Positions 1 through 64,000 of a DNA stretch of 64,000 bases are shown in pieces. Numbering within the stretch: the stretch's first letter is position 1; the number at the start of each line of letters is the position of its first letter. The translations under genes were made by a program, and so were the position numbers. The notes below the pieces were generated by a model that was given only the letters and a program-made list of their open reading frames with translations, was not told the origin of the DNA and did no database searches. The DNA is from Verrucomicrobium sp. BvORR106 (GTDB lineage Bacteria > Verrucomicrobiota > Verrucomicrobiia > Verrucomicrobiales > Verrucomicrobiaceae), in NCBI RefSeq assembly GCF_000739655.1, contig NZ_BATR01000125.1:1-64000 (forward strand), read 5' to 3'.

Positions 1-77
1 AGCTCGGTATTCGACGGCGGAGTCGCATGACTGACGCACTAAAGTGCTGGACTACTTTGCCGCTCTCGCAGCAGCAA

Positions 78-977
78 TCACTCCTTCGGTTTCTCCGCGA
101 ACCGTTGGAGCACTTCGACAAAGGCCGCCAGAGCTCCGCTGAGTTTGCCTTTGCGCACCGCGAACCCTACAGGGATGGTGCAGGGCTCGGGGCCAATGGG
201 CAGGTACTTCACCCGGCCGCGCCCTTGGGCTGCGGCCACCTTGGGAGCAAAGGCCATTCCCAGTCCGGACTCTACGGCGGTCAACATGCTGGTCGCTCCG
301 TCCACATCGATCGCCACCTTGGGCCGGATACCCGTCTGACGCACCACGCCGGAGAGCCAGTGGTGATAGTCGGGGTAGCCCCTCCGGGCGAAGCGCACCA
401 GCGGTTGCTGGAGCGCCTCTTTCAGAGAGATCTGGCGTCGCGAGGCTAGGGGAGAATGCAGGGGGACAAAGACGCCCAGAGGCAGGTCGAAGAGGTGCTC
501 AAACGTCGCCCCGCTGTCCGGTTTGAGCACCGGGTCCACCCCCAGCAGAACATCCATCGTGCCTGCCAACAAGGCCGCCAACAGTTCATCTGAGGCGGCA
601 TCATGCAGAAGCGTACGAACTCCGGGAGTGGTCTTGCGGAAGGCCTTCAGGGCCTTGGGCAGGAGTTCGATGGTGGGATTGGGCGAGTAGCCGATGCGCA
701 GGTCGCCCTTCATTCCGCCGGGTTCAGACTGGACGCGTTGCACCGCCTCATCGGCCAGCTTTAAGACGGCCCGGGCATCCTTGAGGAAGACCGCCCCCTT
801 GGGAGTGAGCACCACGCGCTGGGGACTGCGCTCCAGCAGCACCACGCCCAGTTCCTCTTCGAGATCACGGATCTGCCGGCTCAGCGGAGGTTGGGAAACG
901 TGCAACCGCTCCGCTGCCCGGGTGATATTGAGCTCCTCTGCCACGGCCACGAAGTACCTCAGGTGACGCAGTTCCAT
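78..977 (-). CDS. LysR-family transcriptional regulator
   Basis: Full-length LysR-type regulator of about 299 residues. The N-terminus MELRHLRYFVAVAEE followed by an AAERLHVSQPPLSRQI helix-turn-helix is the classic LTTR DNA-binding domain (residues 1-60). The remainder (about 90-295) is the periplasmic-binding-protein-like effector domain. A start six codons further upstream is possible, but the chosen ATG gives the standard LysR N-terminus. The gene is transcribed away from a cupin gene starting at 1079, and a dyad of LTTR type lies in the gap, so the cupin gene is the likely target (inference). The effector ligand cannot be told from sequence. Confidence 0.95.
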   Translation of the reverse strand: MELRHLRYFVAVAEELNITRAAERLHVSQPPLSRQIRDLEEELGVVLLERSPQRVVLTPKGAVFLKDARAVLKLADEAVQRVQSEPGGMKGDLRIGYSPNPTIELLPKALKAFRKTTPGVRTLLHDAASDELLAALLAGTMDVLLGVDPVLKPDSGATFEHLFDLPLGVFVPLHSPLASRRQISLKEALQQPLVRFARRGYPDYHHWLSGVVRQTGIRPKVAIDVDGATSMLTAVESGLGMAFAPKVAAAQGRGRVKYLPIGPEPCTIPVGFAVRKGKLSGALAAFVEVLQRFAEKPKE

Positions 978-983
978 GGTCGC

Positions 984-1006
984 CATCATACCCAAAAGGC
1001 ATGATG
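984..1006. promoter_or_regulatory. Candidate LysR operator (T-N11-A dyad)
   Basis: CATCAT, eleven bases, ATGATG: a perfect 6-bp-arm dyad whose inner bases are T-N11-A, the known LTTR box form. It lies just upstream of the LysR start (977) and 73 bp before the cupin start (1079), where an autoregulatory and activating site is expected. No experimental support. Confidence 0.55.
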
Positions 1007-1078
1007 CACCAACGCAAAACGGTATTTTTCTCCATCGAGATCCGCTGGGACAATGGAGGTGTCACAACTTGATCCACC

Positions 1079-1570
1079 ATGACATCCAACAGCGACTCCA
1101 CCATGCATCTGAGCCCCCCTCTACCCGCGACCTCCGCCGTCATCCGTACTCGTTCCCGCCGCACGCTGCGTGCGCTGGGAGATGAGGTGCAGCTTCACCT
1201 GACGGGGGCCGATACGGACGGTCAGTACTCCATGTTCACCGTCATCACCGCGCCTAGTGGCGGGCCGCCTCCCCATGTCCACGACAACGAAGACGAGTGG
1301 TTCCATGTGATCGAGGGCAAGGTGGGCTTCTTCAGCGGCGGGACTTGGACGGAAGTCGGCCCCGGCGGTTCCGCCTACCTGCCTCGCGGCGTAGTGCACA
1401 CCTTCAAGAATCTGGGAGACGCCCCTTCCCGGATGCTGGTGCACACCGCACCCGCTGGATTTGAGGACTTCTTTGCTGAGCTGGCAGACGTCTGCGCTGG
1501 TGCCGAAGCTCCGGACATGGAGCAAGTCGTGGCCGTCTCAGCACGGCACGGCATTCACTATGTGCAGTAG
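1079..1570 (+). CDS. Cupin-domain protein
   Basis: A 163-residue single-domain cupin. Motif 1 is seen as PPPHVHDNEDEWFHVIEGKV (about residues 61-80), giving the metal-binding His, His, Glu and a second His, and motif 2 as PRGVVHTFKNLG (about 101-112). Family members are quercetinase-like dioxygenases, isomerases or ligand sensors, so no exact reaction is assigned. A GGAGG lies at 1055, rather far from this ATG. An internal ATG at 1103 is an alternative start, and the first 30 residues lack a clear domain. The gene is divergent from the LysR regulator, which probably controls it. Confidence 0.9.
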   Translation: MTSNSDSTMHLSPPLPATSAVIRTRSRRTLRALGDEVQLHLTGADTDGQYSMFTVITAPSGGPPPHVHDNEDEWFHVIEGKVGFFSGGTWTEVGPGGSAYLPRGVVHTFKNLGDAPSRMLVHTAPAGFEDFFAELADVCAGAEAPDMEQVVAVSARHGIHYVQ

Positions 1571-1599
1571 GGACCCCTGCGATAGGCAGGCGGCTGACG

Positions 1600-1920
1600 C
1601 TAGTCGTCCCTGCCAGCTTCCTCGGCACAATCTTGGCAATGCTCCGTGCCGTCTTCACGGCTGATGATCTGGGCCACGGGCAGGCGGTCTCCGCATCCGT
1701 CACAGGTGCGGAAGTAGCGTCGATCAGCCACGGCCATCATCCGGGCCCGCTCCACGGCCGTGGCCAGGGAGAGCTTGGGCAGGGCTGCAGCCAATGACCA
1801 GCGGGAGAAGGGGGCGTCGCCATCCTCATCCTGCGGCTCCTCCACTTTGACCTCGATCATGATGCGGGCGGGTGTCACGCGAACGCGCACATAGTTCTGG
1901 ATGAGCTGAGCCTCGGTCAT
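1600..1920 (-). CDS. Small zinc-ribbon-like hypothetical protein
   Basis: A 106-residue protein with no recognised full-length family. The C-terminus carries two CxxC knuckles, CDGCG (about residue 74) and HCQDC (about 94-98), spaced like a zinc ribbon of the DksA/TraR or rubredoxin-like type. The N-terminal 60 residues are a mixed acidic region. It is convergent with the cupin gene, and its start at 1920 lies beside the promoter of the following plus-strand gene. The paired cysteines support a real gene; the role is unknown. Confidence 0.7.
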   Translation of the reverse strand: MTEAQLIQNYVRVRVTPARIMIEVKVEEPQDEDGDAPFSRWSLAAALPKLSLATAVERARMMAVADRRYFRTCDGCGDRLPVAQIISREDGTEHCQDCAEEAGRDD

Positions 1921-1950
1921 TCGCGGAAAGTTTCATCGGCTTGGTCCGCC

Positions 1951-1978
1951 TTGCAAGGGTGGGCGTAGGTGGTATAAT
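1951..1978 (+). promoter_or_regulatory. Sigma-70-type promoter upstream of the YcaQ-like gene
   Basis: TTGCAA (1951-1956), a 16-bp spacer, and a consensus TATAAT (1973-1978). The GTG start of the next gene is at 1997, so the transcript would have a very short leader of about a dozen bases. Confidence 0.5.
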
Positions 1979-1996
1979 GAACACTCCCTATCTGCC

Positions 1997-3108
1997 GTGA
2001 CTGCGCCCCTCTCGCTCTCCCTCTCAAACGCCCGTCGCTTCCACTGCAGGGCCGTACTGCTCGGCGCCATGGTGCCCGATGTGGCGACAGCCCTGCGGCA
2101 TCACGGCTTCGTCCAGATCGACCCCATCAATGTCTGTGGCCGCATGCAGGATCTCATCCTACGCAACCGCGTGCAGGGCTACCGGGAGGGGGATCTCTTT
2201 CGCTTCCTTCACGGTTCTGAGAAAGCTCCGCTGCCGTCTGAAGAAAGGCTGGCGTTCGAGCATCATCTGCCCCATAGCCACATCCTCGTGGCCCTGCCGC
2301 TGGAAGCCTGGCCGTATCTGCTGGCGACCATGCGTCATCGCACGGGTACGGACAGCACTTGGTCCGGGAAACTGGATGATCGTGAATCCAAGCTGGCCGA
2401 GAGGATCCTCGCCGAGATGGCGGAGCGGGGTGCTCTTGCCTCCGACGATGTTGACGATGATCAACGCTCCCACCACGGCTGGGGCAGCCAGGCCACGCTG
2501 GCCAAGGCCACTCTGCAGAAGCTCTTCTTCCATGGTCGCGTCATGATCGCCCGGCGCGAGGGTATCCGTCGCCTCTATGACCTTACAGAACGGGTCATCC
2601 CGTCGTCAGTCCTGAGCCAGTCCGAGCCGGATGCGGTGGCGATCAGGCGCTGGTCTGTCCTGCAGAAGCTCCGGCAACGGCGGCTCGTGACGCTCACCAA
2701 GCAGGAAGTGCCAGTCGTGGAAGATCTGGTGCAACCCATCAAGGTGGAGGATGGCCCGCTCTGGTATTGCCTGCGGGAGGATTTACCCATCCTCGAAAGC
2801 CTGGACGAAGGGGATCGCCTTCCCACTTTGCTCGCTCCGCTGGATCCCCTGATCTATGACCGGAAGGTGACGCGGCAGCTCTGGACTTTGACTACACCTG
2901 GGAGGTGTACACGCCCGCCGTGAAGCGGGTACGAGGGTATTACGCCCTGCCACTGCTGTCCAATTTGGAGATCGCCGGGCATGTGGACCCGAAAGCCAAC
3001 AGGCAGGAGCGCCGGCTGGAGGTGATGAACCGCACCGTTCGTCGTGGCCACAAAGCTTCGGGAGCCGTCAAAGAGCTGGCGAAGTTTCTCGGACTGAAAA
3101 CCTCGTAG
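1997..3108 (+). pseudogene. YcaQ-type winged-helix protein, broken by a -1 frameshift
   Basis: Winged-helix protein of the YcaQ/AlkX (HTH_42, DUF1006) family, whose E. coli member unhooks DNA interstrand crosslinks. The N-terminal part has ARRFHCRAVLLG and the HHGFVQIDPINVCGR stretch, and LLAPLDPLIYDRKVTRQLW is the conserved region before the C-terminus. There the frame ends in unrelated residues and stops at 2923. The family C-terminus (DFDYTWEVYTPAVKR... to FLGLKTS) continues in another frame to 3108. Codons TGG (2882-2884) and GAC (2884-2886) share one G, so one missing G after 2884 restores a full protein of about 370 residues. The start is GTG 1997. It is either a recent inactivating deletion or a sequencing error in a G run. 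Confidence 0.85.
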
Positions 3109-3120
3109 GCAGGTGAGCAG

Positions 3121-3366
3121 CTACCCGCCCGCGAGATCCGCATGCGATCCATCGCAGTAAGGCGGGTTTTTGGTGCGCTTGCAGTTGCACAGGTTCACCA
3201 ACGTGGGCTTGTCCACCACGATCTTCTTGGGAGGCAGGCCGGTCCCCTTGTGACTGCCATCGCAGAAGGGCTGGTGACCGGAGAGGCCGCAGGAGCACCA
3301 CCAATGCACGCCGGGCTCCAGCTCGACGGTGCAGGGCTTGGTGTCACAGATGCGGGGTACTTCCAC
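3121..3366 (-). CDS. Tandem CDGSH iron-sulfur protein
   Basis: An 81-residue protein with two CDGSH-type [2Fe-2S] motifs. The first is CSCG...PFCDGSH (about residues 24-39) and the second CNCKRTKNPPYCDGSH (about 60-75). Each has the three Cys and one His ligand pattern of the mitoNEET family. Such small bacterial double-CDGSH proteins are soluble and are thought to handle electrons or clusters; the partner is unknown. It converges with the frameshifted YcaQ gene, with only 12 bp between the stops. Confidence 0.92.
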   Translation of the reverse strand: MEVPRICDTKPCTVELEPGVHWWCSCGLSGHQPFCDGSHKGTGLPPKKIVVDKPTLVNLCNCKRTKNPPYCDGSHADLAGG

Positions 3367-3398
3367 GAACCCAGCTTACCTCAAAATGGGAGAAGCGT

Positions 3399-4835
3399 CT
3401 AGGCTATGAGTTCCTTGATGACGCTGCCTCCGAACTGCGAAAGCTGCTTGAACCGTCCCGCGTGGAAGTAGGTGAGCTTGTTGTCGTCCAGCCCCAGGAG
3501 CCGCAGCAGCGTCACGTGAAGGTCACGCACATGGTGCACACAATCCACAGCCTGGGCTCCGGTTTCGTCCGTGGCTCCGATCGTGTGCCCGGCCCGCACC
3601 CCGCCGCCCGCCATCCAGACGGTCATGGCCTTGGGGTTGTGATCGCGTCCATACGCGGTGCCGCCGCGAACGCCGTTGTCCGGGCTGCGGCCGAACTCGC
3701 CGCACCACACCACCAGGGTATCCTCCAGCAGGCCCCGCTGTTTCAGGTCTGCCAGCAGGCCCGCGATGGGACGGTCCACGGCCCGGATCAGATTGCCATG
3801 CGCCCGCTCGATGTAGTCATGGGAATCCCAAGTGCCGGCATACACTTGCACAAAGCGCACCCCTTGCTCCACCAGCTTGCGGGCCAGGAGACACTTGCGG
3901 CCAAAGGCGTCCGTGGGACCACTGCCGATTCCGTACATGTCCTGTGTCTGCGCATTCTCCTTGCTGATGTCCAGCACGCCCGGCACGTGCATCTGCATGC
4001 GAAACGCCAACTCGTAGTTCTCCATGCGGGCGGCCAGGTCATCGTGCCAGGGATGTTCCGCCTGATGCCGCTGGTTCATCGACTCCAGCAGATCCAGATT
4101 GGCGCGTTGATGCTCTGCCGTGATGCCCGGTGCGGGCTGGAGATCCAGAATGGGGGAACCGCGGGCGCGCAAGGGCGTGCCTTGGAAGCTGGCTGGCAGA
4201 TAACCGTTGCTCCAGTTGGCCGAGCCACCCTGAGGATAGGAAACCTCCGGCAGCACGATGAACCCGGGTAGGTCCTGGTTCACCGAGCCCAGGCCATACG
4301 TCACCCAGCCGCCGATGCCCGGATCACCGCCAAAGCGGTTGCCCGTGTTCATCTGGTACATGGCCGTCGGGTGGTTCACGGAGTCAACTTGACAGCCGCG
4401 GTAGAAGCACAAGTCGTCTGCGTGATGTCGCAGGTGCTCCCACTGGTCGCACATGTCGGCACCGCTCTCGCCGTACTTGGCGAAGCCGAACGGGCTCTGT
4501 ACGTAGTATCTTTTCCCGCCGGACATGGCCGACTGCTGCACATCGTTGCGCACGAATTCCTTCAAATGCAGCCGCTTGAGCGCGGGCTTGGGATCGAAGG
4601 TGTCGATGTGGGACGGGCCGCCCTCCATCATCAGAAAGATGCAGCGTTTCGCCCGGGCGGGCACATGGGCTGCTTTGGGCGCGAGCGGTGTCGCCGCGGA
4701 GGTTTCTCCCGCAAGAGCCTGCGTCAGGGCCACGCTGCCAATGCTCGCCCCAAGGCTGTAGACAAACTCCCGACGCGTTGGGGCCCAGACTGCCCGGTGA
4801 CCGGCGCAGGAGAAGGGAGTGGGCGGGGTGGACAT
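3399..4835 (-). CDS. DUF1501 Tat-exported protein
   Basis: A 478-residue DUF1501 (sulfatase-like, alkaline-phosphatase fold) protein. The start at 4835 puts a twin-arginine signal (PTRREF followed by a hydrophobic stretch ending TQALA) at residues 20-42; the open frame runs 90 codons further upstream but codes low-complexity residues. Hallmarks include RCIFLMMEGGPSHIDTFDPKP near the start, VDRPIAGLLADLKQRGLLEDTLVVWCGEFGR and GRDHNP. In Planctomycetes and Verrucomicrobia DUF1501 genes regularly accompany DUF1549/DUF1553 cytochromes, as here (7408-10296). Substrate unknown. Confidence 0.93.
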   Translation of the reverse strand: MSTPPTPFSCAGHRAVWAPTRREFVYSLGASIGSVALTQALAGETSAATPLAPKAAHVPARAKRCIFLMMEGGPSHIDTFDPKPALKRLHLKEFVRNDVQQSAMSGGKRYYVQSPFGFAKYGESGADMCDQWEHLRHHADDLCFYRGCQVDSVNHPTAMYQMNTGNRFGGDPGIGGWVTYGLGSVNQDLPGFIVLPEVSYPQGGSANWSNGYLPASFQGTPLRARGSPILDLQPAPGITAEHQRANLDLLESMNQRHQAEHPWHDDLAARMENYELAFRMQMHVPGVLDISKENAQTQDMYGIGSGPTDAFGRKCLLARKLVEQGVRFVQVYAGTWDSHDYIERAHGNLIRAVDRPIAGLLADLKQRGLLEDTLVVWCGEFGRSPDNGVRGGTAYGRDHNPKAMTVWMAGGGVRAGHTIGATDETGAQAVDCVHHVRDLHVTLLRLLGLDDNKLTYFHAGRFKQLSQFGGSVIKELIA

Positions 4836-4942
4836 GGCAGATACCAGCGGGGCGGCGTCAGGACACGAGGGAAACGACGCCGCTGAGCCAATCTGGACAG
4901 GAAATGGATAAAGCCGTGGATTTCCGCCCCCGGTATCAGCGC

Positions 4943-6001
4943 CTAGGGCGTTCCTTGGGCGGTTTTGACCGTGGTGGCCATTTGGGTGATGGCTTGTTTC
5001 TCCACTTCGTCCAACTGGCTGAAGAGCGGTCCGTCCCGCAGATCGAAGGACCGTCGGGGGCGGCCATCCGGGGCCTTGCGGACGTCCCCTTGGTGAAAGC
5101 ACCATCCGCCCGCACCTGCCCGCACGGCGCCGTGCAGATCAGTGAGGAAGTCATTCACCTCCGGGGAGAATCCGTAGCCCCGGCGGAACGGCTCCTGATG
5201 CATCACTGGCAGCTCTTTCCCAAGCTTGAGCGTCGCGGCCCGCCATTCCTTTGTCCGCGCTTCGGTCTCGGCAGGGGAGTTGGCGCCACGAGGGCGATGC
5301 GGACTGAGGAAGTCCACCTTCACCTGTTGGGAATAGGCCTGGAGATCGTCTGGGGAGAAGTCGCCAGCAAACGAGGCGGTGAGCAGTCGGTCCGGGTCGA
5401 TGGATCGTGAAATTCTCGCCAATGCCTCCAGCTCATCGTAGCTACAGAAACGCTTATCAGTCAGGTTGCGTTCGTTACTGAGGTCCAGGTACCAGTTCTT
5501 CCAGTCTTTGAGTTCACTCACCAGCGTGCGAACTGCTTCCCCATGCGCCTCGTGTTTCTGCAGCTTGGCGGGTCCAGTCACGCTGTTGCCCCGGGAGAGG
5601 CTCACGTCCACGGCCATGCCCCGGGCGTCGCAGTCGGTCAGGAGCGCTTTCAGCCGATCCAGATACGGCTGCCGAGCTTTGCCCGTCTTGGGATGCACGG
5701 CGGAGATGTCGTTGTCGAACGATGCCCACGTGGCCCACATCCGGATCCAATTGAACCCGAGGCGTTGCAATTCATCAAGGTCCGACTTCCAGGTGCTGTC
5801 CGGAGCTCCCAGTGCTGCGTAGTAGCTACAGCCAAGCAGGAAGGCGGGCTTGCCATTGAGCGTGAACTGCGGCCCCGCGATGCCCAAGCTGGTCTTTGGA
5901 GTGAAGGCCGGGGCGGCCGGGCCGTCGCAGCCCGCCAATCCCAGGAGAGAGGTTCCAGAAAGGGCAAGAAAGTCGCGACGGGTGGGGGACGGCGTGGACA
6001 T
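4943..6001 (-). CDS. Clan GH-A-like glycosidase, exported lipoprotein
   Basis: A 352-residue protein. From the ATG at 6001 the N-terminus has both a twin-arginine motif (TRRDFL, residues 7-12) and a lipobox LAGC (22-25), so export and lipid anchoring are likely. The body resembles a (beta/alpha)8 glycosidase: LNGKPAFLLGCSYY (48-61), DELQRLGFNWIRMW (76-89), then an N-E pair in LSNERN (176-177) and a second Glu in MHQEPF (270). These fit the acid/base and nucleophile of clan GH-A. The exact GH family and sugar cannot be named. It lies 107 bp upstream of the DUF1501 gene on the same strand. Confidence 0.75.
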   Translation of the reverse strand: MSTPSPTRRDFLALSGTSLLGLAGCDGPAAPAFTPKTSLGIAGPQFTLNGKPAFLLGCSYYAALGAPDSTWKSDLDELQRLGFNWIRMWATWASFDNDISAVHPKTGKARQPYLDRLKALLTDCDARGMAVDVSLSRGNSVTGPAKLQKHEAHGEAVRTLVSELKDWKNWYLDLSNERNLTDKRFCSYDELEALARISRSIDPDRLLTASFAGDFSPDDLQAYSQQVKVDFLSPHRPRGANSPAETEARTKEWRAATLKLGKELPVMHQEPFRRGYGFSPEVNDFLTDLHGAVRAGAGGWCFHQGDVRKAPDGRPRRSFDLRDGPLFSQLDEVEKQAITQMATTVKTAQGTP

Positions 6002-6570
6002 GCGTGGGTGGTGGGACGAATACAAAAGGCCCAAGGAATGTCGAAGGAAAGAATGAGTGTGGTGATCGACACGTCCTGAAATGCATCCCCAAGTTGGAGA
6101 CAGGCGAACGCCGTCGTCAGGCCGCCGCAACTCTTGCGGAGGAGCAGTTTCTTACACACCATACCCAACGTAGACTCCCTGGAAGTGAGTCTATGTTGGG
6201 CTTGTAGCCGCATCCTCTTCGAGAAAGAAACACAGGCCTCAAATGTCCTGTGCCTGAGAAGTCCTGGAGCGCACGCATCCTGCGTGCTGTTTGCGGCATC
6301 TTGCCGCGAACGTCCGTCAGCGCATGACATCAGGTCCAACCGACGTGGAGGTGTTGATAGCGGTGGGCCGATAGCGGATGCTGTCGGCCTTCCCACCTGA
6401 TCATCCTCATTGGAGGTACCCAGGGTCTCCGTCCACTTCGTGGCCTTTGCCCCTGGGCTGGGCCCTGCGGGCCTTTCAGGCCCAAATGCTCTGAGGGGAC
6501 CTAATGAGTGTTGAGCCAGAGTCGGTTCCTTGGCAACTATCCCAAAACGCGCGAGGTTGGTCGCTTCTCC
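6002..6570. other. Intergenic region with hairpins
   Basis: No credible gene. Besides the strong hairpin at 6164-6200 it contains GGGCC-tttca-GGCCC at 6469-6483, one of the short hairpins that recur in this window. Confidence 0.6.
6164..6200. terminator. Strong hairpin, possible terminator
   Basis: Two 14-base arms (6164-6177 and 6187-6200) pair with one mismatch around a 9-base loop. It lies between the end of the desaturase-like gene and the start of the glycosidase-like gene, both on the minus strand. No clear T-run follows, so it may instead be a transcript-stabilising structure. Confidence 0.5.
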
Positions 6571-7347
6571 TCAGGCTGCCCGGCTGCGGCCTGTCACTTC
6601 CTTGAACCGCTCCTCGTACTTCTCGTGGTTCGTCCCCATGAGGCGGTCCCAGACGTTGAAATACAACCCATAGTTCCCGCGGTAGTACTCATGGTGCATG
6701 ACATGATTCGTCGGGGTGTTCATGAACCGGCCAAACCACGTATCCAGCCACCAGCGGGGATAGAACTCAAACCCGGTGTGCCCAGCGACATTGAAGGCAA
6801 TCTGCCATACCAGAAAGATGAAAAAGGCGAGGGGATGCACGGGCATCACCAGCACCGAGAGCGGGAAGATGCCCACCTGGATGGTGGCCTCCAGCGGGCC
6901 AAAGGAGTATGCGGCCCAGGGCGAGGGATTGTTGGACTGGTGGTGCACCCGGTGAAACCAGCGGTAGAGCCGCCGATGATGCATGAGCCGGTGCGTCCAG
7001 TAGAAGTAGGCGTCGTGCAGGATGATGATGCAGAAGATGCTGGCCACGAACCAGCCCCACCCAAACTTGGGGATACGGCCGTACATGTGCGTCCACCCCT
7101 GCTTGGCCATCCAGATGGTGAGCGTGCCCACGATGCCGTAGATGAGCACCGTCAGCAACGAGTAACCCATCTCACGGCGCACATCTGCCGAAGTGGGAAG
7201 GCGGGCAATGATCTTGCGGTGAAACCAGCGCCGCCGGAACAGCACATACGCCAAGAGCCAGGCGAAGCCGGCGAAAAGGAGATAACGAATCCCGTTCTCC
7301 ATGGCGATGCCAGTGATGGCCTTGAAAAAGTCATGCGGGGTCTTCAT
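6571..7347 (-). CDS. Sterol desaturase / fatty acid hydroxylase family membrane protein
   Basis: A 258-residue integral membrane di-iron enzyme. Histidine boxes are visible: HDAYFYWTHRLMHH, then HRVHHQSNNPSPWAAYSFGP, and NHVMHHEYYRGNYGLYFNVW near the C-terminus, the pattern of the FA_hydroxylase family (ERG3/ERG25, carotene hydroxylase). About four hydrophobic segments surround them. The start was taken at MKTPHDFF (7347); 14 further upstream codons look non-coding. The substrate, possibly a hopanoid, sterol or fatty-acid tail, cannot be decided. It follows the DUF1549/DUF1553 gene by 60 bp on the same strand. Confidence 0.93.
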   Translation of the reverse strand: MKTPHDFFKAITGIAMENGIRYLLFAGFAWLLAYVLFRRRWFHRKIIARLPTSADVRREMGYSLLTVLIYGIVGTLTIWMAKQGWTHMYGRIPKFGWGWFVASIFCIIILHDAYFYWTHRLMHHRRLYRWFHRVHHQSNNPSPWAAYSFGPLEATIQVGIFPLSVLVMPVHPLAFFIFLVWQIAFNVAGHTGFEFYPRWWLDTWFGRFMNTPTNHVMHHEYYRGNYGLYFNVWDRLMGTNHEKYEERFKEVTGRSRAA

Positions 7348-7407
7348 GGCAACGGAGAATGGGGAACCGGCGCTCTGATTTGGCCCCACCTCAGCGAAGC
7401 CCCCCTC

Positions 7408-10296
7408 TTAATACACGAACGCGAATTCGTTGGAATTAAAGAGCACCAAGGCCACTTCTGCAAGCCCGCGCATCTTTGCAGTCATCTCGCCAGGGACGAG
7501 GTCGGGCTGGTAGTCCGCAGAGACATGCAGCCGCTCGGTGAAGGTGAACTTCTCCCCGGTGTTTTCTTCCACCGCCTCTCGAACCACCTCAGTGGGGAGC
7601 GTCTGTCTGGGCAGAGTCAGCCCCTCATGCTGCCGGGTCATGGTCTCCCAGTGGCCCAGACATTTCTGCTGCTCCAGCTCGGTGGGAGGGCGACCACAGG
7701 TATGCAGAAAGAGCGCCGTGATGGCCTCGGCCTCCGTCACTCCGTTCTGGTGAACTCGACGCGCCAGTTGCAGGGCGCGATCAAACGTGGCGGCACTGTT
7801 GAAGAGGCTGAACACCTGCGGCGTGACATTGGAGGCATCCCTGCCTTCACAGGAGAACTCCGGCGTGGGCTCGTTGAACACCTCCATGAAGGGGTCCCGC
7901 AAACCGTGCAGCTTGAGCACATAGATGGAGCGACGATGCCGCTGGGCGGGCAGGGGATTCGGCTGCCAGGCTGGGGCGAAGGTGCCCATCACCTGTCGCG
8001 GCTGCAGCGCGGCCTCCAGATTGATCTCTGGCCTCGCAGGGATGCCGCCGAGCGTGGGATTCAGCTCTCCAGATGCGAGCAGCATGGCGTCCCGAACCTC
8101 CTCGGCGGTTAGCCGCCGCGGCTGGAAGGCAGCGTAGCTCACGCCATGAGGGTCCCGCTCTTTGAGCATCTCAGGATTCGGATGCCCGGCACTGCGTCGG
8201 TAGGCCCCACTCATCATGATCACGCGATGCATCGCTTTGATCGACCATCCTTCTTTCACGAGGCGATTCGCCAGCCAGTCCAGAAGTTCGGGATGCGTCG
8301 GTTTCTTCCCGGTGGCACCGAAGTTGTTGGGATTCCCCGCGATAGGGCGACCAAAGTGCCACTGCCAGAGGCGGTTCACGATGCTGCGGGTCGTGAGGGG
8401 ATTGTCTGCGGAGGCGATCCAATCCGCCAGCGCCAGTCGCCGCCCTTCAATGGCTTCTGGAATGACGGCGCTGCGTCCTCCCAGGGCACTCAGCGTACCG
8501 GGTTTCACTGGCGTCTTGGGCGAGAAGGGATCTCCACCTGCCAAGATCGCGGTGTTCTCAAGTTCGCCATCCTCCAGCCGGGCCGCCGGCACCCGCAGCG
8601 GGGCATTCACAGACTTCAATGCGGGCGTCCTGCCGGCATAGACGGCGAAGGCATAGGGAGCGTACCGCTCCATCTCCCAGCGCAGGCGTTCCAGCCCTTT
8701 CCGGGCAATGCGTTCATGACCGTAGTCCTCCACGCTGAATCCGAAGTTCTTCGGCGGATATTCAGCCTCCGGCACGCCTTGTTGCTGCAAGGCATTGCGG
8801 GCGGCGTCGAAGAGGCCGACAAACTCCCTGCGGGCGTTTGCCTTCGCTCCCGGCTGGCGGGTCCGGATCTTCGCCAGGGTGGCATCCCAGGCACTGCGCT
8901 CCAGGTTTTTTTCCTTGAACCAGGCTTCGGCCGCCTTGAGCGAGACTTCATCGAGACGGCGCAGACTGGCCAGATGCTCTGCCCGGCGCATCTCCAGATA
9001 TTTGATTTCCTCAAACCCGCTGGTGTTCTCCGCCGGAAGGAAGGGGGCCTCCCGCTCAGAGAGCTGGGTGGTGGCAAAGCAGGCCTGCATGGCGTAGTAG
9101 TCCTGCGTGGGCACCGGATCGAACTTGTGGTCATGGCACCTCGCGCATTGCAGGGTGTGCCCCAGGAAGGCCTGCCCCACGATGTCCGTCACGTCATCCA
9201 GGAAGCGTTGACGCGCCACCTTGGGCACCTCCATGCCGGTCAGCTCCCAGGGGCCCATGCGCAGGAATCCGGTGGCGATGAGTCTCTCTGATTCAGGTGT
9301 CTTGGTCCGGTCTGGTGGGAGTTCATCGCCAGCGATTTGCTCCCGGATGAACTGGTCATACGGTTTGTCCTCGTTGAACGCCCGGATGACGTAGTCACGA
9401 TACCGCCAGGTGTTGCCACGTTCGTAGTCGTTGGCAAAGCCCGACGAGTCCGCATAGCGCACCACGTCCAGCCAGTGACGTGCCCAGTGCTCCCCGTAGT
9501 GGGGGCTGGCCAGAAGCCGATCCACGAGTTTGGCAAATGCCTCCTCCTCGGAGGCAGGGTCTGCCAGGTATTGCGCCACCTCCTGCGGTGTCGGTGGCAG
9601 TCCGGTGAGGTCAAACGTCGCCCTGCGGATCAGCGTCCTCCGGTCCGCCAGAGGTCCCGCTTCCACCCCGAGTTCCTTCATCTTGGCACCGATGAGGCGA
9701 TCAATGGGATTTCCGTTCTCTTGGGGTTCGTCTTTCCCTCCTGCGCGAAGTGGCGCGTATGCCCACAGGTCCTCTGTCTTGTAGAGCCGGTTTGTCCAGT
9801 CATGGGACAGACCGCCGCTGGTGGGGACCTTCATGCCTGCCTCACCGGTCACGGCAGACTTAGGTGCGCGGGCGTGATCCTCGGTGATTTCCACGATCCT
9901 TTTGGCATCCGGCCAGAGGCCGCCCTCCAGAATCCAGCGCTTGATGACCTCCACCTGCGCCTCAGAGAGCTTGTCGTTCTCCTTGGGTGGCATGGCCAGG
10001 CTGGAATCGGTGCGTGTCACCGCGATGTAGAGCACGCTCTCGTCCGGCTTCCCGGGCACGACGGGGTTCTTCTCGCTGTCGCCACCGGAGAAGAACCGCT
10101 CCGGCGTCCGCATGTCGAACCCACCCTTGAACTTCTTGGGGTCATCACCATGGCAGGCGAGGCACTTCTCCTTGAAGAGCGGAAGCACCTTCAGCACAAA
10201 GTGTTTTTCTGCCTCCGGTTCTGCCGCTAGCGATGCGCCTCCGGCGGAGACTGTCGCCGCCGTCATCAGCGCCCAGAAGTGCTTGTGAGCCCGCAT
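7408..10296 (-). CDS. Cytochrome c (PSCyt1) / DUF1549 / DUF1553 secreted protein
   Basis: A 962-residue protein typical of Planctomycetes and Verrucomicrobia. A signal peptide at 1-26 ends at LAAEPE. It is followed by a planctomycete-type cytochrome c domain with haem motif CLACH and MPP (about 45-120), then DUF1549 with the signature FDLTGLPPTPQEV (about 235-250) and a second CARCH motif near 385. DUF1553 fills the C-terminal 300 residues (NRLWQWHFGRPI, GGIPARPEI) and ends in FNSNEFAFVY. The ATG at 10296 was preferred to the TTG at 10311. It sits downstream of a sigma factor and FecR/LamG gene and near a DUF1501 gene, the usual partner. The biological substrate is unknown; polysaccharide degradation is the common guess. 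Confidence 0.95.
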   Translation of the reverse strand: MRAHKHFWALMTAATVSAGGASLAAEPEAEKHFVLKVLPLFKEKCLACHGDDPKKFKGGFDMRTPERFFSGGDSEKNPVVPGKPDESVLYIAVTRTDSSLAMPPKENDKLSEAQVEVIKRWILEGGLWPDAKRIVEITEDHARAPKSAVTGEAGMKVPTSGGLSHDWTNRLYKTEDLWAYAPLRAGGKDEPQENGNPIDRLIGAKMKELGVEAGPLADRRTLIRRATFDLTGLPPTPQEVAQYLADPASEEEAFAKLVDRLLASPHYGEHWARHWLDVVRYADSSGFANDYERGNTWRYRDYVIRAFNEDKPYDQFIREQIAGDELPPDRTKTPESERLIATGFLRMGPWELTGMEVPKVARQRFLDDVTDIVGQAFLGHTLQCARCHDHKFDPVPTQDYYAMQACFATTQLSEREAPFLPAENTSGFEEIKYLEMRRAEHLASLRRLDEVSLKAAEAWFKEKNLERSAWDATLAKIRTRQPGAKANARREFVGLFDAARNALQQQGVPEAEYPPKNFGFSVEDYGHERIARKGLERLRWEMERYAPYAFAVYAGRTPALKSVNAPLRVPAARLEDGELENTAILAGGDPFSPKTPVKPGTLSALGGRSAVIPEAIEGRRLALADWIASADNPLTTRSIVNRLWQWHFGRPIAGNPNNFGATGKKPTHPELLDWLANRLVKEGWSIKAMHRVIMMSGAYRRSAGHPNPEMLKERDPHGVSYAAFQPRRLTAEEVRDAMLLASGELNPTLGGIPARPEINLEAALQPRQVMGTFAPAWQPNPLPAQRHRRSIYVLKLHGLRDPFMEVFNEPTPEFSCEGRDASNVTPQVFSLFNSAATFDRALQLARRVHQNGVTEAEAITALFLHTCGRPPTELEQQKCLGHWETMTRQHEGLTLPRQTLPTEVVREAVEENTGEKFTFTERLHVSADYQPDLVPGEMTAKMRGLAEVALVLFNSNEFAFVY

Positions 10297-10353
10297 CGAG
10301 GAAATAATCAACCCTAAATCACCCTGTCAGAAATCCAAAATGAAGGCACCTGC

Positions 10354-12063
10354 CTACTCCGGCTTGGAGGCTTCGTAGATCTTCTTCAGTTCATCTCCGG
10401 CGAGCGCAATCTGGTAGATGGCAAACTCGTCCATGCAACCATTGAGGTTACGCACGGGGAACTGGTGATCCTGGAGGGGCAGGCCCCAGTTGCCCAGTTC
10501 ACAGGCACCATAAACGATCTTGCGCCCGGGCTGGTAGAGCGGGGAAACCTCCCGGCTCACCTCCTTGCCATCTACAAACTGGATGGCCTCACCGCTGCAG
10601 TTGTCGTAGGTGACCGCGAGCTGGTGCCAGCGGCCGATGTTGGAGCGGTTGAACACGACCGGCGAGTAGTGCACCTGGTTGCGCTTCACCTCGGGGTGCT
10701 CGTCGTCCGGGTAGGCGATGGAGAACATCATCTTCCCGTCCTGGGTGATCTGCCAGTGGGGCTCGCCAGCATCATAGCCGTCGGTCAGCAGTAGGGCGTT
10801 GAACTTGCGGTCCAGCCCGTCCACCTTCACCCAGCAGGTGAGCGTGAGCGCCTCATATTCGCCATCGATGCGGAGCCGCACCCGATCCCCGGGACGCTTG
10901 AACTCCAAAGCATCCTTCATGGGCCAGCGGCCCTGGGTCCAGCGGGCTCCCACCACGCCGCCATTGCGGTCAGGATTGCACGGGTTGCAGCCGTTGCCGA
11001 TCATGCGCTGCCACTTGCCCTGGCGCTCGAAGGGGAAATAGACCACCAGACGTTCATCGCCGCACATGTCCTTCTTCCACGTAGCCCAAGCATCATACCG
11101 CGCCTTGGCGCGCGTGGCGGTGATCGCGTCCAGGCGCTCCAGGCCCATGAAGTCATCCGGGCGTACGCCGGGCAGCGGGGCGACCTTGTTGCCTTCCTTG
11201 TAGAGGCCCATGCCCTCTTTCAGGCTGATCAGTTCTTGATTGTTGGGGTGGGCTTCCACCTCGCCTTCGAAGACGTGCACTTCGGAGCTCAGGTCTTCCG
11301 GATTCACTTGCACGCCAAACTCCGTGCCCAGATCCACGAGCTTCATGCCCGGGGCATGGAGCAGAAAGCCGCGAGCCGGCGGAGGTACGCGCACGCGCAC
11401 TTTTCCAGAGTGGCAGATCGCCTCCCACGGGGAGACGATTTCCAACTCCGCATCGCCCTCCATGAGGAGCGTGGCTCCGCTGAAGAATTCCACTTGGGCA
11501 AAGCCGCAGGCCAGTTTCAGCATGCCAGAGTTCACCGTGTCCCCGGTGCGGCGGCTGTTGTCGTCATCCAGCCATTCTGCATTCACCACATGGGTGAGGA
11601 TCGCACAGCCGCGATTCGTCTCCTCCTGCACCAGATCCTTGCTCAGCGCGTGGCGACCACCCCAGAGGAAGGTGCCGGCAGAGAGCAGCACGGCCAGTGA
11701 CGCGGCCGCGGCCCAGGAGATCCAGTACTTCTTGCTGCGAGACTTCGCGTCCTGACCCGGGAAGGGCATGACCGCCGCTTCGCCTTCGCCATCATGATCT
11801 GGCAGGCCTTCCGGACTCCATGCCTTGAGGTCGGCCGTGACGCTGGCGTTCTCCCGCAGCACCTGTTCCAGGTTCACCTCCTCCCGCAGCATCCGCCGTA
11901 CTTCGCTGCAATCGCGAAGCATCGTCTGCAAGAGGTCAAAATCAGCCGGAGTGATGCTGCCGCTGAGCCATTCACCGATGAGGCGGCTGGCCTCGGGGAG
12001 TTTCCCGGGGTTGCACCCTCCACCGGTGCCGTTGTTGCTGTTGCTGTTTTCAGAGGTCGCCAT
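10354..12063 (-). CDS. FecR/LamG membrane protein (putative anti-sigma partner)
   Basis: A 569-residue protein. The cytoplasmic N-terminus (1-115) contains an acidic helical part (GEWLSGSITPADFDLLQTML) like other sigma-linked sensors. A single membrane helix WAAAASLAVLLSAGTFLW lies near 135-152. A FecR domain follows (about 180-290; VDLGTEFGVQV, EVHVFEGEVEAH), and a LamG/concanavalin-like jelly roll fills 360-565 (LTCWVKVDGLDRKFNALLLT, HQLAVTYD, FVDGKEVSR, GCMDEFAIY). It starts 6 bp after the sigma factor gene, so the two are co-transcribed. The role as a sigma-controlling envelope sensor is inferred from FecR precedent. A paralog lies at 14219-15904. Confidence 0.92.
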   Translation of the reverse strand: MATSENSNSNNGTGGGCNPGKLPEASRLIGEWLSGSITPADFDLLQTMLRDCSEVRRMLREEVNLEQVLRENASVTADLKAWSPEGLPDHDGEGEAAVMPFPGQDAKSRSKKYWISWAAAASLAVLLSAGTFLWGGRHALSKDLVQEETNRGCAILTHVVNAEWLDDDNSRRTGDTVNSGMLKLACGFAQVEFFSGATLLMEGDAELEIVSPWEAICHSGKVRVRVPPPARGFLLHAPGMKLVDLGTEFGVQVNPEDLSSEVHVFEGEVEAHPNNQELISLKEGMGLYKEGNKVAPLPGVRPDDFMGLERLDAITATRAKARYDAWATWKKDMCGDERLVVYFPFERQGKWQRMIGNGCNPCNPDRNGGVVGARWTQGRWPMKDALEFKRPGDRVRLRIDGEYEALTLTCWVKVDGLDRKFNALLLTDGYDAGEPHWQITQDGKMMFSIAYPDDEHPEVKRNQVHYSPVVFNRSNIGRWHQLAVTYDNCSGEAIQFVDGKEVSREVSPLYQPGRKIVYGACELGNWGLPLQDHQFPVRNLNGCMDEFAIYQIALAGDELKKIYEASKPE

Positions 12064-12069
12064 GGTGGA

Positions 12070-12621
12070 TCAGGTCGCAGCCTCCGCCTGCATCTGTTTC
12101 TCCGCGCATTGCAGCAGGGCTGCCCGCATGCGCTGGATGGTTTTGTAGAAAGCCTGGGCGCTTTTGCCCGCCTGCGCGGCCACCTCGTGGAACTTCACCC
12201 CCGGCTGGTAGGCCAGTTGCAGGAGCTCCTTCTGGCGGGAATCGAGCTTCTCCAGGCACTTGCCCAGAGCAGAGCGGTGGCGCTCCAGGGAGTCCACTTC
12301 CTCCAGACTCTCCTCGGCCAGCAGATCCAGGATGTCGTCGTTGAAGACCAGCCGGTCCCGGGACTGTTTCCGCAGGTGCTTCAGCGCCTCAAACCGGGCA
12401 ATCGCCGCTGCCCAAGCCATGAAATTCGTGTCTGGATCGAACTGCGAGAACTTCCGCCAAGCCACGAGACTGGTCTCCTGCATCACCTCGTCCACGTCAT
12501 CCCAATCGCGAACAAGCGTCCGCAGGAAGCCCCGCAACCGCCCCTCGTGGTGCACAAAAAGGCGAACGAACGTCTCGTAGTGTTCGGGCGGGGCAGGGGC
12601 GGCGGAGGCGTCAGAGGACAT
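12070..12621 (-). CDS. ECF-type RNA polymerase sigma factor
   Basis: A 183-residue sigma-70-family factor. Region 2 is at 20-90 (FVRLFVHHEGRLRGFLRTLV, DDVDEVMQETSLVAWRKF) and region 4 at 118-175 (LEKLDSRQKELLQLAYQPG, then a helix-turn-helix with KSAQAFYKTIQRMR). It resembles the Verrucomicrobia/Planctomycetes sigma group that pairs with FecR/LamG proteins. It heads the minus-strand run sigma, FecR/LamG, DUF1549/DUF1553, so it may control these genes or itself. Confidence 0.94.
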   Translation of the reverse strand: MSSDASAAPAPPEHYETFVRLFVHHEGRLRGFLRTLVRDWDDVDEVMQETSLVAWRKFSQFDPDTNFMAWAAAIARFEALKHLRKQSRDRLVFNDDILDLLAEESLEEVDSLERHRSALGKCLEKLDSRQKELLQLAYQPGVKFHEVAAQAGKSAQAFYKTIQRMRAALLQCAEKQMQAEAAT

Positions 12622-12814
12622 GCGCAGTTGCAGGGTTACCGCAGCGGGTGCGGGAATTGGACGGAGATCTAAACTTCAAACCTCAAATACGAACGATCAA
12701 GGTAGCCCCGAACTTCCAAGCATCGGAGAGACACGCGTCAGGGAGTCCATCCCACGCATCGCTTTGAACCCGGAACCTCAAGACCTCCTTGAGGTTTGAA
12801 TTTTGAACCTTTCG

Positions 12815-13459
12815 CTACGCCTTGCGCTCCATCAGATGGCGCACACAGATGGCCGACCAGGTCTCGAGATTCTCAATCACCGCGACCAGCTCGTCCAGAC
12901 TGAGGAACTGCAGGTCCTGGATGGCGTCTTCGTTGGAGGTCACTTGATCGCTCTCCAGATCAAAGAGGTGCACCACGCCGAGGTGGACCTGGCCGACCTC
13001 ATTGGAGTCGTCATTGATCAGGCCGATGACCTGCTGGGTGTGAGTGCCCGTGAGCACCAGTTCTTCTTCAATCTCGCGCTCCACGCCGTTGAGGTAGGTC
13101 GTCTTGGCCAGGGAGTCTTCGCGTTCGTCATGCGGGTTGATGTGGCCGCCGATGCCGATGCTGCGCTTTGCTACGAGGCGTTTTTCACCCGACTTGCCGC
13201 CCCGGGTGTAAATGAGGTACTTGCCCTGATGGTGGAAGATCGCGTACGGGATGATTTGCTTGTGAGTGGGGTCCAGTTCCGCGGCGGGGCGGGGAAGGAA
13301 GAAGTTCGCCCCCGGAGCCAGGATGGCCTCAAGGTAGCGGTCCACCTCCGGCTGAAAGCCCTGGAATGCACCCAGTTCATCGAACAGCGCGCGGGGGATC
13401 ACGAGGACGTGTTCGACAGTGGCGGGCGTAGCAGCGGGGGAGGAGGCAGGCGCGGACAT
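12815..13459 (-). CDS. Nudix-domain hydrolase-like protein
   Basis: A 214-residue protein. The central region has a Nudix box variant: GIGGHINPHDER, an insertion, then NGVEREIEEELVL (about residues 114-150), keeping the REXXEE core that binds metal. Flanking sequences (FHHQGKYLIYTRGGKSGEKRL, DLQFLSLDEL) fit the Nudix fold. The insertion between the G and RE parts and the longer N-terminus resemble a group of predicted phosphoesterases. Start taken at MSAPASSPA (13459). No substrate can be assigned. An inverted repeat AACCTCAAG/CTTGAGGTT (12774-12796) lies just beyond its stop. Confidence 0.85.
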   Translation of the reverse strand: MSAPASSPAATPATVEHVLVIPRALFDELGAFQGFQPEVDRYLEAILAPGANFFLPRPAAELDPTHKQIIPYAIFHHQGKYLIYTRGGKSGEKRLVAKRSIGIGGHINPHDEREDSLAKTTYLNGVEREIEEELVLTGTHTQQVIGLINDDSNEVGQVHLGVVHLFDLESDQVTSNEDAIQDLQFLSLDELVAVIENLETWSAICVRHLMERKA

Positions 13460-13632
13460 GGGCCCGTTCCTACGCGGACCCGGGGCAGGGAGCAAGGGGA
13501 ATTCAAATTCAGTGGGCAGTGGCCAAAGTAGCTGAGATGGCCCAATCTGCGCTACGCGATCTCCACTCTCCTGCCGGCCCCTTGGACTACTCCTTGACTG
13601 AAGTCACCAAGTGACAACCACCGTTTCGCAGC

Positions 13633-14064
13633 AGGGTTGGAGTACCGTCCCGCATGCGGGCCCAATGCCATCAGGGAGACGGACAGTCTTGCCGGGTTGG
13701 CGGCCCGAGGGCGAAGACATGGCGCGATGGCGCATCCGCCACACCGGTGGTGGAAATGCCACCTCAGAAGGGCCGAAGGTCCGGCGTAATACCAGCCTCG
13801 GGCAACGCCCGAGGAATCGATGACCCATTAACCCTTGAGGGCTGAAGGCCCGGCCTCATCAAGCCTGCCCACGACGAGCATCCCTCAATGACCCCGGGTC
13901 TACAGTCCTCAACATCTAAAACCAACGCCAACCTTGGGCATTGCCCAAGGCTGCCATCACGCCTGGCTTTTAGCCCTCAGATCCTTCTCAAAAGGGACGT
14001 CATCTGCCTCGCCACTTTTTCCCTGATGGCATTGGTCCCGCATGCGGGACAGAACTCCAACCCC
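13633..14064. repeat. Large imperfect inverted-repeat element, about 430 bp
   Basis: The segment 13633-13677 is repeated in inverted form at 14021-14064, with few mismatches over about 44 bases and a shared CCCGCATGCGGG palindrome. Moving inward, 13767-13814 and 13932-13978 also pair as inverted copies, each with its own small hairpin (CCTCGGGCAACGCCCGAGG and CCTTGGGCATTGCCCAAGG). The whole element is therefore a long dyad with nested hairpins and no credible protein. It may be a MITE-like or REP-like unit; target-site duplications were not identified. Confidence 0.7.
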
Positions 14065-14145
14065 GGTGCGAACTTACTCCAAAAGTCGGGACACGCACTG
14101 CTCTGCTCCTGTCGTGTTAACTCCGTTCCGTCGCAGAGCCACCCT

Positions 14146-14185
14146 GCCGATTAACCATCGGCGGCACGGCAGATTAACCATCTGC
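14146..14185. repeat. Two adjacent hairpins with identical TAACC loops
   Basis: GCCGAT-taacc-ATCGGC (14146-14162) and GCAGAT-taacc-ATCTGC (14169-14185). Stems differ but pair perfectly, and loops are the same. They lie between the large inverted repeat and the stop of the second FecR/LamG gene. Confidence 0.65.
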
Positions 14186-14218
14186 GCTACAAATCTTCAG
14201 GTCTGACGTCTGGTGTCT

Positions 14219-15904
14219 TCAATTCGGCTTCCCGATCTCAAAGATCCGCTCGATCTCCTTCGCGCTCAGAGCTTCCTTGAACATCAAAAACTCGTCCATC
14301 CGGCCGTTGAAGCTGCGCACCTCGGTTCGGGGCTTGTTGCCTTCTGGAAGGCCCCAGTTGCCCAGCTCGCCGCTGCCGATCCGGATGCGAGTTTCAGGAT
14401 CCACTTTGGCTTCCTTCAATTCACTGACTTGCCGGCCATTCACGAAGTGGCGCATCAGTCCGGTGCGTCTGTCGAATGTCGAGGCCACATGGAACCAGAG
14501 GCCCAGATTTTCCGGGCCAAAGAGCACCGGGGAATTCAGCACATGTTGGCTGCCGCCTTTCTCCAAGTGCACGCCCAGAGCCACCGCGCCGGACCGGATG
14601 ATCTGCCAGTGGGGATTGCCCCGCGTCCAGGTATCCGTGAGGAAGAGGCTGTTGAAGTTCCGGTCCACCCCGCCCACCTGCACCCAGGCTGCCAGCGTAA
14701 TGGCGTCGTACTCGCCCGCCACAGCCAGTCGCACCCGGTCGCCGGGTGATTTGAAGTCTAGCGCCTGCTTGCCCCGCCAGCGCCCTTGGGTCCATTGAGC
14801 TCCCACGACGGAGCCGTTGGTAAACTCGGGTGCATCGGGCTGCTGGTTCCGCAGGGTGCGATCCCACGCATTGAGCGGCTCAAAGGTGTAGCCCACGAGC
14901 AGGCGGGGATCTTCCAGAAACTTCTGGAGGCCCACACGCCATTCCAGCTTGCGACGTTCGTCCGCATCCTGAGACTGCGCATGCAGCGAGGCGATATCCG
15001 CGAAGGCCTGGGTGTCCGCACCTGTGATCCCTGCACCATCCTCTGCGTTCCAGCGGGCCCCAGTCTTGAGGTTCAGCTTGTCATCGCCAGCTCCGGGGTA
15101 CACCTCCACCTCACCGTCGAAGACATGCACGTCCGACTTGCCAGAGTCACTCACCTTGAGGCCAAACTCAGTCCCCAAGTCCACCACCTTGGCATCTGGC
15201 GTCATCAGCTTGAACCCGCGAGCGTGGGGCGGTACATGCACCCGCATCTGGCCGAACCGGCACTTGGCCTCGTTCACGGAGACGATCTCCAATTCGCTGT
15301 TGCCCTCCAGCGTCACCGAAGCGCCGCTGTAGAATTCCAATCGCGCTAGGCCACTCTGCAGCTTGACCTTCCCGGCTGGCACGGACATGCCTACCTGCCA
15401 GGCGCCGCCGTCGCTGGCCCACTGTGCGCCCACCACATCCACGAGCACTGCGCAGCCTTCATCAGTCACCTCGGCCTGGGCCAACGGACCATCACCCCGG
15501 TGGAGTCGAGGAGTGAGAAAGAGCAGACCCAACGTGCAGGCGCAAAGCACCAGCGAGGCTGCGAGAGCCAGTTTGGCGGAGGCGGGCCAGGCCCTTCTGA
15601 GAGCTCCTGGGGTGCGTGATGCCCCTAGGCCGCTCGCGTTCAGGTGCGCGCGCAATCCCTGTGGAGAGTCGCCTTCTTGATCGCCGGATTCCTGGGATTC
15701 GTCCGCGAGTCGGCAGAGCGTCGCCCCCATGCCCAGCCGTTGCACCAGGTACCGGCGGGCGAGCTCGCTTCCCAGCAGCATGGTCTCCAGCGCCTTCCGG
15801 TCCGGCTCGGCGAGCTGATGCTCCTCCAGATCGTGGAGCCACGCGTTCAGCTTGACCGTGTCCTCGTCAGAGAGGCGGTTGTGATCTCTTTCCTCGTGGC
15901 TCAT
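14219..15904 (-). CDS. FecR/LamG membrane protein, second copy
   Basis: A 561-residue paralog of the protein at 10354-12063, with the same order: acidic cytoplasmic N-terminus (1-105), membrane helix LALAASLVLCACTLGLLFL (about 112-130), FecR domain (VDLGTEFGLKV, DVHVFDGEVEVYPG) and C-terminal LamG jelly roll (ITLAAWVQVGGVDRNFNSLF, GRMDEFLMF). Its ATG overlaps the sigma factor stop by four bases (ATGA), a sign of translational coupling. Unlike the first module no DUF1549/DUF1553 or DUF1501 gene follows; repeats lie downstream instead. Confidence 0.92.
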   Translation of the reverse strand: MSHEERDHNRLSDEDTVKLNAWLHDLEEHQLAEPDRKALETMLLGSELARRYLVQRLGMGATLCRLADESQESGDQEGDSPQGLRAHLNASGLGASRTPGALRRAWPASAKLALAASLVLCACTLGLLFLTPRLHRGDGPLAQAEVTDEGCAVLVDVVGAQWASDGGAWQVGMSVPAGKVKLQSGLARLEFYSGASVTLEGNSELEIVSVNEAKCRFGQMRVHVPPHARGFKLMTPDAKVVDLGTEFGLKVSDSGKSDVHVFDGEVEVYPGAGDDKLNLKTGARWNAEDGAGITGADTQAFADIASLHAQSQDADERRKLEWRVGLQKFLEDPRLLVGYTFEPLNAWDRTLRNQQPDAPEFTNGSVVGAQWTQGRWRGKQALDFKSPGDRVRLAVAGEYDAITLAAWVQVGGVDRNFNSLFLTDTWTRGNPHWQIIRSGAVALGVHLEKGGSQHVLNSPVLFGPENLGLWFHVASTFDRRTGLMRHFVNGRQVSELKEAKVDPETRIRIGSGELGNWGLPEGNKPRTEVRSFNGRMDEFLMFKEALSAKEIERIFEIGKPN

Positions 15905-16434
15905 GACAAGGCCTCCTCCTTCGACAGGGAATTCGTCACACAGTCATGCAGCACCTGCTTGATCCGCATGAGCGCCTTGTAGGCCGCCTGGAGCGATCGA
16001 CCGCTCACCATCGCCGCCCGCTCCACGCCGCTGCCGCGCTCATAGCGGGTCAGGATCATGCGCCGGTCCCTTTCATTCAGCTTTTGCAGGCATTGGGCCA
16101 GGCAGATCTGCATGGCAGACGTTTCTTCCTGCATGTTTTCCGCCGTGTGAGCCACCGCCTCCAGTACCTCGTCATTGAAGACCACTTTTGATCTCGCATA
16201 CTTCTGCCGGGCCTGACGCACCTTCCACCAGGCGATGCGCATCGCCCAGGCCAGAAAATCCGTGCCCGGTGTGAACTCCTGGAACTTGTCGTAAATGGTC
16301 AGGCAGGTCTCTTGCAGGATGTCCTCCGCATCATGGCGGTGCGGCACCAGCGTGTAGATGTATGCAAAGATCTGCCGCTCATGCCGCATCAACAGCGGCA
16401 CCAGAGCGCGGTGGGGATCTGAGGCTGGGTCCAT
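15901..16434 (-). CDS. ECF-type RNA polymerase sigma factor, second copy
   Basis: About 177 residues. Region 2 is seen as LLMRHERQIFAYIYTLVPHRHDAEDILQETCLTIYDKF, in order, and region 4 as LQKLNERDRRMILTRYERG with GRSLQAAYKALMRIKQ as recognition helix. The ATG at 16434 gives a standard N-terminus; a GTG at 16449 adds five residues. It is coupled by a 4-bp overlap to the FecR/LamG gene. It probably answers to an envelope signal through that partner (inference). Confidence 0.93.
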   Translation of the reverse strand: MDPASDPHRALVPLLMRHERQIFAYIYTLVPHRHDAEDILQETCLTIYDKFQEFTPGTDFLAWAMRIAWWKVRQARQKYARSKVVFNDEVLEAVAHTAENMQEETSAMQICLAQCLQKLNERDRRMILTRYERGSGVERAAMVSGRSLQAAYKALMRIKQVLHDCVTNSLSKEEALS

Positions 16435-16593
16435 GAGGATGGATAGCACCGAGTGGCACGTTTTGGACGCAAAAGGTGCTGAAGCCTCAGGTAAATGTTA
16501 AAAGGCGACAGGTAAGCGGTAAAGTCCGGGTGCCTTGACACCCACGACTACGCTTACCACTCCATTGAATTACTGAATTACCGGTTTACCGAA

Positions 16594-17370
16594 TCACCGA
16601 GAATCCCCGTGTCGGCGGAGGAACTCCTCGGCCAGGGACAGGTAGGCCTGGGCACCGCGACCGTTTGGTTCGTACTCGATGATCGACTTGCCAAAGCTCG
16701 GGGCCTCACCCAGACGGATCGTACGCGGGATGATGGTGTCATACACCACCTGGGAGAAGTAGTTCCGCACATCGGAGACCACCTGCTGGGAGAGGTTCAT
16801 CCGGGAGTCGAACATCGTCATCACGATGCCCTCCAGCGCCAGGGCTGGGTTGGCCCCGCTTTCGCGGATCTGCTGGACGATCTGCACGATTTTGGAAAGC
16901 CCTTCCAGGCCGAAGTACTCGCACTGGATCGGCACCAGCAGTTCGTCCGCCGCCGCGAGAGCGCCCGTCATGAGCACCCCCAGGGAGGGCGGGCAGTCCA
17001 TGATCGCGTAGTCAAAGTGGCCGCTGTAGCGCAGGGGCTTCATCACATCCCGCAAACGCGTGAGGTGATGGCCGGTCTGGGCCAGCTCCACTTCGCACCC
17101 GGCCAGTTCCTGGTGGGAGCGGATGATGGAAAGATTCGGCAGACGGGTGCTGCGGATCACCTGGGTGGGATTCACGTCGCTCACCAGACAGGGGTACAAG
17201 CTGCCCCCTTCCTCTTGAGCGATCCCCAGACCGCTGGTTGTATTGGCCTGTGGGTCAAGGTCAATGAGCAGCACGCGCAGCCCTCTTGCTGCCAAACAGG
17301 CAGACAAATTCAGAGACGTGGTGGTCTTTCCCACACCTCCCTTTTGGTTCGCGATCGCAACTATCCTCAT
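16594..17370 (-). CDS. parA: ParA/Soj-type ATPase
   Basis: A 258-residue deviant Walker ATPase. IANQKGGVGKTTTSLNLS (6-23) is the KGGxGKT signature, LLIDLDPQANTTSGLG (34-49) is motif A', and YAIMDCPPSLGVLMTGAL the Walker B region. Length and C-terminus (RTIRLGEAPSFGKSIIEYEPNGRGAQAYLSLAEEF) match chromosomal Soj/ParA. ParA proteins move parS-bound ParB and so partition DNA. No parB-like gene follows here: the next minus-strand gene is the sigma factor, so this is either separated from its ParB or an orphan acting on another cargo. Confidence 0.93.
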   Translation of the reverse strand: MRIVAIANQKGGVGKTTTSLNLSACLAARGLRVLLIDLDPQANTTSGLGIAQEEGGSLYPCLVSDVNPTQVIRSTRLPNLSIIRSHQELAGCEVELAQTGHHLTRLRDVMKPLRYSGHFDYAIMDCPPSLGVLMTGALAAADELLVPIQCEYFGLEGLSKIVQIVQQIRESGANPALALEGIVMTMFDSRMNLSQQVVSDVRNYFSQVVYDTIIPRTIRLGEAPSFGKSIIEYEPNGRGAQAYLSLAEEFLRRHGDSR

Positions 17371-17430
17371 ACGCAGCTTGACGGGCGCATTCCATCATCA
17401 CAAACCTGCATGACAGCAAGATAAATCCCC

Positions 17431-20400
17431 ATGCAGGTGACGGAAAAGTGGCTCGGCGAAATCGGAGGCTGGCAGGCAATGAAGTCTGCCAGGGAATACG
17501 TGCGGACTGGTGGCGTGGCGGAAGCCACCCATCAAGGCCAGGTCTATCAGGGCCTGGTAGGGCAGGGGGGCCGGCGATACAAAGCCACCCTGACCGTGAA
17601 GGATGCGCGGACGGTGGACTGTCGGTGTGCTTGCAGTGATGCCCAGAGGGGGCTCATCTGCGCCCACGGACTGGCCGTCGCGCTTCAAGCGATCACCGGA
17701 GGTCCAGTCGCCTCTGCGAGTTCGTCGGTCGGCGATGCTCGTTCCGGTGCCGCAGGATCGAGTCGACCGGGTCCGGGTGGTTCGGCCAATCCTGCTTTTC
17801 ATGCCGCGACCGGGAAAAGTGCCGATGCTGTTCAGAAGATCGCCTTGGATCTTAACACGATCCCTGCGGGAAAATTCACCGTCTCCATCCCGCTGTCCCA
17901 CCTCGGTCAGTTGCCAAGGGGAACCGTCCCGGTGTACCTCGATTTCCAACCTGGCGGCGAGACCAAGGAGCTGGAAATCGCCCAATGGCTTTTCACGCGA
18001 GGACTAAAATGTCAGTCCATGCCGCTCCGACTTCCTGCAGCAGATCTAGGAGAGCTCTTCATCACGTTGAAGGGGCATCCTCGAGTCCAAAACGGACTGC
18101 CCGCAATGAGCGCTAAATCTTCAGGCGGTGTGCAAACATCACTGAAAGCACTGATCATCAATGATTTGCATCTATCTGATGAAATTGTGCGTGTTAATGT
18201 ATCACAAAGTATTGTTTTTCAGGTATTAAGCACTGCTTTAACCGTGCAAAGTGTCGGAGCGGTGTCAACGGTGGTCGATGCAGGCACTGGTACGATTATG
18301 CTTCCCGACGGTCCTCATGTGAGTAACTTGCGGCCGTTTCTGGACGAGCTTTTTACGCGCCGGAAGGTGGAGCGCAGTCCCCGTTGGGTGGCGGCAAACC
18401 TCGGAACGCTCGGGGAAATTCTGGATGTCGAAAGCCCGGCGGCGCCTCTCGCGAAGGTGCGGGTGGTGCCGGCGGATCCTGTCTTTGGGCTGCGACTCGA
18501 TGGTTCATTGCGGCGCGTGGAGGCATCCTTAACGGTTCATCCTGTGCCTCAGGCGAGCCACCCCGTGACGCTCGGTGTGGACTTCGGTCGGGAGTGGCGT
18601 GAGACGGATCTCTATCCCATTCCAGATCCTTCAGGTGACCCGCTGCGGTTCCGGCATCGGAATCTTCTGCGGGAACAGGGGGCTTGGCAGCGACTGGAGT
18701 CGGCAGGCTTCCGCATGGACCATCAGGGCGTGCTGGCGATCAATGGCGAGTCGGAAGTGTTGCGCTTCGTGGCCACCGAGTTGCCGCGCCTGAAGTCGCT
18801 CTTCGAGATCCATGAGGGTGACGGCTGGCGCAATGCCACACGCGGTCTGGCGACCATCCGCCCCCAGATGCGCACCAAGGAGGATCCTCGCGACTCGTCC
18901 GCCGGTGATTCTCGTCAGGGCACGGGCATGGACTGGCTCAGCCTGGAAGTGGCCTATGAGGCCGCCGACGGTTTCCGCATCGCCCGGCAGGAGGTCCTTC
19001 GCCTCATTCGCAGTGGCAAGCGGGATGTTCGTGCTCAAGATGGCCGTCGTTACCTCCTGGACATCGAGGGCTGCGAGGAATTGGAAGAGACTCTCCAGGA
19101 TGTGGAGTCGCGCTTTGGCCAGGGTGGCCAGACCATCGCGGTCAGGTCGCGCCAGCTCGGCGTGCTCAGTGACTTCCTGCCTACGGGCAAATCCGCGGTG
19201 CCGCAGAAGGCGCGGGCGTTGGAACTTCCTGAGATTAAGGCGTTACTTACAGATCTTGGAAACACCTTGCGACCCTATCAGCTTGAGGGTGTTCAGTGGC
19301 TTGAGCAACACACCCGTTCAGGGGCGGCAGGGCTCTTAGCGGACGAGATGGGCTTGGGTAAGACGGTGCAGACCTTGGCCCTGCTTCGCATCATTCGCGC
19401 CCGGGTTAACGCAGCAGGAGGAAAAGGGCAGGGGGGTGAGCCGGTTGGGCCTGCCCTCGTGGTGTGTCCCACCTCGCTTTTGTCGAACTGGTCAGAGGAA
19501 GCGGCCCGCTTCACGCCGGAGCTCAAGACCCACGTTTCTCATGATGTGGGTCGCAAAGAGAAGCTGGGAAATCTTGCCGATTACGACGTGGTATTCACAT
19601 CTTATGCTCTGATTATCAGAGATTTGGAGTATTACGTAAACCTAAAATTTTCCGTCGTTGTATTGGATGAAGCTAGCTACATCCGCAACCCTGATACGGC
19701 CGCGGCCAAGGCGCTCTGTCAGCTCAAGGCGGAGGCCAGATTTGCGCTTACGGGCACCCCGGTGGAGAACTCCATCAAGGATCTCTGGTCCATCTTCGCC
19801 TTCATGCTGCCGCGGTACCTGCCGGTGCTGGAGGATTTCCAGTCCCGGTTCGTGAAACCACTCAGTCAGGCAGAGGGGCGGACCACCCAGTCGCGCGCCA
19901 TCATGGAGCGCCTGCGCCGACTCATTCGGCCGTACTTGTTCCGGCGCACCAAGCGTGAGGTGGCCAAGGATCTTCCGGAGAAGATCGAGAAGGTGGTCTG
20001 GTGTGAACTCACCCGGGAGCAGAACGAGGTGTACCAGCGCCTGCTGGAGGAAGGGCGTGAGGAGATCCGCTCGGCTCGCAAGCGGACTGGTCAAGGCTCG
20101 GCGCGCATGACCATGTTCACCGTGCTCCTGCGTCTCCGCCAAGTTTGCAACGACCTCCGGCTCCTCAAGCTGGGTGATCATTTCAAGGGTCAACCGGGCG
20201 GCAAATGGCCGATGCTGGAAGAATTGCTGCAAGAAATTATTGACGGCGGAGGCAAAGCATTGATATTCAGTCAGTTCGTTGGAATGTTACGTTTGGTGCG
20301 TGATAAAGTTCAGAGCTTGGAGATCGCTCACAGCTACCTGGACGGCGGCACTCAGGACCGTGGTGGTCAGGTGTCAGCGTTCCAGTCGGACCCTGAACGG

Positions 20401-20709
20401 AAGCTTTTCCTCATCAGCCTCAAGGCAGGCGGCTACGGCCTCAACCTGACGGCGGCAGACCATGTGCTCCTGGTGGATCCCTGGTGGAATCCGGCCGTTG
20501 AGGCCCAGGCTATTGACCGGGCGCACCGTATCGGTCAGGGCAGGCCGGTGACGGCGTACCGTCTGGCCACGAGAGGGACCGTGGAGGAGAAGATCCTCAA
20601 GCTCCAGGAGAAGAAGCGTTCCATCATGGACATGACTTTGGAGGATGATCCGACTGTGATGGCCGGGGTGTCGGATTCGGAGCTGGAAGAGATGCTCATG
20701 GGCGCCTGA
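17431..20709 (+). CDS. SWIM-domain SNF2-family helicase
   Basis: A 1092-residue protein. A SWIM zinc finger is near the N-terminus (CRCACSDAQRGLICAHGLAVAL, about 66-86). A long middle region (150-590) of unclear fold precedes the SNF2 ATPase: motif I LADEMGLGKT (about 635-644), motif II VLDEAS (about 745), motif III ALTGTPVENS, and helicase C domain with ALIFSQFVGML, GYGLNLTAADHV and AHRIGQGRPV. Such proteins are ATP-driven DNA translocases of the RapA/HepA type. It is divergent from parA with 60 bp between starts. Patches of AT-richer codons near 18100-18290 and 20230-20310 stand out. Confidence 0.93.
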   Translation: MQVTEKWLGEIGGWQAMKSAREYVRTGGVAEATHQGQVYQGLVGQGGRRYKATLTVKDARTVDCRCACSDAQRGLICAHGLAVALQAITGGPVASASSSVGDARSGAAGSSRPGPGGSANPAFHAATGKSADAVQKIALDLNTIPAGKFTVSIPLSHLGQLPRGTVPVYLDFQPGGETKELEIAQWLFTRGLKCQSMPLRLPAADLGELFITLKGHPRVQNGLPAMSAKSSGGVQTSLKALIINDLHLSDEIVRVNVSQSIVFQVLSTALTVQSVGAVSTVVDAGTGTIMLPDGPHVSNLRPFLDELFTRRKVERSPRWVAANLGTLGEILDVESPAAPLAKVRVVPADPVFGLRLDGSLRRVEASLTVHPVPQASHPVTLGVDFGREWRETDLYPIPDPSGDPLRFRHRNLLREQGAWQRLESAGFRMDHQGVLAINGESEVLRFVATELPRLKSLFEIHEGDGWRNATRGLATIRPQMRTKEDPRDSSAGDSRQGTGMDWLSLEVAYEAADGFRIARQEVLRLIRSGKRDVRAQDGRRYLLDIEGCEELEETLQDVESRFGQGGQTIAVRSRQLGVLSDFLPTGKSAVPQKARALELPEIKALLTDLGNTLRPYQLEGVQWLEQHTRSGAAGLLADEMGLGKTVQTLALLRIIRARVNAAGGKGQGGEPVGPALVVCPTSLLSNWSEEAARFTPELKTHVSHDVGRKEKLGNLADYDVVFTSYALIIRDLEYYVNLKFSVVVLDEASYIRNPDTAAAKALCQLKAEARFALTGTPVENSIKDLWSIFAFMLPRYLPVLEDFQSRFVKPLSQAEGRTTQSRAIMERLRRLIRPYLFRRTKREVAKDLPEKIEKVVWCELTREQNEVYQRLLEEGREEIRSARKRTGQGSARMTMFTVLLRLRQVCNDLRLLKLGDHFKGQPGGKWPMLEELLQEIIDGGGKALIFSQFVGMLRLVRDKVQSLEIAHSYLDGGTQDRGGQVSAFQSDPERKLFLISLKAGGYGLNLTAADHVLLVDPWWNPAVEAQAIDRAHRIGQGRPVTAYRLATRGTVEEKILKLQEKKRSIMDMTLEDDPTVMAGVSDSELEEMLMGA

Positions 20710-21258
20710 TGCCAGCCGCATCGTGATGGATTGTCTCAGTGTTGCGTCTCGCAGTTTCACCAAGACTGCGGGCGCAGCCTCGGTCTGCGCCGGTTGCCAC
20801 GGGTCGCTGGCGCGATTCTGAGAACAGTCTTCACGTGAGGCGGTCCGAATCGGCCAGAAGCTTTGTGAGCCCAGCGCCGGACGGCGTCAAAACCTTGAAA
20901 TCCCGAGGCCTCAAAATCAGGCGTTTATACCAAATGTTGCACGTGGAACACTGCCTCACAAAGTGACCTGGATGAGCCTCAGACCTGCGAATTGGCCAAG
21001 TATCGGCTATAGCCGACTATAGCCGGAAACTGTCAGAACTGAGTGCAGATTGGGTGTTTAGAGGCCATTTGAGGCCTTCGGCGGGGAATGCTTATAACTA
21101 GATACAATGTAAGTAATGTAAAATAGACTAGTGTCGGTATCGGAGTTGAAAGCTGTTCCTTGCATGCTTGGAGCGGCCCCCTATTTTTGATCCACCGCTG
21201 AATGTGGTCAGCTAGTTTTCACTGGCGGCCGTCCGTGCTCCAACAAGGGTGGTTTTTT
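20710..21258. other. Intergenic region, no gene recognised
   Basis: About 550 bp. Contains a short direct/inverted motif around CTATAGCCGACTATAGCC (21009-21026) and an AT-rich stretch at 21090-21130. No ORF with a recognisable product. Confidence 0.5.
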
Positions 21259-22131
21259 ATGACTTCGGAAATTGAAATCGCTTGTTCCTTTCTAGGCCTC
21301 ACTCTTCGGCCGCCCGTCGAAGGCATGAGCATCGACGATCTCATTCTCCCGTTGAAACCCAAAACTTGGGAAGAGGCTGACCAACTAGAGCCCACTGAAC
21401 TCCTCTACCGTACTACGCCCGTAAAGGTCTGCCACTACATGAGTTGCGAGCGGTTTGTGCAACTCTTGAGATCGCAGCGATTGGTGTTTACACCGCAGAC
21501 ACAGCAGGACAAAGATCCGGCAGATGGAGGGTGGCCAAACGCGAATCATGAGGAGGCAACGGGCTTGAACAAAGAGTACTATGAAAAATTTCCGATGGTC
21601 CGGAATTTCGCCATGCTCGCCAAAGAAAGCGAGATTGATCGGCGATTAACATACCTCCACTGCTGGTTCGAGGGAGCCTATGAGTCCAAGACAATGTGGT
21701 CTGAATTTGCGGGTGATGGTACCGGGGTCTTGCTTTGCGCGACCACCTCCGAGCTTGTCCAGGCTCTGTCCCCTTTCAGTGCTGATTACCGATTCGCGAT
21801 CGACCAAGTGAAATACGTAGATGAGGATGTTCCGCTGTTGGAATTCGTTGGCGGGCTTGCTGGTCGGAGAAAGTTTCCGAAGTTTGAGCACGAGAGCGAG
21901 ATTCGCCTTATGGCTACACGACTGCCTCCAGTCGATCTCGCCAGTCTCCCTACAATACTCAAGGCGCCGATCAGATTGCAGGATTGCATCAGGGCCGTCT
22001 TCTTGGGACCGGCAATGTACAAGCCCCGGCGAGAAGTTCTGAAAAAGTGGATCAGGCGTGTGCTTCCGAAGGCTAATGTTTTGGATTCTAACTTCACGGG
22101 AAGTTTTTATTCCGAGGGCCTCAATTTTTGA
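21259..22131 (+). CDS. DUF2971-like protein
   Basis: A 290-residue cytosolic protein. Order of conserved-looking parts: LLYRTTPVKVCHYMSCERFVQLLRSQRLVFTPQTQQDKDPADGG (about 49-90, given here in overlapping short form as CHYMSCERF and FTPQTQQDKD), a Cys-Trp element LHCWFEG, MWSEFAGDGTGVLL, and FPKFEHESEIRLM. This pattern (short N-terminal lure, Wxx(Y/F) core, E-E/IRL near the end) fits DUF2971. The family is common in accessory and phage-related regions; no activity is established. Start chosen at the ATG preceded by a T-rich tract. Low-GC flanks suggest acquisition. Confidence 0.65.
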   Translation: MTSEIEIACSFLGLTLRPPVEGMSIDDLILPLKPKTWEEADQLEPTELLYRTTPVKVCHYMSCERFVQLLRSQRLVFTPQTQQDKDPADGGWPNANHEEATGLNKEYYEKFPMVRNFAMLAKESEIDRRLTYLHCWFEGAYESKTMWSEFAGDGTGVLLCATTSELVQALSPFSADYRFAIDQVKYVDEDVPLLEFVGGLAGRRKFPKFEHESEIRLMATRLPPVDLASLPTILKAPIRLQDCIRAVFLGPAMYKPRREVLKKWIRRVLPKANVLDSNFTGSFYSEGLNF

Positions 22132-23044
22132 TTGAGTTTTAGTGGCACTGGGAAGTTGTGGGGACGCTGTTAGCGCAGCCTGGCTTTGGTGAGCCCCGTC
22201 ACACTCACCGAGCACAGTCTGCAACATCGTTGCGAATTCACAGGCACAATATGCCTTCGATTCCATGGCGAAATCGGGCACCATCCGCCGCATGATCGGC
22301 GGACTTATGTTGTACTCAGGCAAGATGCCGTCAGCCCGTTGAAGCGGGCTGCGCTCCGTCTGGATGTGGTCCAAACCACAATCAGAGTCGGAAGCTTGGC
22401 ACGCAAGCCCCCCTCCTCCGCTCTGGATTAACGAGGGCGGAGCATGAGCGGAAATAGCCGGACGGCTCCCCTTCTCTATTTGGTGACCTGCTGCCTCGGA
22501 TTGTGCGGCGGAATCACCCGCCGTGCCCTGCCAACTCCCCGTCGAGGGGCGCGGCGTCAAGACTTTGGCGGTGGAATCCGTTCGATGGATGATCGGACAA
22601 CCGCCCGCTGCATCAACCCCGCTGACCTTCAGGGTGCGGTGCAGCGTCAAATTTCCCTGAGATGCCAGTCCGCCCACGATGGCGGCAAGAGCCTTGGAAA
22701 CTGCCAGTGCGCTCCCCGCCGTGCTGGTCGCACCCCATGCGGGGCCAATCAACTCAACAACCAAAACTAAAGCCGTGGTAATCAAGCCAAGGCGGAAATT
22801 CAACGTGTTGAAAACGCTGGAGTTCCCCCAACAAGCAGAACCCGGTCAGATGGTCAGCATGTACCAGCTCAGTGGCGAGGGTGACCAGGACGACGACGCG
22901 AGTTCCTCGGAAAGCCCCTACCCTATGACCTTGCCAATTCAAAAAGGGGGCTCCCAAGCGCCCCTAGACAAAATTTCACAATTCCTCTAAAAGTGAGCCA
23001 CTCGCTTCGTATCCACCCGCGTCACCTAAGCCACTGTACGACCA
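22132..23044. other. Region without a confident gene; degenerate coding possible
   Basis: About 900 bp. On the minus strand, from about 22803 down to about 22440, one frame reads like a secretory N-terminus (MNFRLGLITTALVLVVELIG, then Ala-rich). It then runs into the antisense of the DUF2971-like gene, so it is not a full gene. A plus-strand frame to 22990 ends in a plausible stop but matches nothing recognised. It may be a decayed gene or insertion scar. Confidence 0.35.
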
Positions 23045-23572
23045 ATGCTTAAGCACATCACTCTCGCCACTGTCGCCCTCCTGTCATCGGTGAGTCTTTC
23101 AGTCGCCACTGATGCGGCAGGCTATACCGAGCACCTGGGATCGCTCATGGAGGGAGGTCGTGGTGCACTTCGAAAAATCGAAGGTAACGAAACCCTAACC
23201 ACATTGGCTTCATTCAAACCCCCTGTTGACATTGTCATAGAGGGAAAGACCAATTCGGATAACCTGAGAATTACCTACGCAGGAAGGTTCATTTTCAACT
23301 GGGAGATCACACGTACCCAGCTTCGAGTAAGTGGCGGGCCTGCTGACGGAAAGCACAAAGCGGGCGCTGGAGTCATTCCGACGAACAAATTTGTCACTAT
23401 CCGCTGGGTAGTAACCCCCAAGAAGCAGACCTTATTCGTCGATGGCCAGCCTCGCTACGAGCACGAAGGCGATTACTCAACCATTGAGTCTCCTGTGAGC
23501 ATTTCCACCTACAATGCCGCAGTCACTATCAAGTCAATAAGAGTGAAGCAACTCCCTCCTGGAACTGAATAG
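23045..23572 (+). CDS. Secreted LamG-like hypothetical protein
   Basis: A 175-residue protein with a clear signal peptide (MLKHITLATVALLSSVSLSVA, cleavage near 22). The mature part is beta-rich: VDIVIEGKTNSDNLRITYAG, FVTIRWVVTPKKQTLFVDGQ, YEHEGDYSTIESPVSI. The WVVTPKKQTLFVDG element resembles the ligand-accessory strand of concanavalin/LamG and DUF1080-type domains, where a probe-like ornamental (D)G-x-L-xxx strand follows a trp-val strand. It is a likely periplasmic or outer-membrane sugar-binding fold, but no catalytic site is visible. Confidence 0.7.
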   Translation: MLKHITLATVALLSSVSLSVATDAAGYTEHLGSLMEGGRGALRKIEGNETLTTLASFKPPVDIVIEGKTNSDNLRITYAGRFIFNWEITRTQLRVSGGPADGKHKAGAGVIPTNKFVTIRWVVTPKKQTLFVDGQPRYEHEGDYSTIESPVSISTYNAAVTIKSIRVKQLPPGTE

Positions 23573-23878
23573 CGCTTGGCACGCAAATGGTCCGTATGGC
23601 GTCATGCCCCTTCGCGTTGACGTAGGTGGTAGCCTCGGCAATGGAAGGTCTCCACAATAGCCCGTCTCGCCGTGGTTCTGCGGCGGTGTGGCGGACCGAT
23701 GGAGCGCATTGGCATCCGAGAACAATTGGAACCCGCTGCCGCGCTTCGATCATTCTCAGCTCATTTTCAAAACCAAGTGGGCCAGATTACCTCAGGTGAA
23801 ATTCATCCCGGGTGCTGCCTACACCAAAAAACTGTGTGCCCGTTCGGTTGGTCCAGCGGGCTCAGGATGTCGATAGAC
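23573..23878. other. Intergenic region, no gene recognised
   Basis: About 300 bp with short open frames only. CTTGGCACGCAA at about 23576 is also present near 22396, a minor shared motif. Confidence 0.45.
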
Positions 23879-24124
23879 TCATTTGCCCGGCCACATCGCC
23901 CCCATCTGGTGCCCCCGCACAAACAAAGCGACCCCCTGTAGCATAAAGAGGAGCCGCAGGAGGATCATGAACAGGTTTCTAGGCAGGTGCAGATCCGGGG
24001 TATCGCGAACCAGGAAGAACAGGGCCAGGCCGGAACTGACGAGCAAGACAACCCCGAGAATCTGCAGCGTAGTTCCCCAAGCCTTCATCGAGGCCAATTT
24101 GGCATCTTTTTCCGAAGCTGACAT
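23879..24124 (-). CDS. Small membrane protein with two predicted helices
   Basis: An 81-residue protein. A short charged N-terminus (MSASEKDAKLASMKAWG) precedes hydrophobic helices TLQILGVVLLVSSGLALFFLV (about 19-39) and FMILLRLLFMLQGVALFV (about 52-69). No family recognised. The distinct membrane topology and an ATG start support it, but coding could be accidental. Confidence 0.5.
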   Translation of the reverse strand: MSASEKDAKLASMKAWGTTLQILGVVLLVSSGLALFFLVRDTPDLHLPRNLFMILLRLLFMLQGVALFVRGHQMGAMWPGK

Positions 24125-24253
24125 CCTTTTTGGCTGCCTGGAATCGCTAGTTCATGCCAGCCCGACGTTGCCGTGGGCATGCGGCGGATTCTCAAGCATG
24201 CAGTCAGAACCGCAGCTTGCATCCTGAAACATCTTGGCTGTCTATGGTCTCCC

Positions 24254-24625
24254 ATGTCCTTGTACGAGTACCGCATCGTCTTCAAGAATGGCGAGGAGCG
24301 TCGCTTCCAGGCGGAGAAGCACCAAGACAATGGCCAGAAGTTGATCCTTCAGGCCTCAGCGCGGGACGAGATTCCGTTTTCGCTTGATGAGGTGGAGGAG
24401 TACTCTTGGAAGCTTCGTGCTGAACCCCACGAACTCTACTTGGAAGACAACAGCTACCTGGAGGTTCTTGCCGACGACTACGTGTGGACCGATGATTTTG
24501 TCGTCTTCTACATTAACGGAGAAGAGGTGTTTCGCATCGAAGAATCCAAGGTTGGTTGCGTGGGTCCTCTAGTCTATATGAGATCCCACGCGAACAGTTT
24601 ACCCCGAGTTCGAGAACTGAGTTGA
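24254..24625 (+). CDS. Small beta-rich protein, distant member of the local paralog family
   Basis: A 123-residue acidic protein from the ATG at 24254. Its start, YEYRIVFKNGEERRFQAEK, then KLILQASA and FSLDEVEEYSW, follows the same order as the smaller proteins encoded at 24860, 26609, 27978 and 28463: a first beta strand, a turn with charged residues, a strand with aromatic/Leu pattern, and an acidic-x-V then Trp. A second similar half begins at DFVVFYINGEEVFRIEESKV (about 81-100), so it may be a duplicated form. Function unknown. Confidence 0.6.
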   Translation: MSLYEYRIVFKNGEERRFQAEKHQDNGQKLILQASARDEIPFSLDEVEEYSWKLRAEPHELYLEDNSYLEVLADDYVWTDDFVVFYINGEEVFRIEESKVGCVGPLVYMRSHANSLPRVRELS

Positions 24626-24859
24626 GCCGTCCTCATCAGATGCTCGAGAGGATCGCTTGGCTCGTTGAGACTGGAGAGCGACGCTGCCACCCACTCTGCA
24701 TCCAGAAGCAGGGCAATCTCGGGCAAGTCCATACACATAAAGGAGAGCGGTAGGTGCAAAATTGGGTCGATATATGCACTTATGCGCATTATTTTCGAGT
24801 GCAGCGGCACGTGCTGTGGTGATATCACCCGATCCCGTGCAAAGGCACCGACTCCCCGC

Positions 24860-25060
24860 ATGAAGTTTTATCTCATCGTCACCCACTCCAAAGGTCCAGA
24901 AATTGTCGAAGGGATCGGGTGTGAATCCACGGTCCGGAGCCTGCGGATCCTGGTGCGGGGTGAGAAGAAGCGGGAGTTTGACCGTGAAGACGTCTTTACG
25001 TGGAAGGAGTGCGCGAGCCGGTTCGAGGCAGAAGAGACCCAACGCGTGATGGGGCTCTAG
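24860..25060 (+). CDS. Small paralog family protein (66 residues)
   Basis: Starts MKFYLIVTHSKGPEIVEG and contains DREDVFTWKECASRF (about 41-55). The same two blocks occur in the protein at 28463 (VVTNSKGP, DVLLWQECA) and at 26609 (VVTTSKGAEI, DVLFWDECA). Predicted mainly beta with a short C-terminal helix; no signal or membrane segment. No known domain recognised. Upstream in-frame codons to 24665 do not resemble the family, so this ATG is preferred. Confidence 0.75.
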   Translation: MKFYLIVTHSKGPEIVEGIGCESTVRSLRILVRGEKKREFDREDVFTWKECASRFEAEETQRVMGL

Positions 25061-25097
25061 GCGATCCCCTTGGAGTGATGGGAGCTGATCGGCCTTC

Positions 25098-25796
25098 TCA
25101 CCGCGACAGTCCCGTGGCTGGGGTGACGGCCTTCCGCCTCAGGTAATGAAACCAGCCATAGGCCACGCCGAGGAGGCTGATGACGCCCCCGGAAATCAGC
25201 AGCCAGGGGATGTCCTGCAACTCCACGGTGGACGGGCGAATGGCGAACAGGCAGAATCCCAGGATGGTCATGCTGGTGGCGACGCCATAGCCGAAGAGTT
25301 GGAGTCCTCGCGACCGGGTCTGCCAAAGCGACCGCTGTTGCAGTTGATGAGCTGAATCTGGTCGGGCGTAGTTCCTCCAGAGCAAGCCCCAGACGCACAG
25401 GGAGAAGGCTATGCTCCACTTGGGCCAGCCGTATTCCACCAGGGCGAACTCGGGATGGTGCGAGTCATAATAGATCGGGATCGTATCTCCCGGACGCAGC
25501 GCGCCTCCCAACTCCCCTGCCCCCGATTCATAGCCGTGACGGCTGAACCAACCGGCCCGAACACGATCCGATTCATACTCCCGGCCCTCCACCTCATAGC
25601 GGTAGCGAATGTCTGACTTGGAATTGCCGTGATGAGAGACCTTGGCTGATGCCAGCACCTTGCCATGCGTCAGGCCATCGCGGGCACGAAACAGGTGCCA
25701 GCTGGAGACGACAAACTCCAGGGGCATCATGAAAAGCAGCACGCCAAACAACGGGCCGAAAATGAGCAGCCCGATCCACCAGGAGAGTTTCCTCAC
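25098..25796 (-). CDS. DUF3592-type membrane protein
   Basis: A 232-residue protein. A hydrophobic N-terminal helix (WWIGLLIFGPLFGVLLFMMPL) is followed by a periplasmic beta-rich DUF3592 segment (GKVLASAKVSHHGNSK, IRYRYEVEGREYESDRV, RPGDTIPIYYDSHHPEFALVE). Further hydrophobic helices follow near 128-143, 168-188 and 194-213. DUF3592 proteins have no firm function. It is convergent with the small paralog gene ending at 25060. Confidence 0.82.
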   Translation of the reverse strand: MRKLSWWIGLLIFGPLFGVLLFMMPLEFVVSSWHLFRARDGLTHGKVLASAKVSHHGNSKSDIRYRYEVEGREYESDRVRAGWFSRHGYESGAGELGGALRPGDTIPIYYDSHHPEFALVEYGWPKWSIAFSLCVWGLLWRNYARPDSAHQLQQRSLWQTRSRGLQLFGYGVATSMTILGFCLFAIRPSTVELQDIPWLLISGGVISLLGVAYGWFHYLRRKAVTPATGLSR

Positions 25797-26002
25797 CCTG
25801 CAACTCTGGACTGGGACAGGTGAAGGTCAACTGGGTAAGTTCCAAGGAGGAACGGCAGGCTTATCTCAACTCCCCCTGCACTTTCTTTGCCGCGCCCAAC
25901 TTTGAGCAGCAAAGGGAGCCCGCCTTTCGCGGTGGCTGCCAAATGGCCTCCCCGCAATTGAGGGGGGTGCGCAGTGGGGAGATCTTCATAGCATGCAAAA
26001 AG

Positions 26003-26047
26003 GGAACGGTAAGGTCGCTCATTCCGCGTAGCGGCCTTACGGTTTCC
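26003..26047. repeat. Hairpin with 17-18-base arms
   Basis: The arm starting GGAACGGTAAGG (26003-26019) pairs with the arm ending CCTTACGGTTTCC (26030-26047) with a few mismatches, around a 10-base loop. Confidence 0.6.
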
Positions 26048-26067
26048 AGGACTGCTAGCGGTCCGGG

Positions 26068-26100
26068 CGCCTTGGGAGGGTTGGAGTCTCTCCCAAGGCG
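26068..26100. repeat. Perfect 11-bp hairpin
   Basis: CGCCTTGGGAG (26068-26078) and CTCCCAAGGCG (26090-26100) pair perfectly with an 11-base loop. It follows the previous hairpin directly. Confidence 0.65.
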
Positions 26101-26608
26101 TTTAAGGATTGGCCTTCAGTGCATCAATCGATAACGAATTGACAAGCGATGGTGCAGCTTTAACCCAGGGATGCCTGCATGGGTGGTCGGTTGGATCTTG
26201 ATCCCACCCGCAAGGCATTGCATGAAGTTCATTTCTGGATTCAAGGGTTAAGGAAGGATAGTCTTGCTCACTTTTCTTAGCCAGTGTGGCACTCCCGTTT
26301 CATCATGCGTGAGGTACTCTTGATGACTTGGGCAGAAGATCCCAAGAGTCGATAGCGCTCCACATTCCACCTATGGTTGGCCCTTCCAGAGGTCTGCCCT
26401 ATCCAGGCCGTTCACCCCTGCTCCGGCGAGGTGTGAACGGGACAAAACGGCTGCGCATGCAACCAGAGAGGTTTCTGTCTCTCCCGCCTCTCTTCTAATC
26501 TGCCTATTTTGCGATTGTTTTGGACCCTAAACGTGGTACAACCTTAGATGTATATCAGGGCAACGCCTGACCACTGCAGGTAGTCGTTGTCCCGACGGGA
26601 GAACGACG

Positions 26609-26869
26609 ATGAATGGGGTGGCGGGATCTTCAGCGACGAAGCGGGTGTACGTGGTGGTCACGACCTCCAAGGGTGCCGAGATCATCGAAGCCTGTGCGAT
26701 CGTGGAAGATGGACTGTCTTTTGTTTTCCAGCGTCAGGGGGAAGTCTGGCGGGAGTACAGCCGGCGGGATGTTCTCTTCTGGGATGAGTGTGCGGCTATG
26801 CCGGATGCCGTGCAGATGGTGGCAGAACTGAGAGGCGGCACCGTGAGCGCTAAAACGTGCCCCGTTTAG
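26609..26869 (+). CDS. Small paralog family protein (86 residues)
   Basis: After a ten-residue lead it reads KRVYVVVTTSKGAEIIEA and then RRDVLFWDECAAM (about 52-64), the two blocks shared with the proteins at 24860 and 28463. A GGGAGAACGACG stretch lies just upstream of the ATG. The C-terminal tail is a short amphipathic helix. No known domain. Between the blocks is a beta-hairpin-like GLSFVFQRQGEVWREYS. Confidence 0.75.
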   Translation: MNGVAGSSATKRVYVVVTTSKGAEIIEACAIVEDGLSFVFQRQGEVWREYSRRDVLFWDECAAMPDAVQMVAELRGGTVSAKTCPV

Positions 26870-26987
26870 CCTGCTGTTACGCCGGAGGTTGCCAACCGTT
26901 CTGGAACGATTATTCCCGCTCGCGGTACAGGCAGAACTAGGATAAGGTGCGGCGCAACCGCCTGCGAACGTCCACTTGTCGTTCACC

Positions 26988-27851
26988 ATGTCGCACTCCA
27001 AGTCTGTCGCTATCGTGACCATGAGTCCGTCTCAGGTCCCGTACGCGATGCATCTAGCGGCCGCGGAGGGGTGGAATCCCGGGCTGCATGATGCGACCTC
27101 TTTCCATGCTGCGGATCCCGAAGGATTCCTAATGGCGGAGCTAGAAGGTGAGCCAGTGGGGTGCATCTCGGCTGTCTCTTATCCGGGCGGTTTCGGCTTC
27201 ATCGGCCTCTACATTGTGGAGCCGGAGTTCCGTGGCCGCGGCATTGGTCGGGCGCTATGGCGACAGGCCATGCAGCGCCTGAATGGGGTCAACATCGGTC
27301 TAGATGGCGTGGTGGCCATGCAGGAAGCGTACGCCAGATCGGGATTCAAACTGGCCTATCGCAACATCCGCTACGCTGCCTCCCACCTCCCCTCGCCCGG
27401 TCCATTGCCGGCTGGCGTCCGCCTGGTGCCCGCAGCGGAGGTGCCCTTCGAAGATCTGCGGGCCTATGATCGGCGATTCTTCCCGGCAGATCGGGAAGCT
27501 TTTCTCCGCAAATGGATCCGCCAGCCAAGTGGGTGGGCTGTAGCCGCCCTTGGAGCTGATGGCCTCCAAGGCATGGGCGTTATCCGGTCATGTCGGGAAG
27601 GGCACAAAGTGGGCCCGCTGTTTGCCGACAATCCGGAAATGGCAAAAATCCTCTTGCTGACTCTGGCCAGTCGGCGGAATGCAGACGCTCGGGTCATCCT
27701 GGACGTGCCGGCGGTGAATCCCGCAGCCATCTCCCTGGCGCAGGAGGTGGGAATGGAGGTGATCTTTGAGACCGCCCGCATGTACACTGGGGATCCACCT
27801 TTGGTGGATCTGGAGGGGACATTTGGGGTCACCACCTTCGAACTGGGTTGA
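26988..27851 (+). CDS. GNAT-family N-acetyltransferase with extra C-terminal domain
   Basis: A 287-residue protein. The N-terminal half is a GNAT domain: VGCISAVSYPG, FIGLYIVEPEFRGRGIGRALW (about 68-88), the acetyl-CoA-binding motif A with R/QxxGxG/A. The C-terminal half (about 125-285) resembles the second acetyltransferase-like domain found in GNAT proteins such as those with an acetyltransf_18 domain. ATG at 26988 preferred over a TTG four codons upstream. The acceptor is unknown. It lies inside the small paralog cluster. Confidence 0.88.
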   Translation: MSHSKSVAIVTMSPSQVPYAMHLAAAEGWNPGLHDATSFHAADPEGFLMAELEGEPVGCISAVSYPGGFGFIGLYIVEPEFRGRGIGRALWRQAMQRLNGVNIGLDGVVAMQEAYARSGFKLAYRNIRYAASHLPSPGPLPAGVRLVPAAEVPFEDLRAYDRRFFPADREAFLRKWIRQPSGWAVAALGADGLQGMGVIRSCREGHKVGPLFADNPEMAKILLLTLASRRNADARVILDVPAVNPAAISLAQEVGMEVIFETARMYTGDPPLVDLEGTFGVTTFELG

Positions 27852-27977
27852 CGAAGCGGGCGATGCACTTAAGAAGTACGCTTCGCCGAGTGGGTATCAT
27901 TAGGCTTGATCTTTATTGATTCCTAGGGTATTTTGTCTTCAGTTGTGCATTATCCTCCATAAGTAATAATTACCAGC

Positions 27978-28220
27978 ATGGCGCGTTTTGTGGTGGTAAC
28001 ATTCGACGGTGGATATCACGAATTCACGGCTGAGACCGTGGATCCTTACGGGCCGCAACTCTTGTTCAAGGAGAACGACGCCCTGCTAAAGAGCTTCTCC
28101 AAGACCGAGGTGATCTGCTGGGACACCGATCTGACCAAGCCTCCGCTGGGTGGGATGGGACCCACCTGGAGCAAGCTGCGTCCCCTGCCCGGCTACGCGG
28201 AGCCGAAAGATCCGGAGTGA
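27978..28220 (+). CDS. Small paralog family protein (80 residues)
   Basis: MARFVVVTFDGGYHEFTAE, then PQLLFKEN, then FSKTEVICWDTD: a divergent member of the family at 24860, 26609 and 28463. It retains the first strand (FVVVT), a central LLF strand and an E-V-x-x-W-D block, but lacks the Cys-Ala after the Trp block. The C-terminus is Pro-rich. No known domain. Confidence 0.6.
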   Translation: MARFVVVTFDGGYHEFTAETVDPYGPQLLFKENDALLKSFSKTEVICWDTDLTKPPLGGMGPTWSKLRPLPGYAEPKDPE

Positions 28221-28311
28221 GTCGGCCCGCTTCGCGGGAGACACCAGACTGTTAGATGCCAGACGCCAGGCAGCAGACCTGAGATCAAGGGCCAACGCGG
28301 CACCCAACCCC

Positions 28312-28326
28312 CAGATTGGCAATCTG
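28312..28326. repeat. Perfect hairpin CAGATT-ggc-AATCTG
   Basis: Six-bp perfect stem and three-base loop (28312-28326), of the same type as the hairpins at 14146-14185 and 41898-41918. Confidence 0.5.
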
Positions 28327-28462
28327 TGGTACCGCCGGTTTTGCAATCGGGCATCGACTCTGCCCAAGCGAGTCTGGTGGAAGTTGCCTGATACTGATGA
28401 TCAGCCAGCATTTAAGTTGCGCATGAAAACAATTATGATTTATAGTGGCACCTCGATTTGCC

Positions 28463-28678
28463 ATGAAGTTCATACTGGTTGTCACCAATTCGAAGGGTCC
28501 TGTGATTTTCAGGGGGCGCAAGGGTACGAATACCCGGGGCGAATTGACCTTCTACTCTGCGGATGGACGGACGAGTTTTGAGACCACCGATGTCCTGCTC
28601 TGGCAAGAGTGCGCTACGGCAGCTGCCGCCGATCAGGTGGTGGAAGCCCTTGGACTGGGCGACGAGGTGCCGGGCTAG
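28463..28678 (+). CDS. Small paralog family protein (71 residues)
   Basis: MKFILVVTNSKGPVIFRG at the start and TTDVLLWQECATA (about 41-53), closely matching the protein at 24860-25060. The ATG at 28463 aligns exactly with the MKF start of that paralog, so the upstream GTG (28445) is rejected. A short helix follows the Trp-Cys block (ADQVVEALGL). No known domain or targeting signal. Confidence 0.75.
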   Translation: MKFILVVTNSKGPVIFRGRKGTNTRGELTFYSADGRTSFETTDVLLWQECATAAAADQVVEALGLGDEVPG

Positions 28679-29108
28679 TTTTCCTTAGGGTGTGGAGGCA
28701 AAAATGCCCAGGGCATTCCTCCCCATCGGAGTGCTTCCAAGTTGCTGTCCAGAGGGGTGAGCAGACCCCTTGCTGTTGGTAATCAACAGGTAGGAGATCT
28801 CATGGCCGACCCGCAATTCAGGTTGCGCGCATACGGCCACTGCTCGGAAGGGCGCGATTCAGGAAACATAGCGCCCACGGTATGACTCCTCCCCCCCATG
28901 CACCGGTTCCCACCAAGACGAATGCGTCCTCTCCCCCTTAGGCCCAGTATTCACACGCGCCTCGCCCGAAGCGAGTTCTGGCTCGGTCCTCGAGGCTGAG
29001 TTTTGCGGCGTGTGCCTGAGGATGCGAAGCAGCCAGCCCTCCCCGGCCAGTTTGCAGGGTTACGTGGCCACTCCGGCGACCGATCCATCCACTCAACCCC
29101 TCACTCCC
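28679..29108. other. Intergenic region; a 27-codon ORF is possible
   Basis: Mostly non-coding. An ATG at 28802 preceded by AGGAG (28792-28796) opens 27 codons ending at 28885. The leader before the KaiC-like gene is here, but no clear promoter was found. Confidence 0.4.
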
Positions 29109-30641
29109 ATGACAGCTCTCACTGACAGTGATCCAAAATCTCTTTCTCAAACATCCACCTCACGTTGCGAAATGGGAGTGGAGGGTCTTGATGTGGTCCT
29201 CTGCGGGGGACTGCCTCCCCACCGCCTCTACCTGGTAAAAGGTGACCCCGGTGTGGGCAAGACGACGCTTGCCCTGCAGTTCCTCATGAAGGGGGCCAGC
29301 CAGGGTGAGAAGGTGCTGTACATCAGCCTTTCTGAGACCAAGAACGAGATCCTGGCCGTGGCAGACTCCCACGGCTGGGACTTGTCGGCGGTGAATCTCT
29401 ATGAACTGTCCTCCATCGAGGAAAAGATCCGGGGGGACAGTGAGAGCACGTTCTTTCACCCTTCCGAAGTGGAGCTCAACCGCACGATCGGGGCCCTGAT
29501 CGAGGAGGTGGAGCGCATCTCCCCCTCCCGGGTGGTCTTCGACTCCCTGTCCGAGATGCGCATGCTGGCGGAGACGCCCCTTCGGTACCGACGGCAGATC
29601 CTGCAACTGAAGAGCTACTTCGCCGGACGCCACTGCACCGTGTTGCTGCTGGACGACCGCACCTCTGGCACCCAAGATCTCCAAGTGGAAAGTGTGGCCC
29701 ACGGGGTGATCAGCATCGAGGCTTCCTCCCCCAGCTACGGCGTAACGCGGCGGCAGCTCAATGTGCTAAAGATTCGCGGCTCCAAGTACCTGGAAGGCAG
29801 TCATGATCTTGTGCTGCGCCGCGGGGGCATGGTCGTCTTTCCGCGCTTGATCGCGGATGGCTCGCATCGTGAATTTGACAGGGTGAACTTCCCCAGCGGC
29901 ATTTCCGAGCTGGATACCCTGCTGGGCGGTGGCCTGGGGCGTGGCACCAGCACCATGATCATGGGCCCTCCCGGCACGGGGAAATCCACCGTCGCCATCA
30001 AGTTCGCACTGGCGTCTGCCGAGCGCGGAGAGAAGGCGATGCTCTTCATTTTTGACGAGACGAGGGGCACCTTGCTCGACCGGGCCTCGCAGCTCGGGAT
30101 GGACCTGGAACCGCACATCGAGCAGGGCATGCTGGAAATCGTGTCGGTGGATCCAGCGGAAATCTCTCCCGGAGAGATGGGCCACCGCATTCGCGAGGCC
30201 GTGACACGCAATAGGGTGAGGCTGATCGTGATCGACAGCATCAATGGCTACATCAACGCCATGCCCGCCGAGCGGCACCTCAATCTTCAGTTGCATGAGT
30301 TGCTCGCCTATCTGAATCAACTGGGCGTGGTGACCATCATGGTGCTGGCCCAGCAGGGGTTGATTGGTTCAATGAAATCTGCCGTGGATCTCACGTATCT
30401 GGCGGATACCGTGCTGCTCCTGCGCTTCTTTGAAGCCTACGGCCGGGTGAAGCAGGCCGTGTCCGTGATCAAAAAGCGCAGCGGCACGCATGAGCGGACC
30501 ATTCGCGAGATGCAAATCACTGCGGACGGGATCACCGTGGGCCAGCCATTGTACAACATGCAGGGGGTATTGACGGGGGTGCCGGAGTTTGTGAAAGGCG
30601 CAGAGATTGAGGAAACCGAGAACTCCCTGCTCCAGTCATGA
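29109..30641 (+). CDS. KaiC-like double RecA ATPase
   Basis: A 510-residue protein with two tandem KaiC/RecA domains. Domain 1 has Walker A KGDPGVGKTTL (about 44-54) after GLDVVLCGGLPP. Domain 2 has GPPGTGKSTVA (about 286-296) after SELDTLLGGGLGRG. A KaiC-like end is present (KKRSGTHERTIREMQI). This matches the KaiC-like circadian/signalling ATPases found outside cyanobacteria. Neither kaiA nor kaiB is visible. The stop overlaps the next ATG by four bases (ATGA), so it is made together with the hybrid kinase. Start ATG 29109 was preferred over a frame extension to 29010. Confidence 0.92.
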   Translation: MTALTDSDPKSLSQTSTSRCEMGVEGLDVVLCGGLPPHRLYLVKGDPGVGKTTLALQFLMKGASQGEKVLYISLSETKNEILAVADSHGWDLSAVNLYELSSIEEKIRGDSESTFFHPSEVELNRTIGALIEEVERISPSRVVFDSLSEMRMLAETPLRYRRQILQLKSYFAGRHCTVLLLDDRTSGTQDLQVESVAHGVISIEASSPSYGVTRRQLNVLKIRGSKYLEGSHDLVLRRGGMVVFPRLIADGSHREFDRVNFPSGISELDTLLGGGLGRGTSTMIMGPPGTGKSTVAIKFALASAERGEKAMLFIFDETRGTLLDRASQLGMDLEPHIEQGMLEIVSVDPAEISPGEMGHRIREAVTRNRVRLIVIDSINGYINAMPAERHLNLQLHELLAYLNQLGVVTIMVLAQQGLIGSMKSAVDLTYLADTVLLLRFFEAYGRVKQAVSVIKKRSGTHERTIREMQITADGITVGQPLYNMQGVLTGVPEFVKGAEIEETENSLLQS

Positions 30642-33013
30642 GTGACACCACCCACGGACCGGCCCCCTTTGCCAGTGGCGGCACGGATCCTCCACCCATG
30701 CTGCCGTCGGCTACTCCCGCCCTGCCGGCCGCCATGGCCGCCAGCCGCATCCTGTTGCTGGCACCCACCAGCAACGATGCACGGCTCACTGCGGGCTTTC
30801 TCTCCGCCGCGGGGTTGGACGCCTTCATCTGCTACAGCAGCGAAGGCCTGGCCGAGGCAATGCGGGTGGGGTGTGCGGCCGTGCTCGTGGCCGAGGAGGC
30901 TCTGCACACCGAGTGTGTGAACCTTCTGGTGCAGGAGCTTCATGCGCAGCCCTCCTGGTCAGACCTGCCCATCCTCATCCTGACCGGGAATGGCGAGGCC
31001 ACCCGCTATCGCCAGCGCTACCTGGACCTGATCGGCCCGGTGGGCAACGTGTCCATCATGGAGCGTCCGGTGCGGCCCACGACGCTCGTCAACAGCTGCA
31101 AGGTGGCCCTGCGCTCGCGGTTGCGCCAGTATCAGGTGCGGGACCTGCTGGAGGAGCGGCAGGCGGTGGTCGCCAGTATTAGCGATGGCTTCGTCACCTT
31201 TGATACCAACTGGCGCTGCACCTTCCTCAATGAAAAGGTGGAGGTGCTCGCCGGACGGAAGAAGGAGGAGCTGATCGGGCGGTGCATCTGGGAGGTGTTT
31301 CCTGAAGCCCAGGACCTGCCTATCTACCAGGCGGTGCAGTTCGCCATGCTCCAGCAGCAGAATCTGGATTTTGAGCAGTATCACGCCACGCTGAACCGCT
31401 GGCTGGAGGTGCGGTTCTACCCCTCCACCCGGGGTATCTCCGTCTTCATCTCAGATGTCACCGAACGCCGCCGCGCCCAGGATGAACTGCGGGAGAGCAA
31501 GGCACGCCTTGAGTTTGCCCTGAACGCCGCCCAGATGGGTGACTGGGATTTCAACCTGGCCGACAACACCTCGCACCGATCCCTGCGGCACGATCAGGCC
31601 TTCGGCTACACTGAGCCAGTCAAGGAATGGGGGCTGGAGACTTTCATTGAGCACGTGCACCCCGACGACCGCGAGGAGGTATCGAGGAAATTCTTTGCCG
31701 CGATCGTGAGCAATGAACCCTGGCGTTTCGAGTGCCGCGTCGTCTGGCCGGACGGCAGCGTCCACTGGATCGCCATGCACGGCGGGCTCTACCACGATGC
31801 GAGCGGCAGATTCCCCCGCATGATCGGCATCGTCATGGATATCACAGCGCGGAAGGATGCCGAGGTGGCCCTGCTGCAACAAACGGATGCCCTGCGAGAG
31901 GCGGACCGGAAGAAGGACGAGTTCCTGGCCATGCTCTCCCATGAACTGCGCAATCCCCTGGCGGCCGTGTCTCATGCGGCCACGCTGATCAAGGGGGCGT
32001 TCGGGTCGGATGATCTCCACTGGGCCGCTGGCGTGATTGATCGACAGACCCGGCAACTGGCCCACCTCATCGATGATCTCCTGGACGTGTCGCGTATCAC
32101 GACCGGGAAGATCCACCTGAGGAAGGAGATCATCGATACCGCTGTGATTCTGGAGCACGCATGTGAATCCGCCGGGCCTCTGGTGAGGGAACGCGGACAC
32201 CACCTCACTCGGAGTTGCCCGCCGGGAGAACTCTGGTTGGAAGCGGATGCCACCCGCATCGAGCAGGTGGTGCTCAACCTCCTCACGAACGCGGCCAAGT
32301 ACACGCCCAACGGGGGCCAGATCGAGCTCTCGGCACAGAAGCAGGGAGCAGAGGTGGTCATCCAAGTGAGAGACAACGGCACCGGCATCGTGCCCGAGCG
32401 ACTGCCGGAGATGTTCCAGCTCTTCACCCAAGGGGAGCGCTCGATCGCCCGCAGTGAAGGTGGCCTTGGCATCGGGTTGACGATCGTACAGAAGATCGCT
32501 GAGATGCATGGCGGCCATGTGGAGGCAGAGAGCCCCGGTCCCCACCAGGGCAGCACTTTCACCGTGCATCTGCCCCTGGTCGATTCCCCTTCCCCAGTGG
32601 CTGTGAAACCGCGTACTCCAGCTTCTGTAGAGCCGTCCCTCCACCGTATCCTCGTGGTGGATGACAATGTGCACTCCGCACAGGGGCTGGCCCGACTGCT
32701 CAATCGGGCGGGGCACGAGACCACGGTGGCGCATGATGGGAACCAAGCTTTGACGATTGCAGAGGAGTGGGCACCGCATGCCGTGGTGCTCGATATCGGG
32801 CTGCCCGGGATGGACGGCTACGAGGTCGCAAGACGCATGCGTGACTTCGAAGGGTGCCGCCATGCCTTGATCATCGCCGTGACCGGCTACGGTCAGGAGG
32901 AAGACCGCCAGCGCTCACACGAGGCCGGATTTGATCATCACCTGGTGAAGCCGGTGGGGATTGCGGAACTGAAGGCCATCCTGGGTCAGGCAACGGCCCC
33001 TGCGCATGGCTGA
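30638..33013 (+). CDS. Hybrid sensor histidine kinase with PAS domains and receiver
   Basis: A 791-residue cytoplasmic kinase. Order: receiver-like N-terminal domain (about 36-150; the usual phospho-acceptor Asp appears replaced in VLVAEEALH), two PAS domains (about 165-285 and 285-405), HisKA with SHELRNPL (phospho-His about 435), HATPase with NLLTNAAKYTPN and GGLGIGL, and C-terminal receiver with Asp about 719 in VVLDIGLPGMDG. It is coupled to the upstream KaiC-like gene, so the ATPase may regulate or be a target of the kinase (inference). No membrane helices seen. Confidence 0.94.
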   Translation: MSDTTHGPAPFASGGTDPPPMLPSATPALPAAMAASRILLLAPTSNDARLTAGFLSAAGLDAFICYSSEGLAEAMRVGCAAVLVAEEALHTECVNLLVQELHAQPSWSDLPILILTGNGEATRYRQRYLDLIGPVGNVSIMERPVRPTTLVNSCKVALRSRLRQYQVRDLLEERQAVVASISDGFVTFDTNWRCTFLNEKVEVLAGRKKEELIGRCIWEVFPEAQDLPIYQAVQFAMLQQQNLDFEQYHATLNRWLEVRFYPSTRGISVFISDVTERRRAQDELRESKARLEFALNAAQMGDWDFNLADNTSHRSLRHDQAFGYTEPVKEWGLETFIEHVHPDDREEVSRKFFAAIVSNEPWRFECRVVWPDGSVHWIAMHGGLYHDASGRFPRMIGIVMDITARKDAEVALLQQTDALREADRKKDEFLAMLSHELRNPLAAVSHAATLIKGAFGSDDLHWAAGVIDRQTRQLAHLIDDLLDVSRITTGKIHLRKEIIDTAVILEHACESAGPLVRERGHHLTRSCPPGELWLEADATRIEQVVLNLLTNAAKYTPNGGQIELSAQKQGAEVVIQVRDNGTGIVPERLPEMFQLFTQGERSIARSEGGLGIGLTIVQKIAEMHGGHVEAESPGPHQGSTFTVHLPLVDSPSPVAVKPRTPASVEPSLHRILVVDDNVHSAQGLARLLNRAGHETTVAHDGNQALTIAEEWAPHAVVLDIGLPGMDGYEVARRMRDFEGCRHALIIAVTGYGQEEDRQRSHEAGFDHHLVKPVGIAELKAILGQATAPAHG

Positions 33014-33244
33014 CTGCCGGATCGATAAACTACGGGACGAAACCATTCCCACACACCAGGGTGGTATCGATCTCTTCCTGCAATCTGTCCTGCCCAAGGT
33101 TTGGCCAACAGGCTTGCAATCGATGCAGGCATTCGCCTAACATCGCCACTCCCTCTCTGAAAAAAACTGGCAGCAGACGAAGCGCGGATTTCGTGGTCCG
33201 TGCAGTTCGGCGGCAGCCATGGGCAATCCCCCTCCCAAACTCTC

Positions 33245-36200
33245 ATGAAGCGCGCAATCCCCCGTTGCCTGGCCACAACCTTCCCTCCGCGGCTGCTGTC
33301 TGGCCTTCTCATTTGGACGCTGCTGGCTGGAGCCGTTGTTTCCCAGTCCCCTCCCGCTGGTGATGACATCACCACGGGCACCCGCCCCGCCGCCTTACAG
33401 TTTGAACCGGTCACATCCCGCGTCCCCGGCATGATCCGCTGGATGTGGGACCCGAAACAGACGGTGCCGCGGATTGAGGAGGCTATGTGGCTGACAGACG
33501 GCAGCCGGATGTACGCACGCAGCGACAAGCAGCAACATCGGGTTCAGATCTGGGAGCCCGTGGCGGTGGATCCTGCCTCACCCGCCAGGCTCGACCTCAA
33601 GGGCTACCTCCCGCTTGGGGACACCTGGGCAGCCTCCCTGGACGGGCAATGGATCTTTGGCGAGCGTCGGGGCCTTCAAGGCAACACGATGGCTCTCTAT
33701 CGCACGGGTACTTGGGAAGGCATGTGGGAGGCCCGGAACAACGTCGTGGGAAACCTGGAGCAGGCTGTTTTCACCCGGGATGGAAGGCACCTGATACTTG
33801 TGACCAAGCACCAGAAGTCCGTCCAGGTGCATGCCATAGATCCCGCGAGTGGCCGGCGGGTGCGCCACCTGGACCGGGCCCTTCCTGCGCAGGGCGAAGG
33901 TTGGAAGGGATCCGAGTTCCGTGTCTGCGTCACAAGAGATGCCGTCTTGCTGCCCCCGTTCTACCGAGACGACCTGACGCTTTCCCGCTGGAGTCCGGCA
34001 GATGGCAAACACGTGCCCGTCTCCAAGCCGATGAGTGACAATTCGAAGCTCAAGATGACCCTTTCCTCCAACGAACGCTGGCTCGTTCTTTGGAACTCCG
34101 CGGGGTATCGGACGATGGAGCTTGAGGGGGGCCTCTATGGCCGCGGTTTTAGCGGCAAGGCTGAGGATGCGTACATTCAGAATGTGCAGGTCTCTCCTGA
34201 TGCCACGACTCTGGTGGTCTCAGGCGGGTGCAAACACCAGGTCATTCGCCTGACAGATCAACAGCTGCTGACTCATTCCACCACGGAATGTTTGTGCGGG
34301 CTCTTTGCCGCAGATGGACGCACATTTTGGAATACCTGTCGGCCGTTGACGCCCATCAGTACCAGAACCTGGCAGCGGGCCGACAAGACGCAGTCTCCGC
34401 CCCAGCGGGCGATCGAACAGGTGGGCTTCAGTCCAGATGGCAACTATCTCGCGAGCCGTTATGCGAAGCAGATCGACTTGTGGAGGCTGGATGGCCAGTC
34501 CCTTGCACCATCCGCCATCTTGACTGGACCAAGGGATGCGGAACTAGGGCCCTTTGCCTGGGACAGGAACACCAACCGCATCATTGGCGGAGATCTTTGC
34601 GCCTTTCTCCAATGGGAGATGCCCAAGGCCCTGAACGCGGGGTCCATCCGCGTGCCCGTGCAGGGCACACAGCTCTTTGAAACATTTGCCACGGCCGAGG
34701 AACAGCGGAGAGACGGACCGGCCTTTGCCTCCTCCCAGCAACTGACCGTGTCCCCTTCCACCGGAGATTGTCTGATCTCGCTCAACCACCATCACGAATA
34801 CACCGAAATCCGGCATCCTGACCGGCCCACGGTGGGCCGCTCGATCAAGGTGGGCACGCCGCAAGAACACCCCACGCACGAGGCTGTTTTCAGCACAGAC
34901 GGCAGCGAACTCTTCTACCTGGGGGATGAGCAACCGGTATACAACCAGCTGCTGGCTTATCATCTGGCGGATGAGAAACTCCGCATCTCCGCCGCAAAAC
35001 TGCCCGCCGGCAGCCTGGTCGGGTTCGATCCTCAACAACGCCAGGTGGTTCTTTTCGGCCCGTACAGGGCCTCGGGCCTGATGCTGGTGGACGCCGCCAA
35101 ACTGGAGTTGAAGCTCAGATATCATCCGCCGGACAAATGTTCGTGGTCCAAGCCTGCTGCCCTCAGTCCGGATGGTCGCAGATTCGTGTGCGGCTTCCAG
35201 GATGAGACCGGATCACAGGCCGCCTATCCCACGCAGTTCATCGTCGCCGACATCGACACCGGCAAGATCCTGGCCGTCGTGCGGCACGCAGACCCGTTGG
35301 TGGAAGATTGCGCCTTCTCGCCTGACGGTACCAAGCTGGCCTTTGCCCACGGGAGCGGCAATGTCTCCTTGTGGAGTGTGGATGAGATGCTGAAGAATTG
35401 TCCCGCCCCGTCAGGGTTGACCCTGCGTCGTTTTGAGCCCGGGCAGAGCCTGGAGCCGCCGCGTGCGTCCCCGAAGCCTCAAGAGCCCTGGAAGACGGGG
35501 CCCCTCACGGAAATCCGCCAACCTGTCAGTGGCGGTGATACGCTTCAAATCACGGCCGACGGAGCAGTCTTCTTGCCGGAGAACCGGGCCTCCATCGGCC
35601 AGGTGCTGATCAACGGCGAGCCTTTGCAGGTGAAGGGACATCGCTACCGGCAGATCGCAGGCACGAGCGGCACCTCCTATCTGCATGTGCAGACGGAACT
35701 GCGGTCAGCCATGCCCAAGGTGCGGCACCATCGCGAACTGCAGATACCCTCCACCGGCGGGGCCTCAGTGTGCGATGCGATTGACAACCTGGGGCTCACC
35801 CCCGTGTCCTTCGACCTCAGCATCGTTGCAGCCATGGGTGGGGACCTTGCAGACTTGCGTGATTCCTCGAATCGCCCACCAGGCGGCCAGGGCAAGTATG
35901 TCAACCTTCCCGAAAACGCCGTCCTGGGCACCCAGATCGAGAGCGGCGGAGTGAGCCGCCTGACCGCCCTGGCCCTTGCCACCGCTGACCCGGAGCAAAA
36001 GCCCGTGCTAACCTGGGATGCTGCCCGCAAGGCTATCCTGTGCACGTGGACGGTGCATCTGGAACCGTTTGAGCGCTGCCACCTGCGGTACGGTTTCCTG
36101 CAACGGCATGCCAAACTCTCGGATGAACTCCTGGTCACCCTGCCAAAGATGGTCCTTCAGCCGTGGTCAACCGGCATGGACACCTTCCATATCCGAAAGT

Positions 36201-36925
36201 TGAACATGGAGGAAAAATCCGTGTTCATGGGGAGCAGACGCCCGACCGATGGCACTAGGAAAGATGCCTTGGGTTATGGATGGCGAACTCATGCCCGCAC
36301 CATGGACGGGATGTGGTGCGAAGTAGGGGCGTCCCAGCTTCTGGGGTTGTGGTTCGATGGAGAACCTTCCTCCTATGGCATGGTCTTGAACTACGAGTCC
36401 GGTGCCCCAGCGGCCACCAGTCCGACCGGCATGGAAAAGGTGGTGGAATGCTCCTCCGCAGCAGGCCCCATGCGTGCCGCCCGGCGGGTGAGATTCAATC
36501 CGCAAACGGCGAGTCTCCAGACGGTGGACACTCTCTACAGCGCTGCCCAGGAGCCTGTGACGGCCAAAACGGATCTGACCGTGCTCACCACTGGCCGGAT
36601 CAGCGCCGTACTGGATGCCCGGGGGAACAAACTTGATGTCACCAAGCCCATCGCAGCCTCCCAACACGGCAACCGGTTTGCGGTCGTGTTCGAAAACGAA
36701 CGGGAGCCCGCCGTCCTCGTGGCGTTGGCAGACCCTGATGGAAAGCTACGCCCCACCCTGCATCTGGCCGCCGGGAACGGCCTCTTCATCCGCTATGAAA
36801 CCACCCTGAAACCCAACGAGAAAGTCCCGTTGGTTCATGCCGCAACTCAGCGCCGTCTCGCGGATTCCCTGTCGATTGAGGAGGTTTTTGCAGCCTGGGA
36901 CAGCGCTGCCCTGTTGGTGCCGTAG
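33245..36925 (+). CDS. Large exported protein with WD40/beta-propeller-like repeats
   Basis: A 1226-residue protein with a signal-type N-terminus (RLLSGLLIWTLLAGAVVSQ). WD-like repeats occur in the N-terminal two thirds, for example VQVSPDATTLVVSGG, VGFSPDGNYLASRY and CAFSPDGTKLAFAHG...VSLWSV. From about 770 the sequence changes: TEIRQPVSGGDTLQI, then a beta-rich C-terminus of no recognised family. The start was set at MKRAIP; the frame opens upstream. Role unknown; probable periplasmic or surface scaffold. It is followed by a strong terminator. Confidence 0.75.
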   Translation: MKRAIPRCLATTFPPRLLSGLLIWTLLAGAVVSQSPPAGDDITTGTRPAALQFEPVTSRVPGMIRWMWDPKQTVPRIEEAMWLTDGSRMYARSDKQQHRVQIWEPVAVDPASPARLDLKGYLPLGDTWAASLDGQWIFGERRGLQGNTMALYRTGTWEGMWEARNNVVGNLEQAVFTRDGRHLILVTKHQKSVQVHAIDPASGRRVRHLDRALPAQGEGWKGSEFRVCVTRDAVLLPPFYRDDLTLSRWSPADGKHVPVSKPMSDNSKLKMTLSSNERWLVLWNSAGYRTMELEGGLYGRGFSGKAEDAYIQNVQVSPDATTLVVSGGCKHQVIRLTDQQLLTHSTTECLCGLFAADGRTFWNTCRPLTPISTRTWQRADKTQSPPQRAIEQVGFSPDGNYLASRYAKQIDLWRLDGQSLAPSAILTGPRDAELGPFAWDRNTNRIIGGDLCAFLQWEMPKALNAGSIRVPVQGTQLFETFATAEEQRRDGPAFASSQQLTVSPSTGDCLISLNHHHEYTEIRHPDRPTVGRSIKVGTPQEHPTHEAVFSTDGSELFYLGDEQPVYNQLLAYHLADEKLRISAAKLPAGSLVGFDPQQRQVVLFGPYRASGLMLVDAAKLELKLRYHPPDKCSWSKPAALSPDGRRFVCGFQDETGSQAAYPTQFIVADIDTGKILAVVRHADPLVEDCAFSPDGTKLAFAHGSGNVSLWSVDEMLKNCPAPSGLTLRRFEPGQSLEPPRASPKPQEPWKTGPLTEIRQPVSGGDTLQITADGAVFLPENRASIGQVLINGEPLQVKGHRYRQIAGTSGTSYLHVQTELRSAMPKVRHHRELQIPSTGGASVCDAIDNLGLTPVSFDLSIVAAMGGDLADLRDSSNRPPGGQGKYVNLPENAVLGTQIESGGVSRLTALALATADPEQKPVLTWDAARKAILCTWTVHLEPFERCHLRYGFLQRHAKLSDELLVTLPKMVLQPWSTGMDTFHIRKLNMEEKSVFMGSRRPTDGTRKDALGYGWRTHARTMDGMWCEVGASQLLGLWFDGEPSSYGMVLNYESGAPAATSPTGMEKVVECSSAAGPMRAARRVRFNPQTASLQTVDTLYSAAQEPVTAKTDLTVLTTGRISAVLDARGNKLDVTKPIAASQHGNRFAVVFENEREPAVLVALADPDGKLRPTLHLAAGNGLFIRYETTLKPNEKVPLVHAATQRRLADSLSIEEVFAAWDSAALLVP

Positions 36926-37004
36926 GGCTAGTCGGCATCGGTGATGCTCGCGTGCGACAGCTCCACCATGGTGACGTCTGAAACCACAGGTTCCAGCCTC
37001 AAAT

Positions 37005-37043
37005 CATAAACCCCGCCTGGCACCAGACCAGACGGGGTTTATG
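37005..37043. terminator. Bidirectional terminator hairpin
   Basis: CATAAACCCCG (37005-37015) and CGGGGTTTATG (37033-37043) pair perfectly, with four of the next five positions also complementary inside. It sits between the convergent genes ending at 36925 and 37078, where it can end transcription from both sides. Confidence 0.75.
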
Positions 37044-37077
37044 AAACAAACTAACGATGGAGTCCCATCAAGGCGGA

Positions 37078-38100
37078 TCAGCTCCAGCCGTGGGCTTCGC
37101 GCACCTTGATCATGGCGGCCAGGATCTTGTTCCAGGTGTCCTGGGTTTCCAGGACGGCGTTCGGGAACATGCAGCCATCCCAGCAGATGTGCTGGATGCC
37201 GCGGGAGGCGGCGTCCTTGAGCCAGTAGCCAGCGGCCTGGGTGATGTCGAGCTTGCCGTTCGGATCATCAGCCTGGCAGTGGCGGCCGGTCTTGTCGTGG
37301 GAGCCGGTGCCGTGCACGGTGCCGTCGTTCTGGGCGACGTGGAAGTCGATGGTCCACGGGCGCAGAGCGTCGGTCATCTTCGTGTAGGCGGCTTCAAACT
37401 CGGCCTGGCTGTAGCCTTCCTTGAGGAGGGCGTGCTCGGGGGCGTTGTACCCGAGGAGGTAGAGGTAGGTGTGGGCAAGGTCAGCCTGGAAGCCGACGGT
37501 GCCGGGCATGCCAGTCTGCTCCAGCAGGTCCAGCATGTCCTTCCAGGAGTGCATGCCTGCCCAGCAGATTTCGCCCTCAGCGGCGAGACGCTCGCCATTG
37601 GCGGCGGCGACCACACCCGCTTCGCGGAAGGTCTCGGCGATCTTCTTCGTGCTGGCGACCGGATCGGCCACCCAGGCACCGGGGCCACCGGCGGAGTCGA
37701 TGCGGATCACGCCGTACTGGCGGACGCCATGCTCATTGAGGATCTTGGCGATGCGGCAGGCCTTTTTGACTGCGAGCACGAACTTGGCGCGCTGGTCCGG
37801 GGTGCCCATGGCGGAGTCACCCACGGTGCCCGGCCAGACCGGAGCCACCAGAGAGCCCACATTGAGATTCTTGCTGGCGATGAGGTCCGCCATGCGCTTG
37901 ATGTCATCCACACTGCCGTCGGGGTCCGTGTGGGGGTGGAAGAGGAAGAGGTCCACGCCCTCGAACTTCTGCCCGTTCACTTCCGCATTGGCGGTGAGTT
38001 CGAGCATGCGCTCCAGGCTGATGGGCGGGTGGTCCGTGCCGGGCTCTTTGCCGACGAGGCCGGGCCACATCGCGTTGTGCAGTTTGGGTAGAGTAGCCAT
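37078..38100 (-). CDS. Xylose-isomerase-like TIM-barrel protein (sugar isomerase/epimerase family)
   Basis: A 340-residue AP_endonuc_2/xylose-isomerase-like protein. Motifs fit a metal-dependent TIM barrel: [49 protein letters not shown] and [23 protein letters not shown]. The Glu, Asp and His in these blocks are the expected metal ligands. Family members interconvert ketoses and epimers. It ends the minus-strand set DhaL, LsrF-type aldolase, isomerase, so it likely acts on a phosphorylated or free ketose in one catabolic route; the substrate is unknown. Confidence 0.9.
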
Positions 38101-38148
38101 GATTCGGTAACGGGACTGTGCGATTCGAATGATGTTTTGACGAAACAG

Positions 38149-38200
38149 GAATGGTGCAACGTCCGGGTTGCGCGTGGCAAGCCTTTCTGTTGCACCATTC
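38149..38200. repeat. 12-bp perfect inverted repeat between lsrF-like and isomerase genes
   Basis: GAATGGTGCAAC (38149-38160) is exactly reversed as GTTGCACCATTC (38189-38200), around a 28-base loop. It lies between the lsrF-like stop (38218) and the isomerase start (38100) on the minus strand. It could be an attenuator, an operator or a processing site. Confidence 0.6.
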
Positions 38201-38217
38201 AGGAAACGAGGCGGATC

Positions 38218-39120
38218 TTACTTCACGCCCTGGGCCTTGAGCTCGTTGTAGAACTCATAACCCTGCTCGGCGGTGAGGCCTTCATGCACCACGCCGCGGA
38301 CGGCGCGCATCATGGCCACAGGAGCGTCGGACTGGAAGATGTTGCGGCCCATGTCCACACCGGAAGCACCCTGCTGGATGGCGTTGTAGCTCATCTTCAG
38401 CGCGTCCAGTTCCGGAAGCTTCTTGCCGCCGGCGATGACGAGCGGCACGGGGCAGCAGCTCGTGATGGTGTCGAACTCTTCTTCCGTGTAGTAGCACTTC
38501 ACCATGTGGCAGCCAAGCTCCGCCATGATGCGGGTGGCAAGGCGGAAGTACTGGGCGGTACGGGCCATCTGCTTGCCCACGGCCACCACGCCCATGACGC
38601 CGATACCGTAGCGGTTCGCGCCATCGATGAGGTCGGTCATGTTCTTGATGGTCTGGCGCTCATGCTCGCTGCCGATGAAGACCTGCACGGCCAACACGGA
38701 GGCGTTGAGACGCACGGCTTCCTCGATGGAGCAGGCGATGCTCTCATTGGAGAGGAGGTCAGGCTGGGCCATGCTGGTGCCGCCGGAGGCGCGAAGGGCG
38801 ATCGCCTTCTGCGTGGTAGCGGGGATGACGCTGCGCTGAATGCCGCGGGTGAGCATGAGGCAGTCTGCATACGGCTCAAGCGGGAGGATCGTCTGGTCCA
38901 CACGCTCCAGACCCGTGGTGGGGCCCTGGAAGTAGCCGTGGTCGAAGGCCAGCATCACCGTGCGGCCGTCCTTGGGGTTGAACACGCGGCTCAGGCGGTT
39001 CTTCAAACCCCAGTCGTACTGGTGGGAACCTTTGAGGAAGAAGCCAGGGGCGGCCTGGGGAGTGTCGGTGAAGTACTCTTTTTCCTTTTTCTCTGCTTTG
39101 GTGCCGTCAAGGTCTGCCAT
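38218..39120 (-). CDS. LsrF-type class I aldolase/thiolase
   Basis: A 300-residue protein strongly like E. coli LsrF (3-hydroxy-5-phosphonooxypentane-2,4-dione thiolase of AI-2 breakdown). Shared stretches include [20 protein letters not shown] and TTGLERVD near residues 48-74, then [17 protein letters not shown] and [20 protein letters not shown]. It belongs to the DeoC/FbaB class I aldolase superfamily, with a Schiff-base Lys expected at VKCYY. No lsrK, lsrR or lsr transporter is in the window, so the substrate need not be phospho-AI-2. Confidence 0.92.
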
Positions 39121-39186
39121 GGTCTTGTAGTTAGTAGGGTCGGTTGGGTTGGGGTCTGATGAAAACGGACGTTGGAGGAAGTTCCC

Positions 39187-39205
39187 ATCGCACTGAAAGT
39201 GCGAT
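39187..39205. repeat. Perfect 8-bp hairpin between dhaL-like and lsrF-like genes
   Basis: ATCGCACT (39187-39194), gaa loop, AGTGCGAT (39198-39205). It lies between the dhaL-like stop and the lsrF-like start on the minus strand; likely an mRNA structure within the operon. Confidence 0.6.
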
Positions 39206-39230
39206 TTAGGACAAATCGGCCCAAAAAAGT

Positions 39231-39857
39231 TTAAGCAGCGATGTATTCTTTCATCGCGCCGACGATGACGGTGAAGGACATCGCCCCGGCGTCTGGGAAG
39301 CCGATGGCACCCTCGCCGAGGGTCTTGGCGCGGCCGAACTTGGCCACCATGGCTTTGCTGGCTTCGAGGCCTTCCAGCGCGGCAATTTCCACGGCCGTCA
39401 CGGCGTCGATGAGGGAGGCTCCGGCCACTTCCTGCGCCTTAACTGCGGCAGGCTCCAGGGAGTCCACAATGGTCTTGTCACCCACGGCGGCACCGCCGCG
39501 CGACTTCACGCCATCCAGGCCTGCCTGGAGCAGGAGCGCCAGACCGGCGGCGTCGAATTCTTCTTTGCCGGCCAGAGCCTTGCCGCCATTGCGGAACATG
39601 GTGCCAAAGATCGCGCCGGAGGCACCGCCCATGCTGCTCATCATGGCCATGCCCACGCTGGAGAAGGCTTTTTCGACGGACTCGCCGCTTAGCTTCTCTT
39701 TGGCAGCGTTCATGCCGCGCTGCATGCCCAGACCATGGTCACCGTCACCCAGATTGCGGTCCGCCTCGGACAGCTCGGGCTCGGCAGCAATGATGCGATC
39801 CGCCACGAGGGTCAGCATCGCTTTGACTTCGTCTTTATTAAGTGTGGTCTTGGGCAT
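39231..39857 (-). CDS. DhaL-domain kinase subunit
   Basis: A 208-residue DhaL (DAK2) domain. The ADP/Mg loop [20 protein letters not shown] is present at about residues 24-43, with further [12 protein letters not shown] and [18 protein letters not shown]. In dihydroxyacetone-type kinases DhaL carries the nucleotide while DhaK binds the ketose; no DhaK is in the window. Start at MPKTTLNK (39857). It is first of a minus-strand set with LsrF-type aldolase and isomerase, suggesting a kinase, aldolase and isomerase scheme for a small sugar (inference). Confidence 0.9.
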
Positions 39858-40078
39858 GGTGGCGCGGATAGAAGGCGGGGTGGTGGGTATTGTCAAATAC
39901 GCAAACGCGGGACACGCAGCATGACTCAGATTCGGGGCAATCAGAAGCAAAAACGCGTGCGTAGCCCCTTCAATAACCGCTCTTGCCCATTTTAGGACTT
40001 TCCTGCCACCGACCAACCCAGATTCTTTCGGTTCGCAAAGACCATTTCCCAGCTGGGGGGCAGCCCGGATGGCCGCGA

Positions 40079-40960
40079 TCAAGGGGCGGTGGCCAAGTCG
40101 ATGAGCTGGTCCACCACCGGGCCCAGCCATCCTGTGTCCCAGCGATGTTTCACCTGAAGGTTGGGGAGATAGGCATGTAGGACCTGATGCTGGTCGAGCA
40201 ATGCGTGCATGCCTGTCCCATGCGCCTTCCAATCCGGCCCTACGCCCAGAACCAAACGTCGGCGATTCTTCCATGCGTCGGGGGCTTGCTCAATCAGCCG
40301 TGGCGGCAGGACGGCCAGAAAAGTTTCCTTGGTCCCAAACACGTCCTTGATGCCGATGGGCCCCCACTCCTTGCCGTGATTCTCGCCATTCAACAGGAAC
40401 GGGGCGTCCCAGGTGGCGGCATAGCCGAAGAGGTCCGGATGCCGCAGCAGCAAGACTGAGGCCCCCCACCCTGATTTGCTGAAACCCAGGAGCCAGCGAT
40501 GTTCCAGGTCCGGGAGCGTGGGGTATCGCTGATCGATGTCGGGTACGAGCGTCTTCACCACGAAGTCCTCCTGGCGCACCTTCGGATCGGTGGCGTGGTT
40601 GCCATACCACGGCACGACCTTGAAGGAGGGAGCCACGCAGATGACTTGGTGCTTGTTGGCGAGGTTCAGCTTGCGCGCCTCATCGAGTCCATCGCCAAAG
40701 CGAAAGCTGCCCTCCGATTCCACAGGCAGGATGTAGAGCACCGGGTAGCGCTTTCCCGTGGCGAGAGGATCAGGGAGGATCACTCGTACCGGTGTGGGTC
40801 CTGATTGGAATTCGGAGGGCAATGCGTAGCTCCAGATGCCCGTGGTGGCGTCCTTTTGCGCGGGCTCTGAGGTGACCTGGGCGGATGCAGCGGAGGGCGT
40901 GGCGAGCCAGGCAGCGAGGAACAGGCTGAGGGATGAGATGGTGACAGCACGAGATCCCAT
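40079..40960 (-). CDS. Secreted esterase-like alpha/beta hydrolase
   Basis: A 293-residue protein with a signal peptide (SSLSLFLAAWLATPSAASA, cut near 28). The body is an alpha/beta hydrolase of the esterase-D type: VRVILPDPLATGKRYPVLYILP, then nucleophile motif GFSKSGWGA (about 161-169), and late Asp and His candidates (WDTGW, KHRWD). The Ser in GFSKSG fits GxSxSG. Substrate unknown. Confidence 0.85.
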   Translation of the reverse strand: MGSRAVTISSLSLFLAAWLATPSAASAQVTSEPAQKDATTGIWSYALPSEFQSGPTPVRVILPDPLATGKRYPVLYILPVESEGSFRFGDGLDEARKLNLANKHQVICVAPSFKVVPWYGNHATDPKVRQEDFVVKTLVPDIDQRYPTLPDLEHRWLLGFSKSGWGASVLLLRHPDLFGYAATWDAPFLLNGENHGKEWGPIGIKDVFGTKETFLAVLPPRLIEQAPDAWKNRRRLVLGVGPDWKAHGTGMHALLDQHQVLHAYLPNLQVKHRWDTGWLGPVVDQLIDLATAP

Positions 40961-41022
40961 GGTGGTGCAAGATTAATAACGTGAGGTGGGGCATCCGGTC
41001 TTGCACATCGTCGAAGTGGTAC

Positions 41023-41121
41023 AGGAGGCGGGGGTTCCCAGCCCGGCTCAGTCGTGCTTCCCTTGACTCTCTTATCGCCTCAGCCACCCGGCATACCGCG
41101 GGGCCGGAGACCCCGCCTCCT
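41023..41121. repeat. Inverted repeat between divergent genes
   Basis: AGGAGGCGGGG (41023-41033) is inverted as CCCCGCCTCCT (41111-41121); a nested GCGGGG/CCCCGC hairpin lies at 41098-41116. The segment separates the esterase-like gene from the endonuclease V-like gene. Confidence 0.55.
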
Positions 41122-41200
41122 TTATCGGCTGTTGGAATCGATCGAACAAGTAACCTCCTGTGAATTGAAGTGCGTTGCCTGCCGCTCCACAGTGGCGACC

Positions 41201-41713
41201 ATGTCTCTTGTCGCTCCCATGTTCTGTCTGGACGTCCACTACGCTGATGCCAGCGCGACGGTGGCGGCGGTGGTGTTTGCCAGCTGGACGGACGCAGTAG
41301 CGATTAAGGAAACTACCCTCACCCTCCCAGTGGCTGCGGGCTATGAGCCCGGCGAGTTCTACAAACGGGAACTCCCCTGCCTGATGGCTGCCATTGAATC
41401 TCTGGACGAGATGCCTGGGCTGATCCTCATTGACGGTTACGTATGGCTGGGGGCGTCACGTCCCGGCTTGGGAGCTCGGCTGTATGAGGCTCTGGATGGA
41501 AAGGTGCCAGTCGTCGGCGTGGCCAAGACGGCATTCCAGGGACAGACAGAGGCGGTCGAAGTTTATCGGGGAGGGAGTCGGCGGCCGTTGTTTGTCACCG
41601 CAGCTGGAGTCTCCGCGCAGGAGATGGCAGAGCGTGTTTCCCAAATGCACGGCGAGTATCGGCTCCCTACGCTGATCAAGCGGGCGGATCAGCTATGTCG
41701 GGGGCGAGTGTGA
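41201..41713 (+). CDS. nfi: Endonuclease V-like protein
   Basis: A 170-residue protein. It has the order of endonuclease V: an Asp in CLDVHYAD (about 11), Glu in FYKRELPCLM, Asp in PGLILIDGYVWLG (about 76), GVAKTAF, RPLFVTAAGVSAQEMAERV, and a C-terminal helical TLIKRADQL. These include the metal ligands of the nuclease that cleaves near deaminated bases (inosine). It is shorter than E. coli Nfi (223 residues), mostly at the N-terminus. The start was placed at MSLVAPMFC. Confidence 0.8.
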   Translation: MSLVAPMFCLDVHYADASATVAAVVFASWTDAVAIKETTLTLPVAAGYEPGEFYKRELPCLMAAIESLDEMPGLILIDGYVWLGASRPGLGARLYEALDGKVPVVGVAKTAFQGQTEAVEVYRGGSRRPLFVTAAGVSAQEMAERVSQMHGEYRLPTLIKRADQLCRGRV

Positions 41714-41803
41714 CCTGTCGCCGAAGGAAGAGGCTGCTCGAACGAGGCATGTTCGGCGGTCGGGAGGTCTGGAGTGTTTTGCGCTTATCCCTCCGCTCCC
41801 GAA

Positions 41804-41918
41804 CCGACGGGGACCGTCGGACTACTCCCGCAGCGTCGCTTTGGGTGTAGTCCGGACGTGCCGTTCGGCTCAGTCGCCACGGGGGCTTGCGACCAATCTG
41901 CTGATTTGTGATCAGCAG
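41804..41918. repeat. Two perfect hairpins
   Basis: CCGACGG-gga-CCGTCGG (41804-41820) and CTGCTGAT-ttgtg-ATCAGCAG (41898-41918). They precede the XRE gene and belong to the hairpin type seen at 14146-14185. Confidence 0.55.
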
Positions 41919-42060
41919 GTCTCGGAGCTCCCGACCAAATCAAAACAGACCTTTCGGTCTATGGGCAAAATTCAAGAAATCAGCCACGCTTGCCGGGTTC
42001 TCCAGCAACCCGTTGCGCATGCCCCATCTCCGAGTCCTTCCCCCTGTCGCCGGCATTTCC

Positions 42061-42678
42061 ATGGCTGAGCGTGTCAGAAACTTGCGGCACCGTCTCCGAC
42101 TGGGGCGCCCGCAGCTGGCGGTCCGCCTGGGGGTATCCCGACAGTACATCACCAAGCTGGAGGCCGGAGCCATGCCTTCAAAACCCGTGCTGCTGCTCAT
42201 GGAGCACCTTGAACGGGCGGCTTTGTCACCAGGGCCAGCATCTGCTCCCGCGGCAGAGCGCACCCCGGCCCAGGCGGTTCTTCGGTTGATTCCCCTGCTC
42301 AGTTTGAACCAGGCGGGAGCGCTCGTCTCCCCGGCGACCCCGAAGCCCGCAGCCGTGAAGCACCTGGCCTTCGTCACCGAGGATGTGCATTCATTCGCGC
42401 TGCGCTTGGAGGCTGGCTCGGAGATCCCTCAAGATCTTGAGAACAGCCTCGCCATCGTCTCCCCCTCAGCCCGCCTCCGGAACGGGGACTTCGTGGTCGT
42501 GAGACTCCGGGGAGATGCCGGTGGCCCGGCCCTGTTGCGAGTCTTCCATTCCCAGAGTGCGGACCAGTCCGCGACGCTCACTGCCCTGCGCCCCGAGATC
42601 CCACCCATGCATGTGACGCGGGAACAGATCCGCTGGATGGTCCCTGTGGTGGCGACCTTGCGGTATCCCCTCGGGTGA
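42061..42678 (+). CDS. XRE-family HTH regulator with S24-like C-terminus
   Basis: A 205-residue protein. N-terminal HTH: LRHRLRLGRPQLAVRLGVSRQYITKLEAG (about 6-34, shown here in pieces: RPQLAVRLGVS and QYITKLEAG). The C-terminal half (FALRLEAGSEIP, GDFVVVRLRGDAGG, ALLRVFHSQSADQSATLTAL) has the shape of a LexA/S24 domain, but no Ser/Lys cleavage pair is apparent. It may bind DNA without autocleavage. A start at 42019 is an alternative. It converges with the next gene, the stops being directly adjacent. Confidence 0.8.
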   Translation: MAERVRNLRHRLRLGRPQLAVRLGVSRQYITKLEAGAMPSKPVLLLMEHLERAALSPGPASAPAAERTPAQAVLRLIPLLSLNQAGALVSPATPKPAAVKHLAFVTEDVHSFALRLEAGSEIPQDLENSLAIVSPSARLRNGDFVVVRLRGDAGGPALLRVFHSQSADQSATLTALRPEIPPMHVTREQIRWMVPVVATLRYPLG

Positions 42679-44382
42679 TCACCGACTGACCTGACCCTGG
42701 CTGCTGCCCGCCTCACCTGTCTGGGGCGGCGTTTCCGCGGGCGGGGCTCCCACGTGTTTGCGCAGGATGCGGCGCACTTCCTGGATGCCTTGAGGGTTCT
42801 GATGGGCGCCGTGGTTCGAGGGGACAATCAGTTCCGACTCCGCGCCGTCCAGATGCGAGCTGGTGTAGGGCACCACCCCGTCACTGCAGGTAGGTGGACC
42901 GCCGCGACCGCGATTCCCGCAGATGGTGTGATACGGCACGCCCGGTGTCATGGGCAGGTCCATGGTGGCTTTCACAAAGGGGTTGGCCGGTGAGAGCGTG
43001 TCGATGCTGTTGGGCAGTCGTCCCATTTGCAGGGAGGTCTCGTCCAGCAGCAGTACATCCGTGATGGTGCCAGCCAGGGCAACAAGGTTCGCTGGTGCCT
43101 TGACCAGACGGGAGCCGAGGCGGCCCACCCAGCCCATGGCCAGCTTGCTGCCCCGGTGCGGGGCGGAGATGAAGATCGCGCGGTCAACGTCCTGGCGATG
43201 GCTGAAGATGAGCGTATTGGCCACTAGGGCCCGATCCTCCGCAGAGAGGCGCGTCTTCTCAGGCGGTACGCGGAAGAATTTGTTCCAGACGTCGTTGTGC
43301 GTGTCGATCAGCATGAGCCGGCCGATGACGCCGCCCATGCTGTGCCCCACATAGACCATCGGTTTGTGGTTGGGGTAGGTCTTGGCCGCCTTGTCGAACT
43401 CCTGCCGGAGCAGTTCTGCGCTGTAGGGGTAGGGATAGCCACTGGGGTAGCTGTACATCCAGACCTGGTACTTCTTCCGGATCACCGGGTCAGCCCGCAG
43501 GGCATTGAGCATGGGCGTCCAGGTCGCCGGGGTGTCCATGAGCCCATGCACCAGCACGAGCGGCACCCGCTGGGGATCGTAGGGACGCATGCGGATGAGC
43601 CGGGCCGTATCCGCATAGCGGCCGGGATCGATGAGCCGACGCAGGCCGAGGCGCTCCGGCTTCTCCCGTGTCAGCAGCACGGCGATCGGCGTGGTGTAGT
43701 CGGCCGCCAGATCAAAGGTGTGGCCAGCCACCTTCACATCATCCGTGTCGAGAGGATCGTAGAACTGGATCTCGCAGGTGTTGCCCTTGAACCGTGCCAC
43801 CGCCGTGACGCCGTAGTAGATCCGGGCCCCCATGGTGATGGCCTCGCCAGGGTCCAGGTCTGCGCTCTTGCTGATCGCCACCAGCGTGGCCCCCACCCCG
43901 GCACGGGTGACGCGTTCCTTGAGGTACTTTCCTCCCACCTCAAGCTGATCGTCCGGGAGAAACTCGTACAGCGAGGGATTCCAGTTGGGCCGTGAAATGC
44001 TGGTGTGGCTGAGCGTGAAGTCGCCAAACTTGGCAGGCTGGGACCAGGGATCCATCTTGTGCATCCGGATGACGGCAAACACTCGCTGGAGGGCGTAGTT
44101 GTACACGCGGAGCGCCTCCTTGTCCCCGGCATCCCGCTGCAGACGATCCTGGCTGTCCTTGAGCACGCTGAGGCAGCGCTGGATGGCGCGCTGGGGGTCT
44201 TTCTTCGCGCAGCGGTGGGCTTCGTCGAGAGCCTCGTTCGCGCTCTTGATGCGCACATCCACCTTCGTGGAGTCCGTCAGCCGGGCACGCGTCTCACGGA
44301 GGGCCGCGATGGGGGTGCAAGACGGGCCGGAGAGAAGAATCCCAGCGAGAATCAGGACGAGAAACTGACGGCAAGGGGGCAT
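42679..44382 (-). CDS. Lipase-like alpha/beta hydrolase lipoprotein
   Basis: A 567-residue lipoprotein (lipobox LSGPSC at about 17-22). The second half is an alpha/beta hydrolase: LVLVHGLMDTP, nucleophile GHSMGGVIG, then SAPHRGSKLA, Asp in SDGVVPY and His in NHGAHQNP. These are the Ser, Asp and His of esterase/lipase enzymes. The N-terminal 190 residues are helical with no known domain. It is probably outer-membrane anchored. ATG at 44382 was preferred over the TTG at 44391. Confidence 0.9.
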   Translation of the reverse strand: MPPCRQFLVLILAGILLSGPSCTPIAALRETRARLTDSTKVDVRIKSANEALDEAHRCAKKDPQRAIQRCLSVLKDSQDRLQRDAGDKEALRVYNYALQRVFAVIRMHKMDPWSQPAKFGDFTLSHTSISRPNWNPSLYEFLPDDQLEVGGKYLKERVTRAGVGATLVAISKSADLDPGEAITMGARIYYGVTAVARFKGNTCEIQFYDPLDTDDVKVAGHTFDLAADYTTPIAVLLTREKPERLGLRRLIDPGRYADTARLIRMRPYDPQRVPLVLVHGLMDTPATWTPMLNALRADPVIRKKYQVWMYSYPSGYPYPYSAELLRQEFDKAAKTYPNHKPMVYVGHSMGGVIGRLMLIDTHNDVWNKFFRVPPEKTRLSAEDRALVANTLIFSHRQDVDRAIFISAPHRGSKLAMGWVGRLGSRLVKAPANLVALAGTITDVLLLDETSLQMGRLPNSIDTLSPANPFVKATMDLPMTPGVPYHTICGNRGRGGPPTCSDGVVPYTSSHLDGAESELIVPSNHGAHQNPQGIQEVRRILRKHVGAPPAETPPQTGEAGSSQGQVSR

Positions 44383-44458
44383 GCGCGCCAAGCTTACGTT
44401 GAGAGGCAGGGCGGCACAAACCCGGCGTTAGGCAATTGTGCGCCCGGCCGCATCTTCT

Positions 44459-45346
44459 TCAAGCTGTCTTCAGGCGACGGCGACGCAGAGCCAGGATGGC
44501 GGAGGCTCCCAAGACCAAGACCACACTGCCAGGTTCCGGCACGGGAGTGATGATTCCCAGAATCTCCTGACGGTAGCCGGATACGAGCGAATCGATGCTG
44601 ACCTGTTCGTCACCACCGGGAAGTGTGATAGTGCCCGCCACGGAATGCACCCCTACCAGCTCCAGGACACCATTGTTGATGATGAAGGTCGGAGCCCCGG
44701 AGTCCCCGGACTGGAAAAAGGTGTCGTACAGCACGTCCGCGTCATAGATCGCAGTGGCGGACCAGCCGTTCACCACGGAGACGCTCCGCTCCGCCACCCC
44801 CAGGATGCCATCATCCAGATCCAGCACGTTCGTGCCGACGCGGAAGTTTTGGTACGAACCCTGGCCGGAATTGCCCACCACAAAGACGTCTTCCCCTTCC
44901 AGGATGTTGGGGTTCGCCAGCGGGTTGAAGATTTCGTACGTCGTGATGTTGCTGCTGATGGAGGAGGTCAGGCGGCCGATCCAGATGTCGCTCAGGCCCT
45001 GGTCTGTCATGAGCTGGATGCCAAAGGAGGTGTCCACCGTGTAGTCCTCGAACCCACCCGAAAGGCTGTCACTCAGGTAGAAGCGCACGTTGTCCGTACC
45101 TGCCACGGGATGGTAGTGCCCTACGGAGATGAAGTACTCGTCGGAGATCATCGTGACCCACCGACCATCGGAGGTCTGTCCCACTCCGCTCCAGTCGTAC
45201 CCGGCCCCGATGAAGTTGGCGCTGCCGTTCAGGCGCTCATTGGCGTTGGCGTCATAGCTCGCCACCTGGAGAGCGGCCGACAGCGTACCCAGCGTGCACC
45301 AGAGGCCGCACGCGAGGGTGAGGGCTGATTTGGCCAAGAAACGCAT
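44459..45346 (-). CDS. PEP-CTERM trypsin-like protein
   Basis: A 295-residue exported protein. The signal peptide ends near LSAALQ. The catalytic triad of a chymotrypsin fold can be traced: His in SVGHYHP, Asp in SDIWIGRLT, and Ser in SGDSGAP. The C-terminus VPEPGSVVLVLGASAILALRRRR is a PEP-CTERM sorting signal (Pro-Glu-Pro, membrane helix, Arg cluster). The exosortase that would process it is not in the window. A paralog follows at 45439-46287. Confidence 0.9.
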   Translation of the reverse strand: MRFLAKSALTLACGLWCTLGTLSAALQVASYDANANERLNGSANFIGAGYDWSGVGQTSDGRWVTMISDEYFISVGHYHPVAGTDNVRFYLSDSLSGGFEDYTVDTSFGIQLMTDQGLSDIWIGRLTSSISSNITTYEIFNPLANPNILEGEDVFVVGNSGQGSYQNFRVGTNVLDLDDGILGVAERSVSVVNGWSATAIYDADVLYDTFFQSGDSGAPTFIINNGVLELVGVHSVAGTITLPGGDEQVSIDSLVSGYRQEILGIITPVPEPGSVVLVLGASAILALRRRRLKTA

Positions 45347-45438
45347 GAGTCAGGGCGGCTTGGGGCTGCGCTATGATATTTCCAATCAACGCAAAAATAT
45401 CATTTAACCCTGACAATGCCAGACAATACTTGGGAATA

Positions 45439-46287
45439 TCAGACCGGGAGGCGCTTCCGCCGCACCCCCATCGACCCCAGGGCCAGCAGGAGAAATGCCA
45501 TCTTCCCCGGCTCTGGAACCGTCGAAAACGGGATGCCCGCTGCCGTCAGGCTGGCCAGATAGAGGGCAAGGAGGTCATCCACAGAAGTCGTGCCCCCTAC
45601 CCCATAGTGCGTGCCCAGCAGGACAAGCTGGCCGTTGTAGATCGTGAAGGTGGGGCTGCCGGAGTCTCCCGATTCCAAGAGGGCCTCGCCGAGGGTTGGG
45701 TCCTGATCCCAGACCAAGCCCTTCTTAAAGACACCGGGAGCAACTTCCACATCCAACAGGCCTTCGGAGATATTGGTGCCGATCCTTGGTGACCCGCCAC
45801 TGCCGTGTCCGTAAACCAGGAGAGAGAGCCCTTCGAAGTCGTCATAGTCCGAGGAATCGAAGATCGCGTACGAGGCGATCGAGGGCGAGACGGTGGTGGT
45901 GAGGCGACCGATCCTCAAGTCCCCCAAGGCGTCCGATACCTCACCCGTGGGAGCAAACGAAAAGCTGGTGTCCACCGTATAGGTCAAAATGGTGCCATCC
46001 GCCGCTCTGAAGGAAATCGACAATCCGATCGGGTAATGTCCCGAGTACACAAAGTACTGGTCACTGATCATCGTGATGGACTTCTGCGGCTCACCCGTGC
46101 TCCAGCCCACGCCGGAGAAGTCGTAACCGGCACCTACAAAACCCGCGCTGGAGTTGACCACAGGAGTTGTGGGATACCCCGACGCAAACCGGTCATGCAG
46201 CGCCGGGTCATACCCGACGATGGTGACAGCCTGCGCCGCAACAGCAATGCACAAGTAGATAAAGGAAATAACAACGTGACGGACCAT
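45439..46287 (-). CDS. PEP-CTERM trypsin-like protein, paralog
   Basis: A 282-residue protein. Same layout as its neighbour: signal peptide (SFIYLCIAVAAQA), GAGYDFSGVGW, His in YSGHYP, LRIGRLTTTVSPSIASYAIF containing the Asp-x-x-x-G region (GDLRIGRL), Ser in SGDSGSPTF, and VPEPGKMAFLLLALGSMG with a basic end. The two genes are tandem duplicates with about 90 bp between. Both would be surface-anchored or released serine proteases. Substrates unknown. Confidence 0.9.
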   Translation of the reverse strand: MVRHVVISFIYLCIAVAAQAVTIVGYDPALHDRFASGYPTTPVVNSSAGFVGAGYDFSGVGWSTGEPQKSITMISDQYFVYSGHYPIGLSISFRAADGTILTYTVDTSFSFAPTGEVSDALGDLRIGRLTTTVSPSIASYAIFDSSDYDDFEGLSLLVYGHGSGGSPRIGTNISEGLLDVEVAPGVFKKGLVWDQDPTLGEALLESGDSGSPTFTIYNGQLVLLGTHYGVGGTTSVDDLLALYLASLTAAGIPFSTVPEPGKMAFLLLALGSMGVRRKRLPV

Positions 46288-46334
46288 GCGATTTCTCAGG
46301 GGTTTTTATCTGAGAAACCATAACTGTCCCCTTG

Positions 46335-46730
46335 CTAATCCGCCACCCTAAACGCGCCTTCCAGTACGGAAATCTTGGGTTTTTCCCCTTCAGAAAGAAT
46401 GACTTCCACAATATCGCATCGAGTCTTAATGGATTCTTTCTCTTTGAGTAGTCGCATCCACGCCTGCGCCCCACGGAGAATAAGTTTTTCCTTTACGGAG
46501 TCCACCGCGGCAGCAGGGCGGCCATAGTCAGTGCTGGTGCGCGTCTTCACCTCCACGAAGGTCAGCACCTCGCCATGGCGGCATACGATGTCCACCTCCC
46601 CACCCTTCGGGCCGCGGAAGTTCCGGTAGAGCACTTTCCGTCCATTCTTGGCCAGCCACTTGGCGGCGAGGTGCTCGCCCCAGTCTCCGATGACTCTGGA
46701 CTCGACGCGTTGACCCTTAGAGGTCGTCAA
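46335..46730 (-). CDS. yraN: YraN-family (UPF0102) protein
   Basis: About 131 residues, restriction-nuclease-like fold of the UPF0102 family. GDWGEHLAAKWLAKNGRKVLYRN is the N-terminal helix-strand, and GGEVDIVCRHGEVLTFVEVKTR holds the D and ExK of the PD-(D/E)xK site. No ATG is present at the expected place; a TTG at 46730 (or 46736) overlaps the rnhB stop and is the likely start. It ends the uvrD-like, glycosidase, rnhB run. The RNase HII/YraN pairing is common in bacteria. Confidence 0.85.
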   Translation of the reverse strand: MTTSKGQRVESRVIGDWGEHLAAKWLAKNGRKVLYRNFRGPKGGEVDIVCRHGEVLTFVEVKTRTSTDYGRPAAAVDSVKEKLILRGAQAWMRLLKEKESIKTRCDIVEVILSEGEKPKISVLEGAFRVAD

Positions 46731-47421
46731 ACACAAACGTGAGTTGAGAGACGGGCGCGAAAGAGCGGCGATGCAACGGGCAAGGACCGTGCCGGCGGAG
46801 CGCTTCCAGGTGCTCAGGCGTGCCATATCCCTTGTGTTGATCGAAGCCATATTCTGGGTAGTCCAATGCCGCGCGGCGCATGAGGCGGTCCCGGGCCACC
46901 TTCGCGATGACGCTGGCCGCCGCAATAGAGAGGCTCAGGGCATCCCCCTTGACCAGCGCGCGATGCGGCACAGGAAAGTCGGGCACGGGTGTCCCGTCAA
47001 TCAAAACCGCCTGTGGCAGGGTGGACAAACCCTGTACGGCCCGGCGCATGCCCATGCGGGTGGCCTGGAGGATGTTGATGCGGTCGATCTCGTCCACCTC
47101 GACCATCACGTGGCACCACACCACATCGGTGCGCCCCATCAGCTCATCATAGATGCGCTCGCGCCGCAGCTCATTGAGCTGCTTGGAATCATGCAACTCT
47201 GCGTGCGTGAAATCGTCCGGCAGGATCACGGCCGCCACACTCACCGGTCCGGCCAGAGGCCCCCGCCCTGCCTCGTCCACCCCAGCCACCAGTTGGTGAC
47301 CTTCCTGGCGCAGCTCCAACTCATAGCGGAAGGTGGGGCGCGCCGATCCCAGCAACGCCTTCCCCTTCGCCACCGCTTTCTTGCGGGCTGCGGCTGAGCG
47401 TTTGGCGGGAGACTTCTTCAC
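46717..47421 (-). CDS. rnhB: Ribonuclease HII
   Basis: A 234-residue RNase HII, which cuts RNA in RNA-DNA hybrids. GVDEAGRGPLAGPVSVAAVIL is the start motif with the catalytic Asp-Glu, HDSKQLNELRRERIYDEL follows, and the second Asp lies in AVLIDGTPVPDFP. The last is the Asp in KVARDRLM. A Lys/Arg/Ala-rich N-terminal extension of about 30 residues precedes it. The GTG start overlaps the upstream glycosidase stop by four bases and the stop overlaps yraN, so the genes are translationally coupled. Confidence 0.96.
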   Translation of the reverse strand: MKKSPAKRSAAARKKAVAKGKALLGSARPTFRYELELRQEGHQLVAGVDEAGRGPLAGPVSVAAVILPDDFTHAELHDSKQLNELRRERIYDELMGRTDVVWCHVMVEVDEIDRINILQATRMGMRRAVQGLSTLPQAVLIDGTPVPDFPVPHRALVKGDALSLSIAAASVIAKVARDRLMRRAALDYPEYGFDQHKGYGTPEHLEALRRHGPCPLHRRSFAPVSQLTFVFDDL

Positions 47422-48452
47422 GGGGCGGTGACAGTGGCGTTGTTCGCAGCAGCCGCGGGCCGCGCGACGATGTAGACGGGCGAGCGCTGCAATTCGAGCA
47501 TTTGCGAACCGAAGTCAATGAGCGTGTTAAACGCGGTAAAGTGCCGGGCCGCCCCATGAAGTCGGAGGGAATACTGCAACGCCCGTCCCCCGTCCAACAG
47601 GGTGGCATGCTGGACATTGAGCCGCTGCGCCAGGGCGGTGACCTCGGAGACGTTCATCACGCCCCCGGTGCCGGAGAGGATGAAGACGATGTTCCCGTTC
47701 TGCTTCATCCCTGCGAGGGCCCGGTAGGTGACGCGATTGCCGTCAAAGTACCGGGTGCTGGGCAGGTCCACGTAGGAGAAGACCGTGTGGTTCTTCATCA
47801 GGGAGGGATACCCCTGGGAAGCCTCCTGCAGGACACCCGGCGCCTCTTCAAAGAGGGACTTGGGGCCGAACCAGGGCTTGCCCGCTTTGACAAAGAAGTA
47901 GCCCGTCCAGGCTGGGAAGGTCGAATTCCGCTGTGTGCCCTCATGCACCACCAGACCCAGGGGCTTGCCCGCGGGATCGCGGAAATTGGCCGTGATCGCA
48001 AATGAGGCCCGCTCGGTGTCGAGCCGCTCCTTCGCGGTCGTCAGGGCAAAGCCGTCCTTGAAGCTGGTCTGGAACTGATAGCTGGCCGGATTGATCTCGA
48101 TGACATTCACGGTCTCGCGCACGAGGAAGCCTGCGAGACGTTGCCCCCAGGTCCGGGCCTCGCGACGCAGCACCAGCGTGCGCCAGGTGATGCCGGTGTC
48201 CTCATCCCGCCGTACGAGGGCGCGATCCATCTCTGCCACGGTGAGGGCGGAGACCGGTTTCCATGAACCGCCGCCCAGGCGCACTTCCAATGGCGCGCGG
48301 GAATCGCGAAAGGCCAGGAACACCATCGTGCTCCGCAGGTTGAAGACATAGTCCACCGCCAGCACCGCCACCAGCCCCAGCACCATCAGGAGGCCCAGGA
48401 TCCGCCATGCACAGCCACGTTTCTTCTTCAGGGGTTTTCCGCCGGACCTCAC
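47418..48452 (-). CDS. Phosphodiester glycosidase (NAGPA/DUF2233) family protein
   Basis: A 344-residue protein with a basic N-terminus and one hydrophobic segment (ILGLLMVLGLVAVLAVDYVF, about 18-37), so membrane-anchored or exported. The DUF2233/NAGPA fold is seen as FAITANFRDPAGKPLGLVVHEG (about 153-174) and HATLLDGGRALQYSLRL (about 286-302). Family members cleave phosphodiester-linked GlcNAc and related bonds. GTG start overlaps the uvrD-like stop; operon with rnhB and yraN. Substrate unknown. Confidence 0.85.
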   Translation of the reverse strand: MRSGGKPLKKKRGCAWRILGLLMVLGLVAVLAVDYVFNLRSTMVFLAFRDSRAPLEVRLGGGSWKPVSALTVAEMDRALVRRDEDTGITWRTLVLRREARTWGQRLAGFLVRETVNVIEINPASYQFQTSFKDGFALTTAKERLDTERASFAITANFRDPAGKPLGLVVHEGTQRNSTFPAWTGYFFVKAGKPWFGPKSLFEEAPGVLQEASQGYPSLMKNHTVFSYVDLPSTRYFDGNRVTYRALAGMKQNGNIVFILSGTGGVMNVSEVTALAQRLNVQHATLLDGGRALQYSLRLHGAARHFTAFNTLIDFGSQMLELQRSPVYIVARPAAAANNATVTAP

Positions 48453-50467
48453 GCGAACACACTTCGCACGTTCCAGGTCTCCATCAAGTCTTTGGGCAGT
48501 TCTTGAAGGAATCGGGAGGGACGCTGCAGCACCTCGCCATCGCGCGCCTGGTAGTTGATCACCGGATAGGTCAGGTACAGCTCGTCCTTCGCCCGGGTGA
48601 CCGTGACGTAGAAGAGACGGCGCTCCTCCTCCAGCCCCATCTCGCCGGATTCCTCAATGACACGGTTGTTGGGGAACATGCCCTCCGCCAGCCACACGGC
48701 AAAGACGGCCTGCCACTCCAGCCCCTTGGCCTGGTGCGCAGTCGTCAGCGTGACCGCCTCGGAGTCGCGGTTGTTCGCATTCGGCTGCTCGTCCGTGTCC
48801 ACCCCACTCACGAGCGCGAGCTGGCTGAGGAATTCGGACACGTCCTTGAACCGGGTGCTGTAGTTGCTGAGCTGCTCCAGGTCCTGCTTGCGCTGGTCGG
48901 CGTTCTTGAACTTGGTGCGCATGTAGTCCTCATACACGCCCTCCATGACGCTGCGGATCATGGCCGATGGCGCAACAGGCTGGCCATCGGGATCCAGCAG
49001 CTCCTCCAGGGTGAAGGAGGTTTGCTCCCAGATTTTGGCCGCCTTCTTGGGCGCAGGCAGCTTGCGGAGACACTCGCCAAAGTCGCCCTGCGTGACCGGG
49101 CCGGCCACCGCGGCGCTTTGCAGCCAGTGGGCCCACATCTTCCCCGCGCTGGCCGTGCCCACCCCGGGAATAAGACGCACCAGTCGCATGAAGGAGACCT
49201 CGTCCTGGCGGTTCACGGCGAACTTCATGAACGCGGCCACGTCTTTCACATGCGCCTGCTCGAAGAATCGCAAACCGCTCGTGATCTGGAATGGGATGCC
49301 CCGGTTGGTCAGCTCCATCTGGATTTCCAGCGAGTGATAGTGAGCCCGGTAGATCACGGCCATCTCGTTGAACTCCATGCCTTCATCCCGCAGTTCCAGG
49401 ATACGCTGGGCCACGAACGAAGCCTGGGCGCTGGCATTGTCCAGCGGCACCAGGGCAGGCAGCACCTCCTTGCCCACGCGGGCTGGCATGAGCGCCTTGC
49501 GGAACTGGCCCTGGTTCACCTCAATGGCCCGGTTCGCCAGATGCAGCACCTCGGGCACGCTGCGGTAGTTCACCTCGATCTTGTACACCCGCGCGTTCGG
49601 ATAGCGCTGGGGGAACTCCAGGATGTTCTTCAGGTTCGCCCCGCGCCAGGAGTAGATGGACTGGGCGTCATCCCCCACCACCATGAGGTTCCCCTCGGGC
49701 CCGGCCAGCAGCTCGATCAGCTCGCTCTGAAGCAGGTTGGTATCCTGATACTCGTCCACCAGGATGAAGCGGAAGGTCCGGCGATAGCGATCCAGCAGAT
49801 CCTCATTCTCACGGAAGAGCCGGAGCGTCATCGTGAGCAGATCGTCGAAGTCCACGTTGTTCGTATCCAGCTTCTTTGCCGTGTAGAGCTCGCGGAGCTT
49901 CTCGATGCCCTGCACCACCCGCTCAAAGTACGGGTACTTGCCTTTCACCACTTGGGCGATGGTAGAGCTGGTATTGTCTGCCAGGGAGAAGATCTCCCCC
50001 AGCACCTCCGGCTTGGGGAAGCGGTAGGTCGTGGTGTCCACGCCGCTGCTGGTGACCACCGTCTCCATGAGGTCCTTCTGGTCCTCCCGGTCCATGATGG
50101 AAAAGCCCTGCCGCAGCCCCAGGCGGTCGCCGTGCTTCCTCAGCAGGCGGTTGCCGATGGAGTGGAAGGTGCCGCCCCAGAGCCGGTTCGTCTCGATCGG
50201 CAGCAGATTCTGCACCCGGTCCAGCATCTCGCGGGAGGCCTTGTTGGTGAAGGTCACCAGCAGGATGTTTTCCGGGGCAATGCCATTGTCCAGCAGGTAG
50301 GCCACCCGGTAGGTCAGCACCCGGGTCTTGCCGCTGCCTGCGCCCGCAATCACCAGGGACTGCCCCGCTGGAGCCGTCACGGCCGCGAACTGCTGTTCAT
50401 TCAGCTCCGCACGGTAATCGATACGATGAGGAGCCGGGGTGCCATGAAGCGTGTAGTCGCGGGCCAT
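48449..50467 (-). CDS. UvrD/Rep-family DNA helicase
   Basis: A 672-residue superfamily 1A helicase. Motif I IAGAGSGKTRVLTYRVA (about 40-56), Walker B/motif II ILVDEYQDTN, motif III VGDDAQSIYSWRGA, motif IV/V NYRS and VTLTTAHQAKGLEW, motif VI RRLFYVTVTRAKD. Length and order match PcrA/UvrD/Rep, which unwind DNA in repair and replication restart. Start at MARDYTLHG. It heads an overlapping operon with the phosphodiester glycosidase, rnhB and yraN. Confidence 0.95.
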   Translation of the reverse strand: MARDYTLHGTPAPHRIDYRAELNEQQFAAVTAPAGQSLVIAGAGSGKTRVLTYRVAYLLDNGIAPENILLVTFTNKASREMLDRVQNLLPIETNRLWGGTFHSIGNRLLRKHGDRLGLRQGFSIMDREDQKDLMETVVTSSGVDTTTYRFPKPEVLGEIFSLADNTSSTIAQVVKGKYPYFERVVQGIEKLRELYTAKKLDTNNVDFDDLLTMTLRLFRENEDLLDRYRRTFRFILVDEYQDTNLLQSELIELLAGPEGNLMVVGDDAQSIYSWRGANLKNILEFPQRYPNARVYKIEVNYRSVPEVLHLANRAIEVNQGQFRKALMPARVGKEVLPALVPLDNASAQASFVAQRILELRDEGMEFNEMAVIYRAHYHSLEIQMELTNRGIPFQITSGLRFFEQAHVKDVAAFMKFAVNRQDEVSFMRLVRLIPGVGTASAGKMWAHWLQSAAVAGPVTQGDFGECLRKLPAPKKAAKIWEQTSFTLEELLDPDGQPVAPSAMIRSVMEGVYEDYMRTKFKNADQRKQDLEQLSNYSTRFKDVSEFLSQLALVSGVDTDEQPNANNRDSEAVTLTTAHQAKGLEWQAVFAVWLAEGMFPNNRVIEESGEMGLEEERRLFYVTVTRAKDELYLTYPVINYQARDGEVLQRPSRFLQELPKDLMETWNVRSVFA

Positions 50468-50652
50468 TAGAGGGGGGCAAAAAGAATCGGGGACAGGAAC
50501 AAAACCGACCCCGATCAAACCACCATTCCGCCGCGAGGCAACCTCTGTGGGAAAGATTCCTTTTTCCTACAATTTCCCACATCGCAAATGAAGTGGAGTA
50601 CGTACGGCTTTTCCCCTTGCCCGTGGAACGGCGGCTGCTAAACAGTCCCTCC

Positions 50653-51807
50653 ATGCAAATCCGCAACCGTGCTTTTCTCCTCCTTGGATTGTTTGGCGTC
50701 GTCACCGCCGGTCTGACTGGCTGTAAAAAGGGCGGCGACGCTGCTGCTGATGCCGACACCATCGTGATCGGTGAGGTGGCAGCCCTCACGGGCGGTACGG
50801 CCACCTTTGGCCAGTCCTCCCATGCTGGCACGCAGATGGCGATTGACGAGGTCAACGCTGCTGGCGGGGTGCTGGGCAAGAAGATCAAGCTCGTGACCGA
50901 GGACGACCAGTCCAAGCAGGGTGAGGCCGGTATTGTGGCCAAGAAGCTCGTGAGCCGTGAGAAGGTCGTGGCCCTCCTGGGTGAAGTGGCCTCCGGCCGC
51001 TCCCTGGAAATGGCCCCCATCGCCCAGAAGGCGGGCATTCCCATGATCTCCCCTGCCTCCACGAACCCCAAGGTGACGGAGACCGGTGACTTCATCTTCC
51101 GCGTGTGTTTCATTGATCCCTTCCAGGGCACGGTGATGGCCAAGTTCGCCCTCGCCCGTGGCTGGAAGAAGGTGGCCGTGATGACGGATGTCACCCAGGA
51201 CTACAGCGTGGGGCTCTCCCAGTACTTCAAAGAATACTTCACGAAGAACGGCGGCACCATCGTGGGCGAGCAGAGCTACGCCTCCGGGGACAAGGACTTC
51301 AAGGCCCAGTTGACCTCGGTCAAGGAAGGCGCGCCCGATGCGATCCTCGCCTCCGGTTACTACAATGAAGTGGGCCTCATGTCCACGCAGGCCAAGGAAC
51401 TCGGCATCCAGGCCCCCTTGCTGGGTGGCGATGGCTGGGACTCCCCTTCCCTCGTGCAGGTGGCAGGCAAATCCATTGAGGGCTCCTTCTTCTCCAACCA
51501 CTTCTCCAACGAGGACACCGCTCCCCGGATCCAGGAGTTCGTCACCAAGTACAAGGCCAAGCACGGCACCATCCCTGACGCCATGGCGGCTCTGGGCTAT
51601 GACTCCGCCATGATCCTCGTGGACGCCATCAAGCGTGCGGGCACGACCGAAGGCAAGGCCCTGCGTGACGCGATCGCCGCCACCAAGGACTTCGAAGGCA
51701 TCACCGGCAAGATCTCCCTGGACGCCAAGCGCGACGCCAACAAGCCGGCGGTCGTCCTCACGATCAAGGACGGCAAGTTCGTCTACGTCGAAACGGTCGC
51801 TCCCTGA
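50653..51807 (+). CDS. livK: Branched-chain amino acid ABC transporter, substrate-binding lipoprotein
   Basis: A 384-residue periplasmic binding protein. Lipobox LTGC at about 20-23 after FLLLGLFGVVTAG. The mature part is the Peripla_BP_6 fold: IVIGEVAALTGGTATFGQS, NAAGGVLGKKIKLVTEDDQS, ARGWKKVAVMTDV, AALGYDSAMILVDAIKRAG. Start at MQIRNRAF. It leads the livKHMGF set. A short leader separates it from the divergent uvrD-like gene, so the promoter is in 50468-50652. Confidence 0.95.
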   Translation: MQIRNRAFLLLGLFGVVTAGLTGCKKGGDAAADADTIVIGEVAALTGGTATFGQSSHAGTQMAIDEVNAAGGVLGKKIKLVTEDDQSKQGEAGIVAKKLVSREKVVALLGEVASGRSLEMAPIAQKAGIPMISPASTNPKVTETGDFIFRVCFIDPFQGTVMAKFALARGWKKVAVMTDVTQDYSVGLSQYFKEYFTKNGGTIVGEQSYASGDKDFKAQLTSVKEGAPDAILASGYYNEVGLMSTQAKELGIQAPLLGGDGWDSPSLVQVAGKSIEGSFFSNHFSNEDTAPRIQEFVTKYKAKHGTIPDAMAALGYDSAMILVDAIKRAGTTEGKALRDAIAATKDFEGITGKISLDAKRDANKPAVVLTIKDGKFVYVETVAP

Positions 51808-51877
51808 TCCTCCCGCCGACCTCTCGTTAACTCATCTGACCTGACACCGCAGCCCCACCCTTAATCGAGAGCGCACC

Positions 51878-52801
51878 TTGGATCAGTTCGTTCAGCAACT
51901 CCTTAACGGCCTGTTCCTCGGTGCCATCTACGCGTTGATCGCGTTGGGGTACACGATGGTGTACGGGGTCCTGCGGTTCATCAACTTCGCGCACGGGGAT
52001 GTCTTCATGCTCGGGGCCTTTGGCGGACTCTATGTCCACAAGGCCCTCGCGCCCCTGCTGAATGCCCTGCCCTGGCCGCTCGCGCTCGCGGTGGTGATGC
52101 TCGCCTCCATGGCGATCTGTGCGGCCCTCGGTATCGCGATTGAATACTTCGCCTACCGGCCGCTGCGCAATCGCCCGCGGCTCAACGTCCTGATCACGGC
52201 CATCGGGGTCTCGCTCTTCATTGAGTACACCGGTCAGCTCGTCTTCGGGGCCACGCAGCAGCCGTTCCCGGCGATCATCCCCCGGCAGAACATCAGCGGT
52301 CTGGGTGGTCTGACGGTGACCATGACGCAGGTCATCGTCGTGGTGGTCACCACCGCCCTCCTCATCGGCTTGCGTTACATCGTCATGCGCACCCGGCTGG
52401 GGCTGGCCATGCGCGCCCTTTCCTTGAACCCCACCGCGGCCGCCCTCATGGGGGTGAATACCAGTGTGGTCATCTCCTTCACCTTTGGCCTCGGCTCCGC
52501 GCTCGCGGCCGCTGGCGGCATCCTGTACGCTTCGCTCTATCCCTCGGTGGATCCCTTCATGGGCATTCAGCCGGGCATCAAGGCCTTCGTGGCGGCCGTG
52601 CTGGGTGGCATTGGCAACATTCCCGGAGCGGCCCTCGGCGGCATGATCATCGGCGTGGTGGAGACCCTCGTCACCGGCTACAGCCAGAAGCTGGGCATCC
52701 CCTCGGGCTACAAGGAGGGCGTTGCCTTCATCATCTTGATTCTCATTCTGCTCTTCAAGCCTTCGGGGCTCCTGGGCAAGGTGGAACGTGAAAAGGTCTG
52801 A
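51878..52801 (+). CDS. livH: Branched-chain amino acid ABC transporter, permease LivH
   Basis: A 307-residue membrane permease with about eight helices. GYTMVYGVLRFINFAHGDVFMLGAF is the LivH N-terminal signature and the EAA-like loop lies in the C-terminal half near GGIGNIPGAALGGMIIG. Start codon is TTG (51878) preceded by a GAGAG stretch. It lies 70 bp downstream of livK, so the operon continues. Confidence 0.95.
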   Translation: MDQFVQQLLNGLFLGAIYALIALGYTMVYGVLRFINFAHGDVFMLGAFGGLYVHKALAPLLNALPWPLALAVVMLASMAICAALGIAIEYFAYRPLRNRPRLNVLITAIGVSLFIEYTGQLVFGATQQPFPAIIPRQNISGLGGLTVTMTQVIVVVVTTALLIGLRYIVMRTRLGLAMRALSLNPTAAALMGVNTSVVISFTFGLGSALAAAGGILYASLYPSVDPFMGIQPGIKAFVAAVLGGIGNIPGAALGGMIIGVVETLVTGYSQKLGIPSGYKEGVAFIILILILLFKPSGLLGKVEREKV

Positions 52802-52812
52802 ATCTGGTCACG

Positions 52813-53790
52813 ATGCAACTTCTCCTCAAGTATCGCACTCAAGCGTTTCTCCTGCTGGCCCTGCTGGTCAGCTTTGTGGTCTCTCAGGCCTCGGACAATA
52901 TTGATGGCTATGTCCTCCAGATCATGCTGGTGGCAGGCATCAATATCATCCTGGCCGTGAGCCTGAACCTGGTGAACGGGCACACAGGCCAGTTCTCCCT
53001 CGGGCACGCCGGTTTCATGGGCGTGGGGGCCTATATGTCGGCCGCTGTTTCTGTGGAGATGGGGCCTTCCATCCTTGGGCTCCTCGGCGGTCCCAGCACC
53101 CTGTCCCACGGCGTGACCTTCGTCATCGCCCTCCTGGTGGGCGGCCTCTGCGCAGCCGTGTGCGGCTGGATGGTGGGCGTGCCTTCCCTCCGTCTCCGGG
53201 GCGATTACCTGGCCATTGTCACCCTCGGGTTCAATGAGATTATCCGGGTGGTCTTCCAGAACACCTCCAGCAGCGGGCCTTTCGGCGGCGCGCTGGGCAT
53301 GCGGGGCATCCCTGACTACAGCACCTTCTTCTGGGTCTTTGGCATCGCCGCCATCTGCATCTACGTGGTGGCCAGCATGGTGAACTCCACCTACGGCCGC
53401 GGTTTCCTGGCGGTGCGGGATGATGAAGTGGCCAGCGAGTCCATGGGGGTGAACACCGTGCGCTACAAGGTGGTGGCCTTTGTCCTGGGTGCCTTCTTCG
53501 CAGGCCTCGCCGGTGGACTCTACGCCCACCTCTTCGGCGCGATCGATCCCAAGGGCTTCGGTTTCCTGAAGTCGGTGGACATCATCATCATGGTCATCCT
53601 CGGCGGCATGGGCAGCACCCTCGGCGTCGTGGTGGCCGCGATCGGCCTGACCACGCTCAATGAGCAACTCCGCGATGCGGAAAAGTTCCGCATGATCGTG
53701 TTCTCGATCCTGCTTATCGTCATGATGATTGTCCGGCCCCAGGGCCTTCTGCCTGTCACCTTTGAGAAGAAAAGGAGGAAGTCCGCATGA
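52813..53790 (+). CDS. livM: Branched-chain amino acid ABC transporter, permease LivM
   Basis: A 325-residue membrane permease. NLVNGHTGQFSLGHAGFMGVGAY is the LivM motif, and GGMGSTLGVVVAA in the C-terminal part is the loop touching the ATPase. It begins 11 bp after livH and overlaps livG by four bases (ATGA). Confidence 0.95.
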   Translation: MQLLLKYRTQAFLLLALLVSFVVSQASDNIDGYVLQIMLVAGINIILAVSLNLVNGHTGQFSLGHAGFMGVGAYMSAAVSVEMGPSILGLLGGPSTLSHGVTFVIALLVGGLCAAVCGWMVGVPSLRLRGDYLAIVTLGFNEIIRVVFQNTSSSGPFGGALGMRGIPDYSTFFWVFGIAAICIYVVASMVNSTYGRGFLAVRDDEVASESMGVNTVRYKVVAFVLGAFFAGLAGGLYAHLFGAIDPKGFGFLKSVDIIIMVILGGMGSTLGVVVAAIGLTTLNEQLRDAEKFRMIVFSILLIVMMIVRPQGLLPVTFEKKRRKSA

Positions 53791-54575
53791 GTTCAGTCCT
53801 TGAGCTCAATGACGTCTCGATCCAGTTCGGCGGTCTGCGCGCGGTCGGGGGCCTGACGTTCTCCATCCAGCCGGGTGAACTCGTCGGGCTCATCGGCCCC
53901 AATGGCGCCGGGAAGACGACGGTGTTCAATCTCATCACCGGGGTCTATCAGCCCACGAGCGGCAGCATCAAATTCGGCGGTGTCTCCGTGCCGGGGCACA
54001 AGCCCCACCAGATCACGAAGCTGGGCATTGCCCGTACCTTCCAGAACATCCGCCTGTTCTCCTCGCTGTCGGTCTTTGACAACGTGCGCACGGCCAAGAT
54101 GATGCACCTGCGTCACGGCATTGCCCATTCCCTCTTCCGCGGACCGGCGTTCCTGGATGAGGAGGCGATGATCGAGAACGAGGTCTTCGACCTGCTCGAT
54201 ATCTTCGATCTGGGCAAGGAGGCATCCACGCCCTGCAAGTCCCTTTGCTATGGCGATCAGCGCCGCCTGGAGATCGTCCGCGCCCTGGCCACCAAGCCCA
54301 AGCTCCTGCTGCTGGATGAGCCCGCCGCCGGGATGAACCCCACGGAGAAAGAGGAGCTCATGCACCTCATCCAGTTCATCAAAGACAAATTCCAAATCAG
54401 CGTGCTGCTCGTGGAGCACGACATGAAGGTCGTCATGGGCATCTGCCAGCGCATCGCCGTGCTTGAGTACGGGGTGAAGATCGCTGAAGGCACGCCCGCA
54501 GAAATTCAAAACAACCCGAAAGTCATCGCCGCCTACCTGGGCACCGAGGATGGAAAGGGCCCGCTCGATGCTTGA
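53787..54575 (+). CDS. livG: Branched-chain amino acid ABC transporter, ATPase LivG
   Basis: A 262-residue ABC ATPase. Walker A GPNGAGKTTVFNLITG, LivG-type insertion with GIARTFQNIRLFSSLSV, a signature-like CYGDQRRLEIVRALA, Walker B LLLLDEPAAGMNPTE, and switch His in VEHDMKVV. The ABC signature Ser-Gly is changed (CYGDQRR), which is common for LivG. It overlaps livM and livF. Confidence 0.95.
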   Translation: MSSVLELNDVSIQFGGLRAVGGLTFSIQPGELVGLIGPNGAGKTTVFNLITGVYQPTSGSIKFGGVSVPGHKPHQITKLGIARTFQNIRLFSSLSVFDNVRTAKMMHLRHGIAHSLFRGPAFLDEEAMIENEVFDLLDIFDLGKEASTPCKSLCYGDQRRLEIVRALATKPKLLLLDEPAAGMNPTEKEELMHLIQFIKDKFQISVLLVEHDMKVVMGICQRIAVLEYGVKIAEGTPAEIQNNPKVIAAYLGTEDGKGPLDA

Positions 54576-55275
54576 AGTCAACCAACTCGAAGTCTCCTAC
54601 GGAACGATCAAGGCTCTGCACGGGGTGTCCCTGAAGGTGCCGGAGAAGTCCATCGTCACGCTCATTGGGGCCAACGGCGCGGGCAAGTCCACCACCCTGC
54701 GCGCCATCTCCGGACTCATCCGCGCTGGTGGCGGCCAGGTGAAGTACGACGGGAAGGAAATCACCAACCAGTCCCCTCACGCCGTAGTCTCCAAGGGCCT
54801 CTGCCATGTGCCGGAAGGCCGCATGGTCTTCGCCAACCTGACGGTGGAGGAGAATCTCAGGATGGGCGCGTATCTCCGTCGGGACAAAGCCGGCATCAAG
54901 GAGGACGTGGACTACGCCTTCACCATGTTCCCCCGGCTCAAGGAGCGCATCTCCCAGCTCGCCGGCACCCTCTCCGGCGGTGAGCAGCAGATGCTCGCCA
55001 TCGCCCGGGCCCTCATGAGCAAGCCCAAGTGCCTCATGCTGGACGAGCCCTCCCTCGGCATCGCCCCCATGCTCGTCCGCGCCATCTTCGACCAGATCGT
55101 CAAGATCAACAAAGAGCGCGGCTTGACGATTCTGCTTGTGGAACAGAACGCCAACCTGGCGTTGGCCATCTCCCACTACGGTTATGTGTTGGAGACTGGG
55201 AAAGTGATCTTGGAAGATTCTGCGGCCGCGCTGAGGCAGAATCCGCAGGTGCGCGAGGCTTATTTGGGGGATTAG
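54568..55275 (+). CDS. livF: Branched-chain amino acid ABC transporter, ATPase LivF
   Basis: A 235-residue ABC ATPase. Walker A GANGAGKSTTLRAISG, CHVPEGRMVFANLTVEENLRMG (LivF type), signature LSGGEQQMLAIARALM, Walker B CLMLDEPSLGIAP, and switch region VEQNANLAL. Its start (54568) overlaps the livG stop by eight bases. It completes livKHMGF. Confidence 0.95.
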   Translation: MLEVNQLEVSYGTIKALHGVSLKVPEKSIVTLIGANGAGKSTTLRAISGLIRAGGGQVKYDGKEITNQSPHAVVSKGLCHVPEGRMVFANLTVEENLRMGAYLRRDKAGIKEDVDYAFTMFPRLKERISQLAGTLSGGEQQMLAIARALMSKPKCLMLDEPSLGIAPMLVRAIFDQIVKINKERGLTILLVEQNANLALAISHYGYVLETGKVILEDSAAALRQNPQVREAYLGD

Positions 55276-55788
55276 AGTCGGTTGGGTGGTCGCTGGCCGA
55301 CGCTCTGAAAGGCGGGATAGCGGGTGCTTAAGCATACTCTCCCGTATGACACAAGTCCGCTTTGCGCCTAGCTCCCTGCCTCGCGGCGAGATAGCTCGTT
55401 GGTGAGGCAGCGAAATCACCAAGTTCACTGGGGAGTCTCGTTCAACCTTAGCCTGCAACCAACCAGCGCCTGAAAACTTCAAATAGAGGTCAACTGGCGG
55501 CAATCCTGATCGATTTATTAGACGATAGAGGTATTCCCGCCATAGGTTCCTGCCGCGAAACCTACAGCGCTTCAGTCTTCTCCCAAGTCACAATCCTCCG
55601 CATCTAGGGACCAAGGCGCTGTCGGCCGTTGCACGGAACAGGCAACGCGAGAAAGACTGATTGAAAAAAATTGGATAAACACTAGGCAAAACAATATACT
55701 GTCTCTGAGTGTAGATGCGATAGCTTGAAGCGGATTCAGCTACCAGACGAGGAATTGGAGATATATTCAGAGTAGGAGATTAACTACA
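55276..55788. other. Leader and promoter region upstream of the reverse transcriptase
   Basis: About 510 bp without a gene. The composition shifts from GC-rich to AT-rich in this stretch. It may encode an RNA, as retrons and some DRT systems have one upstream of the RT, but no conserved structure was identified by eye. Confidence 0.45.
55671..55700 (+). promoter_or_regulatory. Candidate promoter of the reverse transcriptase
   Basis: TTGGAT (55671-55676), an 18-bp spacer, TATACT (55695-55700). This would give a leader of about 80 bases before the GTG at 55789. The ribosome-binding site AGGAG is at 55774-55778, ten bases before the start. Confidence 0.4.
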
Positions 55789-57360
55789 GTGGCCTCGAAG
55801 CAACTAGACCCAGAACACGTGTCCCACCCGTCAATCAGTTGGGCATTGCAGCACATTGCGAGGTATGGGGATACAGATGTATTCCCGATAGCATTTGAAT
55901 ACCAAGCATTTCAATCGATTTGGCCCACTTTGCTTGACGCACTTCACAAGGTCAATATAGCGGAACATGAACTCGGTGCGGCTATCCGAATGATGGTGCC
56001 TAAGCATGTAGGAGGTTATCGATCGGCAACACAAACAGATCCGGTCGATTCACTCCTGCTACTTGCAATGGTGTATGAAATGGCACCACAGATAGAAGGC
56101 TTTCGCATCCCTGTCGATATAAAAATATCTTGCGCCTACCGCCTCGAAATCGAATCTAATGGTCAGTTCTTCAGTAAGGATTCGGGATGGGGGGATTTTC
56201 AAGAAAAATCAAAAGAATTGGTCGACGATTTTCTGTGTACCCATGTTGTTTGCACCGATGTGAGCGACTTTTACAATCAAATCAGTCATCATCGAGTTCA
56301 GAATTCGCTGGGAAGCGCGCAGGTTGCTGAAAATCGCAGTCACGTCCTTGAAAGATTTCTCAGCAATCTCAATGCACTGCATCATTCCCGAGGCATCCCC
56401 GTTGGTCCGACATCCAGCATATTGCTGGCTGAATGCGCATTGGCAGATGTGGATAACTATTTGATGCGCCGTCAATTCAAGCACACTCGATACGTGGATG
56501 ATTTTCGCATTTTTTGCGATTCCGAAGAGGAGGCAGTAAAAGCACTGCATGAACTGAGCGACTACCTTTTTAAATCACATCGACTGTCTCTACAGCCCTC
56601 AAAAACGCGAGTGCTTTCTCACGATGAATTCAAATCCCGCGAGCTTCATGATCCTGAAAAGATGGAACAGGATAAAAAGACGCGCTTCATTTCCAACATG
56701 ATTGAAGAATGGGGATTTGGCCCATACGGGGCGCCCCAAGCGAACATTGACGAAGTAGAGCAAGATGCCATTCGAGAGTCGATTGTGGAACTGTTTGATG
56801 AGTTGTTACAACTTCCTGTGCTGCCTCTTGGCCTCACCCGCTACGTGCTTCGCAGAGCAGGAGCCATTCGCTCCAGGGCAATTTTACAACGCAGCTTAGA
56901 CAATGTGGATAAACTTATTCCAGCATTGAGAGATCTAATCATCTATTGGTGTAAGGTAGCTGACAAGAAGAGGCCAGAACAGATTGGTGAGCGCCTAAAA
57001 TGGATCATTCAAGACTCGAAATTTCGATCGCTTCCTTACGTCCAGTATTGGATCTTGTCAGCATTCGAGTCAAATCCGACCCTTTGCGATTCGACAACGG
57101 CCATAGCACTGGCCGAGGACAGCGATCCACAGATTCGAGACCGCATGGCAGCGTTATTGGCAAGAAAGCATGGTATCGTTGATTGGGTTCGCAGTAGGAA
57201 AGAGACCTGGCTTAACACATCAGCATGGGGGCAGCGAGCCATCATTTGGTCCTCCTCTGCGCTTCCTAAAAATGAGCGGATGCACTGGCTTAAGTCGATT
57301 GCGAACTACCCGGTTCTTTCAATCCGCTCTGTTGCGAAAGCATCGATGGCAATGAAGTGA
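55789..57360 (+). CDS. Reverse transcriptase, defence-associated type
   Basis: A 523-residue RT. Palm motifs: TDVSDFYNQI (156-165, catalytic Asp in motif A), GIPVGPTSS (202-210, motif B), and RYVDDFRIF (234-242) with the YVDD catalytic pair (237-238). LSLQPSKTRVL (266-276) follows. The 280-523 part is helical and repeat-like, without a maturase or endonuclease domain, as in Abi/UG-group RTs (AbiA, AbiK, DRT). This is neither a group II intron RT nor a typical retron RT. Start is GTG 55789 with AGGAG ten bases upstream. An associated 454-residue protein follows after 66 bp. Exact class is not decided. Confidence 0.88.
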   Translation: MASKQLDPEHVSHPSISWALQHIARYGDTDVFPIAFEYQAFQSIWPTLLDALHKVNIAEHELGAAIRMMVPKHVGGYRSATQTDPVDSLLLLAMVYEMAPQIEGFRIPVDIKISCAYRLEIESNGQFFSKDSGWGDFQEKSKELVDDFLCTHVVCTDVSDFYNQISHHRVQNSLGSAQVAENRSHVLERFLSNLNALHHSRGIPVGPTSSILLAECALADVDNYLMRRQFKHTRYVDDFRIFCDSEEEAVKALHELSDYLFKSHRLSLQPSKTRVLSHDEFKSRELHDPEKMEQDKKTRFISNMIEEWGFGPYGAPQANIDEVEQDAIRESIVELFDELLQLPVLPLGLTRYVLRRAGAIRSRAILQRSLDNVDKLIPALRDLIIYWCKVADKKRPEQIGERLKWIIQDSKFRSLPYVQYWILSAFESNPTLCDSTTAIALAEDSDPQIRDRMAALLARKHGIVDWVRSRKETWLNTSAWGQRAIIWSSSALPKNERMHWLKSIANYPVLSIRSVAKASMAMK

Positions 57361-57426
57361 CAAACGTCGAGGCTCAACCCAGATTCACGACTCAATGGCT
57401 ATCAGACGCTCATTAATCAAGGAAGA

Positions 57427-58791
57427 ATGAATCACAATATAAAAAAGTTCATTATCATAGGGTCGAGCTCCTTAGCGGGCATTTCAGGGCGCAACTTAAC
57501 TTGCATCCGCTGGGATAAACTGACTCCTAAGATAAATCTGCGCGATTTTGACGTCGTCATAATCTCAACGCTTGCATTTGGCACCTCCGATCAGCCGAAT
57601 GTCGACTGGGCAACGTTCTTTCACATTCTAAATCCAACTATTGCGCGAGACGTGTCCGCTCATGGAGGTGTGTTTATGATAGTTGGAAATCCCACATTTG
57701 ACGTCCACCTCGACAAAGGTAAAGCAAGTGCACCATTTCTGTCTTGGACAGGGTTGCAGCTAGAATGGGATATCGCCCATGGTGACACTATGCAGTTTCT
57801 TGATTCACGTGTGAACACAAACTTTGCAACCTACTGCTCTTACATTGCGGGTTGGCAATATTCACTTAGATCCTGCTCCATTGGAAGTACTGGTTATGAT
57901 GCCATCGAGGATGTTGCAAGGAGTGGAGGGTCGATAATACTCCATCGCGACGATATTGCCACCAATCGACACAAGAATGCACTTGCCACTAGAATCAAGG
58001 TAAAACATAAAGTTACCGGCCACCAATACTCCTCCACCGAAACGACAATTCTTCACTATATTCTACTCCCCCCGATCAATTTCTCCAACGATGACACCTT
58101 GTTGTTAGTACTTCGCGATGTCTGCAATCTTCCTCTCGCCGTAAATGAACCAGAGTGGGTTAAGGAGTGGATTGCCCCCAATCAGATTAGAATAGATGCA
58201 CAAATTGCCAGTTTAGGAATTGCAATGCGAAAGCTCCAATCGGAGCTTGATGCCGCGCAATCGGATCGTAACAAATCACGTCAGTGCCTCAAATTGCTGT
58301 ATTCCCGTGATCACGAACTTGAAGAGATTGTTCGCTCCGTTTTGCGCTCATTGGGGGCGATCATCGAGGATCCAACAGGTGATAACAAGGAGGACGGATG
58401 GATTTCAGTTAACGCTCATAACTCCATTCTTGAAGGGGTTCTCGAAATTAAGAGCACTGAGAAAGACAGTTTTACGGAACAGGGGCTCCGCCAACTGGGA
58501 GAATGGAAAACTCGAGGCATTGTCGAAAGGCATAAAAAGTTCAAAGGCATTTTTGTCGGCAACAGTGCACTAATGTGTTCGCCCGACTCTCGCCCATATC
58601 CATTCTCAGATTCCTTCCTTAAAGCCGCCACTCTCAGCGAGGTCTGCATTCTAATGACAAGCGACCTGTACGCAGTTTATCAACTGCACTGTGAAGGCGC
58701 GCTAGATTATGGCGCCTTCTGGACTGCCCTCTTCTCAACAAACGGATTGTTTTCCTGGAAGTCGGATAAAGGCCAATCTAAAAGCAATTGA
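57427..58791 (+). CDS. Putative effector with restriction-nuclease-like C-terminus
   Basis: A 454-residue protein, not recognised overall. The N-terminus (KFIIIGSSSLAG, DFDVVIISTLAF, GGVFMIVGNP) looks like a Rossmann-type sensor fold. A probable coiled coil lies at 255-295. The C-terminal domain resembles PD-(D/E)xK nucleases: LEEIVRSVLRSLGAIIED (299-316), ED at 322-323, and LEGVLEIKS with E-x-K at 340-342, then QLGEWK. It follows the RT by 66 bp on the same strand, so a two-gene RT/nuclease system is likely. Function inferred only; no known named family was matched. Confidence 0.6.
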   Translation: MNHNIKKFIIIGSSSLAGISGRNLTCIRWDKLTPKINLRDFDVVIISTLAFGTSDQPNVDWATFFHILNPTIARDVSAHGGVFMIVGNPTFDVHLDKGKASAPFLSWTGLQLEWDIAHGDTMQFLDSRVNTNFATYCSYIAGWQYSLRSCSIGSTGYDAIEDVARSGGSIILHRDDIATNRHKNALATRIKVKHKVTGHQYSSTETTILHYILLPPINFSNDDTLLLVLRDVCNLPLAVNEPEWVKEWIAPNQIRIDAQIASLGIAMRKLQSELDAAQSDRNKSRQCLKLLYSRDHELEEIVRSVLRSLGAIIEDPTGDNKEDGWISVNAHNSILEGVLEIKSTEKDSFTEQGLRQLGEWKTRGIVERHKKFKGIFVGNSALMCSPDSRPYPFSDSFLKAATLSEVCILMTSDLYAVYQLHCEGALDYGAFWTALFSTNGLFSWKSDKGQSKSN

Positions 58792-59154
58792 ATCCGGTCC
58801 AATTTCCAGTCGCAACCCATTCAAGGAGCATTCTCCGGGTGAATTGGCGTCCCGGCTTCATGGCTGAAACCGGTGCGCGTCAGAACTTTTGTCAATCCCT
58901 CCCCCCTCAAAAAAAAGACGGCCTGGCAACTTTTCATCATCCTATTCCGGTACAGCGAGTGATCCCACCTCATCTGCGATTTCTAAGCTTGCGAGCGAGG
59001 CAAGTTCTCCTAGCGTGAGTAATTCATAATTATTCGTGGTGTGCTGCGAGGGCGAGATGACGGGCGTAAAGTCTAGGCTCCAACGGGCAAAAATGTGAAG
59101 AGCTTGCTAAAACTGGGAAACTCTTTTAAACAGCTTGGCGCCCCGCTTAAAACA
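58792..59154. other. Intergenic region, no gene recognised
   Basis: About 360 bp, AT-richer than the core, between the RT/nuclease pair and the convergent cyclase-like gene. No clear ORF. Confidence 0.45.
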
Positions 59155-59829
59155 CTATTCCTCATGCAAAAAGTGCAACGTCGCGCCATCGGTGATGCCT
59201 TTCAATGGAACCCCTTCCATTGTGGACGCTGAGTACCGAGACAAGGGTTCAATGCCAGAGAGTTTTGCACATCTGAATGCTTGAAGCACATCGTCTGAGA
59301 CAACTATCTTGTTGGCTTCAGACTTCCCCGAGATCCTAAATCCAAAATCCACGTCTGGCCCGATATAATCGAGTCGCCCATCTATTTTACATACAATATT
59401 GCCGGATTGATGCTGTTGAAAATCTAATGTCGAGGAAGGTCCTGTCTCAGTCGCCGATATTGTCCAGATTGCAGACTTTGTTCGACGCATCACAGATTGC
59501 GAGGAATTGTCCACATTGTGCAATTCCTCTGCCATGCGAATCGCTCCATCCAGCGCCACATCTAATCCATGCTTAATCATCACGGCTGAATGAATCACCT
59601 TTTCGATATCAGATTCATCTTGGATTTCGTGGTAGAGGAGAATTTCATCTCCTATCGATTTCCACACATTCAGTTCTATGGTCTTATTAGGATAGTGTGC
59701 GATAACTTCCTTTCTGAGATTGTGCACTCGATTGTAGAACATGAATACAATCCATGGCCAATTGGGAATTTTTCTCTTCATGGCGGTTGATTCGCACAAG
59801 TCAAAGCTAACCAAGACGTACTTTTTCAT
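59155..59829 (-). CDS. Class III nucleotidyl-cyclase-like protein (Pycsar-type candidate)
   Basis: A 224-residue single-domain protein. Class III cyclase features: first metal Asp in VSFDLCEST (D10), second in WKSIGDEILLY (D61), and GPDVDFGFRIS near 170 in the position of the VNxxxR transition-state element, with Asp in place of Asn. The GPDxDxGFR form is unlike housekeeping adenylate cyclases; it recalls cyclases of the Pycsar anti-phage system, but I could not confirm this. A Pycsar effector (TIR or TM type) is not visible next to it: downstream is the RT/nuclease region and upstream a long gap. Confidence 0.55.
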   Translation of the reverse strand: MKKYVLVSFDLCESTAMKRKIPNWPWIVFMFYNRVHNLRKEVIAHYPNKTIELNVWKSIGDEILLYHEIQDESDIEKVIHSAVMIKHGLDVALDGAIRMAEELHNVDNSSQSVMRRTKSAIWTISATETGPSSTLDFQQHQSGNIVCKIDGRLDYIGPDVDFGFRISGKSEANKIVVSDDVLQAFRCAKLSGIEPLSRYSASTMEGVPLKGITDGATLHFLHEE

Positions 59830-60316
59830 TTGTATATTAGGCTCCGAATCTGATGACTAGCTAGAACTGAAATCGCTTATTAAACGTAACAGGCATCCAG
59901 CAAAAGGTTTAATATGGAGTCGATCCACAATGGAATCAAGGATGCCCTTATGCATTTCTTGCTTTCCTCGGCCAGGGTGAGCTTTGGGGAGGGGCAAGGT
60001 TTATACTTGCCTTTGATTTCAAGATAGATACAGCCTCATTGTTATCCGACTCATTGGTATTGAGGACTTTTATGGCTTCGGTCAATATCCTCACGATGTC
60101 GTCAAGGTCTCATGCGCTGGATGCATCCTGTGATCTCTCGGGATTTGTTGGGGATGTGCACACTTACTAGCGGACCTGCCTAAGTATTGTCTGTTGATCG
60201 ATGTATTGTGCGAGGCTCTCTCCTTTGATCATTTTACCGCTGGAGACTCAATGTATGATTCATTAAATGCTGCAGGGCATGCAACTTGAATGTGTTGGAA
60301 CTAGGGGTTAATCAAA
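59830..60316. other. Intergenic region, no gene recognised
   Basis: About 490 bp, AT-rich, with many stops in all frames. No structure recognised. Confidence 0.45.
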
Positions 60317-62272
60317 TTAGAGCTTAAATGTGAGATGAGATGCGTCCGGCTTGGTGAGCTCTACTAGCATCTCGCCGGTGAAGTGATGCCAGCGCCTATT
60401 GAGGCGTTCCGCAGCTGCAAGATGATCATTAGTGGCGGGAGTTGTGGGTCCATCGCACAATGCATCGATCAGTTCGCGATCTTCTGGCTGCATACAAATA
60501 AGCCCCAATTTTTGCTCGGCTAGCCTCCAAATACTTGTGTTTGTCTCTCTGGCTTCCGGAAAAAGCTGTCGCCAGCAGCTTATTGCTACTCGGGTAACGA
60601 ATCCAGGGTCCTCACTAGCATGTTGTTGTGTGAGCTCAGCAGGTAGGATGATTCTTTCATAGTAGTGTCTCGGGCTAAGGTATCCCCTGGCCGTTTCGAG
60701 CGCTCCCAATTCGTCAGGACTTAGTGGCATCTGAGAGTGAGTTGCCACGTAGTAAAAAGAGTCGCAAAAACGTATGTTGAATCGTCGGTTGCTAAGGAGG
60801 GAGTAGGCCTCAAAGTACTCTAGAGCTAGCAGCTTCCCCTCTCGGCCTAATTGCATCATTTCACGGTGAGTGCCATACCACCCATCCTTTTTGAAAGCGG
60901 CGGAAAGGGATGGTGAAAGTCCCTTGTCCGGTTCGACTTCGAATGAGCGCTCATGAATGATCTTCCGCAGCTCCATGCCAGTCGAGCGCGGCAGGGGTTC
61001 TCCAAACCCTGCGCTTGAGCGGTCTAATTGTTGCCAGGTTAGGTACGATTTGTCGTCATCGACTTTGCAACCTAGTACCCCAATAAAGCCGTGGTGAAGT
61101 TTGAAATACTTCATGGCTAAACTAAGGGTGTTTAATAAATTTACGCTAGAATCCGCTTGATGCTGCTCAAAATTGGCCACATTGCTGAGCAGAAGCTTGC
61201 AAAGCACGATGTTCCCACTTTCGCACCTCTTACGGAGTGCATCTTTGACCGCTGAACTGTAGATGTCGTGCAGAGGTGTTGATATCCAACTTGTGAGGCA
61301 GCCAGTCCTGAGTGAGGCGGCTACGTCCAAGTGAGCGAAATTAATCTCTGCCCGTTCATGGTTGCAAATGGCATCCACGGTCTTGCTTAAATGCTCACCC
61401 TGAACATCAATAAGCAGTTGGACTCGTTCACTCAAGTGCTTGCTCAGTAGATCCTGGTAATCGGCTCGAGGCAGTGTTCGACAAAGATCGAGCAGTGTGG
61501 CATCAAAGAACAGATAAGCGTTGATGAAGATATAGAACATTTCGGGATCGGCCAAGCGCGCGTCCTTCTCAGCCAGTAGGCGCTGGATTCGCCGCACCAT
61601 AATATACCCAACAAAGTAGGGCGCATGGATAGGATCTGGGCAGGTTAGGAACAGGCGGCGCAATCCGTCGAATTGTGTTCGTATCACGTCCTGCACTAGT
61701 TTTGCTATATCTGCTTGGCTGGCTAGGCGTGGTCCGATTCGCGTCAACACGCCCTCCAATTCCGGTAGGTCCGTGGGAATCGGTGTTTCGTCAGCGTAGC
61801 GATATAGGTCACAGTTCCAGAGTTCCTGGAGGAGATGGAAGATGGCCGAACTAGTATTGTGCTGCTGTGAAACCTGAAAATCTAGTTGGGTGAACATCGC
61901 AATGCCCTCAAGCCAATATCGAAAGACGGTGAAGAGGTCAGTGCAGTTTGCCAAGTCGTCGCTGCTTAGGCGTGACAAAACAGTGCGAAAATCATTGACC
62001 TTCCCCAGTGATGGGTTCAAGTCCGCCCACCCGTCTGCTTCAGTCTTGGCCAGGTCGCGAACCTGAGCGCGCATAGCTTGCTGATAAGCGCAAAGATAGC
62101 CGAACGGGCCTTTTAAAGCGAACTGGTGAGTAAACTCGTGAAGGATTACGGAAATCTCTTCTCGCGTCCACTTTGCGCCGCGGACTGTGATTTGCGGTTC
62201 GACAAAGGGAAGAAATGAATAGCCGTCCGCCATGTCGACATAGGCCGAATAGGTTGTGCTGTGGAGGAGCAT
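60317..62272 (-). CDS. Large HExxH metallopeptidase-like protein
   Basis: A 651-residue protein. HEFTH at 45-49, in VILHEFTHQFAL, is a zinc peptidase motif; a downstream Glu in YWLEGIAMF (E122) fits the third ligand of a gluzincin. The remaining 500 residues are mostly helical with no recognised domain. No signal peptide or membrane helix is seen, so it is probably cytosolic. The only in-frame ATG near the start is 62272, and the site is only 45 residues from it; the N-terminus may be truncated or the start non-standard. A peptidase in a defence-like island could be an effector (inference). Confidence 0.6.
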   Translation of the reverse strand: MLLHSTTYSAYVDMADGYSFLPFVEPQITVRGAKWTREEISVILHEFTHQFALKGPFGYLCAYQQAMRAQVRDLAKTEADGWADLNPSLGKVNDFRTVLSRLSSDDLANCTDLFTVFRYWLEGIAMFTQLDFQVSQQHNTSSAIFHLLQELWNCDLYRYADETPIPTDLPELEGVLTRIGPRLASQADIAKLVQDVIRTQFDGLRRLFLTCPDPIHAPYFVGYIMVRRIQRLLAEKDARLADPEMFYIFINAYLFFDATLLDLCRTLPRADYQDLLSKHLSERVQLLIDVQGEHLSKTVDAICNHERAEINFAHLDVAASLRTGCLTSWISTPLHDIYSSAVKDALRKRCESGNIVLCKLLLSNVANFEQHQADSSVNLLNTLSLAMKYFKLHHGFIGVLGCKVDDDKSYLTWQQLDRSSAGFGEPLPRSTGMELRKIIHERSFEVEPDKGLSPSLSAAFKKDGWYGTHREMMQLGREGKLLALEYFEAYSLLSNRRFNIRFCDSFYYVATHSQMPLSPDELGALETARGYLSPRHYYERIILPAELTQQHASEDPGFVTRVAISCWRQLFPEARETNTSIWRLAEQKLGLICMQPEDRELIDALCDGPTTPATNDHLAAAERLNRRWHHFTGEMLVELTKPDASHLTFKL

Positions 62273-62437
62273 GCAGGGGGCAATAATCGAAAGTTGCTGT
62301 CGGGCACCATCACTATCAGAACAGTGATTGTGAAACTTCCTCTATATGAGAGGGGCATATTTTTTTGACGACCTTTAAAGTGTGAAGTCGAAAATGCAGC
62401 GCTGCCGGTTTTTCAGCGGAATTTTTGATCTAATCGC

Positions 62438-63004
62438 CTAAGCAGACTCCGAGCGTATGACGATTCGGTCATTGAGCCCGATTTCGCCCGCTGCCATCTT
62501 TACGCAGCCGAGCTCAATAAGGTGCTGCAAGCGGGCGGTCACCTTTAGCTCAGAAGTTTCCGGGCCTAGTGTCGCCGCCAGTGTAGAAATAGTGGGTACT
62601 TTGCGGTCCTCAATCAGCGTCCATATGGTGTACACGATTCGGGCATCCTCGGCGCCGAGATCGACGGTAGCTTGCTTGATCACATCATTTAGGAACGCCA
62701 ACGCAGCGACCACTAAAGGAATGATTACTTCACCGCTGGCAATTGCTCCGGACGCTGTCCTTGCTGCGGAGAATAGAAACTCTCTCAAGTGAAAGCGGAC
62801 GTTTCCAATACGCCTGCTGGAGCCTTTGACTATGTCTCCAGCTGCGTCTTGGTGGAGCTTAATGGTCTCCGCGATTGTTATCTCTCTTGCGGAAGCGGGA
62901 TCTGGCAGGACATGTAGACTCTGGAGCAGATGATTCTTTGTCAAGGGTTCGATGTCCAGCGCGGAGATTCGGGTGACGAGTTCTAGGGGAAGGGGGGCGC
63001 TCAT
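62438..63004 (-). CDS. Hypothetical protein with winged-helix-like C-terminus
   Basis: A 188-residue protein. The last 80 residues (ARIVYTIWTLIEDRKVPTIST, then LKVTARLQHLIELGCVKMAAG) have the pattern of a winged helix. The N-terminal 100 residues are helical and include a hydrophobic stretch (GEVIIPLVVAALAFLNDVI, about 91-109). It lies 165 bp upstream of the metallopeptidase-like gene on the same strand, so the two may form a unit, perhaps regulator plus effector. No family recognised. Confidence 0.6.
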   Translation of the reverse strand: MSAPLPLELVTRISALDIEPLTKNHLLQSLHVLPDPASAREITIAETIKLHQDAAGDIVKGSSRRIGNVRFHLREFLFSAARTASGAIASGEVIIPLVVAALAFLNDVIKQATVDLGAEDARIVYTIWTLIEDRKVPTISTLAATLGPETSELKVTARLQHLIELGCVKMAAGEIGLNDRIVIRSESA

Positions 63005-63486
63005 GGGTTAATTTACGGCGTAAGTTCTAGTAATGAGACTCTTGCGAGTCATCTTTATTTGATGATAGGTGGCGTTCGGAAATAGGATTTGCCGCGCGAG
63101 CGGTTTGTTCCGTGCGACAACCTAGTAAAACTGTTGTTTTGAAATGCAAGATATTCGATGGCGTTGCAGACAATTTTTGACAGGTTCACAGGTGCCATCG
63201 GGGATCTGAAGTCGGGATGCCACCAGGTGAGAGTTGTGCCAAGCGATGTGAACAGGCAGGGACGATTGCTCGCAAATGGAGAACAGAGAAGGCGACGAGT
63301 CGGTGCCTTGAAACCATTTCAGATCCAATAACCCTTGATCAACACACCCGCGAGAGGTTCAAAGGCCTCTATTCTTGTCAGGGTTAGTGAGGCCTTGTTC
63401 GTAGTAGGGACATGAGTAGGCCTCAGTACCCGCGAACCGAGTGCGACTGAGTAAACTAAAGTTTGTGCTACAAACAGCTTTCCACT
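63005..63486. other. Intergenic region, no gene recognised
   Basis: About 480 bp between two minus-strand genes. Short frames only. Confidence 0.45.
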
Positions 63487-64000
63487 CTACCGCCGACCTG
63501 CCCCTTCTACTCTTTCAATGGACACATCAACATCCATGCCAGCATAGTTGGCCGCCAGGTTTTTGGAGATGGAGAGTTCGACGGACGGATAGGACAAGCC
63601 AATCGTTGCGCGTTCCGGGAAGATGATGTTTTGCCAGTCCGTCTGCGAGGTGGACACATCGAAGAGTTTGTTCTTTTTCGAGTCCTCGCCGTAGTGCCAA
63701 CTGGAAAGTCGATCCATTCTAGAAGCTGGTTCCTTGAGGGAAACACGGAGCCATCGCTCCGAGATGGGCCGGGGAACCACCACGGTGGTAGTTGATGGCT
63801 TGGCGCGCAGGTTGATGGTCAACGAACACTGTCTGAGCAAGGCTAACTGCTTGTGATCGATGAATATGCCGATGTTGCCGAGGTCGATGTGGAGGCCTCT
63901 CACGGCGTCCGTCCATTTGACCCGGGCAAACTCTCCTGCCAGGTCCGGCTCATGTCGCTCCGAGGTGCCATCGGAGGTTGCTGTGATGTAGGACTTGATG
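63487..64000 (-). CDS. Partial CDS, C-terminal part of an unknown protein
   Basis: Open from the window end on the minus strand: the last 171 codons of a longer gene whose start is beyond 64000. Visible parts include GEFARVKWTDAVRGLHIDLG, SLTINLRAKPSTTTVVVPRP and LSISKNLAANYAGMDVDVSI. The beta-rich pattern has no family that I recognise. The start at 63903 (GTG) is internal and not used. AT content is close to the core genome. Confidence 0.6.
   Translation of the reverse strand, partial: IKSYITATSDGTSERHEPDLAGEFARVKWTDAVRGLHIDLGNIGIFIDHKQLALLRQCSLTINLRAKPSTTTVVVPRPISERWLRVSLKEPASRMDRLSSWHYGEDSKKNKLFDVSTSQTDWQNIIFPERATIGLSYPSVELSISKNLAANYAGMDVDVSIERVEGAGRR

Follow-up and report, generated by a model that had tools for sequence, protein, structure and literature searches.

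A multiplied family of very small Verrucomicrobium proteins predicted to fold as stand-alone Sm/SH3-like barrels

Introduction

Five very short open reading frames (ORFs) follow one another on the forward strand of a 64,000-nucleotide stretch of the Verrucomicrobium sp. BvORR106 genome (the window), three of them with an SKG-type start in common. Are they genes, are they kin, and what could proteins of this size be doing? Such tiny genes are easily missed in annotation and library building, and a non-exhaustive literature search found no account of this family. The analysis below provides a profile, a predicted fold, a copy-number map and proof of selection for a family of very small proteins that has no name.

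Results and discussion

Five very small genes under purifying selection

All five ORFs lie on the + strand at the places originally given for them, and we refer to each by its first position. ORF 24254 (24254-24625, 123 aa) is a distant member in which two small beta-barrels are predicted in tandem; ORFs 24860 (24860-25060, 66 aa), 26609 (26609-26869, 86 aa) and 28463 (28463-28678, 71 aa) are members of the SKG type, the last being the sequence used for the single-barrel model; and ORF 27978 (27978-28220, 80 aa) is a member by profile. Beside the own genome (G000), we compared two sibling species (G001 and G003) and two genomes of a second genus from the same bacterial family (G004 and G014). 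Each of the five has an ortholog in G001, with changes that are mainly synonymous: identity is 83% for 24254, 86% for 24860, 74% for 26609, 95% for 27978 and 89% for 28463, and dN/dS is 0.20, 0.03, 0.10, 0.08 and 0.12, respectively. Differences from G001 at the three codon positions number 15, 9 and 26 in 24254, 6, 6 and 32 in 24860, 18, 6 and 44 in 26609, 3, 1 and 16 in 27978, and 7, 5 and 20 in 28463. In G003, 27978 has an ortholog with 90% identity and 28463 one with 87%, and dN/dS over both siblings is 0.07-0.08 and 0.12-0.16, respectively; orthologs of 24254 and 26609 were not found in G003 in the ortholog comparison. An all-frame coding scan flags all five ORFs as coding, though it also flags some frames that run antisense to real genes and in register with them.

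Chance open frames might be suspected here, since the ORFs are very short and carry no database name. However, the codon-position pattern against the orthologs, present in all five, refutes this, and with starts and frames conserved and a profile common to the five, the probability that we leave to chance is negligible. That the genes are real and under purifying selection is established here.

Kinship within the window

A relaxed form of the originally proposed motif (an SKG start followed by a D-V block), composed after the proteins had been seen, matches exactly 24860, 26609 and 28463 in the six frames of the window, and has 0 matches when the residues of the frames at 20-30 kb are shuffled 200 times. 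With 24860 as query, the own genome yields, beside the query itself, 28463 (E 5.3e-7, 37% identity) and 26609 (E 7.5e-7, 39%) and no other protein; the mutual matches of the three proteins fall at E 5e-7 to 8e-7. The same order of blocks had also been read into 27978 and, more weakly, into 24254. For 27978 this holds by profile: its BLASTP link is weak (E 0.004, to the ortholog of 26609), though it follows the family profile. ORF 24254 is better described as a distant member, the most distant of the five with 15% identity to 24860; apart from its own ortholog, BLASTP connects it with dispersed genes (E 3e-4 to 2e-3, small database), and a tree over 58 columns groups it, with weak support, with those dispersed genes and apart from the other four. 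The family tree is poorly resolved, with 20 of 31 inner branches open, and a single clade for all five is neither rejected nor demonstrated by a tree test (p 0.129).

The five genes had been described as separated by unrelated genes, which is true of two of the four intervals. Between 24860 and 26609 lies a gene for a DUF3592 membrane-type protein (25098-25796, - strand; Pfam PF12158, E 1.5e-11), convergent with 24860, and between 26609 and 27978 a GNAT acetyltransferase gene (26976-27851, + strand) with a coding signature and matches to Acetyltransf_18 (1.1e-30) and Acetyltransf_1 (9.4e-16) on 27009-27848; neither is a member of the family. No further frame with a coding signature is found between 24254 and 24860, nor between 27978 and 28463.

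A family that reaches beyond the window

Homologs exist outside the window, dispersed in the own genome and in other genomes, and the lack of such homologs, originally named as grounds for refutation, therefore does not apply. The original prediction was right that the family is real but too narrow in its scope. Iterated profiles find about 12 members in the own genome and similar numbers in the two siblings and the two second-genus genomes, with single copies in a few others. At E<=0.2 the copies number 11 in G000, 12 in G001, 8 in G003, 10 in G004 and 9 in G014, and at E<=0.001 they number 10, 11, 7, 8 and 7; these counts include the profile rows, and because each round took earlier hits into the profiles, the E-values of their own rows are self-matches. 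A profile built from the cluster only matches the second-genus profile at 97.55% (E 4.9e-12, 57 columns) and the profile of the dispersed members at 97.3%, in both cases with 0 of 60 shuffles as high, in support of common ancestry. The dispersed members are more constrained still, one of them being unchanged at 60/60 residues between three species although its codons carry synonymous changes. Common ancestry and copy number are likewise established here, and whole-genome matches, dN/dS and profile agree on a tiny, paralogous family without a Pfam or NCBIfam name. Further hits in other genomes were judged to be chance, lying inside long frames or lacking start and pattern: one in G484 (E 3.7e-4), those in G579, G418, G111, G592, G419, G452 and G422 (E 1e-3 to 1e-2; the sequences of G111 and G592 were inspected), and many rows of the wide profile search at E 0.01-0.2.

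The family has multiplied in Verrucomicrobium and in the second genus, in part via local tandem duplication. In G003 a 2.4 kb segment with one member in it is repeated in tandem: the copies are 97-98% identical, the two members are identical and the member adjoins a DUF3592 gene. The repeated duplication envisaged originally is borne out in part, by this repeat and by the direct matches among 24860, 26609 and 28463, but not as an in-place origin of all five.

A small barrel with known relatives in fold

For 28463, AlphaFold2 with an alignment of 13 related rows predicts a small beta-barrel of five strands, followed by a helix (pLDDT 87.4, pTM 0.74). The model of 24254 has two barrels in tandem (pLDDT 80.2, pTM 0.64), and its two halves are not alike by sequence (internal repeat p 0.15). 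The family is unnamed, while the fold itself is a known one. The small beta-barrel 'Urfold' takes in SH3/Sm, OB and others (PMC6863707); its general architecture is the one predicted for the five proteins and, as a class of architecture and not a family, it predicts no function. Foldseek gave 0 matches at E<=0.001, and sequence matches to solved structures, among them the ryanodine receptor and RGS12, had E 0.3 at best and were taken as chance. The nearest solved folds by VIA are of DUF903/YgdR type (Z 5.4-6.0), followed by Hfq (Z up to 4.7); no Z reaches 8, and in such a range a match may be merely a common arrangement.

Could the window proteins be DUF903 (YgdI/YgdR) proteins that lost their lipoprotein signal? 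With five strands and about 50 residues, the small barrel of DUF903 (PF06004) resembles the one predicted here; the best fold matches are 5cai and 3fif, titled DUF903/ygdR, together with 2rb6, 2ra2, 2k57, 3bdu and 2rd1, which we take to be structures of the same type, and the own genome also carries a true DUF903 lipoprotein (G000:C161) with its lipobox present. However, PF06004 matches none of the five proteins, the 13 alignment rows or the 16 second-genus members, and hhalign against DUF903 sequences from within this bacterial family (27 of 30 fetched, no E. coli sequence among them) gives 0.2-2.6%, with 2 to 12 of 60 shuffles as high. Without profile support, and with no lipobox in the five, we rejected DUF903 membership as highly improbable.

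Hfq/Sm proteins resemble the predicted barrels in strand order and size, and a Foldseek search with the 24254 model ranks an Hfq chain first (E 0.053). This raises the possibility of putative ring-forming, Sm/Hfq-like RNA-binding proteins that regulate RNA in a lineage without Hfq: Hfq is above the Pfam cut-off in none of 10 genomes searched, while the same search finds it in 5 of 14 control genomes. On the other hand, the Hfq profile (PF17209) has no match in the five proteins or the 13 alignment rows, a whole-genome Hfq search matched none of these genes, the KHA signature of Hfq is absent from all five, and the pI is acidic (4.7-5.0) in four of them, 24860 having 6.6. The paralogs are also too divergent to assume one common RNA site, and small barrels of such strand order bind many things. 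We regard this reading as quite unlikely, and its extension, that Hfq-less Verrucomicrobiaceae multiplied private Sm-like mini-barrels, some of them double, for putative mixed rings with RNA-chaperone or RNP-scaffold roles, as very speculative and less probable still. Multiplication in genomes without recognisable Hfq makes a direct RNA-binding test worthwhile; for V. spinosum, TraDIS data and a route to targeted mutagenesis have been published (PMC12283558).

Neighbours and mobile elements

Pfam and NCBIfam give no credible match to the five (at best CNP1, E 0.16, and BT_3233_fam, E 0.14). Apart from a short-chain dehydrogenase in two cases, no gene family recurs among 37 proteins adjacent to members; these were drawn from 207 ORFs at 17 loci, two of them orthologous, in a test that does not resolve which protein matched.

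The genes might instead be antidotes, immunity proteins or phage-derived accessory genes whose copy number is driven by arms races. Local arrays and variable presence (the 24254 and 26609 orthologs went undetected in G003) would fit this, as would the lower G+C at 20-28 kb and a candidate defence gene at 21202. PHROG 8496 and 8591, tiny phage proteins of unknown function, are each matched by 6 of 16 second-genus members (best 6.1e-5 and 9.2e-4), but by none of the five window proteins, for which PHROG searches gave 0.087 and 0.32, and many small phage proteins have the same fold (best BFVD E 3.2e-3). Against it, tblastn of 28463 gave one weak match in phages (E 0.4) and no match in plasmids, tblastn of a second-genus member gave none in phages, and viral-contig scans had no matches. 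PADLOC has no model match for the five at E<=1, no toxin family is among the matches listed for the 37 neighbours (25 of 26 families), and strong purifying selection acts on several copies, which sets them apart from arms-race genes. An origin of this kind appears unlikely.

Putative binding adaptors

What is the role of these proteins then? We propose that the five genes encode stand-alone small beta-barrels, with five strands in Sm/SH3 order followed by a C-terminal helix, doubled in 24254. They are probably cytosolic, because no recognisable signal peptide or lipobox is present in the five (the lipobox check being a simple pattern over the first 35 residues of each). Exposed edge strands and loops would let each barrel dock one partner, protein or nucleic acid, and this partner would differ between paralogs; the acidic pI and the lack of a common neighbour favour protein partners acting in trans. 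That these are cytosolic Sm/SH3-like barrels diversified by duplication as putative binding adaptors is, in our opinion, an evenly balanced proposition. If they do bind in this way, the family would supply minimal binding scaffolds of natural origin.

As minor observations, Rfam has one match, below its gathering threshold (E 0.42), and in 24.0-29.2 kb a promoter scan found 0 against 1.9 expected, while terminator-like elements number 10 against 4.1 expected.

Five small genes and their orthologs

All five plus-strand ORFs of the original prediction, at 24254, 24860, 26609, 27978 and 28463, are present, and the VVT-x-SKG start and D-V-x-x-W-x-E-C-A block are indeed common to 24860, 26609 and 28463 (the SKG group). 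A relaxed form of this motif matches the same three genes in the window and nothing in 200 residue shuffles, and with 24860 as query against its own genome (8.69 Mb) the SKG group members match mutually, with no other match at E<=10. The same locus is found in G001 (Verrucomicrobium sp. BvORR034, contig NZ_BATQ01000104.1), with orthologs of all five genes, and in G003 (one contig, 8,220,857 bases), which we take to be V. spinosum DSM 4136, with orthologs of 27978 and 28463. The dN/dS ratios against G001 (NG86) are 0.20 for 24254, 0.03 for 24860, 0.10 for 26609, 0.08 for 27978 and 0.12 for 28463, with dS close to saturation for 24860 (2.6) and 26609 (1.6). Among members dispersed elsewhere in Verrucomicrobium, one is identical at 60/60 residues across three species despite 11 and 17 nucleotide differences, and a second keeps 81 and 78 of 82 residues in the same comparison. 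The five ORFs are real genes.

Extent of the family

The tiny family is real and unnamed, as predicted, and its predicted fold is of a known kind; it extends wider than was originally seen. Searched against 96 related genomes, the first profile gave some match at E<=1 in 24, clear only in the window's genome (G000, where the window is C85), G001 and G003, with E 0.004 in G014 from a second genus; with a single protein as query, six of the 96 matched at E<=0.1, and three of these matches were clear. When 286 genomes were sampled from the class, a draw that did not include G003, two gave matches, both Verrucomicrobium. Iterated profiles recovered first the dispersed Verrucomicrobium genes and then a multi-copy family in the second genus (G004, G014); at E<=0.2 they matched 21 of the 68 genomes searched from the bacterial family. 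Copies at E<=0.2 (and at E<=0.001) number 11 (10) in G000, 12 (11) in G001, 8 (7) in G003, 10 (8) in G004 and 9 (7) in G014. In a third genus, G026, G037, G032 and G027 each hold a single family-like sequence (E 1e-4 to 1e-3), and one sequence in G008 reads like the family; the remaining rows are mostly weak, many within long frames. The widest search, of 387 genomes of the phylum, gave E<=0.01 in 11, of which we credit outside Verrucomicrobium only G008 (1.2e-6) and G103 (2.2e-5); it also added G000:C170:51409, bringing G000 to about 12 members. One copy, G001:C21:45862-46017, has an internal stop codon, and its counterpart on G000:C194 is intact.

Profiles built from the cluster only and from the second genus only align over 57 columns at 97.55% (E 4.9e-12), falling to 0.7% on reversal, although the sets are not blind, two second-genus rows having originally been found via the cluster profile. 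Cluster against dispersed members gives 97.3% and dispersed against second genus 95.8%; in each of the three comparisons 0/60 column shuffles score as high.

Duplication

Local grouping recurs across genomes: 5 of the 11 G000 matches fall in the window cluster, and members lie in pairs or triples within 3 kb in G004 and G014. In place of the other window orthologs, G003 has two identical copies of a different member within a tandem duplication of 2.4 kb; the complete one adjoins the DUF3592 gene, as 24860 does in the window (25098-25796, minus strand). This repeat (locus L045) is recent, 97-98% identical, and carries the family member with one full and one shortened DUF3592 stretch. In a tree of 34 rows and 58 columns, in which 20 of the 31 inner branches are open, 24254 groups with dispersed genes, and 24860, 26609, 27978 and 28463 fall together, joined by one dispersed gene (80/78). 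The proposed repeated duplication of the window genes agrees in part with the local grouping and the G003 tandem copy. A single clade is neither rejected nor shown for the five together (p 0.129), for the four (p 0.477) or for the SKG group (p 0.397).

Predicted fold and the Sm-like alternative

The model of 28463 (pLDDT 87.4, pTM 0.74) has predicted strands at 2-8, 12-24, 27-32, 35-40 and 44-50, a short helical turn between the last two and a helix at 53-62; that of 24254 (pLDDT 80.2, pTM 0.64) has two such barrels, with strands 3-43 and 47-105. Foldseek of the 28463 model against the PDB returned 968 matches at E<=10, none at E<=0.001 (best 2rb6, E 0.024). A search of BFVD gave 1267 at E<=10, again none at E<=0.001 (best 3.2e-3), these being phage proteins, mostly uncharacterised. 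VIA listed 984 chains, 20 at Z>=5 and none at Z>=8, with the DUF903/YgdR small-lipoprotein type at 5.4-6.0, a cytochrome domain at 4.9-5.4 and Hfq up to 4.7. Of 68 genomes searched from the bacterial family, 57 have a DUF903 match above the Pfam cut-off; a true DUF903 lipoprotein of G000 lies at G000:C161:17927-18073.

For the 24254 model the top structural match was Hfq (E 0.053; none at E<=0.001). A less probable alternative is that the proteins are Sm-like barrels of Hfq type. This reading is kept alive, but not directly supported, by the finding that no Hfq passes the Pfam cut-off in any of 10 genomes (nine of the bacterial family, one of the class); three of these contain weak Hfq fragments (E 0.08-0.7), and 5 of 14 control genomes have Hfq over the cut-off. 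We consider it very probable that these genes form a small-barrel family. The fuller explanation, in which the barrels would also act as adaptors, has in our opinion an even chance of being correct.

Surroundings

The cluster lies between an SNF2 helicase gene (17431-20709) upstream and, downstream, genes for a KaiC-type ATPase (29010), a hybrid histidine kinase (30638) and a WD40 protein (33200). Among 37 neighbours of members elsewhere no operon partner emerges, short-chain dehydrogenase being the sole family occurring twice. The protein at 21202-22131 matches PDC-S31, a PADLOC model for candidate defence proteins (E 5e-10), and, in Pfam, only DUF2971 below threshold; the G001 and G003 stretches used for comparison contain no equivalent. 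Segments 23784-24131 and 25949-26102 are 84% and 90% identical to G001, show a codon pattern in no frame and have no Rfam match, and no second copy of the former was found in the genome; they are possibly non-coding RNA or regulatory DNA. Finally, G+C drops to 47-52% over 56000-64000, against ~60% or more over most other parts of the window, and this may be an acquired region.
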